Positions 1 through 64,000 of a DNA stretch of 64,000 bases are shown here, in pieces (the stretch's first letter is position 1; each line of letters begins with the position of its first letter). The notes below the pieces were generated by a model that was not told where the DNA came from, made no database searches, and was given only the letters and a program-made list of their open reading frames with translations. Where the stretch lies: contig NZ_UGQM01000001.1 in assembly GCF_900454025.1 (NCBI RefSeq), positions 5,208,001 to 5,272,000 on the forward strand. Reading direction: 5' to 3'. A program made the position numbers and the translations under genes. The stretch is from Mycolicibacterium gilvum. Lineage in GTDB: Bacteria > Actinomycetota > Actinomycetes > Mycobacteriales > Mycobacteriaceae.

Positions 1-758
1 AATTGCGAGACAAGCCATGCCGCACGCTGAGCCGGGTTGCCCGCCTTCACCACCGACAGCCGCAGCGACTCCCGGTCGAGCCCACCGCGCAACACCAGCG
101 TGTCGTGCTCGCTTTCGGGTCCACCCACGCCGAGCTGCGCGGCGACGTCGGCGACCACCCGGTCGTTGGCCGTCGCGGTCGTCGCCAGCACCGGCACGTC
201 GGCACCGAGGTCGGCGATCAGCGTGCGGATGCGCCGGTAATCGGGGCGGAAATCATGTCCCCAGTCGGATACGCAGTGCGCCTCGTCGACGACGACCAGA
301 CCTGCGTCATCGGCGAGCGCCGGCAGCACCTCGTCACGAAAGTCGGGATTGTTCAACCGTTCCGGGCTCACCAGCAGCACGTCGAGCTCGCCGCGTCGCA
401 CCCTGTCGTGAATGTCGGACCAGTCCGTCACGTTGCTGGAGTTGATGGTCGCGGCGTGCACTCCCGCCCGCTCGGCTGCGGCGACCTGGTTGCGCATCAG
501 AGCCAGCAGCGGCGACACGATCACCGTCGGACCGTGGCCCGCGGCACGCAGGAGTTTCGCCGAGATGAAGTAGACCGCCGACTTGCCCCAACCGGTGCGC
601 TGCACCACCAGCGCGCGGCGCCGGTGCACCACCAGCGCCTCGATCGCCGTCCACTGGTCGTCGCGCAGGACCGCGTCCGGACCCGCCAATTGTTCGAGGA
701 TCGCCTGCGCGTCAGCTCTGGTCGCCGTCGCCTTCGCGACTGCAGGGGAATCGTTCAT
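1..758 (-). CDS. RecQ-family ATP-dependent DNA helicase (3' end beyond window)
   Basis: About 252 N-terminal residues of a superfamily 2 helicase that would unwind DNA in an ATP-dependent way during repair. The reading frame starts at ATG 758 (MNDSPAVAKATATR) and runs off the left edge. Visible motifs are a Q-motif region (DDQWTAIEAL, about residue 34), Walker A with GWGKS near residues 56-60, motif Ia (VIVSPLLALMRNQ) and the DEAH box in VVVDEAHCVSDWGHDFRP, whose SDWGHDFRP extension is typical of RecQ rather than of other DEAD/DEAH proteins. A TTAT-type motif III (VLATTATA) follows. The C-terminal RQC/HRDC part cannot be judged. It lies 45 nt downstream of the TrhA gene on the same strand and has no obvious link to steroid metabolism. 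Confidence 0.85.
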   Translation of the reverse strand, partial: MNDSPAVAKATATRADAQAILEQLAGPDAVLRDDQWTAIEALVVHRRRALVVQRTGWGKSAVYFISAKLLRAAGHGPTVIVSPLLALMRNQVAAAERAGVHAATINSSNVTDWSDIHDRVRRGELDVLLVSPERLNNPDFRDEVLPALADDAGLVVVDEAHCVSDWGHDFRPDYRRIRTLIADLGADVPVLATTATANDRVVADVAAQLGVGGPESEHDTLVLRGGLDRESLRLSVVKAGNPAQRAAWLVSQ

Positions 759-803
759 GAGGCCCATCGTGCCTGCTGGGTCTGACGGCGGCACGCGCCG
801 TCA

Positions 804-1463
804 GTGGACGATGAGCCAGATCGCTGCGAAATGGCACGCCGCTGCTGCGACGGTGAACGCATGAAAGAACTCGTGGTGGCCGAAAGTCGCAGGCCACGGA
901 TTCGGCCATTGCACGCCGTAGAGGATCGCACCCAGGTTGTAGAGCACACCGCCGGCGATCAGGAGCGCGACCACCGTGGCGCCCGCACCGTGAAGCAAAG
1001 CGTCGGCAAACCAGATCGCGACGTACCCCAGCATCAGATACAACGGGATGCCCACCCACCGCGGCGCCGACGGCCAGCACATCTTCAGGGCCACGCCGGC
1101 CAGCGCGCCCGCCCAGACCATCGTCAGCACCTCGGCGCCGACCCCGGGCGGAAGGGCGAGTACGGCCAACGGCGTGTAACTCGCCGCGATGAACAGGAAG
1201 ATCACCGAGTGGTCGAGTCGCATCATCCACTTCTCGGCCTGCGGTGATCCCCACTCGACGCGGTGGTAGGTGGCACTGACGGTGAACATCGCCACGACAC
1301 CGGCGACGTACACCGAGGCCGCCCACCCAGCGCGCTCCGACGGCGACATCCAGGCGCCCTGGACCAACGCGACACCCGCGAAGACGGCCACGACGGCCGA
1401 CACCAGATGTATCCACCCGCGCGCGCGGGGCCGCCGGGCGATGCCGTCGACAACCGGGTCCAA
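804..1463 (-). CDS. TrhA/hemolysin-III (PAQR-like) integral membrane protein
   Basis: A 219-220-residue membrane protein of the hemolysin III/TrhA family, related to the PAQR receptors; M. tuberculosis has a relative (Rv1085c, recalled). About seven hydrophobic segments are seen, starting with IHLVSAVVAVFAGVALVQG near residue 18. The family's conserved polar motifs are present: SATYHR near residue 65, DHSVIFLFIAASYTP near residue 85, and a C-terminal GHHEFFHAFTVAAAACH supplying the histidines proposed to hold a metal. The start is TTG 1463: after the upstream in-frame TGA there is no ATG or GTG before it, so TTG (or a CTG slightly upstream) must be used. The biochemical role is unsettled in the family (membrane-fluidity homeostasis is proposed). 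The name hemolysin is historical. Confidence 0.85.
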
Positions 1464-1601
1464 GGGGATGGGCCCAGTCAGTGCATCGCCGTTGATCAGG
1501 ACATCTCCGATGTGTGGGCGAGCCGCGGGTCGTCACCGCGAAACCGGGGCGTGTCGCACCGGCGCAGGCGAATGGTAGCGCCCGGCGATGTGCCGGCGCG
1601 A

Positions 1602-2660
1602 TCAGGCGCGCGTCGCCTCGGCTTCCTGTTCGCGCTTGATCTCCAGCGCGATGTCGATCAGCTGGTCCTCCTGGCCGCCGATCAGCTTGCGCTGACCCGC
1701 GCGGTGCAGAAGCTGGTGCGCAGGCACACCGTAGCGCTCCGACTGACGGATCGCGTGCTTGAGGAAGCTGGAGTACACACCCGAGTAACCCATGATCAGC
1801 GCGTTGCGGTCCAGCAGGCATTCGGCCGGCATCGCAGGGGCGACGACCTCCTCGGCCGCATCGGCGATGTCGAAGAAGTCGATGCCCGTCTTGACGCCGA
1901 TCTTGTCGAACACGCCGATGAGCGCCTCGACCGGCGCGTTGCCGGCGCCCGCGCCGAACCGGCGGCACGAGCCGTCGATCTGCTTGGCGCCCGCGCGCAC
2001 GGCCTCGATCGAATTGGCGACCCCGAGGCCCAGGTTCTCGTGGCCGTGAAAGCCGACCTGAGCGTCGTCGCCGAGTTCTGCGACCAAAGCCGATACGCGA
2101 TCGGCGACCCCTTCGAGAACGAGCGCGCCCGCCGAGTCGACGACATAGACGCACTGGCAGCCCGCATCGGCCATGATGCGGGCCTGTTTGGCGAGCTTCT
2201 CCGGCGAGATGGTGTGGCTCATCATCAGGAAGCCGACGGTCTCCAGACCCAGTTCGCGCGCCAGCCCGAAATGCTGAATGGACACGTCGGCCTCGGTGCA
2301 GTGGGTCGCGATGCGGCAGATCGAGCCACCGTTGTTCTGGGCCTCTTTGATGTCTTCCTTGGTGCCCACCCCGGGCAGCATCAGGAAAGCGATCTTCGAT
2401 TCTTTGGCCGTCTCGGCGGCCAGCTTGATCAGCTCCTGCTCCGGGGTCTTGGAGAACCCGTAGTTGAAGCTCGACCCGCCGAGCCCGTCGCCGTGGGTGA
2501 CCTCGATGACGGGGACGCCCGCCGCGTCGAGGGCCGCGACGATAGAGCCGACCTCGTCTTTGGTGAACTGATGGCGTTTGTGGTGCGAACCGTCGCGCAG
2601 CGACGTGTCCGTCATGCGGACGTCCCAGATCGGGTTGAAGTAGATGTCCTCGGTGCTCAT
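1602..2660 (-). CDS. hsaF: 4-hydroxy-2-oxovalerate/4-hydroxy-2-oxohexanoate aldolase HsaF
   Basis: 352-residue class II DRE-TIM aldolase that splits 4-hydroxy-2-oxo-hexanoate, made from steroid rings A/B, into pyruvate and propanal, which is channelled to HsaG. Visible are the N-terminal [17 protein letters not shown] (catalytic Arg/Asp), the metal-binding [15 protein letters not shown] stretch near residue 200 and the C-terminal communication domain. Length equals that of the BphI/DmpG family. The ATG at 2660 overlaps the hsaG stop by 4 nt (ATGA), consistent with translational coupling of the two subunits of the aldolase-dehydrogenase complex. Third gene of hsaE-hsaG-hsaF, the order of M. 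tuberculosis Rv3536c-Rv3534c. Probably KstR-controlled from the box at 4443-4456. Confidence 0.95.
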
Positions 2661-3589
2661 GCCTGCGCTCCAGTCGTGGACGTAGCGACGCGTTCCCGGG
2701 CGATTTCTTCGCCCACCTTGGCCGCGGCCGCGGTCATGATGTCCAGGTTTCCAGCGTAGGGCGGCAGATAGTCTCCCGCACCCTCCACTTCGACGAAGAT
2801 CGTGACCAGATGGTTTCCGCCGTTGACCACCGACGGTTCGTCGAACTGCGGTTCGTTGAGCAACCGGTAGCCGGGGACGTAGGTCTGCACCTCGGCGACC
2901 ACGTCCTTGACCGACTGGGTGATCGCAGCGTGGTCTGCGTCCTCCGGGATCGCGCAGAAGATGGTGTCGCGCATGATCATCGGCGGATCGGCCGGGTTGA
3001 GGATGATGATGGCCTTGCCCCGACGCGCACCACCGATCACCTCGACGCCGGCGCTGGTGGTCTTGGTGAACTCGTCGATGTTGGCGCGGGTGCCCGGACC
3101 GGCCGAGGCCGACGACACCGACGCGACGATCTCGGCGTACGGCACGCCGCCCGTGTCGGCGACCGCGCGACTTACTGCGTACACCATCGGAATGGTCGCC
3201 TGTCCACCGCAGGTCACCATGTTGACGTTCGGGGCGTCGAGATGTTCACGCAGGTTGGCCGGCGGGATCACACCGGGGCCGACGGCCGCCGGCGTCAGGT
3301 CGATGGCGCGGATACCCGCCTCGGCGTAGCGCGGCGCGGCGTCGCGGTGCACATAGGCACTGGTCGCCTCGAACACCATGTCCGGCAACTCGCTCTGGGC
3401 CAGCAGCCAGTCGACCCCCTCGTGCGAGGTCTCCAGACCGAGCTTGCGGGCCCGCGCCAAACCCTCGCTCTCGGGGTCGATGCCGATCATCCAGCGCGGC
3501 TCAAGCACATCCGAACGCAGAAGCTTGTAGAGCAGGTCGGTACTGATGTTGCCCGAACCCACGATCGCGACGCTCATTTTCTCAGCCAT
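2657..3589 (-). CDS. hsaG: Acylating acetaldehyde/propanal dehydrogenase HsaG
   Basis: 310-residue CoA-acylating aldehyde dehydrogenase that oxidises propanal (or acetaldehyde) delivered by HsaF to the acyl-CoA, using NAD+ and CoA. The N-terminal Rossmann motif is [11 protein letters not shown] (residues 7-17). The active-site nucleophile is Cys127 in the signature [10 protein letters not shown]. Length matches the BphJ/DmpF/MhpF family. It starts 10 nt after the hsaE stop and overlaps hsaF by 4 nt, so the three genes form one tight operon. Its products feed propionyl-CoA into central metabolism. No missing motif is apparent. Confidence 0.95.
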
Positions 3590-3599
3590 TGTCAGGCTC

Positions 3600-4385
3600 C
3601 TATTCGAAATCCAGTCGTACTGAACCTAACCCGGTGAAGTCGGCGACGAAACGGCTGCCGGGAGGTGCATCTATCGCACGCGTGCACGATCCCGGGAGCA
3701 CGATGTCACCGGCCTTGAGCCGGACACCGAAAGCCTCGACCTTGCGGGCCAGCCAGGCGACGGCGGTGACGGGGTTTCCCAGCACCGCGTCACTGCGCCC
3801 CTCGGCCACCACCTCGCCGTTGTTGGTCAGCACGGCGTCGATGGCACGGATATCGACGTCCTTCGGCGACACCCGGGCCTCACCGAGCACCCAGCCCGCG
3901 GAGCTCGCGTTGTCGGCGATGGTGTCGCACAACTTGATCTGCCAGTTGGTGATGCGAGTGTCGATCAGCTCGATCGCCGGCGCGAACGCCGCCGTCGCGG
4001 CGAGCACGTCGTCCTCGGTACAGCCGGCGCCGGGCAGGTCGTCGGACAGGATGAAGCCGACCTCGACCTCCACCCGGGGATAGAGATATCGACCGGAACC
4101 GACTGGAACATCTTCGAAGACCTGCATCTCTTCGAGCAGGTGGCCGTAGTCGGGTTCGTCGACGCCCATCATCTTCTGCATGGCCTCCGAGGAGAGGCCG
4201 ACCTTGTGGCCGATGATGCGCGCGCCGTCGGCGACGCGTCGGCGGATGTTGATCAGCTGGATCTCGTAGGCGTCGACGACGTCGATGTCGGGATGGGCGT
4301 CGGTCAGCGGGCTGATGGGTTTGCGGCTCTGTTCGGCCTCGGCCAGGTCGGCGGCCAACTTCTCACGCACCTCAGCGGGCAGCAT
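3600..4385 (-). CDS. hsaE: 2-hydroxypenta/hexa-2,4-dienoate hydratase HsaE
   Basis: 261-residue hydratase of the MhpD/fumarylacetoacetate-hydrolase family. It adds water to 2-hydroxyhexa-2,4-dienoate released by HsaD, giving the 4-hydroxy-2-oxo acid used by HsaF. Motifs include the acidic metal-site region [10 protein letters not shown] near residue 100 and [10 protein letters not shown] near residue 60. The start was set at ATG 4385 ([14 protein letters not shown]): it has an upstream GAGGGG Shine-Dalgarno and gives the family length, whereas an in-frame extension to 4574 would run through the KstR box and into kstD on the other strand. First gene of hsaE-G-F, divergent from kstD. Confidence 0.94.
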
Positions 4386-4442
4386 TTCGTGAAGTCCCCT
4401 CGTGTCTTCGACCGGCACAGTTGTTAGTGGGCCGGGCAATTC

Positions 4443-4456
4443 TATAACGTGTTCTA
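4443..4456. promoter_or_regulatory. KstR operator, hsaEGF/kstD divergent region
   Basis: TATAACGTGTTCTA fits the KstR consensus TnnAACnnGTTnnA at every fixed position. It ends one base before the kstD ATG (4458), so KstR would block RNA polymerase on the near-leaderless kstD promoter; its first half, TATAAC, also resembles a -10 element. The single site between divergent genes probably also represses hsaE-G-F. KstR is a TetR-family cholesterol-catabolism repressor (established); its gene is not in this window. Confidence 0.85.
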
Positions 4457-4457
4457 C

Positions 4458-6170
4458 ATGACGCAGCAGGAGTATGACGTCGTCGTGGTGGGCAGCGGCG
4501 CCGCCGGCATGGTGGCCGCCCTCACCGCAGCTCACCAGGGCCTCTCGACGATAGTCGTTGAGAAGGCGCCGCACTACGGTGGTTCCACTGCGCGGTCAGG
4601 TGGCGGAGTCTGGATCCCGAACAACGAAGTGCTGAAACGAGACGGGGTCAAAGACACCGCCGAGGCGGCCCGCACCTACCTGCACTCGATCGTCGGCGAT
4701 GCCGTGCCGGCCGAGAAGATCGACACCTACCTCGACCGCGGTCCGGAGATGCTGTCGTTCGTGCTGAAGCACTCCCCGCTGAAGCTGTGCTGGGTGCCGG
4801 GATACTCCGACTACTACCCCGAGACGCCGGGCGGCAAGCCCACCGGCCGATCTGTGGAACCCAAACCGTTCAACGCCAAGAAGCTCGGGCCCGACGAGAA
4901 GGGTCTGGAACCGCCGTACGGCAAGGTGCCGCTGAACATGGTGGTGATGCAGCAGGACTACGTGCGGCTCAATCAGCTCAAGCGCCATCCGCGCGGTGTG
5001 CTGCGCAGCCTGAAGGTGGGCGTGCGTTCGGTGTGGGCCAACGCCACCGGCAAGAACCTCGTCGGCATGGGCCGCGCCCTGATCGCGCCACTGCGCATCG
5101 GTCTGCAGAAGGCAGGCGTGCCGGTGCTGCTGAACACCGCCCTGACCGACCTCCACGTCGAGGACGGCGTCGTCACCGGCATCTATGTCGTCGCCACCGG
5201 GGACTCCGTCAACGCTGAGCCGCAACTGATCCGCGCGCGGCGCGCAGTCATCCTCGGCAGCGGCGGCTTCGAGCACAACGAGCAGATGCGGGTGAAGTAC
5301 CAGCGGGCGCCCATCACCACCGAATGGACGGTGGGCGCGGTGGCCAACACCGGCGACGGCATCGTGGCCGCCGAAAAACTCGGCGCCGCACTGGAGATCA
5401 TGGAGGACGCCTGGTGGGGACCGACGGTGCCGCTGGAGGGCGCACCGTGGTTCGCGCTGTCCGAGCGCAACTCCCCCGGCTCGATCATCGTCAACATGGC
5501 GGGCAAGCGGTTCATGAACGAGTCGATGCCCTACGTAGAGGCCTGCCACCACATGTACGGCGGCCAGTACGGCCAGGGACCGGGACCGGGCGAGAACATC
5601 CCGGCCTGGCTGATCTTCGACCAGCAGTATCGTGACCGCTACATCTTCGCGGGCCTGCAACCGGGACAACGCATTCCGTCGAAGTGGCTGGAGTCCGGCG
5701 TCATCGTCAAGGCCGACACCCTCGACGAGTTGGCCGCGAAGACCGGACTGCCCGCAGACGCGTTCAAGGCGACGGTCGACCGCTTCAACGGGTTCGCCCG
5801 GTCGGGGCGTGACGAGGACTTCAAGCGAGGCGAGAGCGCGTACGACCGCTACTACGGCGATCCCACGAACAAGCCGAATCCGAACCTGGGCGAGATCAAG
5901 CAGGGCCCGTTCTACGCGGCCAAGATGGTGCCCGGTGATCTCGGCACCAAGGGCGGAATCCGCACCGACGTGCACGGGCGGGCGCTTCGCGACGACGGCT
6001 CCGTGATCGAAGGGCTCTACGCCGCCGGTAATGTCAGCTCGCCGGTGATGGGCCACACCTATCCCGGCCCCGGAGGGACCATCGGTCCCGCGATGACCTT
6101 CGGTTATCTTGCAGCGCTCCACATCGCCGGAGCCGCTTCGGCGGCGACATACAGCCCCGGAAAGGGATGA
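4458..6170 (+). CDS. kstD: 3-ketosteroid delta-1-dehydrogenase
   Basis: 570-residue FAD flavoenzyme that introduces the C1-C2 double bond into 3-keto-4-ene steroids, a step that leads to opening of ring B. The N-terminal dinucleotide fold carries VVVVGSGAAGMVAAL (GxGxxG at residues 12-17) and the family signature HYGGSTARSGGGVW. The C-terminal HTYPGPGGTIG (Tyr about residue 535) corresponds to the Tyr/Gly pair that binds the 3-keto group in Rhodococcus KstD1. Two starts compete: GTG 4449 lies inside the KstR box, so ATG 4458 (MTQQEYDVVVVG), which matches the known Mtb start, is preferred. Followed after 1 nt by hsd4B. KstR-regulated. Confidence 0.96.
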   Translation: MTQQEYDVVVVGSGAAGMVAALTAAHQGLSTIVVEKAPHYGGSTARSGGGVWIPNNEVLKRDGVKDTAEAARTYLHSIVGDAVPAEKIDTYLDRGPEMLSFVLKHSPLKLCWVPGYSDYYPETPGGKPTGRSVEPKPFNAKKLGPDEKGLEPPYGKVPLNMVVMQQDYVRLNQLKRHPRGVLRSLKVGVRSVWANATGKNLVGMGRALIAPLRIGLQKAGVPVLLNTALTDLHVEDGVVTGIYVVATGDSVNAEPQLIRARRAVILGSGGFEHNEQMRVKYQRAPITTEWTVGAVANTGDGIVAAEKLGAALEIMEDAWWGPTVPLEGAPWFALSERNSPGSIIVNMAGKRFMNESMPYVEACHHMYGGQYGQGPGPGENIPAWLIFDQQYRDRYIFAGLQPGQRIPSKWLESGVIVKADTLDELAAKTGLPADAFKATVDRFNGFARSGRDEDFKRGESAYDRYYGDPTNKPNPNLGEIKQGPFYAAKMVPGDLGTKGGIRTDVHGRALRDDGSVIEGLYAAGNVSSPVMGHTYPGPGGTIGPAMTFGYLAALHIAGAASAATYSPGKG

Positions 6171-6171
6171 C

Positions 6172-7032
6172 GTGCCCATCAATCTCGACGAGGCCATAGG
6201 CGCCGAGCTGCCACCGGTCGAATTCTCGTGGACCAGCAGCGATGTCCAGCTGTACCACCTCGGGCTGGGCGCGGGCGCCGATCCGATGGACCCGCGTGAG
6301 CTGCGCTACCTGGTCGACGACACCCCGCAGGTTCTTCCCACCTTCGGCAACGTGGCGCAGAGCTTCCACATGACCGAGCCGCCCGCGGTGAAGTTCCCCG
6401 GCATCGACATCGAGTTGAGCAAGGTGCTGCACGCCAGCGAAGCCGTCACCGTGCCCGGACCGGTCCCGGCCGCGGGGACCGGGATCGCGGTCACCCGGTT
6501 CACCGAGATCTGGGACAAGGGCAAGGCTGCCGTCATCTGGTCGGAGACCGAGGTCAAGGATCCCGACGGAACGCTGTTGTGGACGCAGAAGCGGTCGATC
6601 TTCGCCCGCGGTGAGGGCGGCTTCGGCGGCGACCGCGGACCGTCCACCTCGACCGCGGCCCCCGACCGCGCACCCGATCTGGAGTTGACGGTGCCAACCT
6701 CACCTCAGCAGGCGCTGCTCTACCGGATGTGCGGCGACCGCAACCCGCTGCATTCGGACCCCGAGTTCGCCGCCGCCGCCGGCTTTCCGCGGCCCATCCT
6801 GCACGGCCTGTGCACGTACGGCATGACCTGCAAGGCACTGGTGGACAACCTGCTCGACGGCGATGTCCGGGGCCTGAAGTCCTACGGCGCCCGGATGGCC
6901 GGGGTGGTGTTCCCGGGGGAGACGTTGCGCGTCAGCGTGTGGAAGGACGGCGGCAGCTATACCGCCACCGTCACCGCACCCGAACGCGACAATGCGGTGG
7001 CGCTGGCCGGGGTCGAGTTCGTCCCGGCCTGA
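6172..7032 (+). CDS. hsd4B: MaoC-like enoyl-CoA hydratase (Hsd4B type)
   Basis: 286-residue double-hotdog hydratase closely resembling Rv3538 of M. tuberculosis, annotated Hsd4B and thought to hydrate steroid side-chain enoyl-CoAs. The C-terminal half has the hydratase-2 motif YRMCGDRNPLHSD (about residues 184-196), giving the catalytic Asp/His pair. The N-terminal half is a second, motif-poor hotdog. The GTG start at 6172 (MPINLDEAIGAELPP) begins 1 nt after the kstD TGA, so it is co-transcribed with kstD and translationally coupled. The name is historical; whether it acts as a 17-beta-hydroxysteroid dehydrogenase-type protein or only as a hydratase is not decided by sequence. Confidence 0.9.
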   Translation: MPINLDEAIGAELPPVEFSWTSSDVQLYHLGLGAGADPMDPRELRYLVDDTPQVLPTFGNVAQSFHMTEPPAVKFPGIDIELSKVLHASEAVTVPGPVPAAGTGIAVTRFTEIWDKGKAAVIWSETEVKDPDGTLLWTQKRSIFARGEGGFGGDRGPSTSTAAPDRAPDLELTVPTSPQQALLYRMCGDRNPLHSDPEFAAAAGFPRPILHGLCTYGMTCKALVDNLLDGDVRGLKSYGARMAGVVFPGETLRVSVWKDGGSYTATVTAPERDNAVALAGVEFVPA

Positions 7033-7043
7033 CGCGACACCTG

Positions 7044-7526
7044 CTACTGGCAGAGCTCGGAGATCTGTGTCGCCGCCGTCTGCGCGTCGTTCATCCTCGT
7101 GACCTGATTGGCATCGTCGGCGGGCGTGCCCGCAAGCTGACCCATCCCGATGTACTCAAGGTTGTTCGCGAAGGTCCGCACCGCCTCGGCCAAATCGTCG
7201 GGCACCTCGCCGTCGAGACGGGACAGCAGGAACTGACCGCCGCCGAGGGTGGCCAGGCGCGCATTGGCCGCGACGGCCTGCGTCGCAACGGGTTCGGGTC
7301 CGAGATTTGCATTCGTTTGCAACGACACCGCATTGCGGACCAGCGCAAACGCATTGCACACCCTGGTCTTGGGGTCGGTGGTCTGGTCGGCGGTCGACGC
7401 CGAGGTATCACCCGACGGGGCGCTCACCAACGCATACACAGCGACCGCGAGCGCTGCGAGCGCGACCACCAGGGCAGCAATGACGAGTTGTCCGGTACGT
7501 CGCGAAGCAGCTGCAGATTCATACAC
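7044..7526 (-). CDS. Hypothetical single-TM exported/membrane protein
   Basis: 160-residue protein of unknown function. After a short basic N-terminus (SRRTGQ) there is one hydrophobic helix, LVIAALVVALAALAVAVYAL (about residues 14-33), then a Ser/Thr/Asp linker and an extracytoplasmic domain of about 110 residues with two cysteines (RVCNAF and the C-terminal ELCQ) that could form a disulfide. Type II membrane topology or an uncleaved signal anchor fits. It ends tail-to-tail 11 nt from hsd4B. Many mycobacteria carry such small membrane proteins beside lipid genes; no motif supports a specific role. Confidence 0.75.
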   Translation of the reverse strand: MYESAAASRRTGQLVIAALVVALAALAVAVYALVSAPSGDTSASTADQTTDPKTRVCNAFALVRNAVSLQTNANLGPEPVATQAVAANARLATLGGGQFLLSRLDGEVPDDLAEAVRTFANNLEYIGMGQLAGTPADDANQVTRMNDAQTAATQISELCQ

Positions 7527-7650
7527 CGGGCGATCATAGCCCGGTCATCGCCGGCGAAAATGCCGACGCGCCACAGCTTTTGCACGTCGCGGCAAACAAC
7601 AGCAGGCCCACCGGGGATACCGATGGGCCTGCTGTCTCGCTGAATGACTT

Positions 7651-9024
7651 CTAGTCGTCGGAGTCCGCCGAACCCGAGGAACCCGAGCTCGTCTCGGTCT
7701 CGCCGTCCGCACCTGCGTCACCGTCGGAGCCGATCGCACCACCCGCTCCGCCCGGGCCGCCCTTACCGGCCACCGGCGTCTTGGTGCCGCCGGTCTCGTT
7801 GTACCCGTCGCCGCCGATACCGCCGTTGCCGCCGTTGCCCACGGCGGCTCCGCCGTTGCCGCCGGCACCGCCGTTTCCGCCCTTGCCGTTGCCGGTGCCC
7901 ACCGGATCGCCTTCTTCGTCGGGCACACCGCCCCAGCCGTAGCCGCCGTCGCCGCCGTCACCGCCGTCGCCCACGACCCTGGCCCCGCCGCCGTTGCCGC
8001 CGTTGCCGCCGGTCGCGTCACCGTTCAGGCTTTCCGCGGCACCGCCGTGGCCGCCACGTCCGCCTGTCAGGCCGCCGGCACCGCCGTTACCGCCCTGCGC
8101 GTCGGCCTCTTCGTAACCCCAGCCGTCACCGCCCGTGCCGCCGGCGCCACCGGAGCCGCTGTCGGCACGGGAGCCACCCCCGTTGCCTCCGACGCCGCCC
8201 TTGCCGACCTTGCCGTCAGCCCACGCGGAGCCGCTCCCGCCGTCGCCGCCGCTGCCGGCCTTGCCGTAATTGGTGCCGCCGCCGGTGCCTCCGGCACCTC
8301 CGGTCGCGCTGCCGGACTCCGACCACGCCTGGCCGCCGGCCCCTCCGTCGCCGGCCTGGCCCAGCTGGCTCCTGCCGCCGTTACCGCCGCGGCCACCGGT
8401 CGCGTTGTTCTTCGCCGCGTCCGTTCCGGTGAAATTGCTGGTGTTGTCGTCATTGCCGCCCGCGCCGCCGTCGCCGCCACGACCGAACAGGCTGCCGTCG
8501 CCACCCCGGCCACCCTGGCCCGCCGCGGACACGAGTGCACCGTTCGCGCCGTACACGGCGTTGACGCCGTCACCGCCATTGCCGCCGTCGCCGAAGTACA
8601 GACCCGCCTTGCCACCGGCTCCGCCGTAGCGACCGTCGCCGCCGTTGCCGCCCAGCAGCCCGCCGTTGCCGCCGTTGCAGGCCTCACCTGTGCAGTCGGC
8701 AGCCGCGTCGAGGCCATCGCCGATCAACCAGCCGCCCGGCCCGATGATCGGCCGTAACGCCGGGGTCGCACTGGCCTGTGCCAGTGCCGACGAGGAGTCG
8801 GTCTTGGCACGATCGCTGCCCGCGTCGAGCGTCAGCCACAGCAACTCTTCCTCGTTCGACACGAGCTGCACGCGGGGGTCGGTGGAGGTGGATGCATCGA
8901 CATCGGTCAGCAGCGCCGTGCCGACACCGGCAAGGGCCGCGCTGGCCATGCCCGCCGTGATACCGGCGCCGAGATACCTGCGAATTGCCGCCGAGCGATC
9001 GCTCGTATTGGCGTGCCTTGCCAT
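7651..9024 (-). CDS. PGRS-like Gly/Asn/Asp-rich exported protein without a PE domain
   Basis: 457-residue protein. The N-terminus (MARHANTSDRSAAIRRYL) is basic and followed by a hydrophobic segment, LGAGITAGMASAALAGVGTALL, that may act as a signal or anchor. A 75-residue linker (LVSNEEELLWLTLDAG) precedes about 320 residues of GGxGG/GGNGG repeats such as GGNGGDGRYGGAGGKAG and GGNGGAGGNGGAAVGNGG, ending in a Ser/Asp tail. The repeat region resembles PE_PGRS proteins, and GGxGxD-like motifs recall calcium-binding beta rolls, but no PE domain (about 95 residues with a YxxxD/E export motif) is seen. The start at ATG 9024 was chosen over an in-frame codon at 9072 because the export-like segment follows directly. 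It occupies the slot of PPE63 (Rv3539) in M. tuberculosis. Confidence 0.8.
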   Translation of the reverse strand: MARHANTSDRSAAIRRYLGAGITAGMASAALAGVGTALLTDVDASTSTDPRVQLVSNEEELLWLTLDAGSDRAKTDSSSALAQASATPALRPIIGPGGWLIGDGLDAAADCTGEACNGGNGGLLGGNGGDGRYGGAGGKAGLYFGDGGNGGDGVNAVYGANGALVSAAGQGGRGGDGSLFGRGGDGGAGGNDDNTSNFTGTDAAKNNATGGRGGNGGRSQLGQAGDGGAGGQAWSESGSATGGAGGTGGGTNYGKAGSGGDGGSGSAWADGKVGKGGVGGNGGGSRADSGSGGAGGTGGDGWGYEEADAQGGNGGAGGLTGGRGGHGGAAESLNGDATGGNGGNGGGARVVGDGGDGGDGGYGWGGVPDEEGDPVGTGNGKGGNGGAGGNGGAAVGNGGNGGIGGDGYNETGGTKTPVAGKGGPGGAGGAIGSDGDAGADGETETSSGSSGSADSDD

Positions 9025-9711
9025 GGTCCTGCTCCCTGAGATCGTGGGCTCAAAAGGGGTCGCCACAGCCATGCGCCAGGCAACGCCCTGTCAGTCTTAC
9101 CAGAGCCGCAGCCACATTTGGCTCCTTTTGCTGGCCACAATCAAAACGTTCACCCGTCGGACGGCTCGGAGTGGCCGGCTCCGCGGCGATTATGTGCAGC
9201 CCACGGTGAACGGACGACGCAGAAACTACTGGTCAGGGGCTCTGCGATCTATCGTTCGCATGAAGTCCGGCGGCTGCGGTTCACCACGGTCGAGCGCCAG
9301 GCCGACCCGTACAGTGCGCCGCGCGAGCGCGGCACACTTTGCTGAGAGGAAGCTGAGGACCGTCGAGGACGTGCGGGTCCGGCAAACCGATTCTTTGTTG
9401 CGAAAGCCTCCCGGTCAGCGCCGGAACCCCTTCCGGCAACTACCGACCGTCGTTCGGCAACGATCGGCATGTCCCGTGGGTCCACCAATCGGTGCGCCCT
9501 TCGGACCCGCGCACCGACAAGGCGCCCGGACGTGTGCGCGCACGTACGGACAACATCGGGCGCAGCGCGCATGCCACTGCTGCCGGGATTCCTCCGGCAA
9601 ATCGGGCCCTCCCCACTCCGACAAGGTCCGCCGAAAGGCAATACAGACGACCTGTTACGTTGCCCGGTGGGGAATACCTCGCTGCTCGCTCAACGAACAC
9701 AGGAGGAGAAC
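9025..9711. other. 687-nt intergenic region between divergent exported-protein genes
   Basis: No convincing gene on either strand. It must hold the promoters of the PGRS-like gene (minus) and the DUF1942 gene (plus); neither shows a clear leaderless -10. Seen directly: a perfect hairpin CCGGAA-CCCC-TTCCGG at 9421-9436; four copies of T(C/T)CGGCAA at 9378-9385, 9432-9439, 9453-9460 and 9593-9600; and a GTGCGCGCAC palindrome at 9534-9543. Function unknown. Confidence 0.5.
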
Positions 9712-10581
9712 GTGAACTTCAAGCCTGCTCTGGTTGCCGCGGCGACGGCCGCCGCCGCCACTGCCGTGACCCTCGGGGGCGCCGCTTCGGCTTCGGCGGA
9801 CACCGAGGTGAAATGGCTCGGGCAACCGGGCGAACTGGTCAACGGCGCCGTCGTCCAGCATTGGACGGTCAGCCATCTCAAGCCCAGCACGGACACCATC
9901 CCCTATCGGCCCGTCGGCACCCTGTGGGAGGCGACTGCCAGCGATGAGGCCGTGGCCGGAACGGTCACGCCGATCATCTCCAATCTCAACGCCCGCGCGA
10001 AGAACGGTGACACCTATCGTGTGCTGTTCGGTGTCGCCACCACGCAGGGTGTGAATCCCGCGCCGCTGGCCCAGGGCCAGAAGACGTCCGGCAAGATCTA
10101 CTTCGACGTCACCGGCGAGGCACCCGACAGCGTCTTCTACAGCACCGGCGACGCCGAGGAACTGTTGTGGCTGCAGGCGCCGCCGCCCGCCACCGGCTCG
10201 GGCTCCGGCACCGGCGGAAGCACGAGTGGCTCGTCGTCTTCGGGCACCTCCGCCGCGCCGCCGGCGTCGGCCACCGCTGAGACCGCCGCACCGGAATCGC
10301 CCGCCTCGACCGCGACTGCGGAGCCCGCAGCCGTCGGATCGGCCACACCGGCCTCGGTGCCCTCGGGCAGCAGCGGCACCCCGCTTCCTGCAGGCAGCGC
10401 GGGAACCCCGTTGCCGGAGGGCAGCGCCGGGACCCCGTTGCCGGAGGGCAGCGCCGGGACCCCGTTGCCCGCGAACGCGGCGCCTCCCGCCGAAGCCGCG
10501 CCGGCACCCGTGCCCGCAGCCGCCACGCCGGCTCCGGCCGCGCCGACCACGACGGTCGTCGTGCCGGCACCGCCGGCCTGA
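9712..10581 (+). CDS. MPT63-like (DUF1942) secreted protein with Pro/Ala/Ser repeat tail
   Basis: 289-residue secreted protein. The signal peptide ends at SASADTEV (about residue 27). Residues 28-155 align with the immunoglobulin-like MPT63/MPB63 fold (DUF1942): WTVSHLKPSTDTIPYRPVG, LWEATA, GTVTPIISNLNAR, GKIYFDVTG and EELLWLQ are family landmarks. Unlike MPT63 (about 159 residues) it adds a 130-residue low-complexity tail of Ser/Ala/Pro/Glu with a nine-residue repeat GTPLPEGSA in four near copies (DNA about 10375-10469). The GTG start at 9712 has a strong AGGAGG 10 nt upstream. Family function is unknown; a surface or secreted immunogenic protein. The tail could span the cell wall. Confidence 0.85.
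   Translation: MNFKPALVAAATAAAATAVTLGGAASASADTEVKWLGQPGELVNGAVVQHWTVSHLKPSTDTIPYRPVGTLWEATASDEAVAGTVTPIISNLNARAKNGDTYRVLFGVATTQGVNPAPLAQGQKTSGKIYFDVTGEAPDSVFYSTGDAEELLWLQAPPPATGSGSGTGGSTSGSSSSGTSAAPPASATAETAAPESPASTATAEPAAVGSATPASVPSGSSGTPLPAGSAGTPLPEGSAGTPLPEGSAGTPLPANAAPPAEAAPAPVPAAATPAPAAPTTTVVVPAPPA
10370..10470 (+). repeat. 27-bp coding tandem repeat encoding GTPLPxGSA
   Basis: Four near-identical 27-bp units within the DUF1942 gene encode GTPLPAGSA, GTPLPEGSA, GTPLPEGSA and GTPLPANAA. The two central units are almost identical in DNA, so copy-number variation by slippage is likely between strains. Confidence 0.8.
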
Positions 10582-10606
10582 CGCCGACGATTCGCTCCAC
10601 CCGTTC

Positions 10607-11311
10607 TCAGGAGTGCGACGCCCACCAGGTGTAGAGCTGAACCATGTTCGGCCCCTGTGGGCCGGACTGCACCTCACTGATCAGCAGATCGGCGTCGGTG
10701 GTCCACGCCACCGTGGGCCTGCTCTCCTGAAAGCCGCACACCAGGGTTCCGACAGGCTGGTCAGGCGCCGCGTTGCGCCGCCACGGACCGGGTGACTGAA
10801 TGTTGCCCGGGCAGTCCACCACCGAGAGCCCCGTGATCACGTCGTCGAAGAACGCGTTGCGTGCCGACTCGCTCCCGACCAGCGTGTAGGTCGCGGTGAG
10901 CGGGCCGCCGACATCGTCGTTCTTGGTGCAATCGATCTGCGACAGTGCGTCTTTCGACGGTTCCACGGGTCGGCATGCGCCGGTGGCGTACCCCTTGGGC
11001 AGCAGGCTCTGCAGCCGTGCGTCCGCAGCCTGCCGAGATTCCGTCTCGCCGACGGTCGCGGTGTCCGCGGACGTGTCCTGCCCGCCTTCGGCTTTCGGCC
11101 AGAAGAACCATGCGAGCGCTCCGAGCCCCAGGACCGCGGCGGCCGCCGCGGCGATCGGCGCGACCGGAGCCCGATTCCGCTGCACCGGGCGGGGATTCAC
11201 CGCCATCGGGGCGTCGTAGCGGGGCCGGGGGTCCTCAGAGGGTGGGTCGCTCCTGCTGACGTTCAGCGGCCCTGTGTCGTCATCGTCGGGATGCGGCTCG
11301 TAGGAGCTCAT
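10607..11311 (-). CDS. Hypothetical membrane-anchored protein with extracytoplasmic domain
   Basis: 234-residue protein of unknown function. A 50-residue acidic/Pro-rich cytoplasmic N-terminus (EPHPDDDDTGPLNV) precedes one TM helix (IAAAAAAVLGLGALAWFFWP, about residues 53-72), then an outside domain of about 160 residues with four cysteines (GACRPVE, IDCTKN, VDCPGN, LVCGFQ), suggesting two disulfides. This resembles sensor-like domains found outside mycobacterial Ser/Thr kinases and paralogous lone proteins, but no kinase domain is present. Tail-to-tail 25 nt from the DUF1942 gene. Confidence 0.75.
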   Translation of the reverse strand: MSSYEPHPDDDDTGPLNVSRSDPPSEDPRPRYDAPMAVNPRPVQRNRAPVAPIAAAAAAVLGLGALAWFFWPKAEGGQDTSADTATVGETESRQAADARLQSLLPKGYATGACRPVEPSKDALSQIDCTKNDDVGGPLTATYTLVGSESARNAFFDDVITGLSVVDCPGNIQSPGPWRRNAAPDQPVGTLVCGFQESRPTVAWTTDADLLISEVQSGPQGPNMVQLYTWWASHS

Positions 11312-11348
11312 TCGGCCAGACTAGTGCGCCCTGTGCGGCCGACGAACG

Positions 11349-12506
11349 TCATCCCAGGATGAGACCCGATGTCGGCACACCGGTGCCCGCCGTGACGAGC
11401 ACGTGTTCGACATCGGGAACCTGGTTGACCGACGTCCCCCGCAACTGACGTACTCCTTCGGCGATGCCGTTCATCCCATGGATGTAGGCCTCGCCGAGCT
11501 GTCCGCCATGAGTGTTGATCGGCAGCCGTCCGCCGATCTCGATAGCACCGCCGGCGATGAAATCCTTCGCCTCACCCTTGCCGCAGAACCCGAGCTCCTC
11601 GAGCTGGATCAGCGTGTACGGCGTGAAATGGTCGTACAGGATCGCGGTCTGGATGTCCGTCGGCGTCAGGCCGCTCTGCGCCCAGAGCTGGCGACCCACA
11701 AGGCCCATCTCCGGCAGACCGAGCTCCTCCCGGTAGTACGAGTACATCGTGAACTGATCGGCACCCGCGCCCTGGGCAGCCGCCTCGATGATCGCCGGTC
11801 GATACTTGAGATCCCTGGCCCGCTCCGGGGTGGTGACCACGATGGCCACCCCGCCGTCGGTTTCCTGACAGCAGTCGAGCAAGCGGAGCGGTTCGGCGAT
11901 CCAGCGCGAATTCTGATGGTCCTCGATGGTGATCGGCTTGCCGTAGAAGTGCGCCTTCGGATTGTTTGCGGCGTGCTTACGATCTGCCACCGAGATCACA
12001 CCGAAATCCGCGCTGGTGGCGCCGAATTCGTGCATGTATCGCTGCGCGATCATCGCCACCGACGCCGCGGGCGTACTCAACCCGTGAGGATAGGACCAGC
12101 TGTACTCGACGCCGCGGGAATCCGCGTTCACCGTCAGCCCCGTCATCACCTGGCCGAACCGGTGCTCGGAGCGTTCGTTGAACGCGCGGTAGGCCACCAC
12201 GACCTCGGCAACGCCGGTCGCCACCGCGATCGCCGCCTGCTGCACGGTCGCCGCGGCCGCGCCACCGCCGTAGCCGATCTGGCTGAAGAACTTCAGCTCC
12301 CCTATACCGGTCGACCGGGCGACCGCCGTCTCCAGGTTCGAGTCCATGCTGAAGGTGACCAGACCGTCGACATCGGCGGTCGTCAGCCCGGCGTCGTCGA
12401 GTGCGTCCAGAACCGCCTCGGCGGCCAGTCGGAGCTCGCTGCGGCCGGAGTTCTTCGAGAAGTCGGTGGCGCCGATACCGGCGATCGCGGCTTTTCCGGA
12501 GAGCAT
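11349..12506 (-). CDS. ltp2: Steroid side-chain aldolase Ltp2 (thiolase-like)
   Basis: 385-residue thiolase-fold protein corresponding to Rv3540c. Ltp2 cleaves 17-hydroxy-3-oxo-4-pregnene-20-carboxyl-CoA in a retro-aldol step to propionyl-CoA and a 17-keto steroid, in complex with the DUF35 domain of ChsH2 (established in related actinobacteria). N-terminal AAIAGIGATDFSKNSGRS and the C-terminal INTHGGQLGEAYIHGMNG are family signatures; it lacks the thiolase nucleophilic Cys pattern CxG(S/A). ATG 12506 shares one base with the chsH1 stop (TGATG), so an in-frame extension into chsH1 was rejected. Last gene of the cyp125-to-ltp2 operon. Confidence 0.93.
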   Translation of the reverse strand: MLSGKAAIAGIGATDFSKNSGRSELRLAAEAVLDALDDAGLTTADVDGLVTFSMDSNLETAVARSTGIGELKFFSQIGYGGGAAAATVQQAAIAVATGVAEVVVAYRAFNERSEHRFGQVMTGLTVNADSRGVEYSWSYPHGLSTPAASVAMIAQRYMHEFGATSADFGVISVADRKHAANNPKAHFYGKPITIEDHQNSRWIAEPLRLLDCCQETDGGVAIVVTTPERARDLKYRPAIIEAAAQGAGADQFTMYSYYREELGLPEMGLVGRQLWAQSGLTPTDIQTAILYDHFTPYTLIQLEELGFCGKGEAKDFIAGGAIEIGGRLPINTHGGQLGEAYIHGMNGIAEGVRQLRGTSVNQVPDVEHVLVTAGTGVPTSGLILG

Positions 12507-12907
12507 CAGTGGTCCCCCAACGCAAGTGTCGCCGTGGCGATGACGTGATTTCCCAGACTGTTCGCACCGACCACCTTCACGGTGACGACACCGTCGTCGA
12601 CGGCGGTCACCTCGCCGGTGAAGGTGATCGTGTCGTAGGCGTACCACGGCACGCCGAGACGCAGGCCGATCGACCTGATCCGGGCAGCGGGCCCGGCCCA
12701 GTCGGTGAGATAGCGCTGCACCAGTCCGGTGTCGGTCAGGATGTTGACGAAGATGTCCTTGGACCCCTTCGCCTGCGCCTTGTCCCGGTCGTGGTGGACG
12801 TCCTGATAGTCACGGGTCGCAATGGCCGTCGACACGATGAAGGTCGGGTCTCCGTAGATCTTGAGTTCGGGAAGCGTGGTCCCGACCTCGACGCTGGGTG
12901 CGCTCAC
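12506..12907 (-). CDS. chsH1: MaoC-like hydratase subunit ChsH1
   Basis: 133-residue single-hotdog subunit resembling Rv3541c. With the N-terminal domain of ChsH2 it forms the heteromeric hydratase for 3-oxo-4,17-pregnadiene-20-carboxyl-CoA in the last side-chain beta-oxidation cycle. The catalytic motif TRDYQDVHHDRDKA places Asp33 and His38 at the positions known as D29/H34 in M. tuberculosis. The GTG start at 12907 overlaps the chsH2 stop by 4 nt (GTGA) and reproduces the known N-terminus apart from 4 extra residues, so longer in-frame starts were set aside. Confidence 0.93.
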   Translation of the reverse strand: MSAPSVEVGTTLPELKIYGDPTFIVSTAIATRDYQDVHHDRDKAQAKGSKDIFVNILTDTGLVQRYLTDWAGPAARIRSIGLRLGVPWYAYDTITFTGEVTAVDDGVVTVKVVGANSLGNHVIATATLALGDH

Positions 12908-13854
12908 CGGGCGGGCTCCCATGCGTACAGGGTCCACGCCGGACTGACATCACTGTCGGGGAAGTCGAGATACGTTGCACGCACGGGCATTCCGATCTTC
13001 ACATCGGTGGGGTCGACGTCACGCAGCTCGCCGAGCATGCGAACGCCTTCGTCGAGTTCGACGAGCGCGATCACGAACGGCAGGCTGCGCCCGGGCACCT
13101 GGGGTGCGTGATGCACCACGAAGCTGAACACCGTGCCATTGCCGGACGCGACGACATAGTCGGTCGGCGCGTCCTTGTCGGCCCACACCGCCGGCACCGG
13201 TGGGTGTTGCAGAGTACCGTCGGGTCTGCGCTGGATGCGCAGCTCGTGGGCGTTCACGCCGTCCCAGAAGAACCGGGTGTCCCTCGAGGACGCCGGCCGC
13301 ATCAGCTTGTCCGGGTCGAGGTCCTCGGGAACGGGCGGTTTGTCCTCCGCACGCGGCTTGAACTTCATGATGCGCCAGTTCATTTCGGCGACAGTCTCGC
13401 CGTCACCGACCGTCCAGGTGATGAGCTGGTTGATGAAGAAGCCCTCGCCCAACGCGGTCTGCTTGGGGCCGACGACATCGGTGATGTCGGCGTGGATGGT
13501 GAGCTCCTCACCGGGTTGCAGATAGCGGTGGTAGGTCTGCTCGCAGTTGGTGGCCACCACGCCGACGTAGCCGGCCTCGTCGAAGAGCTCCATGATCTTC
13601 GACAGCGGATCGTCGTCGGAGCGGCCCTGCCCGAGTCCGCCCATCGTCCAGACCTGGATCATCGCCGGTGGCGCGACGACACCGGGATGGCCCGCGGCCT
13701 TTGCGGCCTCGTCGTCGACGTAGATCGGATTCCTGTCGCCGATCGCGTCCACCCAGTGGTGGATCATCGGCTGGTTCACCGGATCCCGAGCCACTCGCGG
13801 ATCACTCTTGCCCGCCGCGGTGATCTTCTCGATACCGGCTTTCAGATCGCTCAC
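12904..13854 (-). CDS. chsH2: ChsH2: hydratase subunit fused to DUF35 OB-fold
   Basis: 316-residue two-domain protein resembling Rv3542c. Residues about 1-175 are a hotdog (FAS1-like dehydratase N-terminal) domain that pairs with ChsH1. Residues about 185-316 are a DUF35 domain (FFWDGVNAHELRIQRRPDG, then VVHHAPQVPGRSLPFV), which docks on and activates the Ltp2 aldolase. In many DUF35 proteins the rubredoxin-like N-terminal part has four Cys; here they are absent, as in mycobacterial ChsH2. GTG 13854 overlaps the end of the restored chsE2 frame by 4 nt (GTGA), itself evidence that the chsE2 frame originally reached 13851. Confidence 0.93.
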   Translation of the reverse strand: MSDLKAGIEKITAAGKSDPRVARDPVNQPMIHHWVDAIGDRNPIYVDDEAAKAAGHPGVVAPPAMIQVWTMGGLGQGRSDDDPLSKIMELFDEAGYVGVVATNCEQTYHRYLQPGEELTIHADITDVVGPKQTALGEGFFINQLITWTVGDGETVAEMNWRIMKFKPRAEDKPPVPEDLDPDKLMRPASSRDTRFFWDGVNAHELRIQRRPDGTLQHPPVPAVWADKDAPTDYVVASGNGTVFSFVVHHAPQVPGRSLPFVIALVELDEGVRMLGELRDVDPTDVKIGMPVRATYLDFPDSDVSPAWTLYAWEPAR

Positions 13855-15013
13855 CGCGGCACCCTCGGGACCTTCAGCCCGGATGCCGCGATCATCTCCC
13901 GCATCACCTCGTTGACCCCGCCCCGAATGTGATCACCAGGTTGCGCTTGGTCATCTTGTCCAGCCAGTCGAGCAACTCGGCGGTGTGCGCGTCGGCGGGG
14001 TTGCCGTAGCGGCCCACCAGTTCCTCGGCGAGGCGGCCCACTTCCTGGATGCGCTCGGTCGAGAACACCTTGGTCGCAGCGGCATCGGCCACGGCGATGG
14101 TCTCACCTGAGGCCGCAACCTGCCAGTTGAGCAGCTCGTTGATGCGCCAGATCGCCTTGATCTGGCCGAGCAGACGCCTCGCGCCCTCCTCTTTGATCGG
14201 CACGACGCCGTCCGACCCCGGCGTGGTCGCCCACTCGTGCACCTCGTCGTAAATACCTGCGACCCGCCCTGCCGGCCCGAGTCCCACGCGCTCGTGGTTG
14301 AGCTGGGTGGTGATCAGCTTCCAGCCGCCGTTCTCCTCGCCGACGAGCATGTCGGCGGGCACCCGCACGTCGTTGTAGTACGACGCGTTGGTGTGATGGG
14401 CACCGTCGGACAGGATGATCGGGGTCCACGAGTAGCCGGGATCCTTGGTGTCGACGATCAGGATCGAAATGCCTTTGTGTTTGGCTGCTTCCGGGTCTGT
14501 ACGGCACGCCAGCCAGATGTAGTCGGCGTCGTGGGCACCGGTCGTCCACATCTTCTGCCCGTTGACGACATACTCGTCGCCGTGGCGCACCGCTGTCGTC
14601 CGCAGCGACGCCAGATCGGTTCCCGCTTCGGGCTCGGAGTAGCCGATCGCGAAATGCACCTCACCGGAGAGGATTCCGGGAAGGAACTTCTTCTTCTGTT
14701 CCTCCGTGCCGTGCACCTGCAGCGTGGGTCCGACCGTCTGCAGCGTGACCATCGGCAGCGGCACGTCGGCACGGTTGGCCTCGTTGACGAAGATCTGCTG
14801 CTCGATCGGCCCGAATCCCAGGCCTCCGTACTCCTTCGGCCACCCGACGCCGAGCTTGCCGTCGCTGCCCATCCTCTTGATGACCGCACGGTAGGCCTCG
14901 TTGTGACGATCGGATTTCATCGCCGCCGCCTCTTCAGGCGTGATGAGCGTCGTGAAGTACTCGCGCAGCTCCGCTTGCAACGCCCGCTGTTCGGGCGTCA
15001 GTTCGATATACAT
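13851..15013 (-). CDS. chsE2: Acyl-CoA dehydrogenase ChsE2 (FadE29), frameshifted near 3' end
   Basis: Subunit of the ChsE1-ChsE2 alpha2beta2 dehydrogenase that oxidises the steroid three-carbon side-chain CoA. The frame from ATG 15013 (MYIELTPEQRALQAEL) is excellent to ...KRNLVITFGAG, then ends as STR-stop at 13904. Adding one base to the C4 run at 13916-13919 (G4 on the coding strand) restores VNEVMREMIAASGLKVPRVPR and a stop at 13851-13853, overlapping the chsH2 GTG. The restored length of 387 equals M. tuberculosis FadE29. So there is a -1 frameshift removing 21 residues; a homopolymer sequencing error or a real recent mutation cannot be told apart. Motifs GYSEPEAGTDLASLRTTA and NGQKMWTTGAHDADYIW are intact. 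Confidence 0.9.
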
Positions 15014-15015
15014 CT

Positions 15016-16017
15016 TTACGCTCCCACCAGGTCGAGGCGATGCGCGGGACCGCCCAGCAGCCGGGTCAGGTCCTTGATCGAGGAGTAGTAGCGGTCCATG
15101 GGGTAGGTGATGTCCATCCCCATACCGCCGTGCAGGTGATGACAGAGCCGCATCGCCGGCGGGGCCTGCGAGGTCAGCCAGTAACCCAGGATCGCGAGAT
15201 CATCCTCGGCGTCGAGACCCTCCGAGAGCCGCCACACCACCGAGTTGGACACCAGATCGATGGTGCGCGAAGCGATGTAGACCTCGGATAGCTGCGCCGC
15301 CACCGTCTGGAACGTCGACAGCGGGCGACCGAACTGCTCGCGATTGGCGACGTAGTCCGCCGTCAGACGCAGCGCTCCGGCGACGAGTCCTGCCGCGAAC
15401 GCCCCGATCGCGGCCAGCGACAGCTGGTTCACCCGGGAGACTTCCGCGCCGGCGAGGACGTCGTCGTCGGCAACCGCGACGTCGTCGAACGTCACTGCCG
15501 CCTCCTCACCTCCGTTGGCGGTCGGTGTCACGGTCACGGTGAGCCCGTCGGCGTCCCCGGGCACCACGACGACGCCACTGTCGGTCGTCACGATCAGCCA
15601 ATCCGCCTGTGCGGCATAGCCGACGGCGATCTTGGTGCCGTTGAGTCTTCCCGCGGCGAGGGTGACGGCGGGGTGGTCGGGCAGGGACGCGCCCGGCTCA
15701 TTGAGAGCCAGAGTCACCACGGAGCCCTTCCCGACGGCTGCGAGATACCGGTCCTGCTGATCCTCGGTGGCAAGATCGAGCAGCACGGCCGTCGCGCCGA
15801 GCGTGACCAGCGCGGGGCTGACCGTGCCGCGCCTGCCGATCTCGGTGAGCGCGGTCGCGATTTCGGCGAGACCGACACCGTCACCACCGAGGCGCTCCGG
15901 CACCGCCAGTGCCGTGACCCCGCCGGAAACCAGTGCTTCCCACGTGTTCTCGCGTTCGAGGACCGACGTCACCACATCGGCGACAGCCTGCTGCCCCTCG
16001 TCCGGACTGAAATCCAC
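15016..16017 (-). CDS. chsE1: Acyl-CoA dehydrogenase ChsE1 (FadE28)
   Basis: 333-residue acyl-CoA dehydrogenase-like subunit resembling Rv3544c, shorter than classical ACADs, as is typical of steroid-specific heteromeric FadE pairs. With ChsE2 it desaturates the 3-carbon side-chain CoA ester using FAD. Features: MDFSPDEGQQAVADVV start, ALAVPERLGGDGVGLAEIA, a Tyr/Arg adenine-site region REQFGRPLSTFQTVAAQLSE near residue 230 and LCHHLHGGMGMDITYPMDRYY near residue 300. The GTG start at 16017 has an AAGGAGG ribosome site. The 2-nt gap to chsE2 supports coupled synthesis of the two subunits. Confidence 0.93.
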   Translation of the reverse strand: MDFSPDEGQQAVADVVTSVLERENTWEALVSGGVTALAVPERLGGDGVGLAEIATALTEIGRRGTVSPALVTLGATAVLLDLATEDQQDRYLAAVGKGSVVTLALNEPGASLPDHPAVTLAAGRLNGTKIAVGYAAQADWLIVTTDSGVVVVPGDADGLTVTVTPTANGGEEAAVTFDDVAVADDDVLAGAEVSRVNQLSLAAIGAFAAGLVAGALRLTADYVANREQFGRPLSTFQTVAAQLSEVYIASRTIDLVSNSVVWRLSEGLDAEDDLAILGYWLTSQAPPAMRLCHHLHGGMGMDITYPMDRYYSSIKDLTRLLGGPAHRLDLVGA

Positions 16018-16044
16018 CCGAATCCTCCTTGATTCGCAGACGCG

Positions 16045-17307
16045 TCAGTGGCTGACCGGACAGCCTTTGCCGGTGTAATCGACCTGCCAGTGCTTGATGC
16101 CGTTGAGCCATCCGGACTTCAGCCGCTCGGGATCGCCGATCGGCTTCATGTCGGGCATCGCGTCGGCGATCGCGTTGAAGATCAGGTTGATCGTCATCTT
16201 GGCGAGGTTCGCGCCGATGCAGTAGTGCGCACCCGTTCCGCCGAACCCGACGTGCGGGTTGGGGTTCCGCATGATGTTGAAGCTGTGCGGATTCTCGAAC
16301 ACCTCTTCGTCGAAATTGGCTGAGCGGTAGGACATCACGACGCGCTGACCCTTCTTGATCTGCACGCCTCCCAGTTCGGTGTCCTCCAGCGCGGTGCGCT
16401 GGAACGCCGAAACCGGGGTGGCCCAGCGGACGATCTCGTCGGCGGCGGTCTCCGGGCGTTCCTTCTTGTAGAGCTCCCACTGCTCGGGGTTCTGCGAGAA
16501 CGCGATCATGCCGTGGGTGATCGAGTTGCGGGTGGTCTCGTTGCCCGCCACCGCGAGCATCACGACGAAGAAGCCGAACTCGTCGTCGGAGAGCTTCTCG
16601 CCCTCGATGTCGGCTTCGATGAGCTTGGTGACGATGTCCTCGGTGGGGTTCTTCGCCCGCTCCTCGGCCATCTTCATGGCGTAGGTGATCAGCTCGAACG
16701 ATGACATCGCCGGGTCGACGTCGGCGTACTCGGGATCCTCACCGGCGGTCATCTCGTTGGACCAGCGGAACAGCTTGTCGCGGTCGTCCTGGGGTACGCC
16801 GAGCAGCTCGGCGATCGCCTGCAGCGGCAGTTCGCAGGACACCTGCTCGACGAAGTCGCCCGAGCCCGCTGCCGCGGCAGTCTCGGCGATCTTCTGCGCG
16901 CGGGAGCGCAGTTCGTCCTCGAGGCGACCGACGGCGCGCGGGGTGAACCCGCGCGAGATGATCTTGCGCAGTCGCGTGTGCTGCGGGGCGTCCATGTTGA
17001 GCAGCACGGCCTTCTGCAGGTCGATCGCGTCGCGCGTCATGTCCTGCGGCCACACCGGAATGGCACCGTCCGGGGAGCTGCCGAAGATGTCGTTGCGCTT
17101 GGACACTTCTTTGACATCCGCGTGCTTGGTGACGAGCCAGTACCCTTTGTCACCGAAGCCACCCGTGCCGCCGGGCACATCGACCCAGTGGACGGGCTCG
17201 GAGTGACGAAGCTCCGCCAGTTCTTCAACGGGGAGCCGCTCCAGATTGAGGGTCGCGTCGAGGAAGTCGAAGTCGGGCGAGATCGGGCAGGAATTCGTGC
17301 CTGGCAT
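16045..17307 (-). CDS. cyp125: Steroid C26/C27 monooxygenase CYP125
   Basis: 420-residue cytochrome P450 that oxidises the terminal methyl of cholesterol or cholestenone to the acid, starting side-chain degradation. Motifs: I-helix AVAGNETTRNS, K-helix ETAADEIVRW (ExxR), and the heme loop FGGTGAHYCIGANLA with Cys363 as the thiolate ligand. It resembles CYP125A1 along its length, with a shorter N-terminus; ATG 17307 was chosen because upstream sequence enters the operator. First gene of the side-chain operon, with fadE28 27 nt downstream. The KstR box 17326-17339 lies about 20 nt upstream. Confidence 0.96.
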   Translation of the reverse strand: MPGTNSCPISPDFDFLDATLNLERLPVEELAELRHSEPVHWVDVPGGTGGFGDKGYWLVTKHADVKEVSKRNDIFGSSPDGAIPVWPQDMTRDAIDLQKAVLLNMDAPQHTRLRKIISRGFTPRAVGRLEDELRSRAQKIAETAAAAGSGDFVEQVSCELPLQAIAELLGVPQDDRDKLFRWSNEMTAGEDPEYADVDPAMSSFELITYAMKMAEERAKNPTEDIVTKLIEADIEGEKLSDDEFGFFVVMLAVAGNETTRNSITHGMIAFSQNPEQWELYKKERPETAADEIVRWATPVSAFQRTALEDTELGGVQIKKGQRVVMSYRSANFDEEVFENPHSFNIMRNPNPHVGFGGTGAHYCIGANLAKMTINLIFNAIADAMPDMKPIGDPERLKSGWLNGIKHWQVDYTGKGCPVSH

Positions 17308-17325
17308 AGTTGTGGGCTCCTCAAA

Positions 17326-17339
17326 TGCAACGTGTTCTA
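17326..17339. promoter_or_regulatory. KstR operator proximal to cyp125
   Basis: TGCAACGTGTTCTA matches TnnAACnnGTTnnA at all fixed positions. It sits 18 nt upstream of the cyp125 ATG (minus strand). With the second box at 17405-17418 it forms a two-operator divergent control region; centres are about 79 nt apart, allowing separate control of cyp125 and fadA5. Confidence 0.85.
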
Positions 17340-17404
17340 GTTCCAGTAAAACATGCCTCTACCGCAGATAAAAGGCACGCAGGCATCGCTGCTTGTCAGA
17401 CTAA

Positions 17405-17418
17405 TGAAACGTGTTCTA
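17405..17418. promoter_or_regulatory. KstR operator overlapping the fadA5 promoter
   Basis: TGAAACGTGTTCTA is a full match to the KstR consensus. It overlaps a mycobacterial -10-like TAGCCT at 17417-17422, which is 6 nt from the fadA5 ATG (17429). That predicts a leaderless fadA5 mRNA and repression by occlusion of the -10 region. Confidence 0.85.
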
Positions 17419-17419
17419 G

Positions 17420-18591
<1,172 letters not shown>

Positions 18592-18592
<1 letters not shown>

Positions 18593-18978
18593 TGCCTGTA
18601 TCGGACGAGGACCGCATCGCCGCGGCACAGGCCTACATCAGCGCGCTCGCCAGCCACCGCGCCGACGACGTGCCGTTCGCACCGGGTTGCACCCGCGTGG
18701 AGGTCGGCGTGAAGACCGGCTTCTCGGGTGATCACCTGCGCCGCAGCCTCAACCGGGGCTTGCAGTACAAGGTCATCAAGGCGGTCACTGCTCCCGAGTT
18801 CACCGTCGACGGCGACACCGTGCGTGCCCGGTTCGAACTGTCGACCACACCGGCGTTGGCGGGCCGCAGCGTCGGCGCGCGCATCGATGAGACGTTCCTG
18901 ATCCCGGCCGACGACCCGTCCGGCCGGGCGCAGATCCACCACATCAACGCCTCGATCCGCCCCTTCCTGAGTCGTTAG
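18592..18978 (+). CDS. Conserved small protein of unknown function between fadA5 and ddn
   Basis: 128-residue soluble protein without a recognised catalytic motif. GTG 18592 overlaps the fadA5 TAG by one base and the ddn gene follows after 9 nt, so it is part of the fadA5 operon. The pattern (N-terminal helices DEDRIAAAQAYISALASH, then alternating strands TVRARFELSTT, GRSVGARIDETFLIP and a C-terminal IHHINASIRPF) suggests an NTF2/SnoaL-like cone fold with a small-ligand pocket, comparable to DUF8021-type proteins. That is inference from pattern only. In M. tuberculosis fadA5 (Rv3546) and ddn (Rv3547) are adjacent without it, so it is accessory to some mycobacteria. Confidence 0.75.
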
Positions 18979-18987
18979 GAACCCGCC

Positions 18988-19488
18988 ATGACCAAAGCTC
19001 CCAAGCCACTCACCCCCAAGCAGGTCGAGAGCCTCAACTCGAACGCGGTCGGCACCGGCATCAAGTGGATGTCGAAGTTCAACACCTGGGCGTACAAGGC
19101 CACCGGCGGACGCCTCGGCGCGAAGTGGCGCGGCGGGTCGAACCGGTTCTCGGCGCCGCCGCCGGTCGGAATCCTGACCACGATCGGCCGCAAGTCGGGT
19201 GAGCCGCGGGAGAGCCCCCTGCTGTTCCTGCGCGAGGGCGATCGCATCGTCCTGGTCGCCTCTCAGGGTGGACGCGCGACGAACCCGATGTGGTACCTGA
19301 ACATCCAGGCCAATCCACAGGTCACGTTCCAGGTCAAGAACGAGAAGCTCACCCTCGTCGCCCGCGACGCGACCGACGCCGAGCGCGACGAGTACTGGCC
19401 GAAGCTCGACGCGATCTATCCGGATTTCGTGAATTACCGGACCTACACCGACCGCAAGATCCCGATCCTGATCTGCGATCCGGCCTGA
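18988..19488 (+). CDS. ddn: F420-dependent nitroreductase family protein (Ddn-like)
   Basis: 166-residue split-beta-barrel protein of the deazaflavin-dependent (DUF385/nitroreductase) family, resembling Rv3547 Ddn, which activates pretomanid and delamanid and reduces quinones with F420H2. Landmarks: IKWMSKFNTWAYKATGG, ILTTIGRKSGEPRESPLLF (F420 phosphate-binding region), NPMWYLNIQANPQVTFQ and ARDATDAERDEYWPKL. Tyr positions near the C-terminus (IYPDFVNYRTYTDRK) occur where Ddn has substrate-site residues. Third gene of the fadA5 operon. Prodrug activation cannot be assumed, since homologues differ widely in this. Confidence 0.88.
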   Translation: MTKAPKPLTPKQVESLNSNAVGTGIKWMSKFNTWAYKATGGRLGAKWRGGSNRFSAPPPVGILTTIGRKSGEPRESPLLFLREGDRIVLVASQGGRATNPMWYLNIQANPQVTFQVKNEKLTLVARDATDAERDEYWPKLDAIYPDFVNYRTYTDRKIPILICDPA

Positions 19489-19527
19489 CGGCCCGGGAGA
19501 TCCACCCTCGCTCAGCAAACCGTCTAC

Positions 19528-19533
19528 TAGGCT
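19528..19533 (+). promoter_or_regulatory. -10 element, leaderless promoter of polysaccharide island (left)
   Basis: TAGGCT followed by exactly 7 nt and then ATG 19541. This TAnnnT-N7-ATG arrangement is a recurrent mycobacterial leaderless promoter pattern and predicts transcription starting at the A of the first glycosyltransferase ATG. No clear -35 is seen. Confidence 0.5.
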
Positions 19534-19540
19534 TCGGCTT

Positions 19541-20446
19541 ATGACCGGCGCCGGCGGTTCGGACGAGCACAAGGTACGCATCGGCGTCGCAGTCACCACT
19601 GTCGGTCGCTGGGATTCTCTTCGTGAACTGCTGGGTGATCTTGCGGAGCAGACGTATCCCCCGAGTCTGATCGCGGTCGCGCATCACGATGTCACTGCGA
19701 CAGCGGAGTTGGACGACATCGTGAAGGCCTTCGCCGACTCTTTGGAGATCCGCACAGTGGTCAGTCCTCGCGGCATCTCCAACGGGCGCAATGCGGCCGC
19801 AGCTGCGCTGGGAGACGAGGTCGACTGGCTGTGGTTCCCGAACGACACCACCCGTATCGATGCTCAAACCCTCGAGCTCCTCTCCCACCACTGTGTCCCA
19901 CCGTCAACGGCCGTTGCCGCACAGCTGGTGGATCGTGAGGGCCCCAGAAACCCCCTGCCGGTCCCAGGTTCGGCCCTGACCCGCCGCAACGTGTGGGGTG
20001 CGATGGAGCCGGCGACCCTGTTCGAACGCACCGCATTCGAGGCCGCGGGCGGATGGAATCTCGCACTCGGGTCGGGGGCGGACACCCCGTGGCAGTCCGG
20101 CGAAGGGCCTGATCTCCTGCTTCGGATGGCAGAACGCAAAGGCTTCGCCATCGACTGGGTTCCCGACGTCGCGATTCAGGCTCAGACAGAGTTCGCCCAT
20201 CTACCCGTTCACGAACGGCGACGCAAGCAACGCAGTTACGGGCGTGGGCACGGGTATGTGCTACGTACCTGGCGGTACCCGCTCTGGTACAAAGCAGCCA
20301 ATCTCGTGGCCGCCGCACTGATGCCTCTGCGCAAGCCCGAGAAGTTCGGCCCGGGTGAGGCGTTCGCTCTGCTGGTCGGCCGGGCCGAAGGTGTGCTCGG
20401 GCGGCCGTTCACCCGCAGTGATGACCACCGCGCCATCTTGCGATGA
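19541..20446 (+). CDS. Family 2 glycosyltransferase
   Basis: 301-residue GT-A fold glycosyltransferase. It begins VRIGVAVTTVGRWDSLRELL, the nucleotide-sugar binding start, with SPRGISNGRNAAAAAL near residue 75 and a DxD-like WFPNDTTRID near residue 97 for metal-nucleotide binding. The acceptor-side region is TLFERTAFEAAGGWN and GEGPDLLLRM. No TM helix apart from a weak hydrophobic stretch near residue 250 (AANLVAAALMPL) that may peripherally anchor it. It overlaps the secreted glycosidase gene by 4 nt (ATGA). Donor and acceptor sugars cannot be predicted. Rightward operon of the polysaccharide island. Confidence 0.82.
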   Translation: MTGAGGSDEHKVRIGVAVTTVGRWDSLRELLGDLAEQTYPPSLIAVAHHDVTATAELDDIVKAFADSLEIRTVVSPRGISNGRNAAAAALGDEVDWLWFPNDTTRIDAQTLELLSHHCVPPSTAVAAQLVDREGPRNPLPVPGSALTRRNVWGAMEPATLFERTAFEAAGGWNLALGSGADTPWQSGEGPDLLLRMAERKGFAIDWVPDVAIQAQTEFAHLPVHERRRKQRSYGRGHGYVLRTWRYPLWYKAANLVAAALMPLRKPEKFGPGEAFALLVGRAEGVLGRPFTRSDDHRAILR

Positions 20447-21498
20447 CCGGAGGGCGCAAAACCAGAATCTGGCTATCGGCACTACTTCTGATATGCGCCG
20501 GCGTCACCTCTTGCCGAGCGGTCGATCCCCCTGTCGAGATCGGCATGACACTGCATCTGCGCGACAGCGACGCGGCGGCCCTTGATCGGCAATTCGAACT
20601 GATGTCTGCAATGGACGTGCAGTGGGTCAGGGTCGACATCGACTGGTCAGTTGTGGAACGGGAACGTGGACGTTTCGACTGGAGCTTTTCCGACAAGGTT
20701 GTCGAGCTGGCCGCTGCGCACGGAATGAACGTCCTTGCCGTGCTCGGCTTCACACCACAGTGGGCACGGGCGTCGAGTACCCCCGCCACCGAGACAGCGC
20801 ACTACTCCCGGCCCGAGAAGTTGAGCGACTGGGCAGTCTTTGTCCAGACGGCAGCCGAACGTTATGTCCCGCGGGGGATCCGCACCTGGGAGATCTGGAA
20901 TGAACCGAACACCAGCAAGTTCTGGCCGCCGCGGCCCGATGTCAACGAATACGGCCACCTGTTCTGGGTCGCGGCGGACGCCGTGCGCGCCGTCGATCCC
21001 GAAGCCACGCTCCTCATCGGCGGCCTGGGACCGAAGTTCGAAGAGCCCGACGCCGAGGTCCCGCCGACGGAGTATCTGCAACTTCTCTATGCCAACGGAG
21101 CTGCCAAGTACGCGGACGGCATCGCCGCCCACCCGTACAGCTTCCCTTCGCTCCCCACAGACGTCGATCAACGCATGCTCGGAGGTTTCAGGGATCTTCC
21201 GGAGTTACACGCCGTGATGGACCGCAACGGCGACGGGCAAAAGAAGATCTGGATCACCGAGTTCGGCGCGCCGACGGGTACCGGCCCGCACGCAGTGTCA
21301 GACCAGGACCAGGCCGTTGCACTGCTCGAAGCACGTGAACGGCTCGAATCTTGGGATTGGTCGGGCCCTCTCATCTACTACGAACTGGTCGACGGCGGCC
21401 CTGATCTCAGCGACACCGAACAGAACTTCGGGGTACTTCGCGAGGATCTGTCCCTGAAACCGGCAGCAGAGGCACTGCTGGACGGCGCTTCTGGTTGA
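20443..21498 (+). CDS. Secreted lipoprotein glycoside hydrolase (GH39/PslG-like)
   Basis: 351 residues. Residues 1-24 form a lipoprotein signal (RKTRIWLSALLLICAGVTSC) with lipobox VTSC and lipidated Cys24. The rest is a TIM-barrel hydrolase of clan GH-A: acid/base Glu154 in EIWNEPNTSKFW and nucleophile Glu273 in KIWITEFGAPTGTG. This combination is seen in GH39 proteins such as PslG, an endoglycosidase encoded in the Psl exopolysaccharide operon of Pseudomonas. Here too it is embedded among glycosyltransferase and Wzx/Wzy genes, so trimming or releasing the nascent polysaccharide outside the membrane is the likeliest role (inference). Translationally coupled to the GT2 gene. Ends 16 nt from the convergent flippase gene. 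Confidence 0.78.
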   Translation: MTGGRKTRIWLSALLLICAGVTSCRAVDPPVEIGMTLHLRDSDAAALDRQFELMSAMDVQWVRVDIDWSVVERERGRFDWSFSDKVVELAAAHGMNVLAVLGFTPQWARASSTPATETAHYSRPEKLSDWAVFVQTAAERYVPRGIRTWEIWNEPNTSKFWPPRPDVNEYGHLFWVAADAVRAVDPEATLLIGGLGPKFEEPDAEVPPTEYLQLLYANGAAKYADGIAAHPYSFPSLPTDVDQRMLGGFRDLPELHAVMDRNGDGQKKIWITEFGAPTGTGPHAVSDQDQAVALLEARERLESWDWSGPLIYYELVDGGPDLSDTEQNFGVLREDLSLKPAAEALLDGASG

Positions 21499-21514
21499 GG
21501 AAGACCCATCGCCG

Positions 21515-23044
21515 TCACGGACCGCGCCTGTCGGCCGGCACCAGCAGCATCATCAATCCCGACACCAAAGGCCTCAGTCGTGAGGGCGCCCTGTCGATCA
21601 GTCGTGCCGGAATACCCGGGGCGACCATCGGGATCACCGCGAGCAGTCGAATTGCCACCAGGAAGGTCAGAACAGCGGCGGGGATCGCGATCCACAACGA
21701 GGCGATGCCGCCCCAACCGAGCACGATGCCGTAGGCGACTCCGGCCTGCGCGACAGCAGCCAAGGCGATCGCTGCGAGCGCCCGATAGGGCGGCGAAACG
21801 TTCAGACGTCGTGTCACGTAGAAGGTCTCGATGAGAACGACGGTTACCTGCACTATGCCCCGGGACCATGCGGCGCCCATCAGCCCGAACCGGGGGACGA
21901 GAAGGAAGCCGAGCGCGAGGGTGCCGAGCAGACCAATCCCGTTCGACATCAACAGGAAGCCGGTCTTGCCGATGCTCTGCAGGAGGTAGAAAGTCGTGAC
22001 GCCCAGGCTGCTGATGGCTGCGGCGATCAGCAGAACCGATGCGACGGGAACCGAGTTCTCGAATGCGCTACCGAACAGAAGCGGCACCAGCACGGGGGCA
22101 AGCGCCGCCAAACCGAGACACAGCGGAACGATGACCATCGCAATGAGCGCCGTCATCGTGCGGTACAGGCGGTGCATATCCTCCCGGGCGCCGAGGCCGT
22201 GCTGCTCGCTGAACCGGGGCAGCAACGCTGAAAGTAGAAGGGGCGGTAGCTGTACCGCCATTTCGGCCACGGTCACCGCGGCCGCGAAGAACCCGACTGC
22301 CTCGAGCCCCGTGTAATGCTCCAGGAAGAGAACCTCGGTGCGGCCGAACACGAGGCCACCCAGCACAGCCGTGGCCCAACTCGTGAGCGCAAAACGGGTG
22401 ACCTCCTGCCGCAGCGATGGACTCACCTTCGGCTTGATACGCAGCAGACGACCAATCCTGGCTGCCGGCAGCAGGTTTCCGGCGACGTAACCGGCCAGAG
22501 CACCCGGGATTCCGAAGAACCAGGCACCCGCCGTGATCACCACCAGTTTTATCAAGGCCGACACTGCCGACAAGCGCGCCAGCTCTCCGAAGCGCTGCTC
22601 GCCTCTCAGGTAGAACTGATAGACCTCCGCCATGCGCCAGAGGATGAACCAGATCAACGCCACTGCGATCACGATGTCGCGAGAAGACTCCGAACCCGCA
22701 TCGGTCGCCTCGCGGCCCGGCCAGTAGAGGTAGGCGAAGAGTAAGAGAGTCCCGACGACCGCGGCAAGTATCGACAGTCTGGTGGTGGCTCCGATCAGCC
22801 CGTCGGCTTCGTCGTCGTCTCCCGCGGCACGCAGCTTCGGTATGAACCGTTGTTGCACGATACCGATACCCAATCCGGCGACCATCGACCCGATTGTCAC
22901 GCAGAAGACCACGTAGGCAAGGACTCCCAAGTCGTCCGGACCGAGTAGGCGGGCTGTGATCGCGTTGCCGATGAATCCGGCAAGCGCGACCGCAGCACCG
23001 GACCCGAACCCGAGCATGGTGTTTCTGATGAACGATGGCGGCAT
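21515..23044 (-). CDS. Wzx-type polysaccharide flippase
   Basis: About 509 residues, 12-14 hydrophobic segments; a MATE/MVF-superfamily oligosaccharide flippase that would move undecaprenyl- or decaprenyl-linked repeat units across the membrane. The N-terminus (SFIRNTMLGFGSGAAVALAG, then NAITARLLGPDDLGVLAYVV) carries the ARxLGPxxxG signature of this family. Positively charged loops (RRLNVSPPYR, RLLRIKPKVSPSLRQEV) alternate with the helices. Start chosen at ATG 23044; GTG 23053 is also possible. It follows the minus-strand GT2 gene by 22 nt, so wzz-wzy-GT2-wzx read as one leftward operon. Flippases of this type are unusual in mycobacteria. Confidence 0.83.
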   Translation of the reverse strand: MPPSFIRNTMLGFGSGAAVALAGFIGNAITARLLGPDDLGVLAYVVFCVTIGSMVAGLGIGIVQQRFIPKLRAAGDDDEADGLIGATTRLSILAAVVGTLLLFAYLYWPGREATDAGSESSRDIVIAVALIWFILWRMAEVYQFYLRGEQRFGELARLSAVSALIKLVVITAGAWFFGIPGALAGYVAGNLLPAARIGRLLRIKPKVSPSLRQEVTRFALTSWATAVLGGLVFGRTEVLFLEHYTGLEAVGFFAAAVTVAEMAVQLPPLLLSALLPRFSEQHGLGAREDMHRLYRTMTALIAMVIVPLCLGLAALAPVLVPLLFGSAFENSVPVASVLLIAAAISSLGVTTFYLLQSIGKTGFLLMSNGIGLLGTLALGFLLVPRFGLMGAAWSRGIVQVTVVLIETFYVTRRLNVSPPYRALAAIALAAVAQAGVAYGIVLGWGGIASLWIAIPAAVLTFLVAIRLLAVIPMVAPGIPARLIDRAPSRLRPLVSGLMMLLVPADRRGP

Positions 23045-23066
23045 CAGTACCACCGGCCTGCGGAGC

Positions 23067-23987
23067 TCATTCCGGGCCGCGTCGCCGAGTCGCGCCTGCG
23101 CGGATACGTCCCGCTGAGAGCTTCAACAGTGATTTCACGACGCTTGCCCACGCGAGGACGCCCGGACGTCCGTAACGGATGCCCGCCGCGACGGACCTGG
23201 CAACGCCTCGGTAGGACCCCGCGCCCAGCGCTGAGCCGACTGGAGAGGTCAGCATGTAGTCGCCGCGAACGCGCTTCGACTCGTCGGCGAGTTCACTGAT
23301 GCCCCAGGCGATCAGCTCCGCGCTTCGGTCCACGCCCGACCTGGACAGCGACGCCGGGGTCCACATGATGTCCACGAGGGGCTCGGCCACCTGTATCACG
23401 GGTATGTCGGGGAAAGCACGCCGGACTTCGATCAGCCACTTCGGATCGTCGTGAATGGAGCCGGCTGCCACCGAGAGCGGGACCGCCTCGGCCACCGAGC
23501 GCGGAAAAACCAAGGTCGAGGTCTGCACCATGTTGAAGGCGCGCTGCGCGCGGAACTCGAACAAGAAAGGAGCGACGGGTTCGTGCGGGGTGATCAGGGT
23601 GCGCGGACCGATGATCGGTTCCCGGCCGTCGATGTGGACCGAGAAGCGTGATGCGAGAATCCATTTGTCGCCATCCGGTGCCGCAGCCAACTGAACGGCC
23701 AGCTTGTCCTGGCGCCAGACGTCGTCGTCGTCGAGAAACGCGATCACAGTGCCCACTGCGGATTCGACTCCGACATGTTTGGCCAAGCTGGGTCCCACCC
23801 GCCCCGACGTCCGCACTACGCGTACCGCAGGCGACTCCGGTAGATCCGGCTCACCGTCGGAGTCCACCACCACGATGATCTCGAGCGGCGGATACGACTG
23901 GCGCAATGCCGATTCGACTGCAGATCTCACACTCGCTCGGCAGATGGTGGGTATGACCACGCTGACCGATCTCTCAGATGGGCGCAT
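23067..23987 (-). CDS. Family 2 glycosyltransferase
   Basis: About 306 residues, GT-A fold. SVSVVIPTICRASVRSAVES opens the nucleotide-binding domain, IIVVVDSDGEPD follows, and the metal-binding acidic cluster is IAFLDDDDVWRQDKL near residue 90. The C-terminal third (SVAAGIRYGRPGVLAWASV, then RIRAGATRRRGPE) is amphipathic and basic, suitable for membrane association. Start set at ATG 23987, which has GGGAG about 8 nt upstream; in-frame ATGs at 24008 and 24014 also exist. It overlaps the 3' end of the polymerase gene by 14 nt or more. Sugar specificity unknown. Confidence 0.82.
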   Translation of the reverse strand: MRPSERSVSVVIPTICRASVRSAVESALRQSYPPLEIIVVVDSDGEPDLPESPAVRVVRTSGRVGPSLAKHVGVESAVGTVIAFLDDDDVWRQDKLAVQLAAAPDGDKWILASRFSVHIDGREPIIGPRTLITPHEPVAPFLFEFRAQRAFNMVQTSTLVFPRSVAEAVPLSVAAGSIHDDPKWLIEVRRAFPDIPVIQVAEPLVDIMWTPASLSRSGVDRSAELIAWGISELADESKRVRGDYMLTSPVGSALGAGSYRGVARSVAAGIRYGRPGVLAWASVVKSLLKLSAGRIRAGATRRRGPE

Positions 23988-25371
23988 CAAGCCGGCTCCC
24001 GCGGACATCTTCATGTCGAGTCACGATCATCACCGCGAAGATCAACCCACTTATCGGGAAGAGCTGCAGGTTGGGAAGTAGCGCCCACACCGCTTCGGTC
24101 GTCGCAGCGACGAAAAACGCGATCAGATAGCCGAAGCACGCGATCTGCTGACTGGGAATCCGGAGGGCACGGGTCGACTTGATCGCTGCCACCAGCAACA
24201 GTGTCAGCACCGCCAACCCCAGGAGCCCTGACTTCACCAACGTGTCGACGACCATGTTGTGACCGGTACCCACATAGGCCCATTTGGCGATGTTCGCAGC
24301 CTGCTGAGCATCATTGAGAAACCAATTGACGCCCATTCCCACCGCGGGTGATTGCTGCCAGACCTTCAAGCTCTCCGCCCACACCAGGGCACGTTCGGTG
24401 AATGCCGAAGGGTCCCAGTCTGCGAACGGAACCGCGAACATCAAGGCCGCGCTCACCCCGACGAGGGCGGTACCGGCCGCCCGAACCGAAATACGCGCGA
24501 TCGATCGGAACCAGCAGAACAACCACCACATGGCCACCAGAGCAGCGGCGATGAGGGCGGTCCTGGAAGCTGCCGCGATCATGGTTGCGGCGAGGATGAC
24601 ACCGACGGCCAGGCGCAATCTCCGTTCGGGAATGAGCGGCACCAGCGCGAACGCGAGTGCGCAGTACATGCCCAGAACGTTGGCGTGCCCGAACGGCCCG
24701 GCCAACTCCCAGCCCGCGACGATCGCCTTCTCCGAGGCCGTGTTGTACATCATGAACTCTGGGATGATCAGCCCGCCGATGAGCGAGTACACCGAGATTG
24801 CTGCGACTGTGTACGGCACCCATTTCAGGCCGGAGATCGGAGCGCCGACATTCCAGATCGCCAGGACGAACAAGTTTGCGAGAAGAATCTTCGGCAGATC
24901 CGCCGGCGGAGGCACTTGGGGGCTGACCAGAAAAGGGACGTTGACAGCGAGCAACAGCACAAACAGACCGGTGACATCCCGGTCAGGATGGCCGCGCATC
25001 GCTGCGACGACGGCAGTCAATGCGAGCAGCACCGCCGAGCCGCCAAGGCTGGCCAGTTGGGCCAGCGGCAGATCCGAGGATGTCTGAGCCTCTCCCGGCG
25101 GTAATACCGGCGAGTGTTCGACCATCAGATAGGTGATCAGATCGGGGATGACCACAAGTGCGATCGCACCCACTGTCAACAGGGCGAATGCGCGGTCATT
25201 CTTCCGGAAATCCGTTGCCGTCGAGCGGCAGACACGCGGGAGCGCCGCTACATAGACTCCGAAGGAACGGACACGGTCTGTCGTCCTTGTGGCATGCGCT
25301 TCGCCGTCCTTCGGCACCGCTGCTACGAATGTGGTTTGGTGTCTACCCTGTTCCAATTCGTGCGGATTCAT
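23974..25371 (-). CDS. O-antigen ligase/Wzy-like polysaccharide polymerase
   Basis: 465-residue polytopic membrane protein with about 12 TM segments after a 60-residue cytoplasmic N-terminus. It has the layout of the WaaL/Wzy (PF04932-type) family: a short motif ELAGPFGHANVLGMYCALAF, then the large periplasmic loop between TM pairs with FTERALVWAESLKVWQQSPA (Arg-rich start) and GMGVNWF, ending GTGHNMVVDTLVKSGLLGL, where Arg and His are the usual catalytic candidates. In context with Wzx and Wzz it most likely polymerises lipid-linked repeat units. Ligation of a chain to another lipid is the alternative. It starts 15 nt after the wzz stop. Confidence 0.78.
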   Translation of the reverse strand: MNPHELEQGRHQTTFVAAVPKDGEAHATRTTDRVRSFGVYVAALPRVCRSTATDFRKNDRAFALLTVGAIALVVIPDLITYLMVEHSPVLPPGEAQTSSDLPLAQLASLGGSAVLLALTAVVAAMRGHPDRDVTGLFVLLLAVNVPFLVSPQVPPPADLPKILLANLFVLAIWNVGAPISGLKWVPYTVAAISVYSLIGGLIIPEFMMYNTASEKAIVAGWELAGPFGHANVLGMYCALAFALVPLIPERRLRLAVGVILAATMIAAASRTALIAAALVAMWWLFCWFRSIARISVRAAGTALVGVSAALMFAVPFADWDPSAFTERALVWAESLKVWQQSPAVGMGVNWFLNDAQQAANIAKWAYVGTGHNMVVDTLVKSGLLGLAVLTLLLVAAIKSTRALRIPSQQIACFGYLIAFFVAATTEAVWALLPNLQLFPISGLIFAVMIVTRHEDVRGSRLDAPI

Positions 25372-25386
25372 GGCTGCGCGGACCGT

Positions 25387-26793
25387 TCACTTGCCGTGGG
25401 CGCCGCGGCGCCAGCTCGCACGCTGAGCGCGGGAGCCTGCTCGGGCCTCGCCCGCGGAAACGTCGTAAGTGTCTCCGGAGTCGCGCTTCGTGGGGGGCGT
25501 CATCGTCAGAACCGCGCCGAGCAGGGGCCCGCCGGCTCGTGTCAGTCGATGAACTGCCTCGGTGAGCTGTTTGCGCGTGGTCTTTCCGAATCGTGCGACC
25601 ACGAGCACGCCCTGAGACCTCGAAGCCAGCAGGGCTGCATCCGTGACAAGCAGCGACGGGGAATCGACGATCACGTAGTCGAACTCCCTACTGAGCTCTC
25701 CCAGAACCTCACCGGTCACCGGCGATTCGAGAAGCTCGGTGGGATTCGGCGGAACAGGCCCGGATGTCAACGCCTTCAACCGGGGAACGCTCGTGTCCTG
25801 CAGCGCTTCTCGGATGCTCGCCTCTCCATTCAACACACTGCTGAAGCCCACCTGCCCGGGGAGCTCGAGATACGCAGCGACCACCGGCCGCCGAAGGTCG
25901 GCATCCACGATGACCACCGAGTGGTTCGCCTCGGCAAGTGCCAGCGCCAGATTGACAGCGGTGGTCGTCCTGCCGTCATCGGGTCCACAGCTGGCGATCA
26001 GAAGCACACGTGGCCCATCGGCCACCTGGAGAAACCGCAGGTTGATCCGGAGCTCGCGGTAGGCATTGGCGACCTTCGACCGATCCGTGTCGAACGACGG
26101 TAGCGGACCCTTTGCCCGCTGTTCTTCGAACGGAACATCGGCCAGCAGTCCGACCCCCGTCACCTTCTCCAGGACATCTGCGCTCTTGACCGTGTCGTCC
26201 ATCCGGTCTCGGACCAACGCGATGCAGATCCCCAGCAGTGCGCCTGTCACCGCAGCAATGGCGAGCATCCGCGTCGTCTTGGCACTCATCGGGCTGTCGG
26301 GCAACTCGGCTCGCTGCTGGATGACCACGCGGGCATTGGGCGGAGCACCCAGCTCTGGTGTCTCCAGCGCTGCAGCCATCACAACGAATTCGTCGGCCAG
26401 CGTGTTCGCGATGTCGCGGGCGCGGGACGCCGACGAATCCGTCACCGCGACATCGATGAGGACCGTGTCCGCCGGCACGGTGGCTTCGATCTTCGCCTGC
26501 AGGTCGGCCGCAGTCATATCGAGCCCCAGTTTGTCGACAGTGCGCTGGGCGAGTAGCTCGCCCATCACCAACTCGGTGTAGGAGAGCACGCGACGTTCCG
26601 CAAACAGGCCGCCGTCATACGTCTGGGTATTGGTGCCATCGGACGTGGTCGCCACGAACATTCGCGTTGTGGCCTGGTACTGCGGCGTGACCACGAACGA
26701 GTAAGCGAACGCGGCCAACACGGCAAGGACGGTTGCGCCGCAAATCAACTTCCACCGCGAACGCAAGATCTGCGCGAAGTCCTTGACAGTCAA
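25387..26793 (-). CDS. Wzz chain-length determinant fused to tyrosine-kinase-like ATPase, altered Walker A
   Basis: 468 residues. Residues 1-200 are a Wzz domain: TM1 about 16-36, extracellular helices, TM2 about 175-194 preceded by a Pro-rich AELPDSPMS. Residues 245-440 are a BY-kinase/MinD-like domain with NAYRELRINLRF, Walker A' VVIVDADLRRP (Asp297, Asp299) and Walker B FDYVIVDSP (Asp377). The Walker A reads SCGPDDGRTTTAVNLA: the usual Gly-Lys-Ser/Thr lysine is Arg275. The C-terminus is Arg-rich with a single Tyr instead of a tyrosine cluster. It may control chain length without normal phosphotransfer. TTG 26793 is the start: no ATG or GTG lies in frame after the upstream TAA. Confidence 0.85.
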   Translation of the reverse strand: MTVKDFAQILRSRWKLICGATVLAVLAAFAYSFVVTPQYQATTRMFVATTSDGTNTQTYDGGLFAERRVLSYTELVMGELLAQRTVDKLGLDMTAADLQAKIEATVPADTVLIDVAVTDSSASRARDIANTLADEFVVMAAALETPELGAPPNARVVIQQRAELPDSPMSAKTTRMLAIAAVTGALLGICIALVRDRMDDTVKSADVLEKVTGVGLLADVPFEEQRAKGPLPSFDTDRSKVANAYRELRINLRFLQVADGPRVLLIASCGPDDGRTTTAVNLALALAEANHSVVIVDADLRRPVVAAYLELPGQVGFSSVLNGEASIREALQDTSVPRLKALTSGPVPPNPTELLESPVTGEVLGELSREFDYVIVDSPSLLVTDAALLASRSQGVLVVARFGKTTRKQLTEAVHRLTRAGGPLLGAVLTMTPPTKRDSGDTYDVSAGEARAGSRAQRASWRRGAHGK

Positions 26794-27157
26794 CTGCGAC
26801 TCTTCATCGCCGATACACTCCCTTTATTCTCACCGCCTGGCGTCCGCATCGAAGGCGCGCACAGACGTGTAACGCTATCCCACAATGGTTCGCCCGGCGG
26901 CGATACTCATAGAGCCCCGCGCCGCTGTCCGCCTGTGGCAGCCCGCTCGACGGTAATTGCCTGTCGAGGGCATGTACCCGCCGGTATAGTCCTTTCCCTG
27001 TTGGGATTACGAAGCTCGAACACCGAAAGTGGAACCGCGTGCATCCGGTCAGTTCAGTCATGTTGACGTTTTCCCGACAGCCGCCGATGCAAGTCAGCGA
27101 GAGATCCGCCGCCGACCTACACGATTCACGCGGGCCTGATTCGGGCGAGGTCAGCGC
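26794..27157. other. 364-nt divergent intergenic region, wzz operon versus bcsB-like gene
   Basis: No gene recognised. It must contain promoters for the leftward wzz-wzy-GT2-wzx operon and the rightward bcsB-like gene. A TATAGT at 26984-26989 is a possible rightward -10. AAAGGGAG, read on the minus strand about 25 nt before the TTG start of wzz, could be part of its translation signal, though it is far away. The stretch is visibly less GC-rich than the genes around it. No clear operator palindrome found. Confidence 0.4.
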
Positions 27158-29179
27158 ATGAAGCGCCGTGGCATTCGGGTCCTGTCAGCGATGTTGATCC
27201 TCGTCGCTCCGTCCCTGTCCGCGGGATTGCACTCCGGGGTGGCGCACGCGCAGCCAGACGTCGCCGCAGAAGCCGCCGCAGCTCCAGGCCTTCGCCTTCC
27301 CTGGCGAGCTCTCGGGCTGGAACCGGAGACCTTCCTCGGCGCGGACAGCAGTACGAGTTTCGTGATACCGGTCCCCCCGGGTCTGACGCCGACACGTCTT
27401 CAGGGACTCGTGCACGCGCCCATGAACATCGAGTCGAGCTTCCTGGAGGTCAAAGACGGGGACGGAAGGTTCCTTGCGGCCGTCGATCTCCCCCGGGCGA
27501 GTTCGGCGCAAGCGGTCACCCCGCTGGACGTCGATATCTCCGCAGCGCAGGTCCGCGCCGAGGCGGCTGATCTCACTTTGACGGTGAGGCCGCTCGACAA
27601 TGCCGATCAGTTCTGCGGACCGTTGCAGCAGGTGCACATCAGTGACCTCGCGACGGTCTTCACCGGCGCCGAGTCCTCAGCGGCCACCATTGCGAACTTC
27701 TTTCCGCCTGTCCTCGAGCGGGCGGTCATCTACGCGCCTGACGACGCCGACTCAGCGGAACAGCAGGCGGCTCTGACACTGGCGTCGACGGTTACGCAGC
27801 TCTATCGCCCGCAACCGGTGGAGGTCCGGGTGGTCAATCATCCGCGCGGCGCGACCCCGCCCCCGGCCGGACAACTCGGGCGTGCCGTGGTGGTCGAGAC
27901 CGGTGGACAAGCCGGCCTCGACGTCAGGGCACCCGGAAGTCCGGGAGCCTACCTACGGGTCGCTGGTCAGGGGGACGAACTCTCGACGCAGGTGTCACTT
28001 CTGGTCAACCAGCTCCAGTCCCTCGTTCAGACCGCGTCGTCCAGGATCGACGCGGCCGGATCCGTAGAGCCCGCCCGGTTGGACAGTCCGACCTTCGGTC
28101 AGTTGGGTATGACCGGCAGAACCGATGTTCTTCGCACCGGGAGTTTGAGGGTGGCGACAGACCGCTCAACCCTTGGTGGCCGGATCGACAAGGTCACGGT
28201 GAACTTGAAGGCCGATTACACCCCGGTGCCGACCGACGATTCCGCAAGTGTCGTGATCCGTTCCGACGATGTCGTGGTGTACCGGACTGCGCTCGACAAC
28301 TCCGGACGTCTCGACGCGACGTTCGACATGAGCAGCCAGACTTTCGGCCAGTGGCTCAATCTCGACTTCGCCCTCACGTATACGCCGCAGGAATCGTGCG
28401 GGCCCTTCATTGCGCCCATCACCTTCCAGGTCGATCCGCAGTCGACGCTGACGATCAGCCGCGGCGGGCCGCCCCTCCACGGTTTCGGGGCAGTGCCTTC
28501 AGAGTTCAGCCCACGCTTCCTTGTCGCTTTCGACGGGAGCAGCCCAAATCAACTGGCCTATGCCGCAGCAGTCGTCGTCTCCATCTCGCGACTCACCGGC
28601 GCGCCGTTGCTTCCCCGGGTAGTCGACCTCAAAACAGCGGTCGACGCGAAGGCAGGCGCGCTCATCGTCGCCCGAACCGGAGCACTGAAAGAAAGCTCGC
28701 TGAGTCCACCGCTCAGCGGTGAGGGCAGTTCGGTCGAAGTCGGCCTGCCCGTAGAACTCCGCGCGGATTTCGAGGATGGTCTCGGATCTATTCAGGCTTT
28801 CGCCGACCGACCCCGCGACCGCTCAGTTGTTCTGATCACGACGACAGATGCGTGGCCACTCGTGGATCCGCTCTTCAACTACCTAGGGCAACTCGAAGGC
28901 GGCTGGTCCGCCCTGACCGGCGACGTTCTCGCCGCAGGGACAGGGGGCGACCCCACCAACGTCGCGATCCGCGACGCCGCCGACCCCTCGCAAGGATCAG
29001 CTGTTGAGCAGGGCACCCACACGGACTTTGTGGGCAGGTGGGCTCCCGTCGGCGTTGCCGTTCTCATCGCCGTCTCAGTCGCCGCAATCGCCGCGTACCT
29101 ATGGTCGCGAAGGCGTAGGGCCGCAACCGTGAATGCGAACGGCAGTGAAACTTCCGACGCCCTCGAGGGCCGGAGTTAG
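27158..29179 (+). CDS. BcsB-like exported, C-terminally anchored polysaccharide protein
   Basis: 673 residues. Signal peptide to about residue 31 (LHSGVAHAQPD, AxA site), a long extracytoplasmic part, then one TM helix (PVGVAVLIAVSVAAIAAYLW, about 635-655) and a basic RRRRA stop-transfer. The extracytoplasmic part shows two alternating units: jelly-roll-like (SSTSFVIPVPPGL ... LVHAPMNIESSFLEV; DKVTVNLKADYTP ... LDFALTYTPQESCGPF) and Rossmann-like (TTTDAWPLVDPLF). That is the domain plan of the cellulose synthase subunit BcsB. A BcsA synthase is absent from the window, so it may serve another exported glycan. ATG 27158 has GAGG 7 nt upstream. It ends overlapping the convergent GT4 gene by 4 nt. 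Identification is by architecture. Confidence 0.6.
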   Translation: MKRRGIRVLSAMLILVAPSLSAGLHSGVAHAQPDVAAEAAAAPGLRLPWRALGLEPETFLGADSSTSFVIPVPPGLTPTRLQGLVHAPMNIESSFLEVKDGDGRFLAAVDLPRASSAQAVTPLDVDISAAQVRAEAADLTLTVRPLDNADQFCGPLQQVHISDLATVFTGAESSAATIANFFPPVLERAVIYAPDDADSAEQQAALTLASTVTQLYRPQPVEVRVVNHPRGATPPPAGQLGRAVVVETGGQAGLDVRAPGSPGAYLRVAGQGDELSTQVSLLVNQLQSLVQTASSRIDAAGSVEPARLDSPTFGQLGMTGRTDVLRTGSLRVATDRSTLGGRIDKVTVNLKADYTPVPTDDSASVVIRSDDVVVYRTALDNSGRLDATFDMSSQTFGQWLNLDFALTYTPQESCGPFIAPITFQVDPQSTLTISRGGPPLHGFGAVPSEFSPRFLVAFDGSSPNQLAYAAAVVVSISRLTGAPLLPRVVDLKTAVDAKAGALIVARTGALKESSLSPPLSGEGSSVEVGLPVELRADFEDGLGSIQAFADRPRDRSVVLITTTDAWPLVDPLFNYLGQLEGGWSALTGDVLAAGTGGDPTNVAIRDAADPSQGSAVEQGTHTDFVGRWAPVGVAVLIAVSVAAIAAYLWSRRRRAATVNANGSETSDALEGRS

Positions 29180-30303
29180 TCTCGGCCGCGCGGAGGGTGC
29201 CCACTGAGGTCGGAGGCCACCGCCTCAGCAGCTGACCGCAATGACAGCCCTGCCTGTCGTGATTCCACGTAAGCCCTTCCGCGGGAAGCCAGCTCAGCGG
29301 TTGCGTCTGCGTCGCGACAGTAGCGCCGAAGCAACTCAGCCAACGCACGGCGGTCGTACGGGTCGAAGTATGCAGCGCCATCACCACACGTCTCCCTCAG
29401 CGCGGCGATGTCCGAGGCAAGGACCGCGGTACGGGACGCCATCGCCTCGATCGGTGGCAACCCCGCACCTTCGTGCAGCGACGGCATGACGAGCAGGTCG
29501 GCTTGCGCCACCAGCGAGCGAAGGACGTCGAAGTCGAGGCGTCCCATGACGACGACCCGGTCGCCCATTGTCTCGGCGAGCCGGGTCACGCGCTCGTCGC
29601 CACCGCGCAGCGCCTCGCCGCTTCCGGCGATCACCAGTTTGTGAGGGACATCGCCGCTTACATCTCCGAACGCTTCCATCAGAAACGGTAGGTTCTTGTG
29701 CCACTTGGCGTTGCCGACGTAGAGCACGTAGGGGGCGGTCACAGGCGAAAGTCCGGGCTCGGCAGCGTCGAACCACTCCTCACCGACCGGGATCGGCGTC
29801 ACACAGGTACGCGCCGCAGGCGCGAACGCTTTGAGTGTGTCCACCGTCGCCTGCGACGGTGTGAAGATGAGACGGCTCCGCCGTGCATCGAGCGTGAGCA
29901 TCGTCCTGGCGTAGTACTTCCGGGCCGTACTCATTCCGCTGATCGTCTTGTCCATCACGTGCAGGGTGTCGTGCACGGTGACGAACAACTGCATCTTCCG
30001 GTGCGCCGGCCGCAGTGCGGTCAGCGGGAACGGATAATGCGGAACCCACAGGCCCCTCGGCCGCGCGGAGCGCACGGTCTGATCCCAAACCCGTTGCTCT
30101 GCCATGGAATACATCGGTGCCGTGGCCTGCTCGACAAGCACAGTAGTCGTGTCGCGAAGGGCCGGCGCGGTCTGCCGGCCGACCAGCACGCCGAGCGAGA
30201 GCCGACGCTCGGCGAACGTCTGCTCCAGCTCCGGAAGTAGCAGCCCGATGTAGGTCCCGATTCCGCTCTGCCGAATATGTCGGGCGTCGAAGAGCAGGTC
30301 CAT
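29176..30303 (-). CDS. Family 4 glycosyltransferase
   Basis: 375-residue GT-B glycosyltransferase. N-terminal acceptor domain (MDLLFDARHIRQSGIGTYIG, with the glycine loop GIGTY), donor domain from about residue 190: PYVLYVGNAKWHKNLPFLMEAF, KLVIAGSG, and the retaining GT4 signature SLHEGAGLPPIEAMASR (E-x7-E). The IRQSGIGTYIG opening is shared with WbaZ-like mannosyl- and rhamnosyltransferases. It starts 3 nt after the epimerase stop, so the two are one operon. Cytoplasmic, probably membrane associated. Sugar donor unknown. Confidence 0.85.
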   Translation of the reverse strand: MDLLFDARHIRQSGIGTYIGLLLPELEQTFAERRLSLGVLVGRQTAPALRDTTTVLVEQATAPMYSMAEQRVWDQTVRSARPRGLWVPHYPFPLTALRPAHRKMQLFVTVHDTLHVMDKTISGMSTARKYYARTMLTLDARRSRLIFTPSQATVDTLKAFAPAARTCVTPIPVGEEWFDAAEPGLSPVTAPYVLYVGNAKWHKNLPFLMEAFGDVSGDVPHKLVIAGSGEALRGGDERVTRLAETMGDRVVVMGRLDFDVLRSLVAQADLLVMPSLHEGAGLPPIEAMASRTAVLASDIAALRETCGDGAAYFDPYDRRALAELLRRYCRDADATAELASRGRAYVESRQAGLSLRSAAEAVASDLSGHPPRGRD

Positions 30304-30306
30304 CGG

Positions 30307-31260
30307 CTAGGTCAGGCGCCCTTCCAGATCGGGAAGGAAATCCGGGTTGCCCCACATCCGTTTGAGTGTCTCGTCCAGCTCGTGCTGCGGGCTCCATCCG
30401 AAGGTGTCGCGTATCCGGGTGATGTCGGCACCGAGGAACGGACGGTCGACCGCACGCATGCGTCGCTCGTCCTGCCGCACTTCGAAGTTCAGACCGAGGA
30501 CCGAACGCATCCGGTCGACGATCTCGTCGACCGAATACTGCTGTCCGCTACCGAGATTGACAACCTCGCAATGACCCGGCTCTGGGGCGGTGCCCAACGC
30601 GGCAGCGGCGAACCCGCTCGCGGCGTCCAGCACGTCGATGTAGTCGCGCTTGGGCCACGTGTTGCCGAGATAGATCGCCTCCGGGTTGTCCCGCAGCTGG
30701 ACGACGATGGCAGGTAGAAGATGCGGGTTCGTCTCGCCAGGACCGATGACGTTGAACAAGCGGACGATGACGCCGGAGAGATTCCTGCTCTCGGCGAGTG
30801 CCCGCAGGTAGACCTCACCCTGCTGCTTCGTGTAGCCATAGATGTCGACCGGCTCCACCACAGATTCGAGTTCACGATGGGCGGCTTCGTCCGGTCGGTA
30901 TACGGCACCACTGCTGGCGAACACAAAGCGGGTTCCCGGCGCGCAGGCGGCCAAGAGGTTCACCGTGCCTGTGACGTTGGTGGCCACGGCGTTGGCCGGG
31001 TCGCTGTCGCACTCGGGGATGTAGTGGATCGCCGCGAGGTGGACGATCACCTCTGGTGCGAAATCGTCGATCAACGCGCGCGTCGCCGCCGCATCGCGAA
31101 TGTCGACCCTGCGAAACGCGAATCCGTCCGGTTCCCCTTCCAGCCAGTCGGGCGTGCCGTACCGGAGCAGGTCGGCGACGAGCACTTCCGCACGGTCCTT
31201 GAGCGAGCGGACCAGTTGCTTGCCGACGAATCCGGCGCCGCCGGTGATCATTACCCGCAT
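30307..31260 (-). CDS. NAD-dependent sugar epimerase/dehydratase (extended SDR)
   Basis: 317-residue extended SDR acting on a nucleotide-activated sugar. N-terminal TGGAGFVGKQLV (GxxGxxG), an acidic ADLLRYG for NAD specificity, HLAAIHYIPECDSDP, the catalytic triad FASSGAVY (Ser) with YGYTKQQGE (Tyr-x3-Lys), and the sugar-nucleotide segment RLFNVIGPGETNPHLLP. UDP-glucose/galactose 4-epimerase, GDP-mannose 4,6-dehydratase or a related enzyme would all fit. ATG 31260 has the near-perfect AAGGAG site at 31264-31270 (minus strand). It supplies a precursor sugar to the island's transferases. The IS110 element lies directly upstream and may separate it from its native promoter. Confidence 0.85.
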   Translation of the reverse strand: MRVMITGGAGFVGKQLVRSLKDRAEVLVADLLRYGTPDWLEGEPDGFAFRRVDIRDAAATRALIDDFAPEVIVHLAAIHYIPECDSDPANAVATNVTGTVNLLAACAPGTRFVFASSGAVYRPDEAAHRELESVVEPVDIYGYTKQQGEVYLRALAESRNLSGVIVRLFNVIGPGETNPHLLPAIVVQLRDNPEAIYLGNTWPKRDYIDVLDAASGFAAAALGTAPEPGHCEVVNLGSGQQYSVDEIVDRMRSVLGLNFEVRQDERRMRAVDRPFLGADITRIRDTFGWSPQHELDETLKRMWGNPDFLPDLEGRLT

Positions 31261-31310
31261 GAACTCTCCTTAATCCGCTGATATAGATCGAGTTGGTCCT
31301 TCTCAAATGC
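31251..31310 (-). pseudogene. Possible 3' remnant of a gene cut by the IS element
   Basis: On the minus strand an open frame entering from the IS side reads EAFEKDQLDLYQRIKESSCG then TAA at 31251-31253, overlapping the epimerase start by 10 nt. Normal residue composition and the operon-like overlap suggest the last 20 or so codons of a gene whose 5' part was removed or displaced by the insertion. Short and unsupported by any match; chance is a fair alternative. Confidence 0.22.
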
Positions 31311-31398
31311 CTCCGGAGGTGTCAGGAAGGGATCTGTAACTGATTCCTTTCGGGGTCCGTGTGTTGACGCACGTGGACCTCCTGACACACCCCGGAGG
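31310..31398 (+). promoter_or_regulatory. Long hairpin masking the transposase ribosome-binding site
   Basis: CCTCCGGAGGTGTCAGGA (31310-31327) can pair with TCCTGACACACCCCGGAGG (31380-31398) with one or two interruptions, enclosing about 52 nt. The right arm contains GGAGG directly before the GTG start (31398), so readthrough transcripts from outside would hide the start region, a known way insertion sequences limit expression. Direct repeats of CCGGAGGTGT in the two arms are also present. Confidence 0.5.
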
Positions 31399-32621
31399 TG
31401 TTTGTTGTGTCTGTGCATGGAGCTCCAGTCACGTCGTCCACCATCGTCGTTGCCGTCGATGTCGGCAAGACTTCTGCAGTGTTTTCGGTGACCGACGCGG
31501 CTCGACATCGATTGCTCACGCCGTCGGAGTTCGCGATGAACCGGTCGGGTTTGATCGCTGCGACGACTCGCGTGATGGCCGCGGTGCCTGCGTCGGGGCA
31601 GGTCAAGGTCGCCGTGGAGGCTGCCGGCCATTATCACCGACCAGTGCTCGACCATCGGTGGCCCGAGGGGTGGGAAGTGGTGGAACTCAATCCCGCTCAT
31701 GTCGCCGAGCAACGCCGAGTGCAGGGCCGGCGACGGATCAAGACCGACGTCATCGACTTGGAGGCGATCACCGAACTCGTGCTGAGTGGACACGGTTGCT
31801 CGGTCGTCGACCGTGATGTCGTGATCGGCGAACTCAGTGCTTGGGCTGCGCATCGGAGCCGACGAGTGGCCACGCGCAGTGCGACGAAGAACCAGTTGCT
31901 CGGTCAATTGGATCGGGCGTTTCCCGGACTGACCCTGGCGCTGCCCGACGTGCTGGCCACCAGGATCGGCCGGCTGGTCGCCGCCGAATTCTCCGACCCG
32001 GCCCGTCTGGCAGGGCTCGGAGTCAGCCGGCTGATCCGGTTCGCCGCGACCCGGGATCTGCAGCTGCGTCGTCCGGTCGCGGAGCGTTTGGTCGCTGCGG
32101 CCCGCGATGCACTGCCGACCCGCGACGCGATGATCGCCCGCCAGATCCTGGCCGCCGACATGAACTTGCTGGCCGACCTCGACGACCAAATCCAATCCGC
32201 GGAGGCCGCACTGGGAGAGCTGCTACCGCGCAGCCCCTACGCGACGTTGACCTCGGTGCCGGGCTGGGGCGTGGTGCGGGTATCCAATTACGCTGCTGCC
32301 CTTGGTGACCCGAAGCGGTGGCCGGGACCGCGGCAAATCTATCGTGCGTCGGGGCTGTCTCCGATGCAGTACGAATCGGCGCACAAGCGCCGCGATGGCG
32401 GCATCAGCCGTGAAGGCAGCGTGGCGCTGCGCCGCGCCCTGATCGACCTCGGCATGGGCCTGTGGCTCAGTGAACCGGCAGCCAAGACCTACGCCCACGG
32501 GCTAAAGGACCGCGGCAAGCCCGGCGGCGTCGTCGCCTGCGCGTTGGCTCATCGTGCCAACCGCATCGCTCATGCACTGGTTCGCGACCACGCCACCTAC
32601 GAACCGACCCGCTGGGCCTGA
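31398..32621 (+). CDS. IS110-family transposase (DEDD)
   Basis: 407-residue recombinase. The N-terminal RuvC-like DEDD domain has Asp21 (VVAVDVGKTSA), Glu74 (VAVEAAGHYH), and Asp117/Asp120 (RRIKTDVIDLEAI). The C-terminal Tnp_20 domain has TLTSVPGWGVV, IYRASGLSPMQYES and DGGISREGSVALRRAL, with a conserved Ser (about 327, possibly 318) as the nucleophile candidate. All family motifs are present and the frame is intact, so the copy is probably functional. GTG 31398 is the furthest start; GTG 31407 and 31413 are alternatives. IS110 enzymes work with an element-encoded bridge/seek RNA (established), which directs attention to the flanks. Confidence 0.93.
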   Translation: MFVVSVHGAPVTSSTIVVAVDVGKTSAVFSVTDAARHRLLTPSEFAMNRSGLIAATTRVMAAVPASGQVKVAVEAAGHYHRPVLDHRWPEGWEVVELNPAHVAEQRRVQGRRRIKTDVIDLEAITELVLSGHGCSVVDRDVVIGELSAWAAHRSRRVATRSATKNQLLGQLDRAFPGLTLALPDVLATRIGRLVAAEFSDPARLAGLGVSRLIRFAATRDLQLRRPVAERLVAAARDALPTRDAMIARQILAADMNLLADLDDQIQSAEAALGELLPRSPYATLTSVPGWGVVRVSNYAAALGDPKRWPGPRQIYRASGLSPMQYESAHKRRDGGISREGSVALRRALIDLGMGLWLSEPAAKTYAHGLKDRGKPGGVVACALAHRANRIAHALVRDHATYEPTRWA

Positions 32622-32659
32622 ACCCCTGACACCCACCGCGAAAGGACCGAATCAGACCC

Positions 32660-32800
32660 TTCACAACCCCTGTCGGTAAGTGCCACGCTAAGAGGACGGG
32701 ACGAAGGGCCGGATCAGATGCCGTATCCGCTATGGCGGACCCACCGGGTCACGCCGAGGCTAGCTTGGCACCCGGCCCTTCGCCTTTACGGCAGCCCGAA
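32660..32800 (+). ncRNA. Candidate bridge (seek) RNA region of the IS110 element
   Basis: Downstream of the transposase lie interleaved complementary arms: GTGCCACGCTA (32680-32690) with TAGCTTGGCAC (32761-32771, one mismatch); CGAAGGGCCGG (32702-32712) with CCGGCCCTTCG (32772-32782, perfect); TGCCGTA (32719-32725) with TACGGCA (32787-32793, perfect); and small hairpins CCGC-TATG-GCGG and GACCC-ACC-GGGTC between them. The A-B-A'-B' order means a pseudoknot or alternative folds. Dense structure in the 3' flank is where IS1111-type elements carry the guide RNA. No transcript evidence. Confidence 0.4.
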
Positions 32801-32955
32801 CCACGCCAGATAACCCACCGAGGTTGCATACGTCAGCGTGGGCGCCAGGCACCCGCCCCCAACCCAGCAGCACCACCGACCGCACGAAATCACGCCCCGC
32901 CTCGGGACGTAGGCCCACTACGACCTTCAACACCCTTGACTCGCCCTACAGCCAG
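32801..32955. other. Non-coding C-rich stretch downstream of the IS element
   Basis: 155 nt without a supported gene, markedly C-rich on the plus strand. It may be the rest of the IS right end or remnant of displaced operon DNA between the GT4 gene and the epimerase. Nothing else recognised. Confidence 0.35.
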
Positions 32956-34059
32956 CTAGCGGTGGCCCGCTACAGAGCAGGCGTGCTTCTCCAGCGTTTC
33001 CGCAACCTGGTTCCAATCGAGCGATGTCGCACCGCGCAGGCCGGCTTCCGAGAAGCCTTCCCAATCGTCCTTCGCTGTGGCCGCCACCATGGCATCTGCG
33101 AAATCGGCCGGTTCGGTGCCGCAAACAATGCCGGACCCGTACTGCCTGACCACGTCCCGGCCGCCGTTCTCGGAAAAGTCCGCGGTCACCACCGGTGTCC
33201 CGCTTGCCATCGCCTCGGCGATGACTCTCGGGAAACCCTCACGGCGACTGGGCATCCCGAGTAGCGCCGAGTGGGCCAGAAGTTCGATCTTCTCTGCCTC
33301 GTCGACCGAGCCGAGGACCCTGATGCGCGAGGCGACGGGCGACTGCGCGGCATAGCTCACGATCTCCTCCCGCGCCGGGCCGTTACCGGCGATCACCAGA
33401 TCACCGGGGAAGCCACGATCGGCCGCGAGTGCGAACGCATCGACCAGCAGCGTCAAATTCTTGTGTGGCGCGAGCCTCCCGACGTACAGAATCCCGGAGC
33501 GCTCAGCACGGGGAGTGGACCGGTATCGCGCGGCAACGATACCGCTCGGTAGGACACCGCAATCCCGACCGGACTGTGAGCGGATAGCGATGGCGACCGC
33601 CTCGCTGACGGCGAAGTTCATCCCGACCCACTTGGGCAGCTGCGATTGCAGCAATCTGAACAGGCGGTCCTCGCGAATCTCGCACCAGTGCACAGCACTG
33701 CGAGCGCGAATCTTTCCGGGCAGCGCCGGGATGTGCATCAAGGGCCACTGGTTCATCAGGATGAAGTCGTGCTCCCCACGGGCCGCCATCCTGCGCACAT
33801 CGGCGCTGAACTTCGTGATGTCCGTCCAGTCCCGGCGCAGCGCGGCGATCTTGGGCGACATGTACCGGCCTCTGTTGGTGTGCCGCAACACCCGCACGCC
33901 GTTGATCATCTCGTCAGAAGGCAGCCCTGGTTCATGGCCGATGCAGTGGACGTCGACCTGGTGGCCACGCCGCACCATCGCCTCGGCGAGCTCCTGGAAG
34001 AACACTTCCTGACCGCCGACATGAGGAAAGTACAGCTCGGTGAGGAAAGCGAACTTCAT
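32956..34059 (-). CDS. Family 4 glycosyltransferase
   Basis: 367-residue GT-B enzyme. N-terminal KFAFLTELYFPHVGGQEVFFQ (GG loop), donor-binding domain from about residue 185: RSGILYVGRLAPHKNLTLLVDAFA, DLVIAGNGPAREEI, RIRVLGSVDE and the GT4 motif PSRREGFPRVIAEAMASGTPVV (E-x7-E). It belongs to the same polysaccharide island and strand as the epimerase and GT4 genes beyond the IS, so it was probably the first gene of that operon before the insertion. The 207-nt region upstream (34060-34266), divergent from the GAF gene, should contain its promoter; none is obvious. Substrate unknown. Confidence 0.86.
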   Translation of the reverse strand: MKFAFLTELYFPHVGGQEVFFQELAEAMVRRGHQVDVHCIGHEPGLPSDEMINGVRVLRHTNRGRYMSPKIAALRRDWTDITKFSADVRRMAARGEHDFILMNQWPLMHIPALPGKIRARSAVHWCEIREDRLFRLLQSQLPKWVGMNFAVSEAVAIAIRSQSGRDCGVLPSGIVAARYRSTPRAERSGILYVGRLAPHKNLTLLVDAFALAADRGFPGDLVIAGNGPAREEIVSYAAQSPVASRIRVLGSVDEAEKIELLAHSALLGMPSRREGFPRVIAEAMASGTPVVTADFSENGGRDVVRQYGSGIVCGTEPADFADAMVAATAKDDWEGFSEAGLRGATSLDWNQVAETLEKHACSVAGHR

Positions 34060-34266
34060 GGGCGATCACTCGCCCGCGCCACTGGCATCAGTCCAGTCCC
34101 CCTCGCCCCGAATCGAAGCCCGATGCTACCCGGGCACATCGAATCCGGAAGACGTTTGCTGAGTGTCGTCATCACCCACCGCCCGTGAGGTGTCACGAGT
34201 GCACGCTCCCCGGCATTCGACTTCAACCAGGTACGTGGCCAGACATGCTCGATTATCGTTGCGAAG

Positions 34267-34962
34267 GTGACCTCCCTATCGGGCTTCGACGACTGGCTCA
34301 ACCGCTTGGTGGACGAGCAGGCGGCCCTCGCCGGTCAGACGGTGCCCGACTACGTCGCCCAGGCGGTGGCCACCCGACTGATGGGTGACATCAAGCGCCG
34401 CGACGAGGAGATGGCCGTCTTCTTCGAGCATCTCTCCGAGGTCGGCATCGTTCTTCCCCAGGAGACCAGCGGCCCCAACCCGGTCGTCGTCGACCCCGAG
34501 CGGTTGGAGGCGCTGCGCGCGACCGGGCTGCTGGACGCTCCCCGGGATGTCGCGTTCGACCGCATCGCCGACATGGCGGCCACCGCGCTGGGCGCCCCGG
34601 GCGCGGCGATCACCCTCGTCGACATCGACCGGCAGTTCTTCGTCGCGATGCACGGTGCTGCGACGGACGCACCCGACGCCCGGGAGACACCGCTGGCGCG
34701 ATCGGTGTGTCAGTACGCCGTCGCTGCAGGGCAACCTCTGGTCGTCACCGACGCGCGCACCGACCCGGTCTTGAAGTACAACCCGGCCGTCACCGACGGG
34801 ACCGTGGTCTCGTACCTCGGCATCCCGCTGATGGACAGCGGCCAGCACGCGATCGGCACACTGTGCGTCTGGGACACCATCCCTCGGGACTGGACCTCGG
34901 GGCACGTGACCACCCTGCGGGATCTCGCGCATCTGGCGTCTGCCCGCATCTTCGACGAATAG
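34267..34962 (+). CDS. GAF-domain protein
   Basis: 231-residue cytoplasmic protein. Residues 1-65 are a helical N-terminus (FDDWLNRLVDEQAALAGQTV ... DIKRRDEEMAVFFEHLSEVG). Residues about 80-230 are a GAF domain: RLEALRATGLLDAPRDVAFDRI, DIDRQFFVAMHG, the SVCQYAVAAGQPLVVTDAR core and YLGIPLMDSGQHAIGTLCVWD. This GAF subgroup often stands alone or at the N-terminus of sensors; here no output domain follows. Ligand unknown (cyclic nucleotide, haem or redox signals are possible). GTG 34267 is the chosen start. Convergent with the steroid SDR gene, 16 nt apart; the link to either neighbour cluster is unclear. Confidence 0.8.
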   Translation: MTSLSGFDDWLNRLVDEQAALAGQTVPDYVAQAVATRLMGDIKRRDEEMAVFFEHLSEVGIVLPQETSGPNPVVVDPERLEALRATGLLDAPRDVAFDRIADMAATALGAPGAAITLVDIDRQFFVAMHGAATDAPDARETPLARSVCQYAVAAGQPLVVTDARTDPVLKYNPAVTDGTVVSYLGIPLMDSGQHAIGTLCVWDTIPRDWTSGHVTTLRDLAHLASARIFDE

Positions 34963-34978
34963 CGCGCGACGAACCGGA

Positions 34979-35884
34979 TCAGGCTCCGTAGACCGGGACC
35001 GGTGTACGCGCTTTGGCGAGCAGATCGCCGACGACCGGGCCGAGTTCGGCGGGATCCCAGCGCGCGCCCTTGTCGATCTCGGGCCCGTGCGCCCATCCCT
35101 CGGCCACCCGGATCTTGCCGCCCTCGACCTCGAACATCCGGCCCGTGACGTCTCGTGATTCGACGCTGCCGAGCCACACCACCAGCGGCGAGATGTTCTC
35201 CGGCGCCATCGCGTCGAACTCTTTGTCCTGGGTCGCCATCATGTCGGCGAAGACGGTCTCGGTCATCCGCGTCCGGGCCGACGGCGCGATCGCGTTGACG
35301 CTGACACCGTAGCGACCCATCTCGGCGGCGGCCACGAGCGTCAGCGCGGCGATGCCCGCCTTGGCTGCGCTGTAGTTGGCCTGCCCCACGCTGCCCTGCA
35401 GTCCTGCACCGGAGCTCGTGTTGATGATGCGGGCGTCGACCGTGTCGCCGGCCTTGGACCTCGCACGCCAGTACGCGGCGGCATGTTTCATCGTCGCGAA
35501 GTGCCCCTTGAGGTGCACCGCGGTGACCGCGTCGAACTCCTCCTCGGAGGTGTTGGCGAACATCCGGTCCCGCACGATCCCGGCGTTGTTCACCAGCACG
35601 TCGAGTCCGCCGAAGGTATCGACGGCGGTCTGGATCAATCCCTCGGCCTGCCCCCAGTCCGCGACGTTGGCGCCGCTGGTGACCGCTTCGCCTCCGGCGG
35701 CGACGATCTCGTCGACGACCGTCTGGGCGGCGCTCCCGCCGCCGGCGGGCGAGCCGTCCAGACCGACGCCGATGTCGTTGACCACGACGCGGGCCCCTTC
35801 GGCGGCGAACGCCAGCGCGTGCGCCCGTCCGATCCCGCCACCCGCACCCGTCACGATGACCACGCGGCCGTCCAGCAGTCCCAT
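34979..35884 (-). CDS. Short-chain dehydrogenase (Rv3548c-like) of the KstR2 block
   Basis: 301-residue SDR very similar to Rv3548c. MGLLDGRVVIVTGAGGGIGRAHAL holds the TGxxxGxG cofactor motif, LVNNAGIVRDRMF the NAG motif, NTSSGAGLQGSVGQANYSAAKAG the Ser-Tyr-x3-Lys catalytic triad. The C-terminal extension (FEVEGGKIRVAEGWAHGPEID) is typical of MFE-2/hydroxyacyl-CoA dehydrogenase-like SDRs, fitting oxidation of a beta-hydroxyacyl-CoA. Exact step in steroid degradation is unassigned. It follows the next SDR by 12 nt; both are probably driven from the KstR2 box at 36710-36723. Confidence 0.88.
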   Translation of the reverse strand: MGLLDGRVVIVTGAGGGIGRAHALAFAAEGARVVVNDIGVGLDGSPAGGGSAAQTVVDEIVAAGGEAVTSGANVADWGQAEGLIQTAVDTFGGLDVLVNNAGIVRDRMFANTSEEEFDAVTAVHLKGHFATMKHAAAYWRARSKAGDTVDARIINTSSGAGLQGSVGQANYSAAKAGIAALTLVAAAEMGRYGVSVNAIAPSARTRMTETVFADMMATQDKEFDAMAPENISPLVVWLGSVESRDVTGRMFEVEGGKIRVAEGWAHGPEIDKGARWDPAELGPVVGDLLAKARTPVPVYGA

Positions 35885-35896
35885 ATCTGTGTCTCC

Positions 35897-36694
35897 TTAT
35901 TTGATGTCGGCAGTGGTGGTCGACAGGTAGTGCGGCGGCTCTCCGCCTCCGTGCACCTCCAGCGACGCACCGCTGATGTAGGAAGCCGCATCGGAGGCGA
36001 GGAACGCCGTCGCCCAACCGATGTCCTCGGGCCGGGCCAATCGGCCCAGCGGCACGTTCTTCGATATCGCGGCGATCGAGTCCGCGTCACCGTAGAACAG
36101 TTCGGATTGCTCGGTCTCGACCATCCCGACGACCACCGAGTTGACCCTGACCCTGGGCGCCCACTCGACCGCCAATGTGCGGGTGAGGTTGTCGATCCCC
36201 GCCTTGGCCGCTCCGTATGCGGCGGTGCCCGGCGTGGGACGGTGACCGCTGACGCTGGAGATGTTGACAATCGAGCCGCCTCCGTCCTGCTTCTGCATGA
36301 CGGCGTTGGCGTGAGTCGAAACCGACAGAGCACCAAGTAAATTCAGCTGAAGGATCTTCATGCTGAACTTCGCCGACGCCTCGGCGGCGAGTACGTAGGG
36401 TGACCCGCCCGCGTTGTTGACCACGACGTCGAGCCGGCCGTGATCGGCGGCGATACCGTCGACCAGAGCCTTCACCGCGTCGTCGTCGCGGATGTCGCAG
36501 GCCCTGAATTCATACGGGGAACTGTCGACCGGGCGGCGCGCACAGGTGATCACGGTGGCGCCCTGATCGGCGAACACCGTGCTGATGCCCGCTCCCACGC
36601 CCCGTACCCCGCCGGTGACGAGGACGACGCATCCGGTGAGGCCTAGTGCAATGGCGCTGCGGCCGGAAGCGGCCCTGTCGACGGCGTCAGTCAC
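35897..36694 (-). CDS. Short-chain dehydrogenase (Rv3549c-like) of the KstR2 block
   Basis: 265-residue SDR resembling Rv3549c. LTGCVVLVTGGVRGVGAGIS is the dinucleotide site (Rossmann Gly motif), VVNNAGGSPYVLAAE the NAG motif, NISSVSGHRPTPGTAAYGAAKAG the Ser/Tyr/Lys triad and a C-terminal GASLEVHGGGEPP. GTG 36694 (VTDAVDRAASGRS) was chosen since it aligns with the Mtb start and lies just downstream of the KstR2 operator; an open frame continues to 36787 but through that operator and into echA20. Leftward partner of echA20. Substrate unassigned; a beta-oxidation dehydrogenase of ring C/D intermediates is a reasonable guess. Confidence 0.87.
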   Translation of the reverse strand: MTDAVDRAASGRSAIALGLTGCVVLVTGGVRGVGAGISTVFADQGATVITCARRPVDSSPYEFRACDIRDDDAVKALVDGIAADHGRLDVVVNNAGGSPYVLAAEASAKFSMKILQLNLLGALSVSTHANAVMQKQDGGGSIVNISSVSGHRPTPGTAAYGAAKAGIDNLTRTLAVEWAPRVRVNSVVVGMVETEQSELFYGDADSIAAISKNVPLGRLARPEDIGWATAFLASDAASYISGASLEVHGGGEPPHYLSTTTADIK

Positions 36695-36709
36695 TGTGCT
36701 AGCGTACCA

Positions 36710-36723
36710 AGCAAGTGCTTGCT
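36710..36723. promoter_or_regulatory. KstR2 operator between SDR (minus) and echA20 (plus)
   Basis: AGCAAGTGCTTGCT matches the KstR2 consensus AnCAAGnnCTTGnT at every fixed position. It lies 16 nt from the SDR GTG (36694) and 24 nt from the echA20 ATG, so one KstR2 dimer pair can repress both directions. KstR2 responds to HIP-CoA (established), and its gene is at 44389-44982. Confidence 0.88.
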
Positions 36724-36746
36724 TAGGTAGCGACCCAGGAGTTTGC

Positions 36747-37502
36747 ATGCCAATCACCACAAAGACCGTGGAACCGGGCATCGTCACGGTGACCGTCGAC
36801 TACCCACCGGTCAACGCCATCCCGTCGCGCGGCTGGTTCGAACTCGCCGACACCATCACCGCCGCGGGCCGCGATCAGAACACCCACGTGGTGATCCTTC
36901 GCGCCGAGGGCCGCGGCTTCAACGCCGGCGTGGACATCAAAGAGATGCAGAACACCGAGGGCTTCACCGCGCTCATCGACGCGAATCGCGGTTGCTACGA
37001 GGCCTTCCGAGCGGTGTACGAATGCGCGGTGCCCGTCGTCGCCGCGGTCAACGGGTTCTGCGTCGGCGGGGGAATCGGCCTCGTCGGCAACGCCGATGTG
37101 ATCGTCGCCTCCGACGACGCGAAGTTCGGGCTCCCTGAAGTGGAGCGCGGCGCACTCGGTGCCGCCACCCACCTGTCCCGGCTGGTGCCACAGCATCTGA
37201 TGCGCCGGTTGTTCTTCACCGCGGCGACCGTCGGCGCCGACACCCTGCACCACTTCGGCTCGGTGCACGAGGTGGTGCCGCGCGCGGACCTGGACGAGGC
37301 CGCCCTGCGCGTCGCCCGTGACATCGCCTCGAAGGACACCCGCGTCATCCGGGCCGCCAAGGAAGCGCTGAACTTCATCGACATCCAACCGGTCAACGCC
37401 AGATACCGCATGGAGCAGGGGTTCACGTTCGAACTGAACCTGGCAGGAGTGTCCGACGAGCATCGGGACGCGTTCGCCGGTACGGACAAAGGGTCGAAAT
37501 AA
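36747..37502 (+). CDS. echA20: Enoyl-CoA hydratase-like ring hydrolase EchA20
   Basis: 251-residue crotonase-fold enzyme resembling Rv3550. EchA20 hydrolyses ring D of 5-oxo-HIEC-CoA-type intermediates in degradation of the last two steroid rings (established in M. tuberculosis). MPITTKTVEPGIVTVTVDYP is the start, RGFNAGVDIKEMQNTEGF the first oxyanion loop, CVGGGIGLVGNADVIVA the second, and GLPEVERGALGAATHLSRLV contains the crotonase active-site Glu position. ATG 36747 has an AGGAG site 7 nt upstream. First gene of echA20-ipdA-ipdB-ipdC; ipdA begins 1 nt after the stop. Confidence 0.93.
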   Translation: MPITTKTVEPGIVTVTVDYPPVNAIPSRGWFELADTITAAGRDQNTHVVILRAEGRGFNAGVDIKEMQNTEGFTALIDANRGCYEAFRAVYECAVPVVAAVNGFCVGGGIGLVGNADVIVASDDAKFGLPEVERGALGAATHLSRLVPQHLMRRLFFTAATVGADTLHHFGSVHEVVPRADLDEAALRVARDIASKDTRVIRAAKEALNFIDIQPVNARYRMEQGFTFELNLAGVSDEHRDAFAGTDKGSK

Positions 37503-37503
37503 C

Positions 37504-38391
37504 ATGACAGACAAGAGAACAACTCTCGACGAGGCGGTCTCCTCGATCGAGAGCGGCATGACCATCGGCATCGGAGGCTGGGGATCTCGGCGCAAACCGA
37601 TGGCACTCGTGCGCGCACTGCTGCGCACCGAGGTCACCGACCTGACCGTCGTCACCTACGGCGGACCGGACCTGGGCCTGCTGTGCTCGGCGGGCAAGGT
37701 CACGCGCGTCTACTACGGCTTCGTGTCGCTGGATTCACCGCCGTTCTACGACCCGTGGTTCGCCAAGGCGCGCACCACCGGAGCGATCGAGTCGCGGGAG
37801 ATGGACGAGGGCATGCTGCGGTGTGGTCTGCAGGCCGCGGCCCAGCGGCTGCCGTTCTTGCCGATCCGGGCCGGGCTGGGCAGCGACGTGCGCGCGTTCT
37901 GGGGCGACGAGCTCAAGACCGTGAAGTCCCCGTACCCCACGGGTTCGGGCTACGAGGAGCTCGTCGCGATGCCGGCGCTGAACCTCGACGCGGCACTGGT
38001 GCACCTGAACCTCGGTGACGCGAAGGGCAATGCCGCATACACCGGCATCGACCCCTACTTCGACGACCTGTTCCTGATGTCCGCCGAAAAGCGCTTGCTG
38101 TCGGTGGAGAAGGTGGTCTCCACCGAAGAACTGGTGAAATCGGTTCCCCCGCAAGCATTGCTGATCAACCGGATGATGGTCGACTCCGTGGTGGAGGCCC
38201 CCAACGGGGCTCACTTCACCACCGCCGAACCGGATTACCGCCGCGACGAGAAGTTCCAGCGCCATTACGCCGAGGCCGCCGCATCCGACGAGACATGGGC
38301 AGAGTTCGTCAAGACCTACCTGTCCGGCAGCGAAGAGGACTACCAGGCCGCGGTCCGTGAATTCCAGCAAGCCCAGGAGGCGTCGAAGTGA
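37504..38391 (+). CDS. ipdA: Steroid ring C hydrolase, alpha subunit IpdA
   Basis: 295-residue alpha subunit of IpdAB, a class I CoA-transferase-fold enzyme that hydrolyses the last steroid ring of COCHEA-CoA (established for Rv3551/Rv3552). Motifs: MTIGIGGWGSRRKPMALVRA near residue 20 (glycine loop), TVVTYGGPDLGLLCSAGK near residue 50, and AALVHLNLGDAKGNAAYTG near residue 165. It lacks an ordinary CoA-transferase SENG/GxGGF partner motif, as expected for the hydrolase. Overlaps ipdB by 4 nt (GTGA), consistent with an obligate heterodimer. Confidence 0.94.
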   Translation: MTDKRTTLDEAVSSIESGMTIGIGGWGSRRKPMALVRALLRTEVTDLTVVTYGGPDLGLLCSAGKVTRVYYGFVSLDSPPFYDPWFAKARTTGAIESREMDEGMLRCGLQAAAQRLPFLPIRAGLGSDVRAFWGDELKTVKSPYPTGSGYEELVAMPALNLDAALVHLNLGDAKGNAAYTGIDPYFDDLFLMSAEKRLLSVEKVVSTEELVKSVPPQALLINRMMVDSVVEAPNGAHFTTAEPDYRRDEKFQRHYAEAAASDETWAEFVKTYLSGSEEDYQAAVREFQQAQEASK

Positions 38392-39137
38392 TCTCCGCAA
38401 CCCGCGCCGAGGTATGCGCCGTCGCATGCGCCGAATTGTTCCGCGACGCAGGCGAAATCATGGTCAGCCCGATGACGACGATCGTGTCGATCGGTGCGCG
38501 GCTGGCCCGGCTGACCTTCTCCCCCGATATCGTGCTGAGCGACGGCGAAGCCCGCCTCATCGCGGACACGCCTGCGATCGGCGCGGCCGCCGCGATCGAG
38601 GGCTGGATGCCGTTCGGCCGGGTCTTCGAGACGCTGAGCTGGGGCCGCAGGCATGTGGTGATGGGCGCCAACCAGATCGACCGGTACGGCAATCAGAACC
38701 TGTCCGCGTTCGGGCCGCTGCAACACCCGACCCGGCAGATGTTCGGGGTGCGAGGCGCCCCCGGCAACACCATCAACCACGCGACGAGCTACTGGGTGGG
38801 CAACCATTCCACGCGCGTGTTCGGTGATTCCGTCGACATCGTCTCCGGAATCGGCTGGGACAAGATCGATCCCGATAACCCCGCATACCGTTTCGTCAAT
38901 GTCTACCGCGTCGTGACCAACCTCGGCGTGTTCGACTTCAACGGCCCGGACCACCAGATGCGGGCGCTCTCACTGCATCCCGGCGTGGAGGCCGACCAGG
39001 TTGCCGAGAACACCTCGTTCGAGGTGCACGGACTCGACGGGGCCGAGACCACCCGGCTCCCCTCCGCCGAGGAACAGAGGCTGCTGCGCGAGGTGGTGGA
39101 CCCGAAGTCGTTGCGGGACAAAGAAGTCAAGTCGTGA
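38388..39137 (+). CDS. ipdB: Steroid ring C hydrolase, beta subunit IpdB
   Basis: 249-residue beta subunit of IpdAB, resembling Rv3552. GTG 38388 (MISATRAEVCAVACAELF) overlaps the ipdA stop by 4 nt. GEIMVSPMTTIVSIGARLARL, LSDGEARLI, VVMGANQIDRYGNQNLS (the beta-subunit Gly/Asn loop) and NHATSYWVGNHSTRVF (Trp/His-rich active-site loop) are recognisable. The pair opens the final carbocycle, giving a linear CoA ester for FadE32/FadE33/FadA6. Overlaps ipdC by 4 nt (GTGA). Confidence 0.94.
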   Translation: MISATRAEVCAVACAELFRDAGEIMVSPMTTIVSIGARLARLTFSPDIVLSDGEARLIADTPAIGAAAAIEGWMPFGRVFETLSWGRRHVVMGANQIDRYGNQNLSAFGPLQHPTRQMFGVRGAPGNTINHATSYWVGNHSTRVFGDSVDIVSGIGWDKIDPDNPAYRFVNVYRVVTNLGVFDFNGPDHQMRALSLHPGVEADQVAENTSFEVHGLDGAETTRLPSAEEQRLLREVVDPKSLRDKEVKS

Positions 39138-40204
39138 CGCGCCTCGTCACCCCGCTGACCGAACTGGTCGGCATCGAGCATCCCGTCGTCCAGACCGGCA
39201 TGGGCTGGGTCGCGGGCGCACGCCTGGTCGCCGCCACGTCCAACGCGGGCGGCCTGGGCATCCTCGCGTCGGCGACGATGACGCTGGCCGAACTCACCAC
39301 CGCGGTCGGGAAGGTCAAGGCTGCGACCGACAAACCCTTCGGCATCAACATCCGCGCCGATGCCGGCGACGCCAACGAGCGGGTGGAACTGCTGATCCGT
39401 GAGGGCGTCAAGGTCGCGTCGTTCGCGCTGGCGCCCAAACCCGACCTGATCGCACGGCTCAAAGAAGCCGGCGTGGTCGTCATCCCGTCCGTCGGACTGG
39501 CCAAGCACGCGAAGAAGGTCGCCGGCTGGGGTGCCGACGCCGTCATCGTGCAGGGCGGCGAGGGCGGCGGCCACACCGGACCGATCGCCACCACGCTGCT
39601 GCTCCCCTCCGTCCTCGACGCCGTCGCCGACACCGGGATGCCGGTCGTCGCCGCAGGCGGCTTCTTCGACGGGCGCGGTCTCGCGGCCGCCCTGACATAC
39701 GGCGCCGCCGGCGTGGCGATGGGAACCCGGTTCCTGTTGACCAAGGATTCGACGGTGCCCGACGCCGTCAAGCAGCGTTACCTGGACGCGGCGCTGGACG
39801 GCACCGTGGTGTCGACGAAGGTCGACGGTATGCCGCATCGCGTGCTGCGCACCGGACTGGTCGAGAAACTGGAGAGCGGCTCCCCGGTGCGCGGCCTGTC
39901 TGCCGCGGTCCTCAACGCCCAGAAGTTCAAGAAGATGTCGGGCATGACGTGGAAGTCCATGATCACCGATGGCCTGGCGATGCGGCACGGCAAGGACCTG
40001 ACGTGGTCGCAGGTCGTGATGGCGGCCAACACCCCGATGCTGCTCAAGGCCGGTCTCGTCGAGGGCAACACCGAGGCCGGCGTGCTGGCATCCGGGCAGG
40101 TCGCGGGCATCATCGATGACCTGCCGTCCTGCGCGGAGCTCGTCCCGGCGATCGTGGCCGAGGCGGTCGAACACCTGCAGAAGGCTTCGCAGCACATCCG
40201 CTGA
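39134..40204 (+). CDS. ipdC: Flavin-dependent enoyl-CoA reductase IpdC
   Basis: 356-residue TIM-barrel flavoprotein of the nitronate monooxygenase/NPD family, resembling Rv3553. IpdC acts on the 5-oxo-HIEC-CoA branch before ring opening, in M. tuberculosis as a reductase/dehydrogenase. Motifs: HPVVQTGMGWVAGARLVAATS at the N-terminus, KPFGINIRADAG, IVQGGEGGGHTGPIATTLL (FMN phosphate/GGH active-site loop) and VVAAGGFFDGRGLAAALTYG (phosphate cup). The GTG start at 39134 overlaps ipdB by 4 nt. Last gene of echA20-ipdABC; M. tuberculosis has fdxB next, here replaced by an alcohol dehydrogenase. Confidence 0.93.
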   Translation: MTRLVTPLTELVGIEHPVVQTGMGWVAGARLVAATSNAGGLGILASATMTLAELTTAVGKVKAATDKPFGINIRADAGDANERVELLIREGVKVASFALAPKPDLIARLKEAGVVVIPSVGLAKHAKKVAGWGADAVIVQGGEGGGHTGPIATTLLLPSVLDAVADTGMPVVAAGGFFDGRGLAAALTYGAAGVAMGTRFLLTKDSTVPDAVKQRYLDAALDGTVVSTKVDGMPHRVLRTGLVEKLESGSPVRGLSAAVLNAQKFKKMSGMTWKSMITDGLAMRHGKDLTWSQVVMAANTPMLLKAGLVEGNTEAGVLASGQVAGIIDDLPSCAELVPAIVAEAVEHLQKASQHIR

Positions 40205-40258
40205 GCAGGTTCTCGACACGCGTCCAGCCATTCTGCCGTGCCGTCGCGCCGACGTTCC

Positions 40259-40264
40259 TAGACT
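40259..40264 (+). promoter_or_regulatory. -10 element for leaderless alcohol dehydrogenase mRNA
   Basis: TAGACT with 7 nt to the ATG at 40272 (TAnnnT-N7-ATG). It predicts a promoter independent of the upstream ipdC operon and a leaderless transcript. No KstR2-like palindrome is nearby. Confidence 0.5.
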
Positions 40265-40271
40265 CGGCGGC

Positions 40272-41384
40272 ATGAAGACCAACGCGGCGATTCTGTGGGA
40301 GTACGGCGGCGACTGGACGGTCGAGGAGATCGATCTCGATCCGCCGGGCGACGGCGAGGTGCTGGTGAGCTGGGAGGCCACCGGTCTGTGCCACTCCGAC
40401 GAGCACATCCGCACCGGCGATCTGCCCGCACCGCTGCCACTGATCGGTGGACACGAAGGTGCCGGGATCGTGCGGGAGGTCGGCGCCGGGGTCGTCGGGC
40501 TCGCTCCCGGTGACCACGTCGTGGCATCGTTCCTGCCGGCCTGTGGGCGCTGCCGGTTCTGTTCGACCGGACATCAGAACCTGTGCGACCTCGGAGCCAT
40601 GATCATGGCCGGCACCCAACTCGACGGCACCTATCGCCGGCACATCAACGGCCAGGACGTCGGCGTGATGGCGCTGGTCGGCACGTTCTCGCAGTACGGC
40701 ACGGTGCCCGAAGCGTCCATCGTCAAGATCGACGACGACATCCCGCTGTCGCGGGCGTGCCTGCTCGGCTGCGGCGTCACCACCGGATGGGGTTCGGCGG
40801 TCAACACCGCCGACGTGTCACCCGGGGACACCGTCGTGGTCATCGGCCTCGGCGGCATCGGCAGCGGCGCCATCCAGGGCGCGAGGCTGGCCGGCGCCGA
40901 GAAGATCGTCGTCGTCGAGCCGGTGGAGGCGAAGCGGGACTTGGCATTCCGGTTCGGCGCCACCCACTTCGTCACCTCGATGGAAGAGGCGACCGCACTC
41001 GTCGCCGACCTCACCCGCGGCGTGATGGCCGACTCGGCGATCCTGACCGTCGGCCTGCTGGCCGGGTCGATGCTGGAGGAGGCCGCCAACATCATCCGCA
41101 AGGGCGGCGCGGTGGTGATGACGGCCCTGTCCACGATGGCCGACAATCAGCCGACACTGGGCATGATGATGTTCACGCTGTTCCAGAAGCGCCTGCTGGG
41201 CAGCCTCTACGGCGAGGCGAACCCGCGCGCCGACATCCCGCGACTGCTGTCGCTCTACCGCGAGGGCAAGCTACTGCTCGACGAGACCGTCACCCACGAG
41301 TACAAGCTCGCCGAGGTCAACGAGGGCTACGAGGACATGCGGGAGGGCCGCAACATCCGCGGCGTGATCCTGCACGACCACTGA
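40272..41384 (+). CDS. NDMA-dependent (mycofactocin-type) zinc alcohol dehydrogenase
   Basis: 370-residue MDR-family alcohol dehydrogenase. Catalytic zinc ligands: Cys in ATGLCHSDEHIRTG, GGHEGAG (His-Glu); structural zinc cluster CGRCRFCSTGHQNLC. Cofactor motif VVVIGLGGIGSGAIQGARLAGA. Features such as MKTNAAILWEYGGDW and ITRKGG-like NIIRKGGAVVMTAL place it with Rxyl_3153-type dehydrogenases, in which NAD is tightly bound and re-oxidised by the redox cofactor mycofactocin (or artificially by NDMA). No mycofactocin genes are in the window. Substrate unknown: a steroid- or alcohol-derived intermediate is possible. Convergent with the secreted lipase gene, 22 nt apart. Confidence 0.85.
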   Translation: MKTNAAILWEYGGDWTVEEIDLDPPGDGEVLVSWEATGLCHSDEHIRTGDLPAPLPLIGGHEGAGIVREVGAGVVGLAPGDHVVASFLPACGRCRFCSTGHQNLCDLGAMIMAGTQLDGTYRRHINGQDVGVMALVGTFSQYGTVPEASIVKIDDDIPLSRACLLGCGVTTGWGSAVNTADVSPGDTVVVIGLGGIGSGAIQGARLAGAEKIVVVEPVEAKRDLAFRFGATHFVTSMEEATALVADLTRGVMADSAILTVGLLAGSMLEEAANIIRKGGAVVMTALSTMADNQPTLGMMMFTLFQKRLLGSLYGEANPRADIPRLLSLYREGKLLLDETVTHEYKLAEVNEGYEDMREGRNIRGVILHDH

Positions 41385-41406
41385 CCACTGGGGCCGCGCC
41401 GGACCG

Positions 41407-43134
41407 TCACGGCCGGAACAGGATTCCGTCGTCGGAGGCCGCCCTCATCAGCTGCGGGATGGTCAACGTCCCGTAGCCGGTGTGGACCGGCCCCCGCGAC
41501 GTGCCGAGGAACAACACCATGCCGGGGTCCGGGACCACGTCGAGGTGGTAGGCCTGTACGCCCGGCAGGTGGTACTGGAAGAAGTTGATCAGGTAGTCCA
41601 CCAGGAAGATCGTGGTGCCGATCAGACCCCTGCCCCACAGCGCCGATGCGTTGTACAGCGGCGTCATCGCCGCGGGGTCGCCGATCATCACGATCGGGCC
41701 GTAGTGCGGTTTCGTTCCACCCCCTGGCACGTAGGGCGGCATGAACGGTTGCAGGCCCGGCAGATCGGTCGCCATGTACGGCGCTGAGCTCCCGTACGTG
41801 CCGATGTTGACGAACATCGAGTCGGCGCCGTTGCCCGGCGTGCGGGTGTTCATGCCGGGGGCCTCGAAACCGATGCCGGCCAGGCCGATCTGCTGGGCGA
41901 CGAACTGGGCCTCCCATCCGCCCAGCGAGTGACCGGTGACGAAGATGTCGTCGGTGGCGTACCCCTGCACCGCGGCCTCGGCGAGCACCCGCTCGGCGAA
42001 ATCGAGGGCGTCGTAGAACGCGAGCGGCGTCGTGCGGGTGAACACCACCTGCAGATCGGCGAGTACCTGGGTGATCGTGATCAGCGGGTTGAACAGCAGA
42101 TGCGATCCGCCCGTCGTGCCCTGGTAGGCGATGATCACCTGGCCCTCGGGAGTCACCCAGGTCCTGCCCACCATGCCGGTGAAGATGTTGGTCCGTGACA
42201 GCTGAAACCCGTTGACGGTGAACGGAACCAGCCCGCCCGGCGTCCCACCGAGCACATAGCCGGCCGCGGACGCGTTGAGGAACTGGGCGACCGTCGGCGT
42301 CGGGCGGGTGACGGGGCCGGTGTAGGTCAGCGTCGGAACTTCCGGCAGCGGCGGCGGTGTGCGGTGCAGACCGATCAGTCGTTCGAGTTCGCGGAACGCG
42401 CCGAAGATCAGGTCGTTGATCGGTCCGAGGCCGTTGGGGACCGGCGGATGGTTCGCCGACGCGGTGAAGCCCAGCGCCTGCAGCACGGCGTTGATCAGTC
42501 GGCCCGGCAGCTCCAGGAGTTGCGCGACGGGTGAGAGAGGCTGCGGCGGAGCGGGTCTCGTGATCTCGATCGGGGCGACATCGGCGGCGGTCGGCGATGT
42601 AACCGACACGACCTCGGCCCGCGCCGGCGACCTGTCGAGCACTGGCAGTGGGGTGGCGGGCTCGACCGTTGCCAGTGCGACTGCGGCCGGCTCCCGGGCG
42701 TCGGTGGGCGTGGTGGGGACGGGGGCGACGCCCTCGCGTGCTGCGACCGGTTCCGATGCCGGACCCGGACCCGGAAGTTCGCCGGTCCCCGCGGTCTCGT
42801 CGATCTCCGCGGTGTCGCCGTCGGGAAGTCCGGAGTCTTCGGGCGCCGAATCTACCGGGTCCGCGTCCTCGTCTGCTCGCGACGGGGCGGACTCCCCGGA
42901 GCCGGTCGTCGGCGTCTCGGTGTCGGCCGGCCCCGATCTGCGCGAGGGCGGCTTCCTGGACTCGGCGCCATCCTCCGGCCCGTCCGCCGCCTGCTGTGCG
43001 GAGGCAGAACCGGCATCGGCAGGCTCGGCGTACGCCACGCCGTGCATCGGTGCGAGCACGAGGCCCACCGAGAGTGCTATCGCCGCAAAACCATAACCGA
43101 ACGGTCTGGTATTCCGACGTTCCTGCGCAAGCAC
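41407..43134 (-). CDS. Secreted lipase-like alpha/beta hydrolase with low-complexity N-terminal region
   Basis: About 575 residues. Signal peptide FGYGFAAIALSVGLVLAP to VAYAEPAD (cleavage about residue 38). Residues 40-200 are low-complexity Pro/Ala/Glu/Asp/Thr, probably a cell-wall spanning linker. Residues 250-575 are an alpha/beta hydrolase: IIAYQGTTGG, nucleophile Ser in DDIFVTGHSLGGWEAQFV (GxSxG), IGDPAAMTPLY (Asp) and a C-terminal QAYHLDVVPDP or GPVHTGYG (His candidates). Fits lipase/esterase of lipid or polymer outside the cell. Start: GTG 43134 is preferred since an in-frame GTG at 43146 lies inside a strong hairpin. Not part of the M. tuberculosis Rv3554-56 region. Confidence 0.8.
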   Translation of the reverse strand: MLAQERRNTRPFGYGFAAIALSVGLVLAPMHGVAYAEPADAGSASAQQAADGPEDGAESRKPPSRRSGPADTETPTTGSGESAPSRADEDADPVDSAPEDSGLPDGDTAEIDETAGTGELPGPGPASEPVAAREGVAPVPTTPTDAREPAAVALATVEPATPLPVLDRSPARAEVVSVTSPTAADVAPIEITRPAPPQPLSPVAQLLELPGRLINAVLQALGFTASANHPPVPNGLGPINDLIFGAFRELERLIGLHRTPPPLPEVPTLTYTGPVTRPTPTVAQFLNASAAGYVLGGTPGGLVPFTVNGFQLSRTNIFTGMVGRTWVTPEGQVIIAYQGTTGGSHLLFNPLITITQVLADLQVVFTRTTPLAFYDALDFAERVLAEAAVQGYATDDIFVTGHSLGGWEAQFVAQQIGLAGIGFEAPGMNTRTPGNGADSMFVNIGTYGSSAPYMATDLPGLQPFMPPYVPGGGTKPHYGPIVMIGDPAAMTPLYNASALWGRGLIGTTIFLVDYLINFFQYHLPGVQAYHLDVVPDPGMVLFLGTSRGPVHTGYGTLTIPQLMRAASDDGILFRP

Positions 43135-43135
43135 G

Positions 43136-43177
43136 GCATCCTCCACCTGACAACGCTAAATGTCAGATGGAGGATGC
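43136..43177 (-). terminator. 17-bp-stem hairpin after fadA6
   Basis: On the minus strand, a 17-bp stem (GCATCCTCCATCTGACA with TGTCAGGTGGAGGATGC, one G-U pair) closes an 8-nt loop. It lies 39 nt beyond the fadA6 stop and directly before the lipase start. No U-tract follows, which is common for mycobacterial terminators. Probably ends the fadE30-ipdF-kstR2-fadA6 transcript; a leader role for the lipase mRNA is the alternative. Confidence 0.65.
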
Positions 43178-43216
43178 CACAGCGTGCGATCGGCCGGTCT
43201 GTTTTCGCGGACGCCG

Positions 43217-44389
43217 CTACGACAGCCGCTCGATGATCGTGACGTTGGCGGTGCCGCCACCCTCGCACATCGTCTGCAGGCCGTAGCGGCCGCCGGTGCG
43301 CTCCAGGGTGTTCAACATCGTCGCGAAAAGCTTTGCGCCCGTAGCGCCGAGCGGGTGACCGAGGGCGATCGCGCCACCACTGGGGTTGACCTTCTCGGGG
43401 TCGGCCTTGGTCTCCTTCAGCCAGGCCTGCACCACCGGCGCGAAGGCCTCGTTGATCTCGACGGTGTCGATGTCGTCGATCGTCAGGCCGGTCTTGTCCA
43501 GCGCGTAGCGGGTCGCCGGGATCGGCCCGGTCAACATGAACACCGGATCGGCGCCGCGAGCGCTGATGTGGTGGATACGTGCGCGCGGCTTCAGCCCATG
43601 GGTCTTGACCGCATCCTCCGAGGCCAGCAACACCGCGCTGGCCCCGTCGGAGATCTGGCTGGCCATCGCCGCGGTCAGGCGTCCGCCCTCGACGAGCGTC
43701 TTGAGGCCGGCCATCTTCTCCAGCGAGGTGTCGCGCGGGCCCTCATCGGTGGCGAAGCCGGCGCCGTCGGTCTGCACGGGGATGATCTCGTTCTCGAAGT
43801 GCCCGGCACGGATCGCGGCCTGCGCGCGATGATGACTCATCAGCGCGTACTGCTCCATCTCCTCGCGGGACAGGTTCCACTTCTCGGCGATCAACTCCGA
43901 CCCGCGGAACTGCGAGATCTCCTGATCACCGTAGCGGTGCAGCCAACTCTTCGATTCGTTTGTCGGAGAGGTGAATCCGAACTGCTCGGCGACCGTCATC
44001 GCGGAGCTGATCGGGATCTGGCTCATGTTCTGCATGCCGCCGGCGACGATCAGATCGGCCGTGCCGGACATGATGGCCTGAGCGCCGAAGGAGATGGCCT
44101 GCTGGCTGGAGCCGCACTGCCGGTCGACGGTGACGCCGGGGACTTCCTCCGGGAAACCCGCTGCCAGCCAGGACAACCTGGCGATGTTGCCGGCCTGCGG
44201 GCCGATCGCGTCGACACAACCGGCGATGACGTCGTCCACGGCGCCCGGATCGACGTCGTTGCGCTCGAACAGGCCCCGCCACGCCGCAGCACCGAGATCC
44301 ACGGGATGCACACCGGCGAGTGATCCGTTGCGCTTGCCGACAGCGGTGCGCACAGCATCGATGACGTACGCCTCTGAAGCCACAGCCAT
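43217..44389 (-). CDS. fadA6: Thiolase FadA6 (ring C/D degradation)
   Basis: 390-residue thiolase resembling Rv3556c, acting in beta-oxidation of the linear product of the last steroid rings. Cys92 in TVDRQCGSSQQAISFGA, His in [15 protein letters not shown] and C-terminal Cys in LQTMCEGGGTANVTII form the usual catalytic set. The Glu-Gly-Gly-Gly version of the last motif is typical of this thiolase subgroup. ATG 44389 shares one base with the kstR2 stop. Same operon as fadE30-ipdF-kstR2. Confidence 0.94.
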   Translation of the reverse strand: MAVASEAYVIDAVRTAVGKRNGSLAGVHPVDLGAAAWRGLFERNDVDPGAVDDVIAGCVDAIGPQAGNIARLSWLAAGFPEEVPGVTVDRQCGSSQQAISFGAQAIMSGTADLIVAGGMQNMSQIPISSAMTVAEQFGFTSPTNESKSWLHRYGDQEISQFRGSELIAEKWNLSREEMEQYALMSHHRAQAAIRAGHFENEIIPVQTDGAGFATDEGPRDTSLEKMAGLKTLVEGGRLTAAMASQISDGASAVLLASEDAVKTHGLKPRARIHHISARGADPVFMLTGPIPATRYALDKTGLTIDDIDTVEINEAFAPVVQAWLKETKADPEKVNPSGGAIALGHPLGATGAKLFATMLNTLERTGGRYGLQTMCEGGGTANVTIIERLS

Positions 44390-44982
44390 TATTTCGATCC
44401 TTCCGTTATGCCACCAAGGACGATGGCGAGGTACTGTCTGCCGACCTGTTCGGCCGTGAGCGGTCCGCCGGGCTGATACCAGCGCACCGAGACCCAGGTG
44501 GTGTCACGGATGAAGCGGTACACCAGGTCGACGTCGATGTCGGGGCGGAAGCTGCCCTCGGCGATGCCCTGTTTGAGGACCTCGACCCACATCCGGCGTT
44601 GCTGACGGTTGCGGTCGTCGAGGAAACCGAACTGCGGCAGCGAGTTCAGCCGCTTGGCCTCGTCCTGATAGATGACGACCTGGGCGTGCCGGTGTTCGAT
44701 GGCTTCGAAGGAAACCATGAACAACCCGCTGACCCGCTCCAGCGGATCCGTGGTCGCGGCAACGATCTCGTCGTAGCGGGTGAAGAGCCAATCGAGAAAG
44801 TCCTTCAAAACCTCTTCGACCATTTGCTCCTTGGATTTGAAGTGGTGATAGAGGCTGCCCGACAGGATCCCGGCGGAGTCCGCGATGTCGCGGACCGTCG
44901 TCGCCCGCAGCCCGCGGTCGGCGAACATCGTCGCGGCGAGCTGCAGCAACTCGTCGCGCCGACTCGGAAGCGCCCTGTCCAC
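44389..44982 (-). CDS. kstR2: TetR-family repressor KstR2
   Basis: 197-residue TetR regulator, resembling Rv3557c, that represses the ring C/D genes and is released by HIP-CoA. Residues 8-54 are the helix-turn-helix domain (RRDELLQLAATMFADRGLRA, TVRDIADSAGILSGSLYHHF, KSKEQMVEEVL). The C-terminal ligand domain contains FIRDTTWVSVRWYQPGGPLT. It lies between ipdF and fadA6, as in other mycobacteria, so its own transcription is under the KstR2 box at 46975-46988 (autoregulation). The GTG/ATG ambiguity is slight; ATG 44982 (MDRALPSRRDEL) matches the family. Confidence 0.95.
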   Translation of the reverse strand: MDRALPSRRDELLQLAATMFADRGLRATTVRDIADSAGILSGSLYHHFKSKEQMVEEVLKDFLDWLFTRYDEIVAATTDPLERVSGLFMVSFEAIEHRHAQVVIYQDEAKRLNSLPQFGFLDDRNRQQRRMWVEVLKQGIAEGSFRPDIDVDLVYRFIRDTTWVSVRWYQPGGPLTAEQVGRQYLAIVLGGITEGSK

Positions 44983-44989
44983 CCGCGTC

Positions 44990-45781
44990 TCACGCCCGCT
45001 GACTGGACACCGAGATGACCTCGCCCGTCAGATAACTGGAGTAGTCGCTGGCCAGGAACGCGATGGTGGCCGCCACCTCCCACGGTTCGGCCGCGCGACC
45101 GAACGCCTCACCTTCGGCGAGACGGTCGAGCAGCTCGGAGCTACTCGTCTTCTCCAGGAACTTGTGCCGGGCGATGCTCGGCGACACCGCGTTGATCCGA
45201 ACCCCGTAGTCGACGGCTTCGATTGCGCTGCACCGGGTCAGCGCCATCACGCCGGCCTTGGCCGCGGCGTAGTGCGACTGGGAGTGCTGTGCCCGCCAAC
45301 CCAGCACGCTGGCGTTGTTGACGATCACGCCACCGTGGGGGGCGTCGCGGAAGTACCGCAGCGCGGCGCGCGTTGCGCGCATCACCGACGTCAGCGTCAC
45401 GTTCAGGACGCGGTCCCACTCGTCGTCGGTCATGTCGATGACGGGAGTCTGGCCGCCCAGCCCGGCGTTGTTGACCAGGACGTCCAGCCGGCCCGCCTTC
45501 TCGACCGTCGAGGTGATCAACGCGTCGACGGCCTCGGTCGAGGTCACATCGCAGACGACCGCGTCGACCTTGCCGAGCCCGAGCGCGGCGAGTTCGTCGC
45601 GGGTCTCCCCGAGACGCCGCTCGTGGTAGTCGGAGACGACGACGTCGGCACCCTCCAGGAGTGCCCGGCGCGCGGTGGTGGAGCCGATTCCGGTGCCTGC
45701 CGCGGCGGTCACCAGAACGACCTTGCCCTTCAGCAGACCGTGGCCGTCGATCTCGGCCGGGGCTTGGGAAAGGTCGGTCAT
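44990..45781 (-). CDS. ipdF: Beta-hydroxyacyl-CoA dehydrogenase IpdF
   Basis: 263-residue SDR resembling Rv3559c, which oxidises the 5-hydroxy group of 5-OH-HIP-CoA after the first beta-oxidation steps. LKGKVVLVTAAAGTGIGSTTA is an atypical nucleotide site (TAAAGTGIG rather than TGGxxGIG), also seen in known IpdF. LVNNAGLGGQTPV, VNNASVLGWRAQHSQSHYAAAKAG (Tyr-x3-Lys) and RINAVSPSIARHKF follow. It stops 7 nt before kstR2 and starts 28 nt after fadE30. Confidence 0.94.
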   Translation of the reverse strand: MTDLSQAPAEIDGHGLLKGKVVLVTAAAGTGIGSTTARRALLEGADVVVSDYHERRLGETRDELAALGLGKVDAVVCDVTSTEAVDALITSTVEKAGRLDVLVNNAGLGGQTPVIDMTDDEWDRVLNVTLTSVMRATRAALRYFRDAPHGGVIVNNASVLGWRAQHSQSHYAAAKAGVMALTRCSAIEAVDYGVRINAVSPSIARHKFLEKTSSSELLDRLAEGEAFGRAAEPWEVAATIAFLASDYSSYLTGEVISVSSQRA

Positions 45782-45809
45782 GGTTGTCTCCTCTTCGCGC
45801 GAGCGCTCA

Positions 45810-46958
45810 TCAGTGGCGTGCCTCCCTGGGCAGGCCGAGCACGCGCTCGGCGATGATGTTGCGTTGGATCTCGTTGGATCCGCCGTAGATGGTGTCGGAG
45901 CGGGAGAACAGGTACAGCCGCTGCCATTCGCTGAACTCGCCGTCGGGCAGTGTCAATCCCGCCGCGCCCTCGATGTCCATGGCGATCTCGCCGAGCTCGC
46001 GATGCCAGTTGGCCCACAACAGCTTCGAGATGTTGTCCTGGCCCGGTTTCTCGACGTCCATCGTCGCCAGCGCGTAGGACCGCATCGCCTTCAGTCCGGC
46101 CCACGAGCGGACCAGCCGTTCCCGGATCAGGGGATCGTCGGCGGCACCGGTCTTCTCGGCCAGCTCGACCAGGTTGGAATGCTCACGCGCGTAACGGATC
46201 TGCTGCCCCAGCGTGGACACGCCGCGCTCGAACGTCAGCGTTCCCATCGCGACGCGCCAGCCGTCTCCGGGTTCACCGACGACGAGATCGGCGGCGGTGC
46301 GCGCGTCGTCGAAGAAGACCTCGTTGAACTCGGAGTCTCCGGTCAGCTGGATGATGGGCCGGATCTCGACGCCGGGCTGCTGCAGCGGCACCAGCAGGTA
46401 GGACAGGCCGGCATGACGCTTGGAGCCCTTCTCGGTGCGCGCCACCACGAAGCACCACTGGGCCCAGTGCGCCAGCGACGTCCACACCTTCTGGCCGTTG
46501 ATGACCCACTCGTCCCCGTCGAGGGTCGCGGTGGTCGACACATTGGCCAGATCGCTGCCGGCGCCCGGCTCGGAGTAGCCCTGCGACCACAGCTCGGTGA
46601 CGTCGAGGATCCTGGGCAGAAAGCGCTGCTGCTGCTCCGGTGTCCCGTACGCGATCAGCGTCGGGCCGAGCAGTTCCTCACCGAGGTGGTTGACCTTGTC
46701 GGGCGCGTTGGCCTTGGCGTACTCCTCGTAGAACGCGACGCGGTGAGCCACCGACAGGCCGCGGCCGCCGTGCTCCTCCGGCCAGCCGAGGCAGGTGAGC
46801 CCCGCCGCCGCGAGGTGCTGGTTCCACGCCAGCCGCTCCTCGAACGCCTCGTGCTCGCGTCCGGGACCGCCCAGACCCTTCAACGCCGCGAAGTCGCCGA
46901 CCAGGTTTTCGGCGAGCCAGTCGCGGACCTCAGCCCTGAACTTCTGGACCTCTATCAC
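45810..46958 (-). CDS. fadE30: Acyl-CoA dehydrogenase FadE30
   Basis: 382-residue ACAD resembling Rv3560c, which desaturates 5-OH-HIP-CoA, the first beta-oxidation step on the ring C/D propionate. GYSEPGAGSDLANVSTTATL, NGQKVWTSLAHWAQWCFVVA, FERGVSTLGQQIRYAREHSN and the C-terminal DTIYGGSNEIQRNIIAERVLGLP are ACAD signatures. GTG 46958 (VIEVQKFRAEVRDWL) was chosen by alignment with the Mtb N-terminus. The open frame runs much further upstream, but that part overlaps fadD3 on the other strand and the KstR2 operator. First gene of fadE30-ipdF-kstR2-fadA6. Confidence 0.94.
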   Translation of the reverse strand: MIEVQKFRAEVRDWLAENLVGDFAALKGLGGPGREHEAFEERLAWNQHLAAAGLTCLGWPEEHGGRGLSVAHRVAFYEEYAKANAPDKVNHLGEELLGPTLIAYGTPEQQQRFLPRILDVTELWSQGYSEPGAGSDLANVSTTATLDGDEWVINGQKVWTSLAHWAQWCFVVARTEKGSKRHAGLSYLLVPLQQPGVEIRPIIQLTGDSEFNEVFFDDARTAADLVVGEPGDGWRVAMGTLTFERGVSTLGQQIRYAREHSNLVELAEKTGAADDPLIRERLVRSWAGLKAMRSYALATMDVEKPGQDNISKLLWANWHRELGEIAMDIEGAAGLTLPDGEFSEWQRLYLFSRSDTIYGGSNEIQRNIIAERVLGLPREARH

Positions 46959-46974
46959 CCCTGTAGGGTAGCCT

Positions 46975-46988
46975 ACCAAGCACTTGCT
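46975..46988. promoter_or_regulatory. KstR2 operator between fadE30 (minus) and fadD3 (plus)
   Basis: ACCAAGCACTTGCT agrees with AnCAAGnnCTTGnT at all fixed positions. It is 16 nt upstream of the fadE30 GTG and 30 nt upstream of the fadD3 ATG, so it should control both long divergent operons, including kstR2 itself. Confidence 0.88.
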
Positions 46989-47018
46989 TGGGTACCCCGG
47001 ACTGCTACAGGAGCTTCG

Positions 47019-48557
47019 ATGACGACCTCCCCGAGGACCACTCCCGCGGTTCTCGAACGGATCGCGCGAGAGCTTCCCGACCAGCCCGCGGTGGTGACGG
47101 CCCAGCGCACGCTCACCTACTTCGGCCTGCGCTCCGAGGTTCTCCACGCCGCGGCCGCCATGATCGACCTGGGCATCGAACCCGGTGACCGGGTGGCGAT
47201 CTGGTCGCCCAACACCTGGCACTGGGTGGTGGCGTCGCTGGCCATCCACCACGCCGGCGGCGTGCTCGTCCCGCTCAACACCCGCTACACCGCGAGCGAG
47301 GCGGAAGACATCCTGGCGCGCACCGGAGCACCGCTGCTGTTCGCGTCCGGGGCGTTCCTGGGCGCCGACAAGGCCGCGAGCGTCGACCGGGACTCGCTGC
47401 CCGCCCTGCGGCACATCGTGCGCATCCCCGTCGACACCGACGACGGGACCTGGGACGAATACATAGCACGCGGCGCAAAGGAAGAAGCTCTGGCCGCCGT
47501 CGGCGCCCGCGCGGCCGCCGTCACCGCCGACGACGTGTCGGACATCCTGTTCACCTCCGGCACCACCGGACGCAGCAAGGGCGTCAGGTGCGCCCAGCGC
47601 CAGTCGCTCGACGCGTCCGCGGCGTGGGCAGCATGCGGTCAGCTCACCCGGGACGACCGCTACCTGTGCATCAACCCGTTCTTCCACAACTTCGGGTACA
47701 AGGCCGGCATCCTGGCCTGCCTGCAGACGGGGGCGACGCTGTATCCCGAGCTGACCTTCGACCCCGGGGAGACGATGCAGGCGGTGCAGGAGCATCGCAT
47801 CACCGTGCTACCCGGCCCGCCGACGATCTACCAGACCCTGCTCGACCATCCGAGGCGCTCCGAATTCGATCTGAGCTCACTGCGTTTCGCGGTGACGGGG
47901 GCGGCGACCATCCCGGTGGTGCTGATCGAGCGGATGCAGAGCGAGCTCGACATCGACATCGTGCTGACCGCCTACGGACTGACCGAGGCCGCCGGCTTCG
48001 GCACCATGTGTCGCGCCGACGACGACGCCGTCACCGTCGCGACCACGTCCGGACGTCCGATCGCCGACTTCGAACTGCGCATCGGTGAGTCAGGAGAGGT
48101 GCTGTTGCGCGGACCGAACGTGATGCTCGGATACCTCGACGACCCGGAGGCGACCGCCGCGGCGATCGACGGCGACGGATGGTTGCACACCGGCGATGTC
48201 GGCGAACTCGACCCCGCCGGAAACCTGAAGATCACCGACCGTCTCAAGGACATGTACATCTGCGGCGGGTTCAACGTCTACCCGGCCGAGATCGAGCAGG
48301 TCCTCGCACGCCTCGACGGCGTCGCCGAGGCCGCCGTGATCGGGGTCCCCGACGATCGCCTCGGCGAGGTCGGGAAGGCCTTCGTGGTCACCCTTCCCGG
48401 CGCGGAACTCGACGAGAAGACCGTGATCGACCACGCGCGAGAGCATCTCGCCAACTTCAAGACGCCGCGCTCGGTCGAGTTCCTCGATGCGCTGCCCCGC
48501 AACCCCGGCGGCAAGGTGGTCAAACCGCTACTCCGCCAACGAAGTGAGAGGGCCTGA
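47019..48557 (+). CDS. fadD3: HIP:CoA ligase FadD3
   Basis: 512-residue acyl-CoA synthetase (ANL superfamily) that activates 3aalpha-H-4alpha(3'-propanoate)-7abeta-methylhexahydro-1,5-indanedione (HIP) with ATP and CoA, starting ring C/D degradation and forming the KstR2 effector. P-loop ILFTSGTTGRSKGV near residue 175, YGLTEAAGFGTM (A5) near 320, WLHTGDVGELD (A7), KDMYICGGFNVYPAEIE (A8 hinge) and the catalytic Lys in NPGGKVVKPLL near residue 500. ATG 47019 has CAGGAG 8 nt upstream. fadE31 begins 1 nt after the stop. Confidence 0.95.
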   Translation: MTTSPRTTPAVLERIARELPDQPAVVTAQRTLTYFGLRSEVLHAAAAMIDLGIEPGDRVAIWSPNTWHWVVASLAIHHAGGVLVPLNTRYTASEAEDILARTGAPLLFASGAFLGADKAASVDRDSLPALRHIVRIPVDTDDGTWDEYIARGAKEEALAAVGARAAAVTADDVSDILFTSGTTGRSKGVRCAQRQSLDASAAWAACGQLTRDDRYLCINPFFHNFGYKAGILACLQTGATLYPELTFDPGETMQAVQEHRITVLPGPPTIYQTLLDHPRRSEFDLSSLRFAVTGAATIPVVLIERMQSELDIDIVLTAYGLTEAAGFGTMCRADDDAVTVATTSGRPIADFELRIGESGEVLLRGPNVMLGYLDDPEATAAAIDGDGWLHTGDVGELDPAGNLKITDRLKDMYICGGFNVYPAEIEQVLARLDGVAEAAVIGVPDDRLGEVGKAFVVTLPGAELDEKTVIDHAREHLANFKTPRSVEFLDALPRNPGGKVVKPLLRQRSERA

Positions 48558-48558
48558 G

Positions 48559-49683
48559 TTGGACCTGACATTCGACGACGCCACCCTGGATTTCCAGGCC
48601 GAGGTGCGGGAGTTCCTCGCCGCCAACAAGGGCTCGTTCCCGACCAAGTCCTATGACACCGCCGACGGATTCGAACAGCACCGCCGGTGGGACAAGGTGC
48701 TCTTCGACGCCGGGTTGTCGGTGATCACGTGGCCCGAGAAGTACGGCGGCCGCGACGCGTCGCTGCTGCAGTGGATCGTCTACGAGGAGGAGTACTTCCG
48801 TGCGGGGGCACCCGGGCGGGCCAGCGCGAACGGCACGTCGATGCTCGCACCGACCCTGTTCGCGCACGGCACCGAGGAGCAGCGGGACCGGATTCTGCCG
48901 AAAATGGCCAGCGGCGAGGAGATCTGGGCGCAGGCGTGGTCGGAGCCGGAATCCGGCAGCGACCTCGCGTCGTTGCGTTCCACGGCGACTCGGACCGAGG
49001 GCGGCTGGTTGCTCAACGGCCAGAAGATCTGGAGTTCGCGGGCGGTGTTCGGTGAGCGCGCCTTCGGCCTGTTCCGCTCCGATCCGGCCGCGCAGCGCCA
49101 CAAGGGCCTCACCTACTTCATGTTCGACCTGAAGGCCGACGGCGTCACCGTCCGTCCGATCGCGCAGTTGGGCGGTGACACCGGCTTCGGCGAGATCTTC
49201 CTCGACGACGTGTTCGTCCCCGACGACGACGTGATCGGCGAGGTGCACGACGGCTGGCGCGCCGCGATGAGCACCTCGAGCAACGAGCGCGGTATGTCGC
49301 TGCGCAGCCCGGCACGCTTCTTGGCGCCTGCGGAACGGCTTGTGGCGCAGTGGAAGGACAATCCCGATCCGGTCTTCACCGACCGCGTCGCCGACGCCTG
49401 GATCAAGGCGCAGGCCTACCGGCTGCACACGTTCGGCACCGTCACCCGCGTCGCGGGCGGTGGCGAGCTGGGGGCGGAGTCGTCCATCACCAAGGTGTTC
49501 TGGTCCGACCTGGACGTGGCACTGCACCAGACCGCGCTCGATCTGCGGGGGGCCGACGGAGAACTGATGGATCCGGTCACCGAAGGTCTGCTGTTCGCCC
49601 TCGGCGGACCGATCTATGCCGGCACCAACGAGATCCAGCGCAACATCATCGCCGAGCGGCTTCTGGGCCTGCCCCGAAAGTAG
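48559..49683 (+). CDS. fadE31: Acyl-CoA dehydrogenase FadE31
   Basis: 374-residue ACAD resembling Rv3562, in the ring C/D operon. Motifs: SEPESGSDLASLRSTATRT, LLNGQKIWSSRAVFGERAFG, SSNERGMSLRSPARFL and GGPIYAGTNEIQRNIIAERLLGLP. TTG 48559 (MDLTFDDATLDFQAEVREFL) aligns exactly with the known start. A GTG at 48544 would overlap the fadD3 end and is less likely. Its precise substrate is not settled in the literature recalled here. Confidence 0.92.
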   Translation: MDLTFDDATLDFQAEVREFLAANKGSFPTKSYDTADGFEQHRRWDKVLFDAGLSVITWPEKYGGRDASLLQWIVYEEEYFRAGAPGRASANGTSMLAPTLFAHGTEEQRDRILPKMASGEEIWAQAWSEPESGSDLASLRSTATRTEGGWLLNGQKIWSSRAVFGERAFGLFRSDPAAQRHKGLTYFMFDLKADGVTVRPIAQLGGDTGFGEIFLDDVFVPDDDVIGEVHDGWRAAMSTSSNERGMSLRSPARFLAPAERLVAQWKDNPDPVFTDRVADAWIKAQAYRLHTFGTVTRVAGGGELGAESSITKVFWSDLDVALHQTALDLRGADGELMDPVTEGLLFALGGPIYAGTNEIQRNIIAERLLGLPRK

Positions 49684-49689
49684 ACGACT

Positions 49690-50649
49690 GTGAACTTTGA
49701 GATCGACGACCAGCAGCGGGATTTCGCTGCCAGCATCGACGCCGCGCTGGGCGCGGCCGACCTGCCCGCCGCTGTGCGGGCATGGGGGGAAGGCGATACC
49801 GCTCCCGGCCGCAAGGTCTGGTCCCAGCTGACCGACCTGGGTGTGACGGCACTGATGGTGCCGGAGAAGTTCGACGGTATCGAGGCACATCCCGTCGACC
49901 TCGTGGTCGCCCTCGAGCGGCTCGGCCGGTGGAACGTCCCGGGACCGGTCACCGAGTCCATCGCGGTGGCACCGATACTGCTCGGCGACGACGACAGGGT
50001 CGGCGCCCTGGCATCCGGCGAGCTGATCGCCACCGTCGCCGCGCCGCCGCTGGTCTCACGGGCCGTCGACGCCGACACCGCAGGTCTGATCCTGCTCGCC
50101 ACCGAGGGCGCCGTCGCCGACGCCGAGATGGGCACACAGCACGAGTCCGTCGATCCGGCGCGAAAGCTGTTCGAGGTCACCGCATCCGGTGAGGCCCGGG
50201 CCGCCGACGTCGAGCGCGCCTTCGAGTTCGGCGCCCTCGCCACAGCGGCGCAGCTGGTCGGCGCCGCGCAGGCCATGCTGGACGCCTCGGTCGAATACGC
50301 CAAGCAGCGCAGCCAGTTCGGCACGATCATCGGCACGTACCAGGCGATCAAGCACAAGCTCGCCGACGTGTTGATCGCCGTCGAGCTGGCCAGGCCACTG
50401 GTGTACGGAGCGGCCCTGTCCCTGGCCGACGGTTCGCAGGACACCGCCCGCGACGTCAGCGCGGCGAAGGTGGCCGCCGCCGATGCCGCACTGCTCGCCG
50501 CGCGCTCCTCACTGCAGACGCACGGGGCGATCGGGTTCACGCAGGAACACGACCTTTCGCTGCTGTTGTTGCGGGTGCAGGCGTTGCGGCCCGCCTGGGG
50601 TGATCCGACGTGGCATCGGCATCGAGTACTGGAGGCGCTGACCAAATGA
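49690..50649 (+). CDS. fadE32: Acyl-CoA dehydrogenase FadE32
   Basis: 319-residue short ACAD subunit resembling Rv3563, thought to pair with FadE33 as a heteromeric dehydrogenase for late ring C/D CoA esters. MNFEIDDQQRDFAASIDAAL start (GTG 49690, 6 nt after fadE31), TALMVPEKFDGIEAHPVDLV, AKQRSQFGTIIGTYQAIKHKLAD (FAD/adenine region), and LQTHGAIGFTQEHDLSLLLLR. Like other steroid FadE pairs, it lacks the complete FAD-binding set of classical ACADs, which is shared with the partner. It overlaps fadE33 by 4 nt (ATGA), supporting co-assembly. Confidence 0.92.
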   Translation: MNFEIDDQQRDFAASIDAALGAADLPAAVRAWGEGDTAPGRKVWSQLTDLGVTALMVPEKFDGIEAHPVDLVVALERLGRWNVPGPVTESIAVAPILLGDDDRVGALASGELIATVAAPPLVSRAVDADTAGLILLATEGAVADAEMGTQHESVDPARKLFEVTASGEARAADVERAFEFGALATAAQLVGAAQAMLDASVEYAKQRSQFGTIIGTYQAIKHKLADVLIAVELARPLVYGAALSLADGSQDTARDVSAAKVAAADAALLAARSSLQTHGAIGFTQEHDLSLLLLRVQALRPAWGDPTWHRHRVLEALTK

Positions 50650-51587
50650 GCGAAGAACGGGAGTTGTTGCGCGACACCGTCGCCGCGCTCGTCGAGAAGC
50701 ACGCCTCCCCGGAGGCGGTGCGCACGGCAGCCGCGTCCGAACGGGGCTACGACGAGGCGCTGTGGACGATGCTCTGCGAGCAGGTCGGCGCCGCGGCGCT
50801 GGTCGTGCCCGAGGAACTCGGTGGCGCCGGCGGCGAACTGGCCGACGCCGCAGTGGTACTCGAAGAGCTGGGCAAGCGGCTGGTGCCGACCCCGCTGCTG
50901 GGTACGACGCTCGCCGAACTGGCGCTGCTGTCGGTCGACGCACCCGATGCCGCGCTTCTGGAGGCACTGGCGGAGGGCACCTCCATCGGGACCGTCGTCT
51001 TCGACCCCGAGCACGTGGTCAACGGCAACGTGGCCGACGTCGTGATCGGCACCGACGGCGAAACCCTCAGCCGGTGGACGTCTTTCACCGCCACACCGTC
51101 GGTGGCCATGGACATCACCCGTCCGTTGGCGTCACTGGAGGTGACCGAGACCTCCCCGCTCGGCACCGATCCGGGGCTGGCCGACATCGCCGCGATCCTG
51201 CTGGCCGCCGAACAGGTCGGCGCCGCGTCGAAGTGCCTCGACCTGACCGTGCAGTACACCAAGGACAGAGTGCAGTTCGGCAGGCCGATCGGCAGTTTCC
51301 AGGCGCTCAAGCACCGGATGGCCGACCTGTATGTCGCGGTCCAGTCCGCGAAGGCCGTCGTCGACGAGGCGGTCGCCGAACCGTCGTCGACGTCGGCGGC
51401 GCTGGCACGGCTGGCCGCCACCGAGGCCTTCTCGAAGACAGCCGCCGAGGCCGTGCAGATGCACGGCGGTATCGCCATCACCTGGGAGAGCGACATCCAG
51501 CTCTACTTCAAGCGCGCCCACGGCAGCGCACAGTTGCTCCCGCCGCCGCGCGAACAGCTCCGCCGGCTCGAATCCGAGGTGTTCTAG
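50646..51587 (+). CDS. fadE33: Acyl-CoA dehydrogenase FadE33
   Basis: 313-residue ACAD-like partner of FadE32, resembling Rv3564. LLRDTVAALVEKHASPEAVR start, ALVVPEELGGAGGELADAAV, TKDRVQFGRPIGSFQALKHRMAD and the C-terminal VQMHGGIAITWESDIQLYFK. ATG 50646 was fixed by the 4-nt overlap with fadE32 and the family N-terminus. The aspB gene starts 9 nt after the stop, so both are in the fadD3 operon. Confidence 0.92.
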   Translation: MSEERELLRDTVAALVEKHASPEAVRTAAASERGYDEALWTMLCEQVGAAALVVPEELGGAGGELADAAVVLEELGKRLVPTPLLGTTLAELALLSVDAPDAALLEALAEGTSIGTVVFDPEHVVNGNVADVVIGTDGETLSRWTSFTATPSVAMDITRPLASLEVTETSPLGTDPGLADIAAILLAAEQVGAASKCLDLTVQYTKDRVQFGRPIGSFQALKHRMADLYVAVQSAKAVVDEAVAEPSSTSAALARLAATEAFSKTAAEAVQMHGGIAITWESDIQLYFKRAHGSAQLLPPPREQLRRLESEVF

Positions 51588-51596
51588 CCTGAGACG

Positions 51597-52751
51597 GTGA
51601 CCCCCTCGCAGCGTTCGGGCATCCCGCCGTTCTACGTGATGGATGTGTGGCTCGCCGCCGCCGAGCGCCAACGAACGCACGGGGATCTGGTGAATCTGTC
51701 CGCCGGTCAGCCCAGTGCCGGCGCTCCCACTGCCGTTCGGGATGCCGCGGTCGCGGCGTTGCACCGCAACCAGCTCGGATACACCGTCGCGCTCGGCATC
51801 CCCGAGTTACGCACCGCGATTGCCGGTTCCTACCAGGACCGCCACGGACTCGAGGTCGATCCAGGCGACGTCGTCATCACCACCGGGTCGTCGGGTGGGT
51901 TCCTGTTGGCGTTTCTGGCCTGCTTCGACGTCGGGGACCGCGTCGCGATCGCCAGCCCGGGTTACCCCTGTTACCGCAACATCCTGTCCGCGCTGGGATG
52001 CGAGGTGGTGGAGTTGCCGTGCGGACCCGACACGCGTTTCCAGCCGACGCTGCAGATGCTCACCGAGCTCGATCCCCCCGTGTCGGGTGTGATCGTCGCG
52101 AGCCCTGCGAACCCGACCGGTACCGTCATCGCGCCTGAGGAACTGGCCGCGATCGCGGCGTGGTGCGAAACCTCGGGCGTCCGGTTGATCAGCGACGAGG
52201 TCTACCACGGCCTGGTGTACCCGGGCGCGCCGGCCACCAGCTGCGCATGGGAGACATCGCGTGAATCCATTGTGGTGAACAGCTTTTCGAAGTACTTCGC
52301 GATGACCGGCTGGCGGCTGGGCTGGCTGCTGGTGCCCGACGAGCTCAAGCGCGCCGTCGACCGGTTGACGGGGAACTTCACGATCTGCCCACCCGTCCTG
52401 CCTCAGCTGGCCGCCGTCGCCGCGTTCACCCCCGAGTCGGTCGCCGAGGCCGAATCGCTGCTCGAGGGCTACGGGGCCAACCGGACGATGCTGCTCGACG
52501 GGCTGCGGGCCCTCGGCATCGACCGCCTCGCGCCGACCGACGGCGCGTTCTACGTCTACGCCGACGTCTCGCACCTGACCACCGATTCGCTGTCGTTCTG
52601 CTCGAAGTTGTTGGCCGACACCGGTGTTGCGATCGCGCCTGGCGTCGACTTCGACACCGTCCGCGGCGGCGCCTTCGTCCGGCTGTCCTTCGCGGGGCCG
52701 TCCTCCGACATCGAGGAGGCGCTGCGCCGGTTCGGCGCATGGCTCCCCTGA
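51597..52751 (+). CDS. aspB: Class I/II PLP-dependent aminotransferase AspB
   Basis: 384-residue fold-type I aminotransferase resembling Rv3565 (annotated AspB). PLP-binding Lys in VNSFSKYFAMTGWRLGW, Asp/Tyr pair in RLISDEVYHGLVY, Asn in ASPANPTGTVIAPEELA and a C-terminal Arg in GAFVRLSFAG for the substrate carboxylate. It keeps the same place at the end of the fadE31-33 series as in M. tuberculosis; its link to steroid breakdown is unproven. GTG 51597 chosen, as no ATG gives the full N-terminus. Overlaps the MFS gene by 13 nt. Confidence 0.9.
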   Translation: MTPSQRSGIPPFYVMDVWLAAAERQRTHGDLVNLSAGQPSAGAPTAVRDAAVAALHRNQLGYTVALGIPELRTAIAGSYQDRHGLEVDPGDVVITTGSSGGFLLAFLACFDVGDRVAIASPGYPCYRNILSALGCEVVELPCGPDTRFQPTLQMLTELDPPVSGVIVASPANPTGTVIAPEELAAIAAWCETSGVRLISDEVYHGLVYPGAPATSCAWETSRESIVVNSFSKYFAMTGWRLGWLLVPDELKRAVDRLTGNFTICPPVLPQLAAVAAFTPESVAEAESLLEGYGANRTMLLDGLRALGIDRLAPTDGAFYVYADVSHLTTDSLSFCSKLLADTGVAIAPGVDFDTVRGGAFVRLSFAGPSSDIEEALRRFGAWLP

Positions 52752-53908
52752 GTCCCACCGCGCAGCGGGCGCCGCTGCTGGCGGCCGGCTTTACCACCGC
52801 GTTCGGCGCCCACGCCGTGGCTGGCACGTTGGGCACCACGACCACCGGGACGGCGGCGTCGCTGCTGACCCTGGGTGCAATGCTGGCGATCTACGACGGC
52901 GCCGAGGTGATCCTCAAACCGCTGTTCGGGACGCTTGCCGACCGCATCGGCGCGCGCACGGTCCTGATCGCCGGATTGGCCGTCTTCGCCGTCGCGTCGC
53001 TGAGCTTCGCCGTCGCCGACGAGACCGCGTGGCTGTGGGCCGCACGGCTGGGACAGGGCATCGGCGCCGCCGCCTTCTCCCCCGCCGCGTCCGCTCTGGT
53101 CGCGCGGCTGGCACCCGCGTCGGGACAGGGCCGGGCGTTCGGGACATACGGCTCGTACAAGTCGGTCGGCTACACCCTGGGACCGCTGATCGGCGGTGCG
53201 ATCGTGACGTTCGGCGGCCTTCAGGCCCTGTTCGCGGTGATGGCCGCACTCGCAGCCGCCGTCGCTGTGTGGGCCGCCGTGGCGGTCCCCCGCCTCGCCG
53301 TGCTGCCGAGAACCCGTCAGACACTTCTCGACACGGTGCGACGGTTCTCCGAGTCTTCGTTCGTGACACCGACACTGGCGCTCGCCGCGGCGACCGCGGC
53401 GCTGTCGGCCGGGGTCGGCTTCCTGCCGGTGCTGGGCACCGACTTCGGCCTGTCCCCGGTCGTCACCGGTGCCGTCGTGTCGGTGCTCGCACTGACCACC
53501 GCCGTGGTGCAACCACTGGCCGGGCGCGCCGCGGATTCGGGCAGGATCTCGTTGACGTCCGGGCTCTTCACCGGCGTCGTGGTGACCGCGGCCGGGGTCG
53601 CCGCGGCGGCCCTGCCGGGACTGGTGGGGTTACTCGGTGGAGCGGTCGTCATCGGCGTCGGATGCGGGCTCATCACGCCGCTGGCCTTCACGATGCTGGC
53701 GCGGTCCACGCCGGAGGAGCGGTTGGGCCAGACCATGGGGGCCGCCGAGATCGGGCGCGAGTGCGGCGATGCCGCAGGGCCTCTCGTCGTCGCTGCGATC
53801 GCCGCAGCCTCGACCGTGCCGTTCGGTTTCCTCGGGCTCGCGGCGGTGGTGGCGGCCTCCGGAGTCGGTGTCCGCCGAGGACGCGGACGTGTCGGTGGGG
53901 TGGGGTAG
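52739..53908 (+). CDS. MFS transporter
   Basis: 389-residue major facilitator protein with about 12 TM helices. Between TM2 and TM3 lies the motif A-like loop GTLADRIGARTVLIAG (Asp, Arg). A drug-efflux-type TM5 motif C resembles GPLIGGAIVTFGG. Overlap of 13 nt with aspB and the same strand suggest an extension of the fadD3 operon. It may export an intermediate or drug; no substrate can be read from the sequence. The C-terminus is basic (RRGRGRVGG). Absent from this place in M. tuberculosis. Confidence 0.82.
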   Translation: MAPLSPTAQRAPLLAAGFTTAFGAHAVAGTLGTTTTGTAASLLTLGAMLAIYDGAEVILKPLFGTLADRIGARTVLIAGLAVFAVASLSFAVADETAWLWAARLGQGIGAAAFSPAASALVARLAPASGQGRAFGTYGSYKSVGYTLGPLIGGAIVTFGGLQALFAVMAALAAAVAVWAAVAVPRLAVLPRTRQTLLDTVRRFSESSFVTPTLALAAATAALSAGVGFLPVLGTDFGLSPVVTGAVVSVLALTTAVVQPLAGRAADSGRISLTSGLFTGVVVTAAGVAAAALPGLVGLLGGAVVIGVGCGLITPLAFTMLARSTPEERLGQTMGAAEIGRECGDAAGPLVVAAIAAASTVPFGFLGLAAVVAASGVGVRRGRGRVGGVG

Positions 53909-53911
53909 CTT
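53906..53911 (+). promoter_or_regulatory. -10 element of HNH gene
   Basis: TAGCTT and then 7 nt to ATG 53919. TAnnnT-N7-ATG arrangement predicts a leaderless mRNA. It overlaps the last codons of the MFS gene. Confidence 0.45.
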
Positions 53912-53918
53912 CGGTGGC

Positions 53919-55211
53919 ATGTTCGAAAGTTTGTTCGATATTGATGAGGGGGCGTCGCAGGCCGAGCTGCGGGCGGTCGTCGAGCGGTGTGAGCGGTTGA
54001 AGTCGGCGGCTGCGGCGGCCCAGGCGCGCGCGACCGCGTTGTGGGCGGCCAAGCGTGCTGCTGCCGAGGAGGCTGCGGGGGTGCCGGCGCGTCGGCGGGG
54101 TAAGGGGTTGGCCTCGGAGGTCGCGTTGGCCCGCCGGGATGCCCCGGTCAAGGGTGGTCAGCATCTGGGGTTTGCCAAGGCGTTGATGGGCGAGATGCCG
54201 CATACGTGGGCGGCGTTGGAGTGCGGCGCGCTCTCGGAATGGCGGGCGACGCTGATCGTGCGGGAATCGGCCTGTCTGAGCGTCGAGGACCGTCGGCGCC
54301 TCGACGCCGAGATGTGCGCCGACGTGTCGCGTTTTGAGGGGTGGGGCAACAAGCGGGTGGAGGCCGAGGCCAAGAAGATCGCCGCACGGTTGGATGTCGC
54401 AGCGGTGGTCGAGCGCGCCGACAAGGCGGCGGCTCAGGCGCGGGTCAGCTGTCGCCCCGCACCGAACGGGATGGTGTATTTCACCGTGCTTTTGCCGCTG
54501 GCCCAGGGCATCGGAATGTATGCCGCGCTCAAACACCACGCCGACACGACCTTCGATGGGCGCTCCCGCGGTCAGGTCATGACCGATACCGCGTTCGAGC
54601 GGATCACCGGACGCTCAGCGGGGACCGCGGTGCCGGTCGAGGTGAACCTGGTGATGGCCGACACCACGCTGGCCGGTGATGACGACTGCCCGGGGTGGCT
54701 CGACGGGTACGGGCCGGTCCCGGCCGGGTTCTGCCGCGCGCTGACCGGCGACGCGGTCGCTGACAAGGGAGCCAGGGCCACGTTGCGGCGGTTGTATCGG
54801 CATCCGCGGTCGGGGCAGTTGGTGGCGATGGAGTCGCGGGCGCGGCTGTTTCCGAAGGGGTTGGCCACGTTGATCGATCGGCGTGATCAGACCTGCCGCA
54901 CGCCCTACTGTGACGCCCCGATACGCCATCACGATCATGCGACGCCCGATCGTGCCGGTGGCAAGACCAGTGCGGAAAACGGGCTCGGTGAGTGCGCGGC
55001 GTGCAACTACGCCAAAGAGGCGCCCGGCTGGCAGGTCAGCGCCGGAACACAGGACGGGTCACACACCGCGCGATGGGTGACCCCGACCGGGGCGGTGCAC
55101 TACTCGATCGCCCCGACCCTGCCCGGCCCACCCGTGCGCCGCCGCATCAGCGACACCGAAGGCCGACTCAGCATCGACCTCATCACCTTCGACAAACCCG
55201 ACGCCGCCTGA
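53919..55211 (+). CDS. DUF222/HNH endonuclease-domain protein (13E12 family type)
   Basis: 430-residue protein. DUF222 domain (about residues 1-260; helical, ERCERLKSAAAAAQARATAL) and a C-terminal HNH nuclease (about 325-390): TCRTPYCDAPIRHHDHATP, then SAENGLGECAACNYAKEAPGW. The Cys pairs, the HHDH and Asn-Asn positions form the zinc/metal site. This family is multicopy in mycobacteria, where members are called REP13E12 and some carry phage attachment sites. Role unknown. Other nearby genes are convergent; the stop lies 1 nt from the end of the acetoacetyl-CoA synthetase gene. Confidence 0.88.
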   Translation: MFESLFDIDEGASQAELRAVVERCERLKSAAAAAQARATALWAAKRAAAEEAAGVPARRRGKGLASEVALARRDAPVKGGQHLGFAKALMGEMPHTWAALECGALSEWRATLIVRESACLSVEDRRRLDAEMCADVSRFEGWGNKRVEAEAKKIAARLDVAAVVERADKAAAQARVSCRPAPNGMVYFTVLLPLAQGIGMYAALKHHADTTFDGRSRGQVMTDTAFERITGRSAGTAVPVEVNLVMADTTLAGDDDCPGWLDGYGPVPAGFCRALTGDAVADKGARATLRRLYRHPRSGQLVAMESRARLFPKGLATLIDRRDQTCRTPYCDAPIRHHDHATPDRAGGKTSAENGLGECAACNYAKEAPGWQVSAGTQDGSHTARWVTPTGAVHYSIAPTLPGPPVRRRISDTEGRLSIDLITFDKPDAA

Positions 55212-55212
55212 C

Positions 55213-57114
55213 TCACGTCGAGGTGACGGCGCGGCACTGCCCGGCATACCAATCGAGCAGCGCGGGGTCGTCGACGGCGCTGCGCTCGACGATCTTCGCG
55301 GGATCGCCGCCCTGGAGAAGCTTCTTGATGGGGACTTCGAGCTTCTTACCTGTGCGGGTGTGCGGGATCGCCGGTGCGGCGATGATCTCGTCGGGCACAT
55401 GCCGGGGCGAGAGCTCGGTGCGAATGCGCTCGTTGATCTTGTCCCGTAACCCGTCGTCGAGTTTCACCCCGTCGGCGGGCACCACGAACAACGGCATCCA
55501 GTACCCGCCGTCGGGTAGCTCGGCGCCGATCACCAGCGCTTCGGCCACCTCGGGAAGACTTTCGACCGCCTGATAGATGTCGGCACTGCCCATCCGGATA
55601 CCGTGCCGGTTGAGCGTCGAATCCGAACGACCGTGGACGACCACACTGCCGCGATCAGTGAGGGTGATCCAGTCCCCGTGCCGCCACACCCCCGGGTACG
55701 TGTCGAAATAGGCGCAGCGATAACGACTTCCGTCGCGGTCGTTCCAGAATCCGACGGGCATCGACGGCATCGGTTTCGTGATGACCAGCTCGCCGACCTC
55801 GCCACGCACCGGCTGGCCGTCCTCATCCCAGGCGTCCAGCGCCACCCCGAGATATGGGGCGGACAGCTCGCCCGGCCACACCGGCACCGTCCGCACGCCA
55901 CCGAGGAAGGCCGACACCACGTCGGTGCCGCCGCTGATGGACGCGACCTGAACTCCCACCTGGTCCTGCAACCACAGCGACGACGCCGCCGGCAGCGCCG
56001 AACCGGTGATGCCCACCGACCGCAGAGCCGACAGATCGTAGGTCGACGCCGGCGTCGCCTCCGCCTTCATGCAGCCCAGCACGTATCCCGGGCTGGTTCC
56101 GAGCACCGTGGCGCCCACCCGGGATGCGATCTCCCACAACGTCTCCGGGTGCCGCGCGGTGGGGCTCCCGTCATAGCAGACGATGGTCGCGCCCACCAGC
56201 AGGCCGGCCACCTGGAAGTTCCACATCATCCAGCTGGGGCTCGTGTACCAGAAGAAGACGTCGTCCCTGCCGATATCCGACTGCAGCGCAACAGCCTTGA
56301 GATGCTCCACCACGACGCCGCCGTGGCCGTGCACGATACCCTTCGGCAGCCCCGTCGTCCCCGACGAGAACAGAACCCACAGCGGATGGTCGAACGGCAC
56401 CCGGGCGGGCGTGAGAGGTGTCTCGACACGCGCCGCGAGATCGTCGAGTGTGAAAATAGCTGTCAGCGAAGGAATCTCGGACCTCAGGGCCGCGACATCG
56501 GCCCTCTTGTCGTGGTACCTGCCCGCATAGGTGTACCCGTCCGCTGCGACGAGGGCTTTCGGCTCCAGCTGCCCCAGACGGTCGAGGGCCGCCTTGGCCG
56601 AATAGTCCTGTCCGCACGCGCTCCAGACCGCACCGATGCTCGCGGTCGCCAGGAACGCGACGACCGCCTCGGGAATGTTGGGCAGGTACCCGACCACCCG
56701 GTCGCCGGACTCGACCCCCGCGGCACGCAGCCTGTCGGCGAACGCGGCGGTGCGCCCGAGAAGTTCGGCCCAGGACACCTCGCGATCGGGCGCGTCTTCA
56801 CTGACGTGAAGGATCGCCGGCCGATCGGTCCGGACGTGGCGCATCACCTGATCGACGTAATTGATCTCCGTGCCGGGAAACCACTGCGCCCCGGGCATTT
56901 CCGCGCTCTGCAGAACCGGCTGCGCCCGCTCACCGAGGTCGAAGTAGTCCCAGAGCGCCGCCCAGAACTCCTCGACGTCCTCCACGGACCAGGCCCACAG
57001 CGCGTGGTAGTCCGGAAAGTCCCTTCCGGTGCGTTGCTCGACGAACCGCGTGAAGGCGGTGATCTCGGCCTCGGCGATGTCGCGCTCAGCGGGGGTCCAC
57101 TGAGGTTCGGTCAC
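55213..57114 (-). CDS. Acetoacetyl-CoA synthetase (acetoacetate-CoA ligase)
   Basis: 633-residue ANL-family ligase of the AacS type (usual length about 650). It has an N-terminal ACAS extension (YHALWAWSVEDVEEFWAALW), the P-loop LFSSGTTGLPKGIVHGHGG near residue 270, ISGGTDVVSAFLGG (A5 equivalent of acetoacetyl-CoA synthetases) near 400, WRHGDWITLTDRGSVVVHGR (A7) and Lys in TRTGKKLEVPIKKLL (A10). ISGGTD rather than YGSTE distinguishes it from acetyl-CoA synthetases. GTG 57114 overlaps the dehydrogenase stop by 4 nt (GTGA). Completes conversion of 3-hydroxybutyrate via acetoacetate to acetoacetyl-CoA. Confidence 0.9.
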   Translation of the reverse strand: MTEPQWTPAERDIAEAEITAFTRFVEQRTGRDFPDYHALWAWSVEDVEEFWAALWDYFDLGERAQPVLQSAEMPGAQWFPGTEINYVDQVMRHVRTDRPAILHVSEDAPDREVSWAELLGRTAAFADRLRAAGVESGDRVVGYLPNIPEAVVAFLATASIGAVWSACGQDYSAKAALDRLGQLEPKALVAADGYTYAGRYHDKRADVAALRSEIPSLTAIFTLDDLAARVETPLTPARVPFDHPLWVLFSSGTTGLPKGIVHGHGGVVVEHLKAVALQSDIGRDDVFFWYTSPSWMMWNFQVAGLLVGATIVCYDGSPTARHPETLWEIASRVGATVLGTSPGYVLGCMKAEATPASTYDLSALRSVGITGSALPAASSLWLQDQVGVQVASISGGTDVVSAFLGGVRTVPVWPGELSAPYLGVALDAWDEDGQPVRGEVGELVITKPMPSMPVGFWNDRDGSRYRCAYFDTYPGVWRHGDWITLTDRGSVVVHGRSDSTLNRHGIRMGSADIYQAVESLPEVAEALVIGAELPDGGYWMPLFVVPADGVKLDDGLRDKINERIRTELSPRHVPDEIIAAPAIPHTRTGKKLEVPIKKLLQGGDPAKIVERSAVDDPALLDWYAGQCRAVTST

Positions 57115-57872
57115 CGAGCGCTCCATCCGCCGTCCATGGTGTACGACGCGCCGGTGACCATCCCGGCCGCGGGCGAGGCCAGCCACGCCACCAGTGAGCC
57201 GACCTCCTCCGGCCCGACGAGCCGCTTGACCGCGCTCTCCTTGAGCAGGATGTCGGAGACCACCTGGTCCTCCGGGATGCCGTGCGTCCTGGCCTGATCC
57301 GCGATCTGCTTGGTCACCAGCGGGGTACGGACGTATCCGGGGTTGACGCAGTTGCTCGTGACGCCGTGCGGTCCGCCTTCGAGCGCCGTCACCTTGGACA
57401 GCCCTTCCAGCGCGTGCTTGGCCGTCACATAGGCGACCTTGAACGGCGACGCACGCAGGCCGTGGATCGACGAGATGTTGATGACGCGGCCGAACTCGTT
57501 GCGGTACATGTGCGGTAGTGCGGCACGGATCAGCAGAAACGGCGCCTCGACCATCAGCGCCATCATCGAGCGGAACTTCTCGGGTGGGAACTCCGCGATC
57601 TCGCTGATGTTCTGGACTCCGGCGTTGTTGACCAGGATGTCGGTCTCCAACTGCAGACTCTCGAGGGCAGCGACGTCGAGAAGGTCCAGCGCCCAAGCCT
57701 TTCCGCCGATCTCCTCGGCCACCGTCTTGGCGCCCACCTCGTCGATGTCGGCGACGGTGACCGTGACACCGCGTTCGGCGAGGGCCTTCGCGCACGCCGC
57801 CCCGATGCCACCGGCGCCGCCGGTGACCACTGCGGTGCGGCTGCGGAGGTCGTTGACACCCGACTCGCTCAT
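57111..57872 (-). CDS. 3-hydroxybutyrate dehydrogenase
   Basis: 253-residue SDR. LRSRTAVVTGGAGGIGAACAKAL, NNAGVQNISEIAEFPPEKF, and a Ser-Tyr-Lys triad in INISSIHGLRASPFKVAYVTAKHALEG (split here). HxxxxSPFKxAYVxAKHxLxG and the downstream VNPGYVRTPLVTKQIADQA are characteristic of D-3-hydroxybutyrate dehydrogenases (BdhA). The enzyme would oxidise 3-hydroxybutyrate to acetoacetate with NAD+. Coupled by 4-nt overlaps to the transporter upstream and the ligase downstream, it forms a compact catabolic unit. Confidence 0.88.
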   Translation of the reverse strand: MSESGVNDLRSRTAVVTGGAGGIGAACAKALAERGVTVTVADIDEVGAKTVAEEIGGKAWALDLLDVAALESLQLETDILVNNAGVQNISEIAEFPPEKFRSMMALMVEAPFLLIRAALPHMYRNEFGRVINISSIHGLRASPFKVAYVTAKHALEGLSKVTALEGGPHGVTSNCVNPGYVRTPLVTKQIADQARTHGIPEDQVVSDILLKESAVKRLVGPEEVGSLVAWLASPAAGMVTGASYTMDGGWSAR

Positions 57873-59221
57873 ACGATGCCGGCCTTCTCCAACTGTTCGC
57901 GGTCGGCCGCGTCCAACGTGTGCAGGTCGATGCCCTTGGTCTCACGGGTGAACCACGCCGCGACCAGGGTCACGGCCGCCGCGCCGGCCAGGTACAGCGC
58001 GATGGGCACCCAGGTGCCGAACTTGTCGAGCAGCCACGTCGCGATGGCGGGCGCCAATGACCCCGCCACGATCGAGGTCACCTGATAGCCCAGCGACACA
58101 CCGGAATAGCGCATCCGGGTGGGGAACATCTCGGCCATGATCGCCGGCTGCGGCGCGTACATCAGCGCGTGGATCATCAGGCCCAGGATGACCGCGGCCA
58201 TGATGAGTAGGTAGCTGCCGGTGTTCATCATCGGGAACGCGAAGAAGCCCCAGGTGGCCGCCAGGATCGCGCCGACGATGTAGACGGGCCGGCGGCCGAA
58301 CCGGTCCGAGAGCCGGCCCACCTGCGGCACCACCAGGAAGTGCACCGCGTGCGCCGCGAGCAGCCACCACAGGATGTCGCTGGTGTCGGCACCGACGTGG
58401 GTCTTGAGGTAGACGATCGAGAAGGTGACCACCAGGTAGTACATGATGTTCTCCGCGAAGCGCAGCCCCATCGCGGTGAAGACGCCGCGCGGGTAGCGCT
58501 TCAGCACCTCGGCCACGCCGAAGGACACCGCCTTGACGCGGTCGACCTCTTCCTGGGCCTTGACGAAGATGGGTGCGTCGGTGACCTTGGTCCGGATGTA
58601 GTAGCCGATCAGCACCACGACGGCCGACAACCAGAACGCGACGCGCCAGCCCCAGGACATGAAGGCGGCCTCGGGCAGCACCCCGGTCAGTACCAGCAGG
58701 ACGACGGTGGCGAGCATGTTGCCGACCGGCACGGCGGCCTGCGGCCAGCTCGCCCAGAAGCCTCGGTCCTTGGCCGGGCTGTGCTCGGCGACGAGCAGCA
58801 CCGCTCCGCCCCATTCGCCGCCCACCGCGAAGCCCTGGATGAATCGCAGCGCCACCAGCAGGATCGGGGCCCACACTCCGATCTGGTGATAGGTGGGCAG
58901 GCATCCCATCAGGAACGTCACGACACCGACGAGCAGGATCGCGAACTGCAGCAGTTTCTTGCGGCCGTATTTGTCGCCGAAGTGGCCGAAGACGATGCCG
59001 CCGAGCGGGCGCGCGACGAAGCCGACCGCGTAGGTCAGCAGCGCTGCGATGAGCCCGGCGGCCTCGCTCGTGCCTTCTGCGAAGAAGACCTTGTTGAACA
59101 CCAGCGTGGCCGCGGTCGCGTAGAGGAAGAACTCGTACCACTCGACGACGGTGCCCGCCATCGACGCGACCACGACGCGTTTGAGACCCTTCGACCGCGA
59201 AGCACTCTCCGTAGAACTCAC
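57869..59221 (-). CDS. MHS-family MFS transporter (likely 3-hydroxybutyrate/short acid uptake)
   Basis: 450-residue, 12-TM metabolite:H+ symporter family protein. VVEWYEFFLYATAATLVF is the TM1 signature of this family, FGHFGDKYGRKKLLQF loop 2-3, EWGGAVLLVAEHSPAKDRGF TM4-5. GTG 59221 (MSSTESASRSKGLKRVV) was chosen; an in-frame codon at 59251 would add 10 residues. Members carry shikimate, proline/betaine, alpha-ketoglutarate and other acids. Operon with Bdh and AacS points to 3-hydroxybutyrate or acetoacetate uptake (inference). Divergent from the LysR gene. Confidence 0.85.
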   Translation of the reverse strand: MSSTESASRSKGLKRVVVASMAGTVVEWYEFFLYATAATLVFNKVFFAEGTSEAAGLIAALLTYAVGFVARPLGGIVFGHFGDKYGRKKLLQFAILLVGVVTFLMGCLPTYHQIGVWAPILLVALRFIQGFAVGGEWGGAVLLVAEHSPAKDRGFWASWPQAAVPVGNMLATVVLLVLTGVLPEAAFMSWGWRVAFWLSAVVVLIGYYIRTKVTDAPIFVKAQEEVDRVKAVSFGVAEVLKRYPRGVFTAMGLRFAENIMYYLVVTFSIVYLKTHVGADTSDILWWLLAAHAVHFLVVPQVGRLSDRFGRRPVYIVGAILAATWGFFAFPMMNTGSYLLIMAAVILGLMIHALMYAPQPAIMAEMFPTRMRYSGVSLGYQVTSIVAGSLAPAIATWLLDKFGTWVPIALYLAGAAAVTLVAAWFTRETKGIDLHTLDAADREQLEKAGIV

Positions 59222-59311
59222 AGCACACCCCTTCGTTGTGATGCCCACCACATGACCCGTGAGTATTCATGCAGCTCCCCAGTCCAGCAATGGTCAAAAC
59301 TGCAGGATGGT

Positions 59312-59327
59312 TCTGCGAAAATGCAGA
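59312..59327. promoter_or_regulatory. Candidate LysR operator between MHS transporter and LysR genes
   Basis: TCTGC-GAAAAT-GCAGA is an inverted repeat with 6-nt spacing just before the LysR ATG (59329); a third CTGCAG lies at 59300-59305. Placement in the divergent region next to the LysR start is as expected for a LysR autoregulatory site, though the T-N11-A form is only partly met. Confidence 0.4.
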
Positions 59328-59328
59328 G

Positions 59329-60240
59329 ATGAGTCCCCTCGGCCGCCGCCCCAGCGCCGACGACCTGCTGGTTCTGCTGGCTGTCGGCCGAACGGGCAAA
59401 TACACCTCCGCCGCCGACGAACTCGGCCTCAACCACACCACGATCAGCCGCCGCATCGCCGCGCTGGAGCAGGCGATGGGCGGACGCGTGCTCGCCCGGG
59501 TCGCCGGTGGGTGGGAGCTCACCGACCTAGGACGCGATGCGCTGGCCGCGGCCGAGGTCGTGGAGACCGCGGTCCGCTCGCTGGCCACCGACCCCGCGGG
59601 ACAACGCGCCCTGGAGGGGGTGGTGCGCATCTCGGCCACCGACGGCTTCTCGGCCTACATCGCCGCTCCGGCAGCGGCGGCGGTGCAGCGCCGGCATCCC
59701 GGGGTCGCGGTGGAGATCGTCGCGACCACCCGCCGCGCCACGCAGCAGCGATCGGGGATGGACGTCGAGGTCGTGGTCGGGGAGCCGAAGGTGCGGCGCG
59801 CCAGGGCGTTACGGTTGAGCGACTACTGCCTCGGCCTCTACGGCTCTCGCGACTATCTCGCCACGCACGGCACCCCTGCGACCATCGCCGAACTGCAGAA
59901 ACACCCCCTCGTCTACTTCATCGACTCCATGCTCCAGGTCGACGACCTGGACCTCGCCACGAGTTTCACACCCGCGATGCGGGAGTCGGTGACATCGACC
60001 AACGTCTTCGTCCACGTCGAGGCCACCCGGGCCGCCGCCGGCATCGGTCTGCTGCCCTGCTTCATGGCCGATCGCCACGACGACCTGGTACGCGTTCTCC
60101 CCGGGCAGGTTTCGATCACGCTCACGTACTGGTTGGTGACGCGTGCCGAGACCTTGCGCAGACCCGAGGTGGCCGCGGTGGTCGATGCGATCCGCGATCG
60201 GGTGCGCGACCGGCACCACATGCTGCTCGGCGCGGGTTAG
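59329..60240 (+). CDS. LysR-type transcriptional regulator
   Basis: 303-residue LTTR. Winged helix-turn-helix at residues 10-65 (DDLLVLLAVGRTGKYTSAAD, LGLNHTTISRRIAALEQAMG), linker helix, then a substrate-binding domain (ISATDGFSAYIAAPAAAAV, LGLYGSRDYLATHG, AGIGLLPCFMAD). Divergent from the transporter-bdh-aacS operon, it is the obvious candidate for its control, with 3-hydroxybutyrate or acetoacetate as possible effector (inference). ATG 59329 chosen; ATG 59290 and 59269 are in frame but would cover the putative operator. Confidence 0.87.
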   Translation: MSPLGRRPSADDLLVLLAVGRTGKYTSAADELGLNHTTISRRIAALEQAMGGRVLARVAGGWELTDLGRDALAAAEVVETAVRSLATDPAGQRALEGVVRISATDGFSAYIAAPAAAAVQRRHPGVAVEIVATTRRATQQRSGMDVEVVVGEPKVRRARALRLSDYCLGLYGSRDYLATHGTPATIAELQKHPLVYFIDSMLQVDDLDLATSFTPAMRESVTSTNVFVHVEATRAAAGIGLLPCFMADRHDDLVRVLPGQVSITLTYWLVTRAETLRRPEVAAVVDAIRDRVRDRHHMLLGAG

Positions 60241-60248
60241 CGTCGGTC

Positions 60249-61013
60249 ATGCCATTCCTTGACCACGACCGGGGACCCGCCTACTACCGTCACTGGGCGG
60301 CCGAAGACCCCCGCGCGGCGGTTGTCTTCCTGCACGGTTTCGGTGAGCACACCGGGCTGTACCACCGATACGCGTTCGCGCTCAACGCCGCGGGTATCGA
60401 CGTGTGGGCCGTCGACCAGTTCGGCCACGGGCTGAGCCCGGGCACGCGGGGTGACTTCGGCTCGATCGAGGACTCCTCGGCCCTCGCGGACGCGTTGACC
60501 GAGCGTGCGAGCACACGCAGCGTGCCGCTGATCGCTCAGGGGCACTCCTTCGGATCGATCGTCACGCTGTTCCGTCTCCTCGACGGTCCGAACCGCTACC
60601 GGGCGGCTGTCATCTCCGGTTCACCGTTGATCCCGGTGCCCGAATTGGTGGATGCCGACACCTCGATCGACCTCGACCCCGGATGGCTGTCCTCGGACCC
60701 GTTTTACCTCGACGCGCTGGAGAACGACCCCCTCGCGTTCGTCGAATCCGACAGCACTGCGCTGACGCGCGAGCTCGACCGGGGTTGGGACCGATTCGGT
60801 TCCGATCTGCCGGCGCTGTCCGTGCCGACGCTGGCCGTCCACGGAGTCAACGACCCGATCGCGCCGATCGGGGCGGTCCGGGCCTACGCCGAGCAGATCG
60901 ATGCGTTGGAGCTCGCCGCGTTCGACGGCGCCCGACACGACGTCCTCAATGAGTCGCAACACGGCGACGTCGCCGCCGCGATCATCGGGTTCATCGAGTC
61001 CCACCTGCGCTGA
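60249..61013 (+). CDS. Monoacylglycerol lipase-like alpha/beta hydrolase
   Basis: 254-residue hydrolase. FLHGFGEHTGLYHRYAFAL (oxyanion HGFGEH motif of monoglyceride lipases), nucleophile Ser in LIAQGHSFGSIVTLFRL (GxSxG, with F rather than the usual MGG), Asp in HGVNDPIAPIG, His in FDGARHDVLNE. Short-chain esters or monoacylglycerols are probable substrates. No signal peptide. It begins 8 nt after lysR, so may be part of the same transcript. Ends before the terminator hairpin at 61022-61049. Confidence 0.85.
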   Translation: MPFLDHDRGPAYYRHWAAEDPRAAVVFLHGFGEHTGLYHRYAFALNAAGIDVWAVDQFGHGLSPGTRGDFGSIEDSSALADALTERASTRSVPLIAQGHSFGSIVTLFRLLDGPNRYRAAVISGSPLIPVPELVDADTSIDLDPGWLSSDPFYLDALENDPLAFVESDSTALTRELDRGWDRFGSDLPALSVPTLAVHGVNDPIAPIGAVRAYAEQIDALELAAFDGARHDVLNESQHGDVAAAIIGFIESHLR

Positions 61014-61021
61014 TGCAGGTT

Positions 61022-61049
61022 ATCCACAGGGGTTGTCCCCAGTGTGGAT
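61022..61049. terminator. Bidirectional terminator hairpin between hydrolase and TetR genes
   Basis: ATCCACA-GGGG-TTGT-CCCC-AG-TGTGGAT: an 11-bp stem with a 2-nt bulge and a 4-nt loop, placed between convergent genes (stops at 61013 and 61053). TTATCCACA at 61020-61028 also equals the DnaA box consensus, but this is explained by the stem. Confidence 0.75.
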
Positions 61050-61052
61050 GAA

Positions 61053-61613
61053 TCACACCGGTGTAACTCCGGCGAGGATCAGCCGGGTCGCATCACGAAC
61101 GACCCGCTGCCGCGGACCGGGGTGGTCGGCGGCGATCACATGGGTCCCGATGGCCAGCGAGAACGCGAGCAACGCTCGCGCTTCCACCTCGTCGGCATCT
61201 TCGCAGACCGCGCCCAGCAGCTCGCGGAGGAACCCGATCCGCCGATTGTCGACGCGCCGCAGCCGGGCCGCGACGTCGGAATCGCGTCGCGCCCAGTCCC
61301 GCACCGCAAGGTCCAGCGGGACGAGCTCGTCGGAGAACGTCAGCGCCCCGGCCCGCGTCACCCGGCTCTGCACATCGCCGCCTTCGGCCTCGACCCGTGC
61401 CCGGACCTCGTCGATGCTGCGCTGCTCCCACTCGTCGAGCATCGCGGTGACGAGATCCGACCGGCCTTCGAACTGCCGGTAGAACCCGCCGCGGGTGACG
61501 CCGAGGCGCTGTGCGAGGACCTCCACCCGGACCGCATCGGGCCCCTCTTGCGCCAGCAACGCGAGACCGGCGTCGATCCATGATCGGCGGGGCGTGCGGA
61601 CGGGGGGCGGCAT
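61053..61613 (-). CDS. TetR-family transcriptional regulator
   Basis: 186-residue TetR regulator. HTH at residues 8-55 (SWIDAGLALLAQEGPDAVRV, EVLAQRLGVTRGGFYRQFEG). The C-terminal ligand-binding domain has an AcrR-like arrangement without an identified ligand. It is divergent from the small gene at 61668, with the perfect palindrome at 61631-61651 between them, so it probably represses both itself and that gene. ATG 61613 is 17 nt from the operator. Confidence 0.86.
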   Translation of the reverse strand: MPPPVRTPRRSWIDAGLALLAQEGPDAVRVEVLAQRLGVTRGGFYRQFEGRSDLVTAMLDEWEQRSIDEVRARVEAEGGDVQSRVTRAGALTFSDELVPLDLAVRDWARRDSDVAARLRRVDNRRIGFLRELLGAVCEDADEVEARALLAFSLAIGTHVIAADHPGPRQRVVRDATRLILAGVTPV

Positions 61614-61630
61614 CTGGCCATCCTAGGATA

Positions 61631-61651
61631 GATACAGTACTGTTCTGTATC
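61631..61651. promoter_or_regulatory. TetR operator palindrome
   Basis: GATACAG-TACTGTT-CTGTATC, perfect 7-bp arms around 7 nt, midway between the divergent TetR gene (start 61613) and the 61668 gene. Its position and symmetry are those of an autoregulatory TetR site. The promoter elements TAGGAT (61624) and TACTGT overlap or adjoin it. Confidence 0.72.
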
Positions 61652-61667
61652 AAAGTGGGAGGTGGCC

Positions 61668-62138
61668 ATGACGACAACCAGTACGGTTCAACGGGTCGAC
61701 GCCGACGAGGCCCTGCTGGCGTGCACCACGCTGTCCCGCGTCGACCACGTCGACGTGCACACCCTCTCGCCTACCAGTGCGCTCCAGACACCCGAGGCGT
61801 GGGCGCGGATCATCCTCGAGGGTCCCCCTGCGGCCACGCGCCTACGGCTACGCGCCGGCTGGACGATGCTCGGCCTCAGGCTGCACCGCGGGGACGCCGA
61901 CGTCATCGCCGGCTGGCGGATCACCCATCGGGATACGGAATACCTTCGGCTGCAAGCGAGTTCAGCCATAGGATTGACCGGGGAACTCGTCACCCGGGTC
62001 ACCGACGACCACGTGGTGTTCGCGACCCTCGTCCGGCTGGGCAACCCCGCAGCCCGATTGCTGTGGGCCAGAGTTCTTCCCACTCACCTGACCGTCGTAC
62101 GGTCACTACTGGAAGGAGCGGCCGCCCGGACCTGCTAG
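61668..62138 (+). CDS. Uncharacterised 156-residue protein under TetR control
   Basis: No specific function recognised. 156 residues, cytoplasmic, no signal or TM. Features: N-terminal RVDADEALLACTTLSRVDHV, WARIILEGPP, TRLRLRAGWTMLGLRLH, GDADVIAGWRITHRDTEYLRL and FATLVRLGNPAARLLWARVLP. The alternating strands with a C-terminal helix suggest a START/polyketide cyclase-like or DUF2867-like pocket fold (inference). ATG 61668 is 5 nt after GGGAGG; GTG 61662 is less likely. Mycobacterial TetR-paired proteins of this type might bind the inducer. It meets hsaB tail-to-tail with a 4-nt overlap. Confidence 0.75.
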   Translation: MTTTSTVQRVDADEALLACTTLSRVDHVDVHTLSPTSALQTPEAWARIILEGPPAATRLRLRAGWTMLGLRLHRGDADVIAGWRITHRDTEYLRLQASSAIGLTGELVTRVTDDHVVFATLVRLGNPAARLLWARVLPTHLTVVRSLLEGAAARTC

Positions 62139-62701
62139 AGCCAGGTGTCGTCGGTCGTCGCGGTCAGGAACGCCTCGAGGTCGTTGCGCCAATCGGCCGG
62201 GGTGTTCTTGTCCGGCTCGATACCGGTGTACTGCCCGTGATAGAAGAGCAGCGGCCGCGGCTTCTTCTTCGGCACATCCGAGAGCGAGTGCACCGCGCCG
62301 AACACCACGAAGTGGTCTCCCCCGTCGTGCACCGAGTGCACCGTGCAGTCGATGTGCGCCAGGGAGCCCTCGATGACCGGCGACCCCAGTTTCGAAGGCG
62401 CCCAGTCGATACCGGCGAACTTGTCGGGCTCTCTGGAACCGAACCGCGCGGACACGTGCTGCTGATTCTCGTGCAGGATGTTGACACAGAACGTGCCGCT
62501 CGCCTCGATCGCCGCCCAGGACCGCGACGCCTTCGTCGGACAGAACAGCACCAGTGGCGGATCCAGCGACAGCGCAGCGAACGACTGGCAGGCGAAGCCC
62601 ACTGGGGCGTCGTCATGAACGGTGGTGATCACCGTGATCCCGGTGCAGAACTGCCCGAGCACATTGCGGAATGTGCGGGGATCGATCGGCGGACTGCCCA
62701 C
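62135..62701 (-). CDS. hsaB: Flavin reductase HsaB
   Basis: 188-residue flavin reductase-fold protein resembling Rv3567c. HsaB supplies reduced FMN/FAD to the oxygenase HsaA, which hydroxylates 3-HSA. IDPRTFRNVLGQFCTGITVI start, ACQSFAALSLDPPLVLFCPT (flavin-binding), SARFGSREPDKFAGIDW and DGGDHFVVFGAVHSL. GTG 62701 is 3 nt after the hsaC stop, consistent with an hsaACDB-type operon; hsaA is presumably beyond the right edge. M. tuberculosis places nat just downstream; here it is absent. Confidence 0.94.
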   Translation of the reverse strand: MGSPPIDPRTFRNVLGQFCTGITVITTVHDDAPVGFACQSFAALSLDPPLVLFCPTKASRSWAAIEASGTFCVNILHENQQHVSARFGSREPDKFAGIDWAPSKLGSPVIEGSLAHIDCTVHSVHDGGDHFVVFGAVHSLSDVPKKKPRPLLFYHGQYTGIEPDKNTPADWRNDLEAFLTATTDDTWL

Positions 62702-62703
62702 GG

Positions 62704-64000
<1,297 letters not shown>

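Follow-up and report, generated by a model that had tools for sequence, protein, structure and literature searches.

A probable Wzx/Wzy-type polysaccharide locus inside the cholesterol-breakdown gene cluster of Mycolicibacterium gilvum

What does a block of polysaccharide genes encode when it lies inside the cholesterol-breakdown gene cluster of an environmental mycobacterium, and what has been its history there? In the 64-kb stretch of Mycolicibacterium gilvum DNA analysed here (the window), the interval between ddn and an SDR gene holds ten polysaccharide genes and an IS110 element. Mycobacterial capsules are regarded as alpha-glucan and arabinomannan, and among the matches listed in the open-access literature (PMC) there was no description of this locus. 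Sequence and fold comparisons establish the gene families: the gene list that a sequence-only reading had placed between ddn and the SDR gene was borne out by domain and fold tests, which support the flippase, the Wzy_C protein, the Wzz-kinase, the PslG-like lipoprotein, the epimerase and the glycosyltransferases, one of the last being weakly assigned. That list spanned 19541 to 34059; alignment with a genome in which the site is empty (G085) sets the limits of the insert at about 19482 and 34980, and a previously unlisted GAF-domain gene lies within them. Neither Rfam models (gathering threshold) nor a tRNA scan gave a hit in the window. The features are as follows.

19541..20446, + strand: gt2a, putative GT2-like glycosyltransferase, outer module (PF00535 E 0.0019, below cut-off, weak)
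20443..21498, + strand: GH39/PslG-like predicted lipoprotein glycosidase, outer module (PF01229 8e-9; PslG 5bx9 E 6e-15)
21515..23053, - strand: wzx, MOP-family flippase, core (PF13440 4e-17; 13 hydrophobic stretches)
23067..24014, - strand: GT2 glycosyltransferase, core (PF00535 5e-15)
23974..25371, - strand: wzy, Wzy_C-domain polymerase/ligase-like protein, core (PF04932 6.6e-12; 12 hydrophobic stretches)
25387..26793, - strand: wzzK, Wzz plus BY-kinase-type polysaccharide co-polymerase, core (PF02706, TIGR01007; Wzc/CapB matches)
27158..29179, + strand: bcsB-like, BcsB-fold protein, core, divergent from wzzK (fold search)
29176..30303, - strand: gt4a, GT4 glycosyltransferase, outer module (PF13692 1e-23)
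30307..31260, - strand: GalE-like sugar epimerase/dehydratase, outer module (PF01370 5e-46; TIGR01179 2.4e-45, below its cut-off)
31274..32960, + strand: IS110 element between gt4b and the epimerase gene (transposase 31398-32621, PF01548)
32956..34059, - strand: gt4b, GT4 glycosyltransferase, outer module (PF00534 1.6e-27)
34267..34962, + strand: GAF-domain protein, possible system member (PF01590 5.8e-16)
21468..29274: core block, not aligned at site A in G099 or G027
19482..34980: site A insert (ddn/SDR), empty in G085
44982..44994: site B, empty in the window
11345..11350: site C, alignment break point in G056 and G084

Assembly of a heteropolysaccharide by a Wzx/Wzy-dependent system, for export onto the cell surface, is the probable function of the locus; we give this reading a probability of roughly 0.78. 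We infer the polymer and each biochemical step from the sequence. The repeat unit would be started by a polyprenyl-phosphate sugar-phosphate transferase encoded elsewhere, assembled by the glycosyltransferases with sugars shaped by the epimerase, flipped by Wzx and polymerised by Wzy; the Wzz-kinase would set the chain length, the BcsB-fold protein would grip the chain outside the membrane and the PslG-like lipoprotein would trim it.

The linkage of these genes and their restricted occurrence are established by sequence comparison. Of 297 genomes sampled from the genus, 22 have a Wzy orthologue, which in 21 of them lies within 4 kb of the close BcsB (rows compared by eye); in G066, Wzy matched and BcsB is not among the matches listed. 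A chance grouping of the genes was rejected, since 8 of the 40 named loci contain the entire set of ten (partial genes at stretch ends counted); in seven of these eight the site A flanks fadA5 and SDR are not in view. The locus is accessory, since Wzy is present in so few genomes and the island has a low GC3. The sequence-only reading had described an accessory Wzx/Wzy-type system; this restricted occurrence, the altered composition and the empty site in a relative agree with it. Among the 14 other genomes from which the ddn-SDR interval was retrieved, the full ten-gene set lies there in one (G040), and not in most, the distribution that would have spoken against that description.

No initiating phosphoglycosyltransferase was found in the island. 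That priming comes from elsewhere, as had been proposed, is possible: a genome search finds two PF02397 enzymes outside the island. The first shares 49-52% identity with primers adjoining bcsB in five loci; in two loci, primers close to bcsB share 76-82% identity with the second. A PF02397 enzyme is encoded in 22/22 Wzy genomes versus 209/275 other genomes. Within the outer module, gt2a is 60-74% identical across nine aligned orthologues and its comparison with the GT2 profile is weak. The PslG-like protein carries a GH39-type domain with both catalytic glutamates and a lipobox recognised by eye; its WNEP and WITEFG-type motifs, which we take to be the sites of the two catalytic glutamates in GH39, are present in all 18 sequences compared. 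It is possible that the GAF-domain protein belongs to the polysaccharide system. In many related loci a homologue (~48-54% identical) adjoins either bcsB or a gene for a PF02397 enzyme; the gene has no match in the GF69/G040 island (L025, L075), and G082 and G037 have it at site A, where they lack the outer genes.

The wzzK product shows a PF02706 match at 8e-10 together with two hydrophobic stretches, as expected of a Wzz co-polymerase, and the BY-kinase motif check found VIVDADLR and DYVIVDSP. Its P-loop reads GRTTT, with an arginine in place of the Walker A lysine. Among the 120 best-scoring homologues, the protein of the window included, this lysine is kept in 5 and replaced in 115, and the family appears to have mostly lost it. 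The C-terminal tail has one tyrosine in the window and a YY pair in many relatives.

The Wzy protein itself invites another reading of the locus. Its AlphaFold model has a mean pLDDT of 52, too poor for use, and the match to PF04932, a family that includes ligases, does not tell a polymerase from a ligase; the sole NCBIfam match is an O-linking oligosaccharyltransferase, at E 9e-4 and far below the cut-off. The Wzy_C protein could be an oligosaccharide ligase, in a locus for protein glycosylation or for a short lipid-linked glycan, and no long polymer would then be made. We regard this as unlikely, given that wzzK adjoins bcsB in all 20 loci scoring best with the BcsB of the window and that the island encodes a PslG-like hydrolase, both of which fit a polymer; three further close BcsB loci (L089, L090 and L093) show no wzzK in their short flanks. 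The BcsB-like protein could also partner a BcsA-like synthase encoded elsewhere, which would make the locus part of a cellulose-type pathway. The name given to this protein from the letters proved apt: with hydrophobic stretches near its two ends (5-24 and 624-651), it matches the fold of E. coli BcsB over its whole length at 13-15% identity (PDB 9fmt, 6yg8), and PDB sequences searched with the BcsB profile gave no hit at E 1. That profile matches in 17 of 200 genomes of the order, four of the 17 being from other genera with weaker scores. A cellulose operon was rejected, because the island genes include no BcsA-type synthase. A BcsB paralogue of the same genome does adjoin a GT2 synthase at C1:620 kb, and cellulose in mycobacterial biofilms is reported (PMC7952908; PMC6364259). 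Nevertheless a cellulose-type role is very improbable: the paralogue already has its own synthase, and Wzx/Wzy/Wzz homologues lie within 10 kb in 27 of 40 named loci, against two with a homologue of the genome's own synthase, there adjoining a second BcsB; in six, neither the Wz nor the PF02397 references had a match.

The insertion sequence raises the question of whether the locus is still in use. The ends of IS110 are approximate, since they come from comparison with two further copies in the genome, about 100% identical, which suggest recent movement. The element splits gt4b from the epimerase gene, may disturb expression, and is absent from this gap in G027 and G099, where the aligned parts of the two genes lie 17-30 nt apart. 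A decaying or silenced locus, with its gt4b-epimerase-gt4a row cut, would agree with such an arrival between close genes; we think it quite unlikely, as all ten reading frames are open and the element is intergenic.

If a polysaccharide assembly system is accepted as the preferred reading, its history can be followed at the site. G027 and G099, the closest relatives by fadA5, both keep the outer genes at site A without the core wzx-GT2-wzy-wzzK-bcsB; their own core, of another type, lies next to a kstR2-like gene, ~15 kb beyond the core of the window. Trees of the outer genes group the window with these two genomes (support 100/100), a grouping which the core-gene data reject (delta lnL 470). 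As judged by sequence, core and outer genes have different histories. A single recent foreign island was rejected because the outer genes are common to the close relatives, and the earlier idea of one island inserted once fails with it.

Related species hold other versions of the block at nearby places. Different cores lie at site B, where both edges were seen in G099, G141, M. vaccae (L051) and G082, and one edge in G027; at site C a type I cluster lies ~2.5 kb past the alignment stop in G056 and G084, from one edge only. Sites C and B may correspond to the M. tuberculosis positions of PPE63 and PPE64. The occupancy of these positions points to recurrent sites within the cholesterol cluster, of which two were seen from both edges and a third from one, and the locus seems to evolve by core (wzx-GT-wzy-wzzK-bcsB) exchange at a few sites, in the manner of capsule-type switching.

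More tentatively, and with doubt exceeding belief, environmental mycobacteria might own a Wzy-dependent export route whose BcsB-fold protein has left cellulose synthase for Wzz and Wzy and, instead of a Wza-type protein, leads the growing chain through the space beneath the mycomembrane. In this picture the Wzz-kinase would be active without the usual Walker A lysine, and whole cores would be swapped from one species to another at docking sites within the cholesterol cluster. The question of how a polymer passes across the mycomembrane can be put to the test here by gene removal, since the genes form a defined set and alternative cores occur in species that are named and culturable. These data also suggest that mycobacterial 'cellulose synthase' subunit labels may often denote proteins of another pathway, and that the surface-glycan type could be swappable between mycobacterial species.

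Among the closest known systems are the wps clusters of Actinoplanes missouriensis, which combine Wzx, Wzy, Wzz and glycosyltransferases, with a glycoside hydrolase in wps-1, whose mutant has distorted sporangia (PMC13390465). They differ in that the wps-1 hydrolase is a GH26 enzyme, sulfotransferases are present and 'BcsB' is not mentioned in the main text (PMC13390465). Unlike BcsB of the E. coli cellulose secretion complex, the island protein lacks an adjoining synthase and sits with wzzK and wzy. WzzK resembles the Wzc/CapAB BY-kinases in its kinase domain and Walker A' and B motifs, and departs from them in its length of 468 residues and its replaced Walker A lysine. In Pseudomonas aeruginosa, Psl combines Wzx/Wzy-type assembly with the GH39 hydrolase PslG, a pairing predicted here too; the island differs in its BcsB-fold protein, in that no Wza-type gene was recognised among its genes, and in its mycobacterial host. 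In Klebsiella and streptococci, type switching at the cps locus swaps polymerase/flippase sets at fixed chromosomal places, and such sets appear to be exchanged at fixed places here as well, although in this case the comparison is between species and the sites lie inside a catabolic cluster.

All ten polysaccharide genes and the IS110 transposase that the sequence-only reading had placed between ddn and the SDR gene are found there. We call gt2a, gh39 (a PslG-like lipoprotein), gt4a, the epimerase gene and gt4b the outer genes, wzx-GT2-wzy-wzzK-bcsB the core, and the ddn-SDR junction, 44982-44994 and 11345-11350 sites A, B and C. The features are, in window positions:

18988-19488, ddn, left flank of the block
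25387-26793, wzzK
31274-32960, IS110 element, between gt4b and the epimerase gene
34267-34962, GAF-domain protein of 231 residues
34979-35884, SDR, right flank of the block
44389-44982, TetR regulator, left side of site B, by its place presumably kstR2-like
44990-45781, SDR, right side of site B

The extent proposed for the island was 19541-34059. In genome G085 site A is empty, 5 nt separating the parts aligned to ddn and to the SDR gene, and by this alignment the insert spans about 19482-34980. The proposed list of ten genes and IS110 did not include the GAF-domain gene, and for gt2a, listed as the first GT2, glycosyltransferase support is weak. GC is 0.644 in the island vs 0.673 and 0.680 in the flanks, and GC3 is 0.73-0.81 in the ten island genes vs 0.89-0.92 in p450, fadA5, ddn and the first SDR gene, so that both are lower in the island; the second SDR gene, unlike the other flank genes, falls within the island's range (0.795). 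Two more IS110 copies of about 100% identity lie elsewhere in the genome, and the aligned parts of gt4b and the epimerase gene, between which the element sits in the window, are 17-30 nt apart in genomes G099 and G027.

The spacing of fadA5 and the SDR gene was surveyed in 148 genomes, with both on one contig in 120 and on separate contigs in 11 more. The start-to-start distance in the 120 has a median of 3.0 kb, being below 2.2 kb in 36 and above 12 kb in 9, and is 17.6 kb in the window. Comparison of the ddn-SDR interval found all ten genes at the same place in one (G040) of the 14 other genomes whose interval was fetched, and there neither ddn nor IS110 was detected and the GAF gene had no match. 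Site A of G121 and G087 (stretches L073 and L074) holds different cargo of ~5.6-6.4 kb, with no matches to the EPS reference proteins.

The analysis of gene phylogenies shows that the core and the outer genes, as judged from their sequences, have different histories. The nearest relatives of the window by fadA5 among the 148 genomes are G027 and G099 (97-98%). In these and in G141 all five outer genes are present at site A and the core is missing there, the gh39- and gt4a-aligned parts being only ~125-185 nt apart. In the tree of gt2a, epimerase, gt4b and gt4a the window groups with G027 and G099 (100/100); in the tree of wzy, wzzK and bcsB it falls in a six-member set with G056, GF69, G125 and the loci L024 and L026, the latter from M. 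tusciae (100/100). The trees have 17 rows of best-hit protein stretches, the outer set being sparse in three. In the core tree, a group joining G027 and G099 to the window, picked after the identity table had been inspected, is rejected (delta lnL 470, AU p 1.5e-69); the test compares homologous cores rather than one position, as the G027 and G099 cores sit at another site.

That other site is site B, which is unoccupied in the window. The 7.9 kb insert of G099 carries a different flippase, a GT4-like protein, wzy, wzzK and bcsB; one edge of the G027 insert lies inside the fetched stretch. Both edges are visible in G141 and M. vaccae (L051), where the site is also filled, and in G082, which holds a more distant core with a Wzz 29% identical to that of the window. 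At site C the alignment of G056 and G084 to the window ends at 11347-11349, where a thiolase-like gene finishes; ~2.5 kb further on comes a type I cluster, one edge of the site being visible. The positions that PPE63 and PPE64 have in M. tuberculosis may correspond to sites C and B. A close BcsB lies within 31 kb of fadA5 in 8 of the 31 genomes having both (random expectation 0.32, binomial P 8e-10), with 14 of the 31 not judgeable as the genes are on different contigs and with the cut-off set after seeing the data. This P overstates the evidence because the distance was chosen post hoc and the genomes are related, and the variety of sites and cores is the better argument.

The GAF-domain gene is a possible part of the system. 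In many related loci a homologue of ~48-54% identity adjoins bcsB or a PF02397 gene, and site A of G099, G027 and G141 has more similar ones (68-71%). The link would be a loose one, because G082 (67%) and G037 (62%) have the gene at site A without the outer genes and the GF69/G040 island has no match to it.

The island-type BcsB accompanies Wzy more than a synthase. BcsB matches at E 0.001 occur in 184 of the 297 genomes of the genus and, among the matches listed, form two tiers, at least 48% identity in 58 genomes (the window's own counted) and 28-37% in the remaining rows. Wzy is found at E 1e-30 in 22 of the 297 and lies within 4 kb of a close BcsB, start to start, in 21 of these (rows compared by eye); the exception, G066, has no BcsB among the matches listed. 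One stretch of G066 (L069, G066:C37:116000-135900) holds three diverged Wzy homologues. When the 20 loci with the highest scores against the window's BcsB are taken, a selection that favours the window's own type, wzzK adjoins bcsB in 20/20. Among 40 named loci, some cut off by contig ends, a Wzx, Wzy or Wzz homologue lies within 10 kb in 27; with PF02397 enzymes counted as well the number is 34, and 6 loci have none of them. A homologue of the own genome's synthase occurs in 2 of the 40, there with a second BcsB adjacent. At C1:620 kb (L066:7383-12445) the genome's own BcsB paralogue has a GT2 synthase beside it, along with a PMT_2-like protein, and forms with them a synthase-type system distinct from the island; a GT2 synthase also adjoins two BcsB homologues from among the more distant ones (L095, L096). 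The short flanks of L089, L090, L093, L094, L097 and L098 show neither wzzK nor GT2 synthase, and the BcsBs of L089, L090 and L093 are close ones. M. tuberculosis is reported to have no recognisable BcsA and BcsB, the mycobacterial cellulose machinery being called unknown (PMC12167362), and some other mycobacteria are credited with putative cellulose components (PMC6364259).

In the window's WzzK, Arg replaces the Walker A lysine and Walker A' and B are kept. The position is Arg in 16 and Thr in 3 of 19 aligned sequences, with no Lys, and Arg in 100, Thr in 11, His in 4 and Lys in 5 of the best 120 database homologues, the window's own counted in both; a more distant L040-type relative has Lys. 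The family thus appears mostly to have lost this lysine, of an element described as universally conserved in P-loop kinases (PMC8517177).

As had been claimed, the island has no primer gene (PF02397), and two PF02397 genes, candidates for this role, lie elsewhere in the genome. The L065 enzyme (C1:2.208 Mb) is 49-52% identical to the primers of L024, L026, L027, L029 and L030, which stand ~1 kb beyond the end of bcsB; read by eye, it is flanked by rpsB-tsf and an amidase gene (L065:6775-11751). The L064 enzyme (C1:1.54 Mb) is 31-38% identical to those primers, and its identity is 76-82% to the primer that L050 and L058 each carry in the vicinity of a close BcsB. L064 (G000:C1:1532000-1551999) is a second glycan locus with transposases, where the enzyme neighbours a UDP-sugar dehydrogenase, a GT4, a GDP-mannose dehydratase (Gmd), an epimerase, a UppS-like prenyltransferase and a flavoprotein, the last two being 65% identical to genes after the L024 primer. 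Parts of the system may therefore be scattered in the genome, either enzyme being a candidate primer. PF02397 occurs in 231 of the 297 genomes, namely in 22/22 with Wzy and 209/275 others.

No description of the locus was found among the matches listed in the open PMC literature. The gene families, their linkage, the occupancy of the sites and the differing histories of core and outer genes are shown by the data, and the working of the system can be proposed from known pathways. By comparison with these, synthesis would be primed on polyprenyl phosphate, the repeat unit would be assembled, flipped and polymerised under chain-length control, the chain might then be handled by the BcsB-like protein, which is the least certain of all steps, and the PslG-like lipoprotein would trim it.
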